IMG/VR virus record: IMGVR_UViG_3300023061_000374
Coordinates: 1-25,395 of that record
Reading direction: 5' to 3' (one strand)
Length of the DNA: 25,395 nt
From: a virus
In this document: positions 1 through 25,395 of the stretch, piece after piece
Position numbering within the stretch: position 1 is the first letter of the stretch
Layout: every line of letters starts with the position of its first letter
The notes under the pieces: generated by a model
What the model was told of the DNA's origin: nothing
What the model saw: the letters and a program-made list of their open reading frames with translations, nothing else
Databases searched by the model: none
Position numbers and translations under genes: made by a program

Positions 1-80
1 TGCAACAATACGGCAACCCAATGCAAGGTTTAAATAGAAGTAACTATCAAGTTGGTTTAAACGGCGGTTTCCGCGGATAA
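1..80 (+). CDS. C-terminal end of an upstream virion gene (partial)
   Basis: The frame beginning at position 3 is open from the window edge to a TAA at 78-80 and encodes about 25 residues rich in Gln, Asn and Gly, ending in a Gly-Gly-Phe-Arg-Gly motif. It lies immediately upstream of, and in the same direction as, two probable ejection proteins. Its stop codon overlaps the ribosome binding site of the next gene, so it is probably in the same structural operon. Too little is visible to name a function. Confidence 0.6.
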   Translation, partial: QQYGNPMQGLNRSNYQVGLNGGFRG

Positions 81-89
81 GGTGATAAT

Positions 90-1337
90 ATGGCAATAGT
101 ATTCCCAAAGACGATGGGTGCAGGAGAACGGCTCGGTGGAGCGATTGGCGGCGGGTTAGGTCGTGGTATGGAATCAGGTTTTCAGGCATTAGCTAATTTA
201 AAAATGAATCAGTATACACAAAAACAACAGATGAAGATGCAACAACAACAAATGCAATATACACAACAACAACAACAACAAAGGAACTATCAAGCGTTGT
301 CATCAATGTTGCCAAATATGTCTAATGAGCAGCGTCTATCACTATCAAACGCAGATCCTGCGCTGTTAAGTAAGTATGTAACACAACAACTACAGTCTCA
401 AGGTAATGAACCAATAGCACGAATATTTGCCTCTATGGTTAATGGCAACCAGAATCAACAAGGACAACCTCAACAAGTTGGACAACAACTTCAAGATGAA
501 CAACTTCAAGGTCAACAACCTCAACAAATTGGGCAACAACTTCAAGATGAACAACTTCAAGGTCAACAACCTCAACAAATTGGGCAACAATTTCAAGCCA
601 ATAGCGGTAATCCTCAAGTATCAGCCGATGAGCTAAAGAATTTATCGAGCAATAGATTGATGCAGACAGGTCAGACGTTAATCAAAAATAAACAATTTAA
701 CGAAAACCTTGCATTCAAAAAGAGCGAATCTCAAGAAAAGCGTAGCGAGTTTCAAGAAAAAGGGTATCGTCAGGATCAACTGGCCTTGCAACCATTCCTT
801 AAAGAAGATAGAGAGAAATTCCAAGGAATAAAGAAAGAAAAAGAGATAGCATCCGAAATGCTCGATATAGCAAACAACTACAAAGGTGAGTTCCCCGGAC
901 TAATTATGGGAAATGTTCCAGAACCTTTGAAAAAAATGTGGGTTAATAATCCTAAAGTTCGTCGTTTCATGCAACTTCAAGCTGAATTAGTACGGAAATC
1001 TGCCGAAAAAGGTGGTGGGCGAGCCTCTAAACATCTTTATCAGTTGGCTGAATCAGGCAAAACTGGTATTGGGCAACCTATTGAGACTATTCAAGAATCC
1101 TTACAGAACTATATTAATGAGTATGGAAAATCTAAAGACAGAGAGAGGTTTAAGGTCTCATTGCGCGATAAGAAAACTGGTAGGTATCCGACTGATTTAC
1201 CTGAACGTCTAGTTGAATATGATATGGCGGAAGAAGAACCTTTGAATTATCCAAAATATTACACTGAAAATACCATCTATGAAGATGAGAATGGAAAACG
1301 CTCTGTATTAAAGAATGGTACATGGAAGGATATGTAA
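90..1337 (+). CDS. Gln-rich virion protein, probable DNA-ejection/internal virion protein
   Basis: This 415-residue protein starts at an ATG preceded by AAGGTGA five bases upstream. A Gly-rich N-terminus (about residues 10-28) is followed by a very Gln-rich segment (about 40-65), then two perfect 17-residue tandem repeats of the type QQLQDEQLQGQQPQQIG with partial flanking copies (about 125-170), and then a charged, helical C-terminal half. Low complexity, predicted helix and position next to a glycine-zipper protein resemble the ejection or internal virion proteins of podoviruses (the P22 gp7/gp20/gp16 type). That assignment rests on composition and context, not on a recognised motif. A scaffold or tail-assembly role is possible. 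The stop overlaps the next start (TAATG), which suggests translational coupling. Confidence 0.55.
   Translation: MAIVFPKTMGAGERLGGAIGGGLGRGMESGFQALANLKMNQYTQKQQMKMQQQQMQYTQQQQQQRNYQALSSMLPNMSNEQRLSLSNADPALLSKYVTQQLQSQGNEPIARIFASMVNGNQNQQGQPQQVGQQLQDEQLQGQQPQQIGQQLQDEQLQGQQPQQIGQQFQANSGNPQVSADELKNLSSNRLMQTGQTLIKNKQFNENLAFKKSESQEKRSEFQEKGYRQDQLALQPFLKEDREKFQGIKKEKEIASEMLDIANNYKGEFPGLIMGNVPEPLKKMWVNNPKVRRFMQLQAELVRKSAEKGGGRASKHLYQLAESGKTGIGQPIETIQESLQNYINEYGKSKDRERFKVSLRDKKTGRYPTDLPERLVEYDMAEEEPLNYPKYYTENTIYEDENGKRSVLKNGTWKDM
483..594 (+). repeat. 51-bp tandem repeats in a Gln-rich coding region
   Basis: Two head-to-tail 51-bp units at 483-533 and 534-584, followed by a partial third, are in frame and encode identical 17-residue blocks. 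A slightly diverged partial unit precedes them. In-frame units with near-perfect identity imply recent slippage or duplication. Confidence 0.9.
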
Positions 1338-2962
1338 TGGGACGAATAGTAAGCGGCGGTCTTATTGGTTCACAATCTAAGCAAAATATTACCCCTCAAC
1401 ATACTAGTAATAAATCAAAAGGCTTTGAACCGTACCTAGGACCTTTGACTGAAGAACAAGAATCGACCCCACAATACATAGCTCGCAACGTAGCAAAGAC
1501 TCCTGCATCTCTTTATGAAATGGGTCGTTCTTTAGGTGGTTTAGGCAACCTAGTTGAATTAGGCGCCCGTAAACTTGGTGCACCAGAGTCAGTTAAAAAT
1601 TTGTTAGGGCATATAATTCCAACATCACAACAAGCACATGAAGAAGCAGCATCTATATTGCCTCAATATATGACTGAGAACAAGCAGGGCGATGAGCTAC
1701 CACAATTTGCAGCTAAAGAGTTAGCCTTAGCCGCAGCGACTGGTGGTCTTGGTAGACCATTAGCATTTCTAGCATCATCGCTTGGTGGTCTTGCTGGTGG
1801 TTATATTGGTAGTGAAGTAGGCGGCGCTATTGGTAAAAGAGTTGGTGACGAAGAAGTAGGTAGAGCAATTGGAGGCCTCGGAGGTGGTTTTGCAGGTTCT
1901 ACAGGCACTCAAATAGGAGTTAAAAAGTTACGTCCATCAAAAGCATTGCCAGAAATGTTCAATCGCGATAAAGCACAGCGTATCAATTCTGCTACCGATG
2001 AAATGAGAGCGTATGATACTCGCATCAAAGATGTTAAGCAACAACAGCATGAATCATACAAAAAAGCACAAGAAACTATTCCACATTCTCAAAAAAGTGA
2101 TGCTACTGGATTATATAACAAATTAAAAGACATAAGTAATAATATTAGTTCTGGACTAACACAGCCTGAAAAATCATCTATTATGGAGCGTGTTAAATCT
2201 GTTGCAGGTGACATCAAAAATAAGAAATTAACTATTGGTCAAGCGAAAGAAGCGCGTAAAAATATTAACGAAGCAGTATATACAAGACATATCCCTTCTG
2301 GTGTTAAAAATAAACTTAAAGAGGTCACGGGAGCACTTGATGAATTCATTGAAACATTTGGCCCCGAACATTATGAACATTTTAAGCGTGGTGAAACATC
2401 GACAATAGAACTTAAACAGATGCAGAAACAACGCAATGAATTTATACAACAAAAAAAGAGTCAGATTCGTAATATTAATAAGGAATCTCTCGATGATATA
2501 ACTGATCCTATTAGAAGTTCTATAAAAGATGGAAACAAGCCACTTTACAATGACATCATTAAATCTCCTGTTAAACAGAAAGAAGTTGCATCAAATATAG
2601 AAAAAGCATTAGGATTCGCGAAGGATAAATTTGGTGTTGTCTCGGCAGGTATTATACTTGGTGCATTAGGACTTGATAAAAGATTAGCAGTCCTAGCGTC
2701 AGGATCAGGAATTATATTGCAAAATCTTCATAAAGAAGTTTCTCTTGCTCGAAATATTGCTAAGAAATACCCACAATTATTTAAGGAATATACTCCACAA
2801 CTAATAAAGGCAGCCCAGCAAGGTGTAGCACAGACAGCAAACGTAATAACAACTTTAGGCACAAAAGTTGAACAAGCAGCAACTGAACCTTCTAGGCAAC
2901 AACCTACAAAACAATCTACAAAACAAACAAAAGGTAGAATTATCAAAGGTGGTTTACGATAA
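1337..2962 (+). CDS. Glycine-zipper virion protein, probable DNA-ejection protein
   Basis: I prefer the ATG at 1337, which overlaps the previous TAA and has AAGGA at a good distance, over the in-frame ATG at 1322. This gives 541 residues. Residues of about 110-185 form a long Gly/Ala-rich stretch with GxxxG spacing (glycine zipper), as in proteins that insert into or span a membrane. The middle (about 200-400) is charged and likely coiled coil, and there is a second hydrophobic Gly/Ala/Leu segment near 425-450. The N-terminus (GRIVSGG) and C-terminus (GRIIKGG) carry the same short motif. This pattern fits podovirus ejection proteins that form a channel across the cell envelope. Function is inferred from composition and from the neighbouring Gln-rich gene. 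No enzymatic motif, such as a lytic transglycosylase Glu, was recognised. Confidence 0.6.
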   Translation: MGRIVSGGLIGSQSKQNITPQHTSNKSKGFEPYLGPLTEEQESTPQYIARNVAKTPASLYEMGRSLGGLGNLVELGARKLGAPESVKNLLGHIIPTSQQAHEEAASILPQYMTENKQGDELPQFAAKELALAAATGGLGRPLAFLASSLGGLAGGYIGSEVGGAIGKRVGDEEVGRAIGGLGGGFAGSTGTQIGVKKLRPSKALPEMFNRDKAQRINSATDEMRAYDTRIKDVKQQQHESYKKAQETIPHSQKSDATGLYNKLKDISNNISSGLTQPEKSSIMERVKSVAGDIKNKKLTIGQAKEARKNINEAVYTRHIPSGVKNKLKEVTGALDEFIETFGPEHYEHFKRGETSTIELKQMQKQRNEFIQQKKSQIRNINKESLDDITDPIRSSIKDGNKPLYNDIIKSPVKQKEVASNIEKALGFAKDKFGVVSAGIILGALGLDKRLAVLASGSGIILQNLHKEVSLARNIAKKYPQLFKEYTPQLIKAAQQGVAQTANVITTLGTKVEQAATEPSRQQPTKQSTKQTKGRIIKGGLR

Positions 2963-3070
2963 TACCCAAGCGATAAACATACAAATGATCAAGTGTTCTA
3001 TTACCCACATAAATTCTCCATAAATGTTACTGGTATCTTTAAAATTAAACTAGTTCGACCTACTTCAAAC

Positions 3071-3095
3071 ATGGGACTACAAATTCGAGTCCCAT
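3071..3095. terminator. Hairpin between ejection operon and convergent RHH gene
   Basis: A perfect 8-bp inverted repeat, ATGGGACT and AGTCCCAT, surrounds a 9-base loop, followed on the plus strand by TATTTAC. It sits between convergent genes (plus gene ending at 2962, minus gene ending at 3160), a usual place for a bidirectional terminator. The U-tract is poor, so this is only a candidate. The rest of 2963-3159 holds a second small hairpin (CTATCT/AGATAG at 3119-3135) and nothing else I recognise. Confidence 0.4.
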
Positions 3096-3159
3096 TATTT
3101 ACAGCAGTGTTTAAACGCCTATCTTATTCAGATAGCATATATGTCATAATAACAACCCC

Positions 3160-3336
3160 TCAAATATAATTTTTGTCCTTTAACATCTTCCCCGTAAGGG
3201 CCTCAATCACATACTGCCGCATTGAGATGCGTCTCTCAATAGCATGTTTTTTTACTTCGATAAGGAACTGTCTCTCTACTTTTATGCGGAGGAAAGTACT
3301 GTCTTTAACCGTAGATTTCAATTCTTCACGTTTCAC
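3160..3336 (-). CDS. Small ribbon-helix-helix (Arc/CopG-type) DNA-binding protein
   Basis: The likely start is the GTG whose complement lies at 3334-3336. It has AGGAG five bases upstream and gives a 58-residue basic protein. The longer reading from 3399 adds a hydrophobic stretch that would overlap the operator repeats. The sequence has an alternating beta-strand (STFLRIKVERQ), a first helix ending in ERR, and a second helix beginning at SMRQYVIEAL. That is the classic layout of RHH repressors such as Arc, MetJ and CopG, which bind tandem operators as dimers. It is divergent from the late tail operon and is flanked by three tandem 9-bp repeats just upstream of its start, so autoregulation and control of the neighbouring operon are likely (inference). 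Confidence 0.7.
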   Translation of the reverse strand: MKREELKSTVKDSTFLRIKVERQFLIEVKKHAIERRISMRQYVIEALTGKMLKDKNYI

Positions 3337-3352
3337 AAATACTCCTACTTTT

Positions 3353-3379
3353 GGTATAAATAGTATAAACGGTATAAAT
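3353..3379. promoter_or_regulatory. Three contiguous 9-bp direct repeats, probable RHH operator
   Basis: GGTATAAAT, AGTATAAAC and GGTATAAAT follow each other without gaps (3353-3361, 3362-3370, 3371-3379), consensus RGTATAAAY. The array sits 16 bases upstream of the RHH start codon, where its promoter would be. Tandem short sites with even spacing are typical operators for RHH proteins. The -10 element of the minus promoter probably lies within the array. Confidence 0.6.
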
Positions 3380-3416
3380 ATACTACAAAATGGTAACATT
3401 TAAGTAAAGCTTTTTT

Positions 3417-3445
3417 TTTAAACTGGATTCATGCTTTACTATATA
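3417..3445 (+). promoter_or_regulatory. Candidate promoter for the tail-fibre operon
   Basis: TTTAAA (3417-3422) and TATATA (3440-3445) are separated by 17 bases, each matching 4 of 6 consensus positions. The element precedes the first plus-strand gene of the late operon by about 25 bases, in the divergent control region. The match is modest in an AT-rich background. Confidence 0.35.
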
Positions 3446-3471
3446 TAGAAGTAGACAATGTTAGGAAATGT

Positions 3472-3735
3472 ATGAAAATGTTGTTACTTTTGTCGTGTCT
3501 TTTTTGTATATATCATTCTGTTCAATCTTGTGGACTAATGGTATGGGGAAACAGTGCCTCGTCCGATCTCGTTAGTGCTAGCGCATCTTTTAGTAATAAT
3601 TTTAACTACTGGCAAACGTTTCACAGTTTTAATATCAATTACAATGATCTGTTCATATTGTTGACCACGGATTGCATTTTCCACATTTTATTCATTGGCA
3701 TAATAGTTTACTTAATATATTATTCACGTTTTTAA
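3472..3735 (+). CDS. Small envelope protein: signal/lipobox-like N-terminus and C-terminal membrane segment
   Basis: This 87-residue protein starts at ATG 3472 with AGGA five bases upstream. Residues 1-20 look like a signal peptide (MK, then a Leu-rich core) ending in Val-Gln-Ser-Cys, a weak lipobox. About 35 polar residues rich in Asn, Ser and Phe follow. The C-terminus (about 60-84) is a second hydrophobic segment ending in Tyr-Ser-Arg-Phe. An N-terminal lipid-anchor signal plus a C-terminal transmembrane helix is the architecture of unimolecular spanins such as T1 gp11, which fuse inner and outer membranes in phage lysis. This protein is shorter than that example, and the lipobox is not canonical. 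It is the first gene of the operon. It could instead be an unrelated membrane protein. Confidence 0.5.
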   Translation: MKMLLLLSCLFCIYHSVQSCGLMVWGNSASSDLVSASASFSNNFNYWQTFHSFNINYNDLFILLTTDCIFHILFIGIIVYLIYYSRF

Positions 3736-3747
3736 AAAGGAGACGTA

Positions 3748-3951
3748 ATGGAACTTAAATCAACAGTTATATTAGAAGTTAAACGAGGTGAATTTGTTTT
3801 TAGAATGGAATTACCTGTTGGAGCTCCCTTGGGCGATACCTATGAGGCTGGTTGGGACTTTTTGAAAAAGATTAATGATTTAATGACTGATGCCATTGAA
3901 AAAGCTAAGCCACAAACCAATAAAGAAATTTCTGGCGAGCGAGATGAGTAA
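3748..3951 (+). CDS. Conserved-looking small phage protein, function unknown
   Basis: The 67-residue product follows a strong ribosome binding site (AAAGGAGA, about five bases from ATG). The N-terminal half looks like a beta-hairpin (alternating LKSTVILEVKRGEFVFRMEL) followed by a Pro/Gly turn (LPVGAPLGD). The C-terminal half is a charged amphipathic helix. I do not recognise a family with certainty. The next gene overlaps its last eight bases, so the two are probably co-translated. It lies between the envelope protein and three small paralogues upstream of the fibre genes, so a virion or assembly role is plausible but unproved. Confidence 0.65.
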   Translation: MELKSTVILEVKRGEFVFRMELPVGAPLGDTYEAGWDFLKKINDLMTDAIEKAKPQTNKEISGERDE

Positions 3952-4282
3952 TCTTACACGAGCACGTGCTATTGAGTTATTATTCTATGATCCCAATGAT
4001 CTCGACCCAGTAGTTTGGCATGTTGTAACTGATAGTCTCGAAGAATCATGTTTTCTTGTACGGTTTACTAATAGTAGCGATTCGATTATTTATCTATCAT
4101 ACGATAAGGGTGTAACAACTCATGATGTATCAATTCCAGATTCTGTAGTCGAAATTCAATTTCAGAGCAATGCTCCATATTCTGGCAGATCTAACAGTAT
4201 TGCTAAAGGTACTTCCATATATGTACGTGGAAGACCTGATGATGGAATATTTTGTATATCAGGGTATACATATGTGGAATAA
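3944..4282 (+). CDS. Small beta-rich virion-type protein, paralogue 1 of 3
   Basis: I chose ATG 3944, which overlaps the end of the upstream gene by eight bases, rather than a more upstream alternative start that would overlap it by about 60 bases. The 112-residue product starts MSNLTRARAIEL. It has a conserved order shared with the next two genes: an N-terminal Arg-Ala-Arg motif, a strand with Phe-Thr-Asn-Ser and a hydrophobic pair, a central Ile-Pro/Val-Glu strand, then KGTSIYVRG and a final GYTYVE strand. The pattern suggests a small all-beta fold. Function is unknown. A tail-tip, decoration or fibre-attachment role fits its place just before the fibre cluster. Confidence 0.65.
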   Translation: MSNLTRARAIELLFYDPNDLDPVVWHVVTDSLEESCFLVRFTNSSDSIIYLSYDKGVTTHDVSIPDSVVEIQFQSNAPYSGRSNSIAKGTSIYVRGRPDDGIFCISGYTYVE

Positions 4283-4284
4283 CA

Positions 4285-4629
4285 ATGCAAATCAAAAATA
4301 GAGCACGCGCTTTGCCTACATGTATACTTGATGGGGCCCTCTTTCCCATTAATCCAATGGTCTATTGCCCACCATTAACAGCACCGATATTTAGGCTTTC
4401 GATTTATAATAACCTAAAATTTGGCGCTGCATATTTATACATAGATGGAAACGCGGCTGATGTTATATTTTCTGAAATGCCATTACATATCGATACTCAG
4501 AAATTTAACTCATATAGCGAGAGAACTACATTATTCCCCAAAGGTACCATTTTTAGTATTGATAATGAAGAAGATTTTAACGCTGGTTCAGTAATTTTAG
4601 TAGGTTATACCTATTACTGGGAGGTCTAA
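4285..4629 (+). CDS. Small beta-rich virion-type protein, paralogue 2 of 3
   Basis: ATG 4285, three bases after the previous stop, gives 114 residues. An upstream TTG in frame would overlap the previous gene and lacks support. Like its neighbours it has an N-terminal NRARA motif, a central strand region, then KGTIFSIDNEEDFNAGSV and a final VGYTYYWEV. These align with KGTSIYV...GYTYVE and KGTQFYV...MTYFYGSEE in the flanking genes. The stop overlaps the start of paralogue 3 (TAATG), with GGAGGT of the next ribosome site inside the last codons. No enzymatic motif is visible. Confidence 0.65.
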   Translation: MQIKNRARALPTCILDGALFPINPMVYCPPLTAPIFRLSIYNNLKFGAAYLYIDGNAADVIFSEMPLHIDTQKFNSYSERTTLFPKGTIFSIDNEEDFNAGSVILVGYTYYWEV

Positions 4630-4982
4630 TGGGCATACAAACTTCTATACGTTTAGAAATAGCCCCCGCAGCAAGTAAATTATGGAATGCCATTGTCGTA
4701 GGTTATACCACTTTGGGTAATCCTATTAGCAACCGAGCACGCATGATTCTTTTGCAGAATTTTACGAATGGTGATTTGTGGATATCAAAAAATGGTGTAG
4801 ATGATCATATTCCCTTAGGTTCACGATCATTCATGTTACTTGATATCATGTCAAATCAATCGGCACAAGGCATGTCCTTTTATGTTTCAAAAGGAACACA
4901 ATTCTATGTCAAATGGCTTGAAGCTGCTGGTCCCGCTTCTGGTAGTGTTTACATGACATATTTCTACGGTTCGGAGGAATGA
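4629..4982 (+). CDS. Small beta-rich virion-type protein, paralogue 3 of 3
   Basis: The 117-residue product starts at an ATG overlapping the previous TAA, with a perfect GGAGGT. It contains NRARMILLQNFTNGDLWISK, IPLGSRSFMLLDI and VSKGTQFYVKW, matching the order of elements in the two preceding genes but with the Arg-Ala-Arg motif placed further in, at about residue 36. The TGA stop is followed one base later by the ATG of the first large fibre gene. Divergence among the three copies indicates old duplication. Function unknown; structural role inferred from context. Confidence 0.65.
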   Translation: MGIQTSIRLEIAPAASKLWNAIVVGYTTLGNPISNRARMILLQNFTNGDLWISKNGVDDHIPLGSRSFMLLDIMSNQSAQGMSFYVSKGTQFYVKWLEAAGPASGSVYMTYFYGSEE

Positions 4983-4983
4983 T

Positions 4984-6813
4984 ATGTCACAATCAGGTTC
5001 TTTATTTGTAACACCTCCAGTTGGAGCCGGCGTCCAGTATTTAGGCGATGGAACTCTTGATAATAACGTAGGACCAGATCTTGGTGGTCTTATATCTATT
5101 CTCGGCACTGCAGGCGATGTTATTGTAGCATACAATACACATGCAAACGCTGTAACATTAAGCACAGTCGGGAATGCTGCAAGCTTTGATGCGGATGTGG
5201 GGGCTGCTGTACCTGTTGCTGGTGTACTTAAGGTTTTTGGCACTGCCAATAAGGTTACTACAGCAGCTGAAGATGATAAGGTAACTATATCATTGCCCAA
5301 TAATGTCACTATTCCAGGCGACTTTCAGGCCGCTAATGTTGTTTCATCGGGTGCTATTAATTGCGCAACAGTAGTAACAACAGGAATAGTTACAGTTGGA
5401 GGTAATATCAGCATCACAGGGAATATGAGTGGAGTTGCCAATATTGTTTGTTCTGGAATAATATCAACGACTAGTACAATTGGAGGATTTGTATCATATG
5501 CAGCGCTAGAACATTTCGCCTATTATACTACCTATGGCGATATAGCAACTGTCCATGGCAATTTAGGAACTGTTCATGGTAGAGTTTCTGGCAAAACTTT
5601 GATTGTTGAGACTACTGCAACTATCAGTTCACTTAATGTACCAGGCATACTATCTAATACAAATGCTGGTCTCATACAATCATCAGCTGGTGCTAATGGA
5701 CAAGTACTTATTGGTGGCGGCGCAGCTCCCGCTTGGCGTAATCTTACAGCTGGCAATGGAATAGTTGTAGGTAATCTAGCTAATTCAATAACAATAGGTC
5801 TTAATAATAATATTGTTCTACCAGGTACTTTTGGGGCATCGTCAGTTACCTCCGATAATTTAATGACTGCAAGCAATGGCTTAACAGTTAGCAGTGGCAA
5901 TGTTACTATCACTACTGGTAATGTTGATGTAAGTGGTGGCACCATGGCAGTTAGAGGCTCTATTTCGAGTACACATGCTGGAATATCGGCTGCTGGAACG
6001 ATAGTTTCTAATAATTTAGAGACAGGATTTAGATCATATTCCCAAATTGGTCATTTAGCTTTTTTCACTGAAAATGGTGATATATCCGCTTTTAATGGTA
6101 ATATCGTCGCATCAGGCGGGACTATTATTGGTAGCCATTTAAATGTAACTTTCAATGCAACTATAGACTCGCTTAATGTACCAGGCATATTATCTAATAC
6201 AAATACTGGTCTCATACAATCATCAGCTGGTACTAATGGACAAGTACTTATTGGTGGCGGCGCAGCTCCCGCTTGGCGTAATATTACAGCTGGTACGGGA
6301 ATATCAATAACTAATGCAGCTAACTCAATAACGATTACTAATTCAGGTGTAGGTGGCGTTAAGGCAGCATTTTTTGCACAACTAAATGCACCAAAAGTTA
6401 ATATTTCTGGCGATGGCTCAACATATTTATTCAAGGGACCAGATCTTACTGAATCATATGATACAACAAATTCATTTAGCCATAATACTAATCCGGCACG
6501 ATTTGTTGCTCCAGTTAATGGGATATATCAATTTACGTTGTCTGTTTCACCTTCAGCAGGGTCACAATTTTTTCATTACACAAATACTCTCAATATATAT
6601 GCACCTGGAAGAACTTATATATTGACTCGTACGCCGATAATTACACGTGATATGCAAGGAACACAGGGTGATATATCCCAACTAACAACTAATATACAAC
6701 TAACGATTGGTCAACAAGTATCCTTTGGCTTTGAATCTCAATCTGGTACGGGTGTAAAAAATTGTTCTTTAGTAGCGTATGACACTTATATCACAGGTTT
6801 TCAAATCTCATAA
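4984..6813 (+). CDS. Tail fibre with internal 180-residue repeat and C1q-like tip
   Basis: The 609-residue protein starts after GGAGGAA. It is rich in Gly, Ser, Thr, Asn and Val with beta-repeat periodicity. Two 180-residue units (roughly 100-280 and 280-460) each contain a SLNVPGILSNTN segment and a module of type GQVLIGGGAAPAWRN..TAG.GI..., common in phage fibres. The C-terminal 150 residues (about 460-609) carry the pattern F-A-Q-L, V-N-I-S-G-D-G, Y-D-T-T-N-S-F and F-V-A-P-V-N-G-I-Y-Q-F. That is characteristic of C1q/TNF-like jelly-roll trimers, a receptor-binding tip. The same tip type recurs as stand-alone genes downstream. The protein is expected to trimerise on the virion and bind the host surface (inference from fold). 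It is the largest fibre of the cluster. Confidence 0.8.
   Translation: MSQSGSLFVTPPVGAGVQYLGDGTLDNNVGPDLGGLISILGTAGDVIVAYNTHANAVTLSTVGNAASFDADVGAAVPVAGVLKVFGTANKVTTAAEDDKVTISLPNNVTIPGDFQAANVVSSGAINCATVVTTGIVTVGGNISITGNMSGVANIVCSGIISTTSTIGGFVSYAALEHFAYYTTYGDIATVHGNLGTVHGRVSGKTLIVETTATISSLNVPGILSNTNAGLIQSSAGANGQVLIGGGAAPAWRNLTAGNGIVVGNLANSITIGLNNNIVLPGTFGASSVTSDNLMTASNGLTVSSGNVTITTGNVDVSGGTMAVRGSISSTHAGISAAGTIVSNNLETGFRSYSQIGHLAFFTENGDISAFNGNIVASGGTIIGSHLNVTFNATIDSLNVPGILSNTNTGLIQSSAGTNGQVLIGGGAAPAWRNITAGTGISITNAANSITITNSGVGGVKAAFFAQLNAPKVNISGDGSTYLFKGPDLTESYDTTNSFSHNTNPARFVAPVNGIYQFTLSVSPSAGSQFFHYTNTLNIYAPGRTYILTRTPIITRDMQGTQGDISQLTTNIQLTIGQQVSFGFESQSGTGVKNCSLVAYDTYITGFQIS
5632..6293 (+). repeat. 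122-bp near-identical direct repeats within the fibre gene
   Basis: Positions 5632-5753 and 6172-6293 differ at only four bases I can count, and are spaced exactly 540 bases (180 codons) apart. The flanking parts of the 180-residue units have diverged much more, so this block has been homogenised or is under strong constraint. Confidence 0.85.
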
Positions 6814-6835
6814 TTCTTAAAAAGGAGAATTAGAA

Positions 6836-7384
6836 ATGTCTAAAAATGTAAACAATTTATCCTCTTATGGACAAAACCAACCACTTATTGGTGTTTTTGA
6901 TCCGCCGATAGCATCAAAACGCAATCCGACTGGTAACGATAAAGCATCCATCGGGCGTGTTTGGGTTAACAAACTAACAAATACTATTTATATCCTGTCT
7001 AGTTTTGCAGGAGGTCAAGCAGTCTGGACAGCGGTCGATAATTCAGGTGCAACAGGTATAACGTGGTCGCGTGAAGCAGGTGCGGCAGTCGCTATGACTA
7101 ATAATCATGGTTATGTGAATACTAATGCCGGACTCACTACTTTTACATTACCTGCAGTTTCACCCCTAGGGTCGGTAATTAAGATAATCGGTGAAGGCGC
7201 TGGAGGATGGCGAATCAATGCCCAAGCAGGTCAAAACTTTAGATTTGGTCAAGTTCCAGGTGTGGCAGGTGGAAGCATAAGAATCCCTATCAACCATACA
7301 TATGCGTCTATTTCATTGATTACGTCTGTAGCAAATACAACATTTGAAGTAGTTTTAACTAATGACAATATAAACGTTACTTAA
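6836..7384 (+). CDS. Small tail adhesin with shared C-terminal module
   Basis: The 182-residue product starts after AAAAAGGAGAA. The N-terminal part (about 1-70) has PLIGVFDPPIASKRNPTGN and a VWVNKLTNTIYILSS stretch, a pattern I associate with phage tail proteins that expose short repeats. The C-terminal part (about 76-182) carries the module shared by three of the following genes: a Trp start, a polar stretch, LPAVSPLGSVIKIIGEGAGGW.INAQAGQ, a Gly-rich turn, and a terminal strand. It is probably a minor fibre or tip protein. The shared module may be a trimerisation or attachment domain. It is co-directional, and a strong ribosome site for the next gene follows its stop. Confidence 0.7.
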   Translation: MSKNVNNLSSYGQNQPLIGVFDPPIASKRNPTGNDKASIGRVWVNKLTNTIYILSSFAGGQAVWTAVDNSGATGITWSREAGAAVAMTNNHGYVNTNAGLTTFTLPAVSPLGSVIKIIGEGAGGWRINAQAGQNFRFGQVPGVAGGSIRIPINHTYASISLITSVANTTFEVVLTNDNINVT

Positions 7385-7410
7385 AAAAGAGAGTTTTAAA
7401 GGAGAAAAAT

Positions 7411-9132
7411 ATGCCTTTTAATAATATGAATAACAATTATCAAGCGTCACGTTATATCGTTGATATTGATGGGACTACACCATTTGCTACAATTCAGTCG
7501 GCGATTGACCAGACTGTTACAGATGGTATTACAAGTGCTACAGTAATGATACGTCCAGGAACATATGATGAAGCATTAGTGCTAGTAGCAGGAATTAACC
7601 TGCAAGGATCAGAGGGTGAGGTATATATAAGAGGTATACATACACCACCAGCTACTGGTTCTATCATGTTTTCAGGACTTAATCTTACGACTACTGCAGA
7701 TATTTTGTTTGATGCTGCTGCTGGTACATGTAATATTAAGTTTTATGACTGTACATTCTATGCAGTTGGTGGAACGTATGACTTTGTTGGTCAAATATGT
7801 GATCTTGCATTATGGACCGGCGATATAACCATTGAATCATGTAATGAAACAACAGGATGTACTAACTCAATTATATTTAATAATGGTAGTTCAGCTGTTG
7901 ATATTATTGATTGTCCAGGAATTGGTTCTGGAGCTGTTTCAGCAACATTAACAGGTATTACCCGTATCATTAATTCCAGGATTAACTGTCCTCTAGGTTT
8001 TGTTGATGGCGATGTACAAATCGAGAATTCAACTATATCCGACATTATCACTATTACCGACCCTGCTGTAACTCATATTTACAACTCATATCTAACTCAT
8101 GCTACAGCATGTATTGATTACAATTCAACAGGCGTTCTTGATATAGGCAACACTGTTATCGATGTAGTAGGCAGTCCAGTCATAACTGGTACTGGAACAG
8201 CCCTTGAGATTGGTGAAGTCACCTTCATGAACGATTCAGTCATTGCAGGTACATTAACACAAACCTTAGTAAGTGGTTGCTTCGCTAGTAACTTTCAAAC
8301 ATATGGTGTAGTTCGTCTTCCTGAAACCTCAGTCGGTGCGGATAATGGCGTTATATATATCGAAACAGAGCCATATTTACATTCTATGGGCACTGAGAAC
8401 ACTTTCGTCGGTGAACGCGCTGGTAATTTTACACTGACTACTGCAACTTCTATAGACTCAGTCGGTATCGGTACCGAATCTTTGAACGATATAACCTCAG
8501 CTGCGTACTCTACTGCCGTTGGTGCCTACTCTCTTGACAACCTTACAACTGGAGATAAGAATCTAGCGCTAGGATTTCAAGCAGGAACAACGATAACAAC
8601 TGGTACAAGCAATGTACTTATTGCAAATCCCGGATCAGCTGCAGCCGAATCTAACGTAATACGTATAGGTGTTGATGGTGCAGGTGCTGGACAACAGGAC
8701 TCAAATTACCAAGCAGGTATATACCAGGCTACAACTGGAGCGACAAAAGAAGTCGTTTATGTTGATAGTAACTTTAAATTGTCTTCATCTAATTTAGGTA
8801 TTACACAGTGGATTGAAGCGAATACTGATCTTACTGCTGCAGTTAATACTGGATATGTCGTCAATATTACTGTGCCAGGATTGCTTACTATAACTATTCC
8901 TACAACATCAATTCTAGGCGACGTGGTAGAAATAGCCGGTCTTACAGCTGGAATGTGGTCCATTGCTCAAAACGCATTACAAGTCATTCATTTCAGTGGC
9001 GTTGATACAACGGTTGGTGTTGGCGGCTCATTATCAGCTACAACACGCTATGACACTATCAAGCTATTGTGCGTAGTCGCGGATACTGAGTGGATTGTAT
9101 TGGCAAGTTCAGGTGTCTTTAACCTAGTTTAA
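7411..9132 (+). CDS. Tail spike/adhesin: beta-helix, YadA-like beta-roll, shared C-terminal module
   Basis: This 573-residue protein has three parts. Residues of about 10-290 resemble pectin-lyase/pectinesterase-like right-handed beta-helices: they start YIVDIDGTTPFATIQSAI, then V.IRPGTYDEAL, as in many phage spikes that bind or cut polysaccharide. Residues of about 325-430 contain GTENTFVGERAGNF, STAVGAYSLDNL and NLALGFQAG, the 14-residue rhythm of YadA/trimeric-autotransporter head beta-rolls. Residues of about 465-573 are the shared module (GMWSIAQNALQ..HFSG...VGVGGSLS). No catalytic residues can be assigned from sequence alone. The gene follows a strong ribosome site (AAAGGAG). Trimeric, surface-exposed on the virion. 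Confidence 0.8.
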   Translation: MPFNNMNNNYQASRYIVDIDGTTPFATIQSAIDQTVTDGITSATVMIRPGTYDEALVLVAGINLQGSEGEVYIRGIHTPPATGSIMFSGLNLTTTADILFDAAAGTCNIKFYDCTFYAVGGTYDFVGQICDLALWTGDITIESCNETTGCTNSIIFNNGSSAVDIIDCPGIGSGAVSATLTGITRIINSRINCPLGFVDGDVQIENSTISDIITITDPAVTHIYNSYLTHATACIDYNSTGVLDIGNTVIDVVGSPVITGTGTALEIGEVTFMNDSVIAGTLTQTLVSGCFASNFQTYGVVRLPETSVGADNGVIYIETEPYLHSMGTENTFVGERAGNFTLTTATSIDSVGIGTESLNDITSAAYSTAVGAYSLDNLTTGDKNLALGFQAGTTITTGTSNVLIANPGSAAAESNVIRIGVDGAGAGQQDSNYQAGIYQATTGATKEVVYVDSNFKLSSSNLGITQWIEANTDLTAAVNTGYVVNITVPGLLTITIPTTSILGDVVEIAGLTAGMWSIAQNALQVIHFSGVDTTVGVGGSLSATTRYDTIKLLCVVADTEWIVLASSGVFNLV

Positions 9133-9146
9133 TTTAAGGATTTACT

Positions 9147-10556
9147 ATGGCAAAAGTTCAAGATTCAACAAATCTTTATACTCCTGATACTCTTATAGTT
9201 GATGCTAGCGGGCATAGTCCATTTACTACAATTACTAGTGCTCTTACAGCAGCAACAGACATGGGTTACACGGCTGTTAATATATATATTAGACCAGGTA
9301 CATATACAGAAGATTTAACTCTTGTTGATTCATTCTCTTTAATTGGCTCTTATTATAAAGGAGTTATTGTTAATGGTACTCATACTATTCCATTAGCTGG
9401 TGAGTTTAGAATGAAGAATATTTACTTTCAACAGTTAACACCTGCAACAGATATATTTATTGAATCAGGCGCAAGCTCATGTGGTTGCAGATTCAATAAT
9501 TGTTATTTTTACCCTGATAGTGGCGCAAGCTTTAATCTTCCTACAAGCACAAAGACTGTTAGTCTTTCCGAATGTAATGGCTCTGCTGTAACATCAGATT
9601 CTGTATTTAATAATGCTGCTTCTGCTTCTTTTTATCTTATTAATTCAAATATGGGCAAAGGTGCTGTTGCAACAACTGCAAATGGATATGTTCTTCTTAG
9701 GGATAGTAACCTTAAAGTGCCTTTAACGCTATCTGGTGCTGCAAGATGTGATATGTTTGGATCTTATCTTTATAGCTCTTTAACAGCATCTGATACAGTT
9801 GTTACTAAAATATGGTTCTCACAATTTGTTACCGGAGTGAATACCCCAATAACTGCCAATGTTGGAACCTCTGTATTTCTTAATAATGTTACTATTGATA
9901 CATCAGCTGCAAATTTTGCAACTGGCGCAGGTACAGTCGTATACAATGAAGTTACCTGTCTTGATAGTTCAGCACATAACGCTACAACGGAACTGTATAA
10001 CTCTAGGGTTATAACTGGATCATTGCAGCTTGATGAGGCTGATCAGGGTGTTTGCCTAATAGATGGCGGGCTAGTTACCCCTACTGCAATGACGGATGGA
10101 CAGATTGTAATGGGATCTACAGGTTTAAGCCCTGTGGTTGGCACAGTTACAGCTGGCACTAATATTAGTATCACCAATGCAGCCGGTTCTATTACCGTTA
10201 ACGCTACGGGACCTGCAAGTGTTACATGGACAACAGCAACTATAGACACTGCTCTTGTTGTTAATAATTCATATGTAACTGATATTGCTATACCAGGTCT
10301 TCTTACATATACCATTCCAGCAACAGCATCCTTAGGGGATTCTATTGAAATAATCGGCTATTCAGTTGGTGGATGGTCTATAGCACAAAATGCTAACCAG
10401 AGTATACGATTGGGCGCATCTACAAGTACAATCGGTGCCGGTGGTTCAGTTAGTTCATTAGTAGCTTCGGATAGTGTCAAGCTTGTTTGCATGGTAGATG
10501 GTGCAAGTACTGAATGGGCTATTGTATATGCAATTGGCAATCCCACAATCGTTTAA
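9147..10556 (+). CDS. Tail spike/adhesin: beta-helix plus shared C-terminal module
   Basis: The 469-residue product is preceded by AAGGA. Its N-terminal 290 residues parallel the preceding gene: LIVDASGHSPFTTITSAL, then VNIYIRPGTYTEDLTLVD, the start of a pectin-lyase-like beta-helix. A short fibre module (DGQIVMGSTG...TAGTNISITNAAGSITV, about 315-352) is the one also seen in the genes at 4984 and 10587. The last 110 residues are the shared module with GGWSIAQNANQSIRLG and IGAGGSVSS, ending GNPTIV. It lacks the YadA-like segment of its neighbour, so the two genes look like parallel assemblies from one parts kit. Likely a host-surface-binding spike. Confidence 0.78.
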   Translation: MAKVQDSTNLYTPDTLIVDASGHSPFTTITSALTAATDMGYTAVNIYIRPGTYTEDLTLVDSFSLIGSYYKGVIVNGTHTIPLAGEFRMKNIYFQQLTPATDIFIESGASSCGCRFNNCYFYPDSGASFNLPTSTKTVSLSECNGSAVTSDSVFNNAASASFYLINSNMGKGAVATTANGYVLLRDSNLKVPLTLSGAARCDMFGSYLYSSLTASDTVVTKIWFSQFVTGVNTPITANVGTSVFLNNVTIDTSAANFATGAGTVVYNEVTCLDSSAHNATTELYNSRVITGSLQLDEADQGVCLIDGGLVTPTAMTDGQIVMGSTGLSPVVGTVTAGTNISITNAAGSITVNATGPASVTWTTATIDTALVVNNSYVTDIAIPGLLTYTIPATASLGDSIEIIGYSVGGWSIAQNANQSIRLGASTSTIGAGGSVSSLVASDSVKLVCMVDGASTEWAIVYAIGNPTIV

Positions 10557-10586
10557 TTTTTCAACCATTTAATTTAAAGATCTATA

Positions 10587-11177
10587 ATGGCAAATAACAA
10601 CATTACAAACAACCGTAGTTATGCTATGACATCTGATACGGGTATCACGTCAACAACGGGGAATATTACTGCCACCTTAGGAGACGTAGTCTTGACCAAT
10701 GGTAAGTTAACCCTTGGTGTATCAACGGGTACTGATGGGCAAGTTATCATTGCTACTACTGCTGGTAATCCAGCATGGGCAGCTCTTACGGCTGGTGATG
10801 GTGTATCTGTTACTAATGCAGCTGGTTCAGTTACTCTTGCAAGTACTGCACCATTTACATGGGCTCAAGTAGGTGCTGATGCGGCTCTTACTGTTAATCA
10901 AGGAACGGTCAATAGTAAGGTTGCGTTACTTACAATGTCACTTCCCGCAGCAAGCGCTGTTAATACAGTCATAAAATTAGTTGGATTGGGTGCAGGTGGT
11001 TGGACCATTACTCAAGGAGCTAATCAGCAGATTCTAGTTGGTGATACGAATACAACTTTAGGTGCTGGTGGAACGCTTTCATCAACAGATGCAGGTGACT
11101 GTTTATCAATGATATGTACTACTGCGGACCTTGTATGGCGAGTATTTAATATGGTTGGCAATTTAACAGTCGTCTAA
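10587..11177 (+). CDS. Short tail fibre with shared C-terminal module
   Basis: The 196-residue protein begins MANNNITNN, close to the MATNN starts of the next four genes. Residues of about 45-90 are the GTDGQVIIATTAGNPAWAAL...TNAAGSVTL fibre module. Residues of about 93-196 are the shared C-terminal module (GAGGWTITQGANQQILVG, LGAGGTLSS, final GNLTVV). The ribosome site is weaker (AAAGA) than those of the earlier fibre genes. It bridges two gene groups: its C-terminus matches the upstream genes and its N-terminus the downstream ones. A very GC-rich hairpin follows its stop. Confidence 0.75.
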   Translation: MANNNITNNRSYAMTSDTGITSTTGNITATLGDVVLTNGKLTLGVSTGTDGQVIIATTAGNPAWAALTAGDGVSVTNAAGSVTLASTAPFTWAQVGADAALTVNQGTVNSKVALLTMSLPAASAVNTVIKLVGLGAGGWTITQGANQQILVGDTNTTLGAGGTLSSTDAGDCLSMICTTADLVWRVFNMVGNLTVV

Positions 11178-11181
11178 TACT

Positions 11182-11208
11182 ATGGGGGGCCCACGGCGGG
11201 CCCCCCAT
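11182..11208 (+). terminator. 11-bp GC hairpin inside the adhesin operon
   Basis: A perfect stem of ATGGGGGGCCC with GGGCCCCCCAT encloses a 5-base loop (ACGGC). The U-tract is weak (TTCTTC). It lies five bases after one adhesin stop and 17 bases before the next ATG, leaving no room for a new promoter. It could be a partial terminator, a processing or stability structure, or a recombination boundary. Its base composition stands out sharply from the AT-rich surroundings. Confidence 0.6.
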
Positions 11209-11225
11209 TCTTCAAGGGAACAATT

Positions 11226-11705
11226 ATGGCAACAAATAATGCAATTAATGCACTTGGTCCGTTACCAGAATTCTTTGCTACATTATCGACAACTGCGCTT
11301 GCGGTTACTGGTGATTCGACTCTGTATAAATTAGCTTTAGCTCTTGAGTTATATGATACTACAAATTCTTTTTCAACTGTAACTTATGAATTTACCGCGC
11401 CCATAACAGGTAAATATAGACTAATAGCAAGAACTCAACTTCATTCTTTAACTGCCGCGCATACTCTAGGGTATATCACTATTGTTACTACAGCTCGAGG
11501 TTATGTTAGTAATATTGTTAGTCCAGGAGCAATTCGTAATTCTTCTAATGCAACAGTTTTAGCTTGTGATGTCATTGCTGATATGACATTAGGGGACACG
11601 GCATATGTGGAAGTTATTGTAGCGAATGGCGCCAAGGTTGTTGATTGTTCATACAATTCTCCAGCAGTGCCTCGCACATTTTTTCAGGGTTACTTAATAC
11701 GTTAA
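11226..11705 (+). CDS. C1q-like jelly-roll adhesin, MATNN-tagged (1)
   Basis: The 159-residue protein starts after AAGGGA and begins MATNNAINALG. The remainder is a single C1q/TNF-like domain: F-F-A-T-L, AVTGDSTLYKLAL, LYDTTNSFSTVTYEFTAPITGKY, a central region of strands, and a terminal F-F-Q-G-Y-L-I-R. The pattern matches the tip of the large fibre at 4984 (YDTTNSF, APVNGIY). C1q-like domains form compact trimers that bind surface ligands, so this is probably a stand-alone receptor-binding subunit docked through the short N-terminal tag. It is followed eight bases later by a paralogue. Confidence 0.75.
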   Translation: MATNNAINALGPLPEFFATLSTTALAVTGDSTLYKLALALELYDTTNSFSTVTYEFTAPITGKYRLIARTQLHSLTAAHTLGYITIVTTARGYVSNIVSPGAIRNSSNATVLACDVIADMTLGDTAYVEVIVANGAKVVDCSYNSPAVPRTFFQGYLIR

Positions 11706-11713
11706 GGAATAGT

Positions 11714-12190
11714 ATGGCAACAAATAATAGTATTAATCAATACAATCCGCAGGCTTGCTTCATGGTACGTCCCGCTAATAACAAGGTGAACGTTACTGGT
11801 GGCGGTGTAGCTTATACGGTGGCTTTTGACGAAATAATCTATGACAACACAAGCTCGTTCAATATTGGGACTTATACCTTTGTGGCTCCTTATACTGGTA
11901 GATACTTTCTAGCTGCTAATGTTCAGTTGAGCAATCTTCCAGCTATACTCAATTCCTTGTTGATAAATATTGATACATCAGTTACTGATTGTGGGTCTAT
12001 TTGGACAAGCAATAATAGTAAATCAGTAGGTAATTTATATATTTTACAATCATCATTTATCGTATCGTTAGTAGTTGGCAGTACTGCTACTGTTTCTGTA
12101 AATTCAAGTGGAGGGACTCAAACTGTTTCAGTTGACACTACTAGCGCTGTTGATCCACTAACATTTTTCTGTGGTTATTTAATACGATGA
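11714..12190 (+). CDS. C1q-like jelly-roll adhesin, MATNN-tagged (2)
   Basis: I chose ATG 11714, preceded by AAGGA, over an upstream in-frame start inside the previous gene, because the resulting N-terminus MATNNSINQ matches the tag of its neighbours. The 158 residues contain VNVTGGGVAYTVAFDEI, YDNTSSFNIGTYTFVAPYTGRYFL and a terminal F-F-C-G-Y-L-I-R, the same C1q-like order as the previous gene. Overall identity to its neighbours is low outside the tag and the core Pro-Thr-Gly-Tyr turn, so ligand surfaces probably differ. Confidence 0.75.
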   Translation: MATNNSINQYNPQACFMVRPANNKVNVTGGGVAYTVAFDEIIYDNTSSFNIGTYTFVAPYTGRYFLAANVQLSNLPAILNSLLINIDTSVTDCGSIWTSNNSKSVGNLYILQSSFIVSLVVGSTATVSVNSSGGTQTVSVDTTSAVDPLTFFCGYLIR

Positions 12191-12199
12191 GGACATATT

Positions 12200-12679
12200 A
12201 TGGCAACGAATAATATAATCAATCTATCTGATCTACAATCGATATTCTTTGCGTATCCAAGCGCTCAATTATCATTGGTTACTGGAGACAATACGAAGTA
12301 TAAACTAGCTATGAATAGCGAGTTGTATGACGTTAACGGCGATTATAATAATGCGACTTATGCCTATACAGCGCCTGTAACGGGAAACTATTTCCTACAG
12401 TGCAGTTTAAGTTTATCTGGAATAACAGCTAACCATACAGATTGTATTTTATATATAGAGCCTACTGGCAAAAGTTATATAAGTTCACATTTGAATCTTG
12501 CTAATGCAGTCTCATCTTCTGCGAATGCCTACGCATATTCAAATATTATTGTAGCTCTAACGGTAGGTGATAGCGTTACATTTTCACTACAAGTATCTTC
12601 AACAAATAAAACAATCAATATTAGAACTCTAGGTTCAAGTAATCCACTTTCATGGATAGCTGGTTATTTACTACGATAG
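12200..12679 (+). CDS. C1q-like jelly-roll adhesin, MATNN-tagged (3)
   Basis: The 159-residue protein follows GAGGA and begins MATNNIINLSD. It has FFAYPSAQLSLVTGDNTKYKLAM, ELYDVNGDYNNATYAYTAPVTGNYFL and a terminal W-I-A-G-Y-L-L-R, aligning with the two preceding paralogues across the whole length. With them it forms a tandem family of three single-domain receptor-binding candidates separated by fewer than ten bases each. Expected to trimerise on the virion surface. Confidence 0.75.
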   Translation: MATNNIINLSDLQSIFFAYPSAQLSLVTGDNTKYKLAMNSELYDVNGDYNNATYAYTAPVTGNYFLQCSLSLSGITANHTDCILYIEPTGKSYISSHLNLANAVSSSANAYAYSNIIVALTVGDSVTFSLQVSSTNKTINIRTLGSSNPLSWIAGYLLR

Positions 12680-12686
12680 GATTACA

Positions 12687-13154
12687 ATGGCAACAAATAA
12701 TGCAATTAACTTAGCTACCCCTACAAGTAACACAGTATCGGTGACTCAGGCTTCTGGAGCTATATCTATTGAAACTCTTGAAGTATTACAAACAGATACT
12801 GGTTTCGCTAGCTGGACAGGTGCTGGTGCATATTACGATGATACTACGCTTGGTGAATTTACGGTATCGCGTGGTGGTACAGGATATATTAAAGGGGTTT
12901 TAGTAACATGGACTGGACCTCAAACTGTAACAGGATTAACAGCAGGCAATTGTTACCACATCTATATAGATGATACAGGGACAATTGGTAAGGCTTCTAC
13001 GCGTACCGACGCACTCTTTAGCGATTACATATGTCTTTTTGAGTGTCTCAGGGATTCTAATCTCCCTACTAACAATCAGATAACTGTAAAAGAGAATCAT
13101 CCATATAACTTTCCTGTTAATACCTCTAATTATTTGCATAATACAGTTGGATGA
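12687..13154 (+). pseudogene. MATNN-tagged tail fibre, 5' part ended by in-frame TGA
   Basis: The frame starts after AGGATTAC with MATNNAINLAT, the tag of the three preceding genes, and runs 155 codons to a TGA at 13152-13154. It has no C1q signature. It resembles a fibre N-terminal region (FTVSRGGTGYIKGVLVTWTG, GLTAGNCYHIYIDDTG). The same frame stays open past the TGA from 13155 to a TAA at 13395-13397, with fibre-like residues and no start codon of its own. This suggests that the TGA replaces a sense codon (for example Trp) or is read through. The downstream frame at about 13349-13969 completes the protein after a -1 shift. A nonsense mutation, a sequencing or assembly error, or recoding all remain possible. 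Confidence 0.65.
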
Positions 13155-13372
13155 ATTATTGAGAATAGGAGTGGTGGTGCTAATATTACCCTTAATGGTA
13201 CCCAAAAGATACAGATTAACGGTGCTGATGAGCTTGATGATCATGGACTAGAAACAGAGATTGTAGATAGTGCTGGAGTGGCCGTTGTATGGAACAAGAA
13301 ATATACTAATGCTGCTGGTAAGTGGTGTCGGTATGAACTATCTGATACTTTTGCTCTGGAACAATTACAGCA

Positions 13373-13969
13373 TTGGGAGGCTCTAAGTTCGCGATAACTC
13401 GGCTGTATGCTTCTAAAGATGATCTCAATAGTTCTTACCCTACTTTTTTTGCAGTTGTAGATACAGCTCAATATAATAATCTATCAAGAGCTAATACAGC
13501 TATAGCAAGATCACAAGTTGCTGCAGCATCGAATGAACTTTTGGAATTAGAGTTGGTACAGCTCGGGTATATTATATTCTCGCAATCGTCTAGTTCTATC
13601 GTGCAAGTGACAATTGCCAAGTCAACATTTAACACTGGTGTTACACAGTCTGGAACAAATACTGCATCTTTAATCAATACAGTTACCACTAATTTTAACA
13701 GTATACTTTCATCAGCTGACACGAATGTACAAAGTGCGCTTGATACTATCGACAATTTTGGAGTAAGTCCAAATGCGACGGGAGATAGTGGGAGAGTAGC
13801 CTCTACTACTTCGTTAACTAATGTAGTTAATACGACCCAGGGTGTTGGCTTGTTAACAATATTAAGTACTAACGGTAATAGCGCGGACAATACAGGTGGC
13901 GGTTTCATTAAAATTTACATTGGGACTGTTGCTTACTACATTCCGTATTTTGCTACAATTGCCCCTTAA
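13373..13969 (+). pseudogene. Tail fibre, 3' part in the -1 frame
   Basis: This frame is open from just after a TGA at 13343-13345 to the TAA at 13967-13969. The only formal start is a TTG at 13373 with no convincing ribosome site. Read from about 13355 it gives SGTITALGGSKFAITRLYASKDDLN, which continues smoothly from the upstream frame (WCRYELSDTF). A TTTT run at 13349-13352 marks the probable junction: one missing T there would explain the shift. The C-terminal part has an amphipathic region (ANTAIARSQVAAASNELLELEL), a repeat region with Thr, Asn and Ser, and a final GTVAYYIPYFATIAP strand typical of fibre ends. With the 5' part it would form a fibre of roughly 425 residues. Confidence 0.6.
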
Positions 13970-13990
13970 AGTTGCAGCTATGGTATATAA

Positions 13991-14023
13991 TAAACCCCCG
14001 CTTAATTCCACTACGGGGGTTTA
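13991..14023. terminator. Bidirectional terminator between convergent operons
   Basis: A 10-bp perfect stem, TAAACCCCCG and CGGGGGTTTA, encloses a 13-base loop. Read on the plus strand it follows the adhesin operon by 21 bases. Read on the minus strand it follows the recombination operon (last gene ends at 14070) and is trailed by TTTATTATA. The A and U runs flanking a GC core on both strands are typical of intrinsic bidirectional terminators. Confidence 0.8.
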
Positions 14024-14069
14024 CCAAAAAAAGTAATATGTAGTAAAGCTTTGTGAATACAAGGAGTTC

Positions 14070-14285
14070 TCACATGCTATGTCTATTATATTCTTCTGAT
14101 ATCTGAAGTACATATTTTTCATCTTCAAGTTTGTGTTTGTTAACCTCAAAGAGTACTGTACTTAAAGGCAGCCAATTTATTTTATCTCGAGATACTTGTA
14201 GGTAGAATGTAGAATCAACATCGCAGATTGTACTGAATGGGGCGTCCTCTAACTGTGTGGGTAAGAAATGCCGTTCAATTATCAT
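14070..14285 (-). CDS. Small protein, function unknown, end of the recombination operon
   Basis: The 71-residue product starts at an ATG that overlaps the TGA stop of the upstream ERF-like gene (ATGA junction), implying coupled translation. It is mixed in charge, with a FYLQVSRDKINWLPLS stretch and a helical C-terminal half (VNKHKLEDEKYVLQISEEYN). I recognise no family. Its position at the end of the ERF-SSB operon suggests an accessory role in replication or recombination, without direct evidence. A bidirectional terminator lies downstream. Confidence 0.6.
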   Translation of the reverse strand: MIIERHFLPTQLEDAPFSTICDVDSTFYLQVSRDKINWLPLSTVLFEVNKHKLEDEKYVLQISEEYNRHSM

Positions 14286-15028
14286 CTATTCCGCTCTCTT
14301 TCAGCTATAATTATACGTGCACGTGATATCGTCTCATCGTACATTGACTTGGGTAGATCTGCAAGTACTTGGATATTTCTTTGTTTGTAAAGATCTGTAA
14401 GTACATCCGGATACCCTCGTAAGGCCTTATCTAATTCTCGCACCTCAGTAGCATTGATTGTCTCGTACGACTGTTTGGAGTTACCTAAATGGACTGCAAG
14501 ACCTTTTTCGAATTCTTTGCGTGATGGATCATGAGCGAAGACACCGTCGTCATCATAATAATCATTACGTCCAGCAATACCCAGAATAGACTCAGCGGCC
14601 CATCTTTTAGTAAGGGCTATCAGAGAACCATTAGCGCGTGGATCTGAAGGAGTTAGCAGTATACGTGAGATTGATTGTAACCATTCTCCTTTGTGTTCTA
14701 TTCGAGTATGTATTACTGTTTCACCAGCAGGCTGGTTTACCAGTAATTGAGTAAAGGCAACTTGGTATTTGGACAAAGCTGCTCTGGTCGCTTTAAGGAC
14801 TGCTTGAAGATCTGCATACTCATGTTTAGTGAATGAATTAACACGTTCGTATATAAGCTCTAAATATTCACCTTGGGCGGATGATAAAGCATCAGCGAGT
14901 AAATCTGTCTTAGGTGAACATATCGCTGATTGTGGTTGATTTTCGAGAGCTACTTGTACCTTCTCGTTAATTATTGCGGACAATTCTCTGTAATATTCAA
15001 GTAATAGATTTAGTTCTGATGCTTCCAT
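14282..15028 (-). CDS. ERF-family single-strand annealing protein (copy B)
   Basis: The 248-residue protein starts at an ATG with GGAG upstream. Residues of about 45-160 match the ERF pattern: a helical start, KHEYADLQAVLKATRAALSKYQVAFTQ, then a hydrophobic strand region with TRIEHKGEWLQSISRILL, and a core SLIALTKRWAAESILGIAGRNDYYDDDG. In the family this core reads GSA.TYA.RYAL...GI...DDDG. The usual Thr-Tyr-Ala-Arg-Arg-Tyr is altered here to LTKRWAAES. ERF proteins anneal complementary single strands for phage circularisation and recombination. The basic C-terminus (ISRARIIIAERERNR) could bind DNA. It lies in one operon with SSB and a second ERF-like gene. Confidence 0.78.
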   Translation of the reverse strand: MEASELNLLLEYYRELSAIINEKVQVALENQPQSAICSPKTDLLADALSSAQGEYLELIYERVNSFTKHEYADLQAVLKATRAALSKYQVAFTQLLVNQPAGETVIHTRIEHKGEWLQSISRILLTPSDPRANGSLIALTKRWAAESILGIAGRNDYYDDDGVFAHDPSRKEFEKGLAVHLGNSKQSYETINATEVRELDKALRGYPDVLTDLYKQRNIQVLADLPKSMYDETISRARIIIAERERNR

Positions 15029-15040
15029 GATACTCCAGCT

Positions 15041-15424
15041 CTAAAATGGGTTCTCATTAAAATCTTTACCAAGGATAGCTTCTTCAAATGGCACAGCTTG
15101 TTCTTTAAATGACTCGAGATATTGCACATTGATTCCATGTTTGTAACGTTTATTACCTGTTGCATCTTCCCATGAGTCGAGTTTGGTTCTACCATCTATT
15201 AGAATATAATTGCCCTCAAAGAGATAGTTTGAATATTTGTCGAGCAATAGCCCCCATAATTCACAATCGATTGACCAGCTCTTATTGACTGTCTCATTTG
15301 TTCTTGAGTTTATGTATGGTTCATCTATACGAAGCGTGAATTTCTGCATTCTACTTTTATTTAATTGTCTCAGTTCCGCTAAATTTGTGATAGTCCCCGT
15401 AAGTATTGTTCTATTAATTGCCAT
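15041..15424 (-). CDS. ssb: Single-stranded DNA-binding protein
   Basis: The 127-residue protein starts after AAAGGA and begins MAINRTILTGTITNLAELRQL, the first strand of an SSB OB-fold. Aromatic and basic residues continue (QKFTLRIDE, WSIDCELWG, GNYILIDGRTKLDSWED, GINVQYLESF). It ends in DFNENPF, which mirrors the acidic DxxxxPF tip by which bacterial SSBs bind partner proteins. It is shorter than the usual 160-180 residues because the disordered linker is nearly missing. Its start overlaps the end of the upstream ERF-like gene by 11 bases. Role: coats single strands during replication and recombination and probably recruits the adjacent annealing proteins. Confidence 0.85.
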   Translation of the reverse strand: MAINRTILTGTITNLAELRQLNKSRMQKFTLRIDEPYINSRTNETVNKSWSIDCELWGLLLDKYSNYLFEGNYILIDGRTKLDSWEDATGNKRYKHGINVQYLESFKEQAVPFEEAILGKDFNENPF

Positions 15425-16088
15425 TTTTTTCCTTTATTTCTTTGATTTTTGTGAGTGCTGCTTTAAAATGGTTTGCTGATATATATTTTGAATGTGCGAT
15501 ACTAATAACTTTTTTCTGTTTCATCTCGGCTAGAAGTTCTATCATACTACCCTTCAAATAACCACCTTCTGCGAAAAGTTCGTCTTGTTGTTCTTTAGTA
15601 ATATATCCTTCTAGTTCTTCAGGACCATAATTGTTTTGTTTAAGTTGTGTATTGTTTGATTGTTGCTCTATGGCGCCGTGTTCTGGATCATTTCTGTCGA
15701 ACATTGGTATACCAAACAGGGTTTTGATTGCATATCTGCTCGCATAAGTATTGTCGCCACCTATTTTCATTTGAGCATCAAGACCAACATCTTCGGCACT
15801 GTAGAGGAAGTGGTATGTTGAGAAGAATTGGAATAGTTCGTCTTCTATGATGGAAGCACAAAGATACACACGTGTCTCATCTTTGATCTGATACAGACGC
15901 AATGTGAGTTTCTCTTGCTCTAAAATTCCGTAGCAGAAGAACAAAAGATGTTCAAGTTTAACATATGGTGATTTCTCGCCATGTTTACCATTACTTTCTT
16001 TAAGCAATCCTGTACGCATTGCATATTGCACTTTAGAGAACTTGGGCAATATTTTGTCGATGTTGTCAGATTGATATTTAAATTCCAT
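15414..16088 (-). CDS. ERF-like single-strand annealing protein (copy A)
   Basis: The 224-residue protein has GGAGT upstream of its ATG. An N-terminal helix region (VQYAMRTGLLKES) leads to SPYVKLEHLLFFCYGILEQEKLTLRLYQIKDE. Next comes a strand region and the core GGDNTYASRYAIKTLFGIPMFDRNDPE, a clear variant of the ERF motif G..TYA.RYAL..LFGI. The tail (about 140-224) is acidic and Gln-rich, then Lys-rich. It is quite different from the ERF-like protein two genes downstream, so the pair did not arise by recent duplication. Such proteins form rings that anneal ssDNA. The two flank SSB in one operon. Confidence 0.75.
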   Translation of the reverse strand: MEFKYQSDNIDKILPKFSKVQYAMRTGLLKESNGKHGEKSPYVKLEHLLFFCYGILEQEKLTLRLYQIKDETRVYLCASIIEDELFQFFSTYHFLYSAEDVGLDAQMKIGGDNTYASRYAIKTLFGIPMFDRNDPEHGAIEQQSNNTQLKQNNYGPEELEGYITKEQQDELFAEGGYLKGSMIELLAEMKQKKVISIAHSKYISANHFKAALTKIKEIKEKNGN

Positions 16089-16140
16089 CGAACCACTCCT
16101 TTTCTTTATCGACTCTTTAAACTTAGGGTAACAAGACTAA

Positions 16141-16356
16141 TCACTTCATCCCCTTGCTTTGATAATATAATGTAATTGCGCTATCAACAATAGATGACAT
16201 TGTTACACGGTGGCCAGATTTGTAGGACTCTATGTACAGCTCTGTCAATTTCTTACATGTTGATTGCCTCAGGGTATAACCAACTCTCATCTTGTACTCT
16301 TTGTAAAGTGGCTTCTTAATCTCATTTTCTTTACAAAGTATTTTTTGTTCAGACAT
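16141..16356 (-). CDS. Small ribbon-helix-helix DNA-binding protein
   Basis: The 71-residue product begins MSEQKILCKENEIKKPLYKEY, a basic flexible arm. An RHH-like core follows: MRVGYTLRQSTCKKL (beta-strand and start of helix 1), ELYIESYKSGHRV, then TMSSIVDSAITLYYQSKG (helix 2 with the N-terminal Ser-Ser-Ile-Val). This resembles CopG/ParG-like regulators. It lies in the minus operon whose promoter contains a perfect palindrome, so autorepression is plausible. The ribosome site is weak. The gap to the upstream gene is only six bases. Confidence 0.6.
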   Translation of the reverse strand: MSEQKILCKENEIKKPLYKEYKMRVGYTLRQSTCKKLTELYIESYKSGHRVTMSSIVDSAITLYYQSKGMK

Positions 16357-16362
16357 GATATT

Positions 16363-16551
16363 TCAATCGATTTTATAAAGTTGTTCTAGTGTTTCTATTT
16401 CCGATTCAATCTTCTTGAGTAGACTCTCACGATTGCCAAGTGTAAATCCATCTCCGTGTTCTTTGTAGATTTTTATTAGTCTACTAACGTATATGTTTTG
16501 CGTGTGGATTAATTTCGCTATTTGTTGATTAAAATCTGTATGGATTTCCAT
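16363..16551 (-). CDS. Small helical protein, first gene of the recombination operon
   Basis: The 62-residue protein starts after AAGGTGT. It is almost wholly helical and charged (QQIAKLIHTQNIYVSRLIKIYKEHG, then LLKKIESEIETLEQLYKID), suggesting a coiled coil. No family is recognised. As the first gene after the promoter at 16596-16624 it is probably an early product. It could be a small regulator or host-takeover peptide, which is speculation. Confidence 0.6.
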   Translation of the reverse strand: MEIHTDFNQQIAKLIHTQNIYVSRLIKIYKEHGDGFTLGNRESLLKKIESEIETLEQLYKID

Positions 16552-16595
16552 GATACACCTTTACTGATATGATTTCCCGCTATTAATACTTACTA

Positions 16596-16624
16596 ATTAT
16601 AACATACGAAATCGTATGTAGCAA
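16596..16624 (-). promoter_or_regulatory. Extended -10 promoter with palindromic operator in the spacer
   Basis: Read on the minus strand, TTGCTA (complement of 16619-16624, 4 of 6) and a perfect TATAAT (complement of 16596-16601) are 17 bases apart. TG stands one base before the -10, giving the extended form TGTTATAAT. Positions 16603-16618 in the spacer are the perfect palindrome CATACGAAATCGTATG (7-bp arms, 2-base centre). RNA polymerase and a repressor could not bind together. It drives the minus-strand recombination operon about 40 bases downstream. Confidence 0.75.
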
Positions 16625-16676
16625 TATATATTTTTATGTTTTTTACCATATAACAATGCATAAAAGAGAATAAAAA

Positions 16677-16748
16677 GAACCAACTCTTAGGGAGAACTTG
16701 GATTGCTAAATAAAAAGGTCCAAGTCTTAGGGAAAACTTGGACCGCTA
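16677..16748. repeat. Two 29-bp direct repeats, each forming a hairpin
   Basis: CCAAxTCTTAGGGAxAACTT-type units start at 16680 and 16720, 40 bases apart. The second folds perfectly (GGTCCAAGT with ACTTGGACC around a 10-base loop, 16717-16744). The first has mismatches. They lie between the two divergent promoters. Confidence 0.7.
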
Positions 16749-16761
16749 GGAAGAATTGCAC

Positions 16762-16857
16762 GGCTCAGAAATTATTAAACTGAGCCATACGATGAAAACT
16801 TTATCCCACAGTCATGCTACTTTTGTTTGCTTAACGGCAACAACAACGCCGTGGGAT
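16762..16857. other. Two further stem-loops in the divergent intergenic region
   Basis: GGCTCAG (16762-16768) pairs with CTGAGCC (16780-16786). ATCCCAC (16803-16809) pairs with GTGGGAT (16851-16857) around a loop that itself contains GGC/GCC. Together with the repeats at 16677-16748 and the terminator at 16919 they make a densely structured 260-base stretch without an open reading frame. It could be a non-coding RNA, an origin, or a regulatory region. No known RNA family is recognised. Confidence 0.5.
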
Positions 16858-16912
16858 TAGTTTGGCTTAGGAGTCATTTATATATTTTATAGTGAATGGT
16901 TTTTATTGCAAT

Positions 16913-16938
16913 AAAAAACCCCCGATAGCGTACGGGGG
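16913..16938 (-). terminator. Intrinsic terminator on the minus strand
   Basis: CCCCCG (16919-16924) and CGGGGG (16933-16938) flank an 8-base loop. On the minus strand the stem is followed by six T (16918-16913). The orientation is notable: it would stop leftward transcripts arriving from the initiator region, insulating the minus operon or ending a short antisense RNA. Confidence 0.65.
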
Positions 16939-16953
16939 CAGAAAATCATATCA

Positions 16954-16982
16954 TTAAAGGTGTAATGCTAAAATGATATAAT
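16954..16982 (+). promoter_or_regulatory. Extended -10 promoter for the rightward operon
   Basis: TGATATAAT (16974-16982) is a perfect extended -10 (TGnTATAAT). The -35 at 16954-16959 (TTAAAG) is weak, as is usual for extended -10 promoters, at 17-base spacing. A 7-bp inverted repeat, ATATCAT (16948-16954) and ATGATAT (16973-16979), overlaps both elements and could be an operator. The first ATG downstream is at 17021. Confidence 0.65.
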
Positions 16983-17020
16983 CTAGTATTAACAATTTTT
17001 TTCTTTTAAGCAAGGGCCAC

Positions 17021-17191
17021 ATGGAAAATTTAAAAACAGTTAACAGCGAATGGATTAACGAATTACGTGTAATATCGGGCAAGAATGTCACGGAGAAGAA
17101 ACAATTTAAGCGCACCAATAGATACAGAGAGGCGAAGATATTACGTAACTGTGAACCTCTTGATGTGCATATCTTGATACCAATGAGATAG
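17021..17191 (+). CDS. Small basic protein of 56 residues, first rightward gene
   Basis: The ATG follows AAGGGCCAC, a modest ribosome site, about 38 bases downstream of a perfect extended -10 promoter. The product begins MENLKTVNSEWINELRVIS and continues with a Lys/Arg-rich middle (KKQFKRTNRYREAKILRN), ending DVHILIPMR. It is basic and probably helical. No family is recognised. Its place directly behind an early-type promoter suggests a small early regulator or host-interaction protein (inference). A long hairpin begins just after its stop. Confidence 0.55.
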   Translation: MENLKTVNSEWINELRVISGKNVTEKKQFKRTNRYREAKILRNCEPLDVHILIPMR

Positions 17192-17194
17192 ACA

Positions 17195-17288
17195 TAAAAA
17201 AAATAAGTAAGAAGTTTTTGAAGTTTACGGTTGTCGAAGTGTACATCTCTTCAATAACCAAGACTTTTAAACATTCTTACTTATTTCT
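17195..17288 (+). other. Long two-tier stem-loop after the 56-residue gene (leader copy A)
   Basis: The outer stem pairs AAATAAGTAAGAA (17201-17213) with TTCTTACTTATTT (17274-17286), 13 perfect pairs, and continues inward with GTTT/AAAC and AAGT/ACTT around a one-base bulge. The inner stem pairs GGTTGTCGAAG (17229-17239) with CTTCAATAACC (17249-17259), with one mismatch and one G-U pair. U-rich sequence follows. It may act as a terminator for the small gene or as the first part of an attenuator in front of the initiator. Confidence 0.65.
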
Positions 17289-17340
17289 TTGTACTTTAAG
17301 AGAAAATTGAAATAATAACCGAATTATACAGCATCCCACC

Positions 17341-17425
17341 AAGATTGTTTGTATGAATTCTAAGACTTCCACCTAAAGGACTTTTAAATTGTACCAGACA
17401 CTAAATAAAAATCAAGCAAAATATA
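17341..17425 (+). repeat. 85-nt duplicated leader/start region, copy A
   Basis: This block is repeated at 17726-17810 with a single difference (G/A). It contains the AAAGGA ribosome site, the TTG start and the first 12 codons of the replication initiator. The 60 bases upstream (AAGAGAAAATTGAAATAA and flanks) are also partly conserved between the copies. Confidence 0.95.
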
Positions 17426-17526
17426 AGTATTTCCAAGGAAGGTTAATGACCGGAGCAAATGGATATTGTTTTCTGATATCTGTTTGGGCTGTGAGACATA
17501 TCAAGCGTCTTATATCCAACCTATGA
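17389..17526 (+). CDS. 45-codon upstream ORF sharing the initiator's start (possible leader peptide or remnant)
   Basis: Starting from the duplicated TTG with the same ribosome site, this ORF encodes 12 residues identical to the initiator's N-terminus (MYQTLNKNQAKY). It then diverges and ends at TGA 17524-17526, in the loop of an inverted repeat. After the shared part, weak similarity to the initiator (FQGRLMTGANG against SQEKLATRSNG) suggests a degraded duplicate. Because the translation signals are intact it is probably translated. It could be a leader peptide that affects the downstream structures, or simply a truncated copy. Confidence 0.4.
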   Translation: MYQTLNKNQAKYKYFQGRLMTGANGYCFLISVWAVRHIKRLISNL

Positions 17527-17546
17527 ATGAGCCAGTTATAAGACGC
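17505..17546 (+). other. 10-bp inverted repeat around the upstream ORF stop
   Basis: GCGTCTTATA (17505-17514) and TATAAGACGC (17537-17546) are perfect complements with a 22-base loop that holds the TGA of the 45-codon ORF. A ribosome stopping there would prevent the hairpin from forming, as in translation-sensitive attenuators (inference). Confidence 0.7.
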
Positions 17547-17554
17547 GGATATAA

Positions 17555-17632
17555 AAATTTAAACCCCTGGGGAATAGAAAAACCCCAAAGGTTTAAATTT
17601 GATAATTGTTGAAGCAAATAGCTATTCAACAA
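17555..17632 (+). other. Two consecutive stem-loops upstream of the initiator (leader copy B)
   Basis: AAATTTAAACC (17555-17565) pairs perfectly with GGTTTAAATTT (17590-17600), enclosing an inner TGGGG/CCCCA stem (17568-17572, 17583-17587). Next, TTGTTGAA (17606-17613) pairs with TTCAACAA (17625-17632), the counterpart of the inner stem in copy A. The region downstream carries AAACTTCTTACTTA (17646-17659), which matches the right arm of copy A's outer stem but has no local partner. Confidence 0.7.
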
Positions 17633-17725
17633 CCGTGACTTTTACAAACTTCTTACTTAATTTCTTTTTTTATTGTACCTTAAGAGAAAATTGAAATAAC
17701 GTTCGAATTTATACATCCGTCCGGC

Positions 17726-17810
17726 AAGATTATTTGTATGAATTCTAAGACTTCCACCTAAAGGACTTTTAAATTGTACCAGACACTAAATAAAAATCAA
17801 GCAAAATATA
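17726..17810 (+). repeat. 85-nt duplicated leader/start region, copy B
   Basis: The second copy of the block at 17341-17425, 385 bases downstream, with 84 of 85 bases identical. It includes the true start of the replication initiator gene. Confidence 0.95.
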
Positions 17811-19609
17811 CAGATTCGCAAGAAAAATTAGCAACCAGATCGAATGGCGTTAGGATAACTACTGCTCCGAATTACGCTGATACGGTCCCTGTTCAAGAAA
17901 AAGAGATTGAAGAGTTCTTAACAATGTATCGATGCAATAAGCGTCTTGCTATCCTTAATTTAACATTAAGTAAGATTAAATTTAAAGGATATTGGCGTGC
18001 TTCGCATAGTTATATAGCGGATCTATTAAATGTTAGTTCAGACTATGTCCAAGAAACTCTCGATCGTAGTATGTCTCTTGGCATTATTCGTTCGAAGAGG
18101 ACGTTTAATGGTTCGAGTATATACACCTTTAATTCTGAGTTTACCAAATCTGGTATTGTTGAAAGATTACGCAAATATTTCCCAGGCATGCGTTCTCTAT
18201 TGAGTTTATTGTCTCTATTATCTTGTTTACCAAATTGTAGTTATGCCAACTCAATACATGCGTATGGTCAAAAAACCCGTACTGGTATTTTAAGTGAATC
18301 TTTAAGATCTATTAATTATTCTTACAATATAGAGTCAAGTACCAGGGAGGGGTTTAAAATTGGTAAAATCACAGAAACAGAGTTAACAAAAAAAGAAAAA
18401 AACCCTGAAAAGTGTGGAGAGACTTTTAAGACTAAAGTTCATCCTCCAATTAATCTATTTTTACTACAGTTAATTAAGGGCATTGGTAAAATCCCAGAAA
18501 CAAATTTAAGAAAACAAGAAGAAAACCTCAAAGAGCCAAGAGAAAGAGAAGAGAACTCTAAAAAGAGTGAAGAGACTTTTAAGACTGAGCTTTATTCTTC
18601 AAGCAATCCATTTTTACAACAATTAATTAAGGGCAATGTTCTTTCTCTCAATAAAGAGACCCCTGTTGCGCTCCCCCCCTCAGAAAAAGAGCTAGTTGAA
18701 ATAAGAAAGAAGAGGACACAAATTTTAATTGACAATGCAAAGTGTGAGCGGTTAGATCCCCGATTAAGCCCTAAGAGTAAGTATTTGTTCTTATCGGATT
18801 ATGGTCGTGCTCTTGCTGTTTTAATGGGTATAAACGAATGGGATGCGGCCTTATTGGCGGGTATTTCTGCGCAAGACATTGAAGAGTTTTTGTTTAGGGT
18901 TAGCATAGCCGTGTATGATTCCAAGATAGCATCGAGGCAGAGTGTACGGTTTTTAAAGAAGGAAGAAAAGGACAAAGTGGTGCACACTGATGTTATACGT
19001 AATGTGGGTAATTTTGCATGGGGTATGCTCCGCAATAAATTTACTTTGGATTACGGTTTAGCTTCGAATGTACGGTATTATTATGGTCTCAAAAAGGAAG
19101 AGGTAGTGACGGCGCAGCAGCAATCGTTATGGATTGGTTCATTGAAGAAGATAATGAATGAGTTAGAAGTAAGTTATAGCGATATAGTTAAAGAGCGCAC
19201 AAACAGGAAGAAGGTTATCCATCATAAGGTAAACTCCCCCCTCGAGTTGGCCCCCCAGGAGTGGTCCCACCAGGAGTTGGCCCCCCAGGAGTGGTCCCCC
19301 CAGTACAACTTTGAGGAAGATGGTTACGAGGAATGCTTTGAAGAAGATCTACACATCAAAGAATCTGCTAAACCACTACCCAAGATCAATACACATAAAG
19401 AAACCCAACTATTAAATAATCCCCCGCCCCTCGGGGCCCCATCTTCACCTATTGAAGAATGTAACAAGATAATTAATGATCGTCGCATTGCATTATCGAA
19501 GATGCCGCACTTTTTGTACGACATGATGAAAACTAATTGGACTAATGAACTTAAGATTAAGTTTTCGTTTTTACCAGAGGACTTTGACATTTTGGCTTAT
19601 GCGATATAA
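17774..19609 (+). CDS. Probable phage replication initiator with winged-helix N-terminus
   Basis: The 611-residue protein starts at TTG 17774 with AAGGA eight bases upstream. This start is supported by exact conservation in the duplicated leader. Residues of about 50-120 form a winged-helix-like DNA-binding domain (NKRLAILNLTLSKIKFKGYWRASHSYIADLLNVSSDYVQETLDRSMSLGIIRSKR, quoted only as landmarks: SHSYIADLLNVS, then a wing). Residues of about 196-290 contain two diverged copies of a 40-50-residue unit. A helical region with LIDNAKCERLDPRLS...WAWGML-like composition follows at about 310-450. Residues 491-510 are two copies of a 10-residue Pro/Trp-rich unit. An N-terminal DNA-binding domain with internal DNA repeats resembles lambda O-type initiators, whose origin lies inside the gene. 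No helicase or polymerase motif is visible, and a transcriptional regulator is possible. Confidence 0.55.
   Translation: MYQTLNKNQAKYTDSQEKLATRSNGVRITTAPNYADTVPVQEKEIEEFLTMYRCNKRLAILNLTLSKIKFKGYWRASHSYIADLLNVSSDYVQETLDRSMSLGIIRSKRTFNGSSIYTFNSEFTKSGIVERLRKYFPGMRSLLSLLSLLSCLPNCSYANSIHAYGQKTRTGILSESLRSINYSYNIESSTREGFKIGKITETELTKKEKNPEKCGETFKTKVHPPINLFLLQLIKGIGKIPETNLRKQEENLKEPREREENSKKSEETFKTELYSSSNPFLQQLIKGNVLSLNKETPVALPPSEKELVEIRKKRTQILIDNAKCERLDPRLSPKSKYLFLSDYGRALAVLMGINEWDAALLAGISAQDIEEFLFRVSIAVYDSKIASRQSVRFLKKEEKDKVVHTDVIRNVGNFAWGMLRNKFTLDYGLASNVRYYYGLKKEEVVTAQQQSLWIGSLKKIMNELEVSYSDIVKERTNRKKVIHHKVNSPLELAPQEWSHQELAPQEWSPQYNFEEDGYEECFEEDLHIKESAKPLPKINTHKETQLLNNPPPLGAPSSPIEECNKIINDRRIALSKMPHFLYDMMKTNWTNELKIKFSFLPEDFDILAYAI
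18359..18634 (+). repeat. Two diverged direct repeats inside the initiator gene
   Basis: Unit 1 (18359-18481, 123 nt) and unit 2 (18482-18634, 153 nt) both start ATTGGTAAAATC and end TTAATTAAGGGC. They share a GAGACTTTTAAGACT core. Unit 2 carries about 30 extra bases in a purine-rich stretch. Both keep the reading frame. They could be origin repeats as in lambda O, or a simple protein-level duplication. Confidence 0.8.
19244..19303 (+). repeat. 30-bp tandem repeat, C-rich, in the initiator gene
   Basis: Two adjacent 30-base units (19244-19273 and 19274-19303) differ at one base and encode ELAPQEWSHQ and ELAPQEWSPQ. They contain runs of five or six C in an otherwise AT-rich gene. Confidence 0.9.
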
Positions 19610-19721
19610 GAACTGTTTTTATTGATACGCATATCATTCTATTCGCAGAACCATTATACTTTTCTAAAAGGTTTTTATAGCAGTTTGGTCAATTTCCAAA
19701 CAACGTTAGAAGGAGACACGT

Positions 19722-20099
19722 ATGAAATATTGTTTGATGGGCAATCCTAAGGCTTTATCTAGGCCACGGTTTACAAATAATCATGTCTATGACTCGCAAA
19801 AAGAACACAAACTTATCCTTTCGATAGATTTAGAACGGCAACGTGATGATATGCCTATGTTAACAGGACCACAACATTTGTTTGCTGATTTCTTCATGCC
19901 TTTATCTATATATAAATCGGACAAGTTGGAGGGGACATATGTGGAGTCGCGTCCAGATTTGGATAATTTGTTAAAACTTCTCTGTGATGTATGTAATGGG
20001 GTACTATATGCGGACGATCAGAGGGTGGTGAAGATAACAGCTGCTAAGCGTTATTCACGTAAGCCAAGAACTGAGTTTTACTTTGAGGATGCTATATGA
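19722..20099 (+). CDS. rusA: RusA-type Holliday junction resolvase
   Basis: The 125-residue protein starts after AGAAGGAGA. It begins MKYCLMGNPKALSRPRF, matching the RusA opening (G.P.pk.RPR), and carries the family core RPDLDNLLKLLCDVCNGVLYADDQRVV. The acidic residues in RPDLDN and the ADDQ motif correspond to the catalytic aspartates of RusA. A basic strand follows (KITAAKRYSRKPRTEFYF). RusA dimers cut four-way junctions; phages use them to resolve recombination intermediates and debranch DNA before packaging. It follows the initiator gene and its stop overlaps the TerS-like start (ATGA), so it is in the replication-packaging operon. Confidence 0.88.
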   Translation: MKYCLMGNPKALSRPRFTNNHVYDSQKEHKLILSIDLERQRDDMPMLTGPQHLFADFFMPLSIYKSDKLEGTYVESRPDLDNLLKLLCDVCNGVLYADDQRVVKITAAKRYSRKPRTEFYFEDAI

Positions 20100-20659
20100 A
20101 AAAAAAAGAAACACAAATTAAACCAAAACACTCTACAATTGAACAGTCTGATCAGTCAAAAGAGATTCGCACAAGTAAAAGAGGTCTAGTAAGGCCTTTA
20201 CTTGAACAATATTACTCTGTGATATCAGGAAAAAAAGAACTATTAGACACACGCAAATTGGACTCGTTATGTGAATATTTTCTCAAATGTGCACAAAACT
20301 GTGAGAGTACTAAGCATGTATCTTATTATCTAAAATCACCTGATGCGCCTTTTAAAGTTGAGGTGAGAACACTCGAAAATTGGTTACACAAATACCCTAA
20401 TTTAAAAGATGCCTATAATGAATTGATGGAAGCAATAGGGGATAAGTTAAGGGAAGATGTTTTAAAGAGTAAAATACCTCATACACTTATTCACAAGGAT
20501 CTTAATCTCTATTGCGATAGATATAAGAAACTATTTGAATGGGAACATGGTATTAAGAATAAACCCGAAGACAATTCTAAGAGCTATGTAGTTGTGATGG
20601 AGCAAACTAAGGATTGTCCTAATGTGCCAAAATTGGAGCCTGATGAATCTGACGACTGA
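20096..20659 (+). CDS. Probable terminase small subunit
   Basis: The 187-residue protein begins in an ATGA overlap with rusA. The N-terminus (about 1-35) is basic and disordered. Residues of about 50-125 are helical with an HTH-like unit (SYYLKSPDAPFKVEVRTLENWLHKYPNLKDAYNEL, where RTLENWLHKYP looks like a recognition helix). Residues 135-160 continue as helix, and the C-terminus is acidic (LEPDESDD). DNA-binding N-terminal region, helical core and position directly before TerL fit a TerS, which recognises the packaging site and regulates TerL. No diagnostic motif is present, so this is inferred mainly from context. The large subunit gene overlaps its end. Confidence 0.6.
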   Translation: MKKKETQIKPKHSTIEQSDQSKEIRTSKRGLVRPLLEQYYSVISGKKELLDTRKLDSLCEYFLKCAQNCESTKHVSYYLKSPDAPFKVEVRTLENWLHKYPNLKDAYNELMEAIGDKLREDVLKSKIPHTLIHKDLNLYCDRYKKLFEWEHGIKNKPEDNSKSYVVVMEQTKDCPNVPKLEPDESDD

Positions 20660-21995
20660 AACCCAGGTACGATTAGATAAATATAAACCGCGGGACTATC
20701 AGTTACCTCTCCTTGATGCTGTATTAAATAAAGGGTATAGAAAAGTACTAGCCCTATGGTGTCGTCGTTCAGGTAAAGATTTAACAGCTTGGAATTTGAT
20801 CATACGTAAAGCAGTCATGGAGATAGGTAACTATTTCTATTGCCTGCCGACCTATAGACAATGTCGTTTGGTAATTTTTGACAGTATTACCATAGATGGC
20901 AACAAATTTATCGACTATATTCCAAAAGAACTTATTAAGGCTATTAATATACAAGAGATGAAGATCTCACTTATAAATGGTTCCATTATTCAGCTAATGG
21001 GCTCAGATACGTACGATACTTCTCTCATTGGTACAAACCCACGCATGATAGTATTTTCAGAATGGTCTCTTTCAGATGAACGCGCATATCAGTTTGTGCG
21101 GCCTATCATGAATGCAAATAATGGTATAGTTGTATTCTTGAGTACACCGAGAGGGTATAATCATTTCTATACTCTCTATCAGATAGCAAGTCACTCTAAA
21201 GACTGGTTTTGTTACAAGCTTACGGTTGAAGATTGTGGGCATATTTCACTTGCTGATATTAGAAAAGAGATAGAATCATGCGAAGTTAGTGAAGATCTTG
21301 CACGCCAGGAATACTGGTGTGACTTTTCTGCTGGTGTTGAAGGTAGTTATTATGCAAAATATATTGATCGCATGCGTCTTAAGGGACAGATTACTAATGT
21401 ACCTTGGGAACCAGGTTTCGCTGTTCATACTGCTTGGGATATTGGGGTCCGTGATTCAACAACTATCATATGGTTCCAATGTATAGGGCAAACAGTCCGA
21501 ATAATTGATTGCTATGAAAAGAACAAAGAAGGTCTCGAGCATTACGTCAATGTAATCAAATCTAAGCCGTATACTATGGGTCGTCATATAGCGCCACATG
21601 ACATAGCTGTCAAAGAATGGGGTTCAGGACAAACTAGAATATCTAAGGCAAGAGAACTAGGAATCAAATTCACTTTATCGAATAACGTAAGCCTTATGGA
21701 TGGTATAGAGTCGTGCCGTTCTGTTTTCGGCAAAATATGGATTGATGAAAAAGTCTGTGCACCATTGATCAAGGCACTGGAGAATTATAGACAGGAATGG
21801 GATAGTAAACGAAAAGTCTATCATGACCGTCCGTTACATAATAGTGATAGCCATTTTGCTGATGCTTTTAGGTATCTGTGCGTTTCGTTACCAAAAATGC
21901 GTGATGGTTTATCAGCGGAAGAATTAGATAAAAGATATAAAGAAGCTATGATGCTTAATGATACAGCTAGACCATTTAAGAAAGAACCATGGTGA
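20643..21995 (+). CDS. terL: Terminase large subunit
   Basis: I chose ATG 20643 with GGAG upstream (450 residues). An ATG at 20622 is also in frame. Motifs in order: an adenine-binding-like KPRDYQLPLLDAV, Walker A LWCRRSGKD (about residue 37-45), Walker B with catalytic Glu in MIVFSEWS (about 137-144), the coupling motif FLSTPRG (about 168-174), then the RNase H-like nuclease with WDIGVRDSTT (first Asp), PHDI and HFADAFRYL (last Asp). The protein pumps DNA into the procapsid through the portal and cuts the concatemer. Its length is normal. The stop overlaps the next ATG by one base. Confidence 0.93.
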   Translation: MNLTTETQVRLDKYKPRDYQLPLLDAVLNKGYRKVLALWCRRSGKDLTAWNLIIRKAVMEIGNYFYCLPTYRQCRLVIFDSITIDGNKFIDYIPKELIKAINIQEMKISLINGSIIQLMGSDTYDTSLIGTNPRMIVFSEWSLSDERAYQFVRPIMNANNGIVVFLSTPRGYNHFYTLYQIASHSKDWFCYKLTVEDCGHISLADIRKEIESCEVSEDLARQEYWCDFSAGVEGSYYAKYIDRMRLKGQITNVPWEPGFAVHTAWDIGVRDSTTIIWFQCIGQTVRIIDCYEKNKEGLEHYVNVIKSKPYTMGRHIAPHDIAVKEWGSGQTRISKARELGIKFTLSNNVSLMDGIESCRSVFGKIWIDEKVCAPLIKALENYRQEWDSKRKVYHDRPLHNSDSHFADAFRYLCVSLPKMRDGLSAEELDKRYKEAMMLNDTARPFKKEPW

Positions 21996-22129
21996 TGGAA
22001 GATACTACTAAATTATGGCTGCTTTTGATTTTCTATATTTTTGTGTTTTCTTTGAAAGATGTTCTTAATACATACAATGAAGGGTTAAAAAAACATGAAT
22101 ATATTATCAGTAATAGAAGCAATCCTTAG
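21995..22129 (+). CDS. 44-residue single-span membrane peptide
   Basis: The ATG overlaps the terL stop (TGATGG). The product begins MEDTTKLW, then has one hydrophobic segment (LLLIFYIFVFSL), then a polar tail of 25 residues (KDVLNTYNEGLKKHEYIISNRSNP). In T7-like phages small lysis genes (holin, spanin) lie beside the terminase genes. By analogy this may be a holin-type or spanin-type protein, but it is too short to classify. The next peptide gene begins inside it in another frame. Confidence 0.5.
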   Translation: MEDTTKLWLLLIFYIFVFSLKDVLNTYNEGLKKHEYIISNRSNP

Positions 22130-22205
22130 TTTCATCTTCTTAATCATAGGAATTTTGAGTCTACTCTGCATAATTACTCTTATATATATGATCAACAATC
22201 AATAA
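22095..22205 (+). CDS. 36-residue hydrophobic peptide overlapping the previous gene
   Basis: The ATG at 22095 lies 35 bases inside the upstream ORF, in a different frame, with AAGGG about ten bases upstream. The peptide MNILSVIEAI... is almost entirely hydrophobic (about residues 4-32), ending in YMINNQ, a single transmembrane helix. Nested or overlapping tiny membrane genes are typical of phage lysis cassettes. No endolysin is visible nearby. Membrane localisation is a fair prediction; the lysis role is a guess. Confidence 0.45.
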   Translation: MNILSVIEAILSFIFLIIGILSLLCIITLIYMINNQ

Positions 22206-22280
22206 ATCATTGCGTTGAAATACCTTCTGGACTTAAGCTAATGAAGTAACGAAAAACGCTCAATTGAAAAAGGGGCAGTA

Positions 22281-24389
22281 GTGATATTTCAAGAGCTTGA
22301 TACTAAATATGTAGATTCAGGTGATCGCAATATACTTGAGTATATGAATCATTTGTACATGCAATCAATTACGATAAATCTAACCTATGCCTCTGAGGCT
22401 GATTTAGATCATAAATTTTACAGTGGCGACCAATCAGCCTTTAATTCATATTGGGCTGGTGTTCCAGGTCCTATGCGCAAAACCTTTATATTTAACAAGA
22501 TACGTAAACAAATCGATCTTGTTTCAGGTAATCAGCGAAAAAACCGCAAACAAACTGTATGTGTTCCTGTAGAGAATGCGGACCAGAAGACAGCAGATCA
22601 GTTTTCAAAGATTTTTGACTATGTACATAATAGAGAATATGTCCTCGAAACCATATCAGATACCTTTAAGGAGGCTCTCATTTCTGGCATGTCTCTTTTG
22701 CAGCTCTGGTTAGATTTTAGAAATGATCCTATATCAGGTGATATTAAAGTAGCTAAAACTGATTACAATTCATTTATAATCGACCCATTCTTTCGAAACG
22801 CTGATCTTTCTGACTGCCATTTTATATGGAAACGTTCTTATCTAACCAAGAGAGATATATTAAGTCTCATGCCTACAGCATCAGATATTATTAAAAACCT
22901 CCAAAATGACACCATGCGCGACGGAAAGTTTCAGTACCAACCAGAATCCCTCGGTTATAACATGAGCAACCTGATTGCGTATGATGAGTTCTACTATAGA
23001 GATTATAGAGAGCAACTTATTCTTGTAGATAGACAAACTGGTGAAGTACAAGAGTGGCGTGGCCAAGATGATGATCGCCTAAATCTATTTTTACAGACTT
23101 ACCCTCAAATCACTATGAAGAAAACAGAGGTTCCTACGGTTAAGCTAGCTATAGTTGCTGGAGGACAAGTTCTATTTAATTCCTACAATCCAATGGGTAT
23201 AGATAATTACCCTTTTATACCTGTAACTGCCTATTATAATCCACAAATTCCCTATTATAATTATCGCGTACAAGGAATGGTCAGAGGCCTCAGGGATGCA
23301 CAATTCTTATACAATCGCCGTAAGGCAATAGAATTGGATATTTTAGAGAGTCAGGTAAACTCTGGTTGGAAGTATAAAGAGGACTGCTTAGTCAATCCTT
23401 CAGATATATTTATGGCTGGACAGGGTAAGGGAATCGCTCTTAAGACTGAAGCACAAATGACCGATGCGGAGCAAATACAGTCTCCAATAGTACCACCAAC
23501 AACTATTCAGTTATCTGAGATGTTGGGTAAAGAAATGAATGATATATCCGGTATTAGTGAGGAATTACTCGGTACTCCTACTAATGATGTTGCTGGTTTA
23601 TTGTCCATGATTAGACAAAATGCTTCTCTTGTTACCTTACAGCCTTTATTTGATCAACTTGATAGGTCACAAAGACAACTTGGCAAACTTATGATAGACG
23701 TGATTCAAGCTAACTATACTCCTGGTAAAATAAAGAAAATACTCGGCGGTGACGAGCCTAGTCAACAGTTCTACAATAAGTCATTCGGTGTATATAACGC
23801 ACACGTTGAAGAGGCTGTACTTACTCAAACTCAAAAACAGTTACAATTTGCACAGTTGATCCAGTTAAGAGAGATGGGTGTTGCTGTACCAGATAACGTC
23901 CTATTAGACTCATGTCTATTGCAGAACAAAGAAGAACTTATAAAATCTATCCAACAGTCGCAACAACAAAAACAAGAAATGGAACAAAGACAAGCAGAGT
24001 TGCAGATGATGCAATTACAATCTCAGATCAAACTTAATGAATCTCAGGCTACAGCGAACGAAGGTCTTGGTATCGAACGCCTATCTAGAGTACAAGAAAA
24101 TGAAGCACTTGCTCAAGAACGTCGCGCTCAGGCAGTTAAAGATGAAGATTCTGCTCTTTTAGATCTCGTTAAAGCAATGAAAGAGATTGATGGAATAGAT
24201 TTAAGCCATATGAAACAACTTTTAGAGATGCATAACCTCGTTAAAGCGCAAGAACAGGATAATGCTAACGGTGATTCTGATGTTACAGTTAAACCAGGAA
24301 GGGCTGTGAATGATCGAAAAACTGCAGAAGTTAATAGTAATAATAGAGATAATCAAGAAGCTGCCGGAGGAGGAAATAATCTTACTTAA
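22281..24389 (+). CDS. Portal protein, P22-like
   Basis: The 702-residue protein starts at GTG 22281 with AAAGGGG five bases upstream. The opening with an acidic helix and ..HKFYSGDQSAFNSYW.. is typical, followed by FNKIRKQIDLVSGNQRKNRKQTVCVPV. This 'hinge and RKN' region, an ISDTFKEALISGMSLLQLWLDF stretch, DYNSFIIDPFFRNADLSDC, and FLYNRRKAIELDILESQVN are hallmarks of large podovirus portals of the P22/gp1 class. The last 170 residues are a Gln-rich coiled coil, corresponding to the P22 barrel. Twelve subunits form the DNA entry channel to which TerL docks. A small ORF overlaps its end in another frame. Confidence 0.85.
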   Translation: MIFQELDTKYVDSGDRNILEYMNHLYMQSITINLTYASEADLDHKFYSGDQSAFNSYWAGVPGPMRKTFIFNKIRKQIDLVSGNQRKNRKQTVCVPVENADQKTADQFSKIFDYVHNREYVLETISDTFKEALISGMSLLQLWLDFRNDPISGDIKVAKTDYNSFIIDPFFRNADLSDCHFIWKRSYLTKRDILSLMPTASDIIKNLQNDTMRDGKFQYQPESLGYNMSNLIAYDEFYYRDYREQLILVDRQTGEVQEWRGQDDDRLNLFLQTYPQITMKKTEVPTVKLAIVAGGQVLFNSYNPMGIDNYPFIPVTAYYNPQIPYYNYRVQGMVRGLRDAQFLYNRRKAIELDILESQVNSGWKYKEDCLVNPSDIFMAGQGKGIALKTEAQMTDAEQIQSPIVPPTTIQLSEMLGKEMNDISGISEELLGTPTNDVAGLLSMIRQNASLVTLQPLFDQLDRSQRQLGKLMIDVIQANYTPGKIKKILGGDEPSQQFYNKSFGVYNAHVEEAVLTQTQKQLQFAQLIQLREMGVAVPDNVLLDSCLLQNKEELIKSIQQSQQQKQEMEQRQAELQMMQLQSQIKLNESQATANEGLGIERLSRVQENEALAQERRAQAVKDEDSALLDLVKAMKEIDGIDLSHMKQLLEMHNLVKAQEQDNANGDSDVTVKPGRAVNDRKTAEVNSNNRDNQEAAGGGNNLT

Positions 24390-24432
24390 AGATTATTTAG
24401 AAGCATATATCGAGACCTTTTCTGAGGAATAA
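24310..24432 (+). CDS. 40-residue helical protein overlapping the portal end
   Basis: The ATG at 24310 is out of frame with the portal, 80 bases before the portal stop. AGGAAGGG sits about six bases upstream, a strong ribosome site. The product is MIEKLQKLIVIIEIIKKLP followed by EEEIILLKDYLEAYIETFSEE, a clear amphipathic helix-turn-helix hairpin. It continues 43 bases past the portal stop and ends just before the next gene's ribosome site. A coiled-coil assembly factor is possible. No family is recognised. Confidence 0.5.
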   Translation: MIEKLQKLIVIIEIIKKLPEEEIILLKDYLEAYIETFSEE

Positions 24433-24442
24433 AAGGAATAAT

Positions 24443-24670
24443 TTGAATAAGAAAATTAAGGATATTGGTGACGAACTTGGTGTTAACTGGAAACAGATCA
24501 ACCCTAAACAGTTCGAAATGGGGATGAAAGTTGAATTAGAACATGGAACTAAAAATCCTAAGACTAATATAACTAATGATGATCCAATTAAGACTGCAAA
24601 GATCGCTCTATCTCACTTATATGAGAAAAATAATTATTATAGTGAGCTAAAAAAAGTTGAGTCAAAGTGA
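24443..24670 (+). CDS. DUF5661-like small protein
   Basis: The 75-residue protein starts at TTG 24443 with AAAGGA upstream. It reads MNKKIKDIGDELGVNWKQIN, then QFEMGMKVELEHG, NITNDDPIKTAKIALSHL and NNYYSELKKVE. This agrees with the DUF5661 pattern I recall (Gm-vElEHG, T-DDP, kIAlaHL-E-pdYY-rL). Family function is unknown. It appears in phages and bacteria. It is co-directional with the portal. Confidence 0.65.
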   Translation: MNKKIKDIGDELGVNWKQINPKQFEMGMKVELEHGTKNPKTNITNDDPIKTAKIALSHLYEKNNYYSELKKVESK

Positions 24671-24744
24671 CTAAAATAACCCCTCTGTTGTAGATGGGAT
24701 AACCATTGTCGATACTATATCGGCAGTTCACAGAAAGGCCAAAT

Positions 24745-24954
24745 ATGGCAAAAAGATACCATGAATCAGCAGCTATGATTACAGAAAATCCTAGCGCAAT
24801 GTCCTTCATGCCTGAAAACACTGTTATTAAAAAGTATCAACCAAACGAGTACAACATGCCTTGTGAGTATGATGATACTATTGTTGGTATTGATTCTCAG
24901 AAAAATGGTGATGGGGCAATGATCCGTCGTGCTACTAAACCACGTAAGGCATAA
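24745..24954 (+). CDS. Small conserved-type phage protein near the portal
   Basis: I chose ATG 24745 with AAAGG upstream, giving 69 residues. An ATG further upstream (24706) lacks a ribosome site. It begins MAKRYHESAAMITENPSAMSF and continues with a Pro/Tyr-rich middle and a final IVGIDSQKNGDGAMIRRATKP. I recall similar short proteins (K-R-Y/M-Y/H-E-S...D-S-Q...) next to portal and coat genes of podoviruses, from memory only. A head-assembly role is likely by position. Confidence 0.6.
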   Translation: MAKRYHESAAMITENPSAMSFMPENTVIKKYQPNEYNMPCEYDDTIVGIDSQKNGDGAMIRRATKPRKA

Positions 24955-24955
24955 T

Positions 24956-25093
24956 ATGGCGGTAATGGTTCGCGATCCTAAGATGCAGAAGATTCTCAAT
25001 AAGATCATAGGCAAACCTGCTAACATGATAAAAGCTAAACGCTATAAGAAATCTTCCATTATACTGAACGATGATAATAGCCAGAACCGTTGA
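24956..25093 (+). CDS. 45-residue basic protein, function unknown
   Basis: The ATG lies two bases after the previous stop. The product is basic (MAVMVRDPKMQKILNKIIGKPANM, then IKAKRYKKSS) with an acidic-polar end (DDNSQNR). The ribosome site overlaps the previous gene's end (GTAAGG). No family is recognised. Coding character and tight packing favour a real gene. Confidence 0.5.
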   Translation: MAVMVRDPKMQKILNKIIGKPANMIKAKRYKKSSIILNDDNSQNR

Positions 25094-25096
25094 TTA

Positions 25097-25124
25097 ATTG
25101 GGCTCTGTTTAATCAGGGCCCAAT
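25097..25124 (+). terminator. Hairpin between two tiny genes
   Basis: An 11-bp stem (ATTGGGCTCTG with CAGGGCCCAAT, one G-U pair) encloses a 6-base loop. It is followed by ATTTAAAGGAG rather than a long U-run. It could be a weak terminator or a 5' stabilising structure for the next message. Confidence 0.5.
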
Positions 25125-25140
25125 ATTTAAAGGAGAAAAT

Positions 25141-25239
25141 ATGAAAATGAAACTTAAGAAACCTAAACTTAAAAAAGAATTTTTAAATTCTGTCAAAGAA
25201 GATAAAAAAGGATCTAAACCTTGTAAGAACAAGAAATAA
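25141..25239 (+). CDS. 32-residue lysine-rich peptide with strong ribosome site
   Basis: AAAGGAG at 25129-25135 is five bases from the ATG. The product is MKMKLKKPKLKKEFLNSVKE followed by DKKGSKPCKNKK, with about 14 Lys. It might bind nucleic acid or a scaffold partner. Hairpins lie on both sides (25097-25124, 25260-25281), making it look like a separately expressed unit. Confidence 0.5.
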   Translation: MKMKLKKPKLKKEFLNSVKEDKKGSKPCKNKK

Positions 25240-25259
25240 TTTCCCCTCCTTATTTATTC

Positions 25260-25281
25260 CCCAGTTTTAAAAAAAACTGGG
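25260..25281 (+). terminator. Stem-loop after the Lys-rich peptide
   Basis: CCCAGTTTT and AAAACTGGG pair perfectly around four A, 20 bases after the stop. The trailing sequence (ACTTACTTTAG) is only partly U-rich. It probably ends the upstream transcript. Confidence 0.6.
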
Positions 25282-25345
25282 ACTTACTTTAGAATTAAAT
25301 TCGTGTATATGATGGTAGTGATATTTTAAAAAAAGGGATATCACG

Positions 25346-25395
25346 ATGGAAAAAAGAGAGAGAAGTAACATCATTGTATCCGATCTTCGTAATGC
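25346..25395 (+). CDS. Start of a further gene (partial)
   Basis: An ATG with AAAGGG upstream opens a frame (MEKRERSNIIVSDLRN) that runs to the window end. By position after the portal it could be a scaffold or coat gene, but 16 residues are too few to judge. Confidence 0.5.
   Translation, partial: MEKRERSNIIVSDLRN

Follow-up and report, generated by a model that had tools for sequence, protein, structure and literature searches.

A conserved cassette of modular fibre genes in an uncultured, probably short-tailed phage

Why should a phage of modest genome size encode nine fibre-like proteins in a row? A preliminary description of this locus offered two answers, namely a mixed adhesin complex or a switchable store of alternative receptor-binding proteins. 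Here, we weigh both against the layout of the genes, their relatives and their variation. The window is the whole 25,395-bp virus record IMGVR_UViG_3300023061_000374. A sister contig of the same virus, G002 (IMGVR_UViG_3300022858_000626, 37,915 bp), aligns to window positions 1-9877 and 10290-25395 at 99.7-99.8% and, because its start is permuted, the genome size can be given as about 38.3 kb.

The portal protein is P22-like (22281-24389, Pfam P22_portal 3e-65) and we infer that the phage is short-tailed, i.e., a podovirus. Most core proteins lack a match in PHROGs and Pfam, and among the families scanned there is no tape-measure match. The terminase reaches at most 39% identity to isolates (35% to pelagiphage HTVC010P). 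Terminase matches in bacterial genomes are five, all of them in metagenome-assembled genomes (MAGs) of Methylococcaceae, Paceibacterota, Chromatiales, an unnamed bacterium and Parachlamydiaceae; a host assignment from these was dropped since MAG binning is unreliable.

Layout and modules of the fibre array

All genes from G to P (4984-13969) are located on the plus strand. From G to O they are separated by 1-48 bp, and each is preceded by a purine-rich stretch resembling a ribosome-binding site (RBS). Coordinates, strand and contiguity agree with the nine adjacent genes initially described, but the ninth is not intact and three small genes directly upstream (D, E and F, 3890-4982), which are f1 copies belonging to the array unit, had been left out. 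The same-strand run (3890-13969) amounts to about 26% of the genome. Three of its products are small jelly-roll proteins and the other nine, including a broken one, are fibres or spikes. Erf-like annealing proteins and a single-stranded DNA-binding protein (SSB) adjoin the cassette.

In order to avoid circularity, module HMMs were built from other viruses only, without any window sequence, and then run on the window proteins. In this way the modules of the proposed parts kit were recovered in eight of the nine genes and none in the ninth. The C-terminal module of 105 residues, C105, is present in K (5e-34), I (1e-32), J (1e-29) and H (1.9e-26), and the C1q domain in N (1e-36), L (8e-36), M (3e-27) and at the C-terminus of G (5e-13). 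The GQVLIGG repeat occurs twice in G (8e-15 and 7e-18) and once each in K (8e-16) and J (4e-15), and a YadA-like match is confined to I (6e-18). The C1q profile (31 domains) matches solved C1q and adiponectin structures (3.7e-8), Pfam C1q is matched by 13 of its 31 members, and M scores above the Pfam cut-off, so that C1q heads of these fibres are well supported. The weakest call is the pectin-lyase-like beta-helix: what remains of this claim is a pectinesterase-type start in I and J (Pfam Pectinesterase 0.007 for J, below the cut-off; PDB pectinesterase 0.16), for which relatives outside the window virus provided no profile. I and J share a paralogous N-terminal domain (31% identity), and a beta-helix in both is likely but not proven.

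Among the small jelly-roll proteins, D (3890-4282, plus strand as for all genes below) belongs to the f1 family (HMM 1.2e-17), E (4285-4629; ATG 4285 is taken as start rather than TTG 4252) is a divergent paralogue (5.6e-6) and F (4629-4982) is a further one (7.9e-30). The model of F (pLDDT 92) is a jelly roll with generic Foldseek matches only, including the capsid cement proteins of Pam1 and KHP40. Fold search was not decisive for the role of f1, given the many generic jelly rolls.

The first fibre gene is G (4984-6813, 609 aa) with GQVLIGG repeats at residues 226-271 and 406-451 and the C1q domain at 474-606. It occupies the position of N1-anchored fibres and begins with MSQ; as the N1 profile gives no match, the assignment is retained on position and MSQ only. 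H (6836-7384, 182 aa) joins an N4 anchor (4.7e-9) directly to C105 and matches f22 as well (1.4e-21). I (7411-9132, 573 aa) comprises the probable beta-helix, the YadA-like repeat and C105, and J (9147-10556, 469 aa) the probable beta-helix, GQVLIGG and C105; both are without a recognisable anchor apart from short tails. K (10587-11177, 196 aa) has a short N2-like N-terminus (MANNNITNN; no match with the N2 profile) followed by GQVLIGG and C105.

The next three genes combine an N2 anchor with a C1q domain: L (11226-11705; MATNNAIN, N2 profile 0.003), M (11714-12190; N2 profile 0.001) and N (12200-12679). The start of M is ATG 11714, not TTG 11645. Four copies of a 32-nt repeat, D2 (11217-12709, plus strand), cover the RBS and the anchor codons at the starts of L, M, N and the ninth gene and are spaced 488, 486 and 487 bp apart; a repeat at these starts with such spacing is what tandem duplication is expected to give. 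About 65% of residues differ among L, M and N, which have nevertheless kept their C1q domains at full length. In most fibres of the array a short anchor at the N-terminus is followed by a body that can be exchanged and by a conserved end, which is either C105 or a C1q head. The kinds of body are beta-helix, YadA-like repeat, GQVLIGG spacer and a larger module.

The cassette in related viruses

A search with the terminase led to 79 loci, and about 30 records were read and their genes called and clustered. These relatives are uncultured (terminase identity 50-64%) and show a strongly conserved gene order. In nearly all of them a cassette is found between f1 and an Erf gene on the opposite strand, and in most the anchor classes follow the order N4 - f20 - f1 - N1 - N2 - f25 - N3 - Erf. 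The typical motifs are YGLxxPLI for N4, MSQ... for N1, MATNNxIN or MAKxNxINN for N2 and SGINPLAYxGVEP for N3. Several anchor classes occur together in most genomes, the f1-N1 pair is repeated in G033, and f1, N1-C105 and N4 genes are also neighbours in a closed phage genome that was binned with a Methylococcaceae MAG. A comparison of related genomes had been asked for in the preliminary description, and it reveals a cassette in the same place with parts swapped between relatives. The premise that podoviruses carry one to a few fibre genes does not apply here; several are the norm in the lineage of the window virus.

The window virus itself is atypical, since it is without N3 and its N4 anchor lies within the cassette, as part of H. 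Some relatives unite the N4 anchor and the f22 C-terminal module in one fibre; in the window, H has the anchor and the ninth gene the C-terminal module. The anchor set is thus not constant, because in the window N3 is absent, the N1 profile misses G and the N2 profile misses K. By tblastn, no modules of K or N were found in isolate phages.

Relatives also explain the ninth gene, O/P (12687-13969). Its open reading frame 12687-13154 is terminated by an in-frame TGA that is common to G002. Beyond the TGA the same frame can be read as far as about 13355, at which point 16 bp of G002 are missing from the window, so that the gene has two interruptions in the window and one in G002. The 16-bp gap sits between GCTGG repeats. 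As the pieces match one contiguous stretch (52-67% identity) inside larger fibres of four relatives, which have a sense codon at the position of the stop and are read through, O/P represents one interrupted gene, and a count of ten genes is ruled out. It is composed of an N2 anchor, the body module found within the fibres of these four relatives and, in its last 64 residues, the C-terminal module of the f22 fibre (1.2e-32). With one gene broken, not every member of the array need be functional.

C105 was detected in 28 proteins of 20 genomes and extends to the last residue in 25 of them and to one residue earlier in the other three. It is preceded by N1, N2, N3, N4, N5 and beta-helix starts (N1 and N2 classified by motif matching, N3 and N4 by profile). 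Judged from these sequences, anchors have been recombined with ends: no fewer than five types of N-terminus are combined with C105. In the AlphaFold2 (AF2) model of K, pLDDT is 96-98 over C105. PDB matches of this model by Foldseek are CBA120 TSP4 1-335, CpaA, StcE and T4 gp10, the same set of homologues as described for the XD1 domain of TSP4 (PMC8825819), and because of this agreement C105 may be regarded as an XD1-like trimer module; the output displays no aligned residues, so we infer the region matched. A capsid spike (Pa223, 9ny6) is also among the structural matches of K. Sequence search of the PDB with the C105 and f1 profiles gave nothing significant.

Distribution of variation

Window and G002 differ by 31 SNPs in about 25 kb, and 21 of these are found within 432 bp of the beta-helix of J (9343-9774, plus strand, residues 66-210). 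In this segment 20 SNPs are nonsynonymous and one is synonymous, with neither stops nor indels. In 20,000 uniform shuffles, no segment of this size gathered as many as eight SNPs, and the 20:1 ratio alone has p=0.03 against neutrality, in a comparison of one contig pair with the segment lying within about 535 bp of the G002 contig end. Because of this proximity, clusters of SNPs at contig ends elsewhere were examined. Two such clusters in terminase genes have nonsynonymous to synonymous counts of 3:26 and 3:22; contig ends can gather strain differences but these are overwhelmingly synonymous there, unlike those of J. In I, the paralogue of J, differences from G002 are synonymous only. J shows signs of fast adaptive change. 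Other near-identical contig pairs were uninformative on the cassette, apart from the two used as contig-end controls.

A second, independent case is provided by G023 compared with G006 and G007 (about 94% identical overall). In a 590-aa fibre the first 100 residues are 82-98% identical and the YadA-like body 42-64%, C105 in the next gene is 98-100% and the N3 fibres are 92-100% identical. In a glycine-rich N2 protein of these genomes the middle varies too (38-76%). In both available comparisons sequence variation is concentrated in the bodies, with the ends mostly constant. C105 was at first taken for the specificity tip; this idea was abandoned, as no part varies less among the closer relatives and as C105 is free of SNPs in J where both sequences are known.

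Interpretation and comparison with known systems

We consider it probable that the genes of the array are expressed together and that their products are virion fibres in which the ends are conserved and the bodies can be exchanged. Parts of one apparatus fit better than spares because relatives keep several anchor classes in a fixed order. For the mixed adhesin apparatus initially proposed, the same-strand run and these anchor classes speak in favour, at the level of genes. The fibre products would be made together, with their anchors fixing them to the virion, perhaps at more than one site or through more than one adaptor. C105 would act as a constant trimer-folding or connecting end, and contact with the host would be made by bodies and C1q heads. 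Host specificity could then shift by replacement of bodies and by adaptive change on the beta-helix of J, and duplication and exchange could be driven by the repeated anchor starts and by the Erf-type annealing proteins that the phage itself encodes. More tentatively, as a reading somewhat less probable than not, these viruses may form a lineage of podoviruses of about 34-40 kb with a multi-socket adsorption organelle, in which each conserved anchor class holds its own interchangeable fibre and f1 partner, C105 caps fibres regardless of their anchor, and bodies are swapped between two constant ends.

The main rival holds that one to three proteins (e.g., J and G) bind receptors, and that the rest decorate the particle: the small C1q proteins and the f1 proteins would represent capsid decoration or head fibres, with H and K as minor accessory proteins. 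It appears unlikely, yet a number of observations fit it, namely the anchors of only about ten residues in L, M and N, the capsid spike among the matches of K, the resemblance of f1 to the Pam1 and KHP40 cement proteins and the restriction of strong amino-acid change between the sister genomes to J. However, C1q proteins encoded next to tail-fibre genes of pelagiphages are hypervariable and were read as receptor-binding (PMC3909814), N3-anchored fibres of relatives end in C1q heads, and f1 sits with N1 fibres and was repeated together with one in G033. Even less probable is an array in partial decay, made up of tandem duplicates and remnants of recombination, in which few members are functional. 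The interruptions of O/P, the resemblance of L, M and N to tandem duplicates and the shortness of H and K are in line with decay, but eight of nine frames are open, the C1q domains of L, M and N are full-length despite their divergence, and I differs between the sister contigs by synonymous changes only.

The switchable store of the preliminary description, with one alternative receptor-binding protein used at a time by inversion, templated mutagenesis or regulated expression, is the least probable reading and we regard it as very improbable. The N2 start common to several fibres, which could compete for one site, would suit it. Against it stand the shared strand, the tight spacing and the own RBS-like sites of the genes, as well as the simultaneous presence of several anchor classes in relatives. 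Moreover, the cassette has no long inverted repeats that could serve as invertible arms, the available sequence of the virus holds no further copy of the J segment as template repeat, and no reverse transcriptase or invertase was found among the ORFs scanned; switching by inversion or a diversity-generating retroelement (DGR) is unsupported.

A co-expressed set of fibres has parallels, and multi-fibre complexes as well as C1q and YadA adhesins of phages are already known. In pelagiphages, C1q and YadA recognition genes lie side by side (Mizuno 2014, PMC3909814). Modules of the HTVC010P type (PMC3909814; Polarivirus skadi, PMC10504331) resemble the array in that a small podovirus encodes adjacent C1q-like and YadA-bearing fibre genes with strongly variable recognition domains; two HTVC010P ORFs carry C1q-like domains. 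The window phage differs in its larger number of fibre genes, in the recurrence of anchor classes and in the presence of C105, which is constant while the beta-helix or body varies. The f1 family was not found in HTVC010P, and the T7-type fibre N-terminus (PF03906) matches no cassette protein.

Ackermannviridae possess branched multi-spike complexes (CBA120 TSP1-4; PMC8825819, PMC11414711) and resemble the window phage in encoding several receptor-binding proteins whose N-termini are conserved and whose bodies can be exchanged and, apparently, in the XD1-like fold of C105. They differ in having up to four spikes on a baseplate, and their XD domains are N-terminal and recruit partners, whereas C105 is C-terminal. 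The recruitment domains XD2 and XD3 were not detected in cassette proteins with Pfam, PHROGs or NCBIfam. The Klebsiella jumbo phage RaK2 has a nine-fibre adsorption complex (PMC10253068) whose proteins are mostly encoded in a row and were shown in one apparatus; it is a myovirus with a genome of 346 kb, and seven of its nine fibre proteins are depolymerases, in contrast with a phage of about 38 kb and putatively short tail that is known from its genes.

To these precedents, the present analysis adds a cassette that is conserved across a lineage of small podoviruses and in which anchor classes recur, together with a constant C-terminal module shared among fibres and amino-acid change localised to one body. 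In this compact group of phages adhesion is handled as a kit whose ends are constant and whose middles vary. This yields a concrete, testable rule, i.e., that specificity resides in the body and not in the conserved C-terminal module, together with a defined set of anchors. Such a rule would aid host prediction for uncultured phages, and the cassette would provide a tractable example, in a small genome, of how multiple fibres evolve under selection.

Divergence and interruption within the fibre cassette

The probable beta-helix segment of fibre gene J (window 9343-9774) differs from the sister contig, which derives from the same virus, by 20 nonsynonymous changes and a single synonymous one, and outside this segment almost no difference between the two is found genome-wide. 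The interior of the cassette also holds the ends of three sister contigs (window positions 7386, 9551 and 9877). In the interrupted ninth fibre gene O/P, the region 13152-13355 contains an in-frame TGA that is common to the window and the sister contig, as well as a 16-bp gap between GCTGG repeats that occurs in the window only, the sister contig being without it.

Annealing genes and repeats elsewhere

At window 14282-16088 an SSB gene is flanked on each side by one of two differing Erf-type annealing genes; in most relatives a single Erf of this kind is seen. At 17247-17810 a stretch of about 189 bp is directly repeated at 85% identity, upstream of the gene at 17774 and reaching into it. At 19234, in the LAPQEWS region, the window and the sister contig have unequal copy numbers of an in-frame 15-bp repeat unit. 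Gene A (90-1337), of which family f18 is a distant relative, includes a glutamine-rich internal repeat with 51-bp spacing.

Sister genome, closed relative and possible host

The sister genome has a thymidine kinase gene (L125:17380-18057; Pfam TK 2.6e-28) that lies outside the window. A Methylococcaceae MAG includes a contig (L153-L154) that represents a closed 33.6-kb relative of the window virus with a 141-bp terminal repeat. This binning, which may be unreliable, would hint at Methylococcaceae as a possible host.
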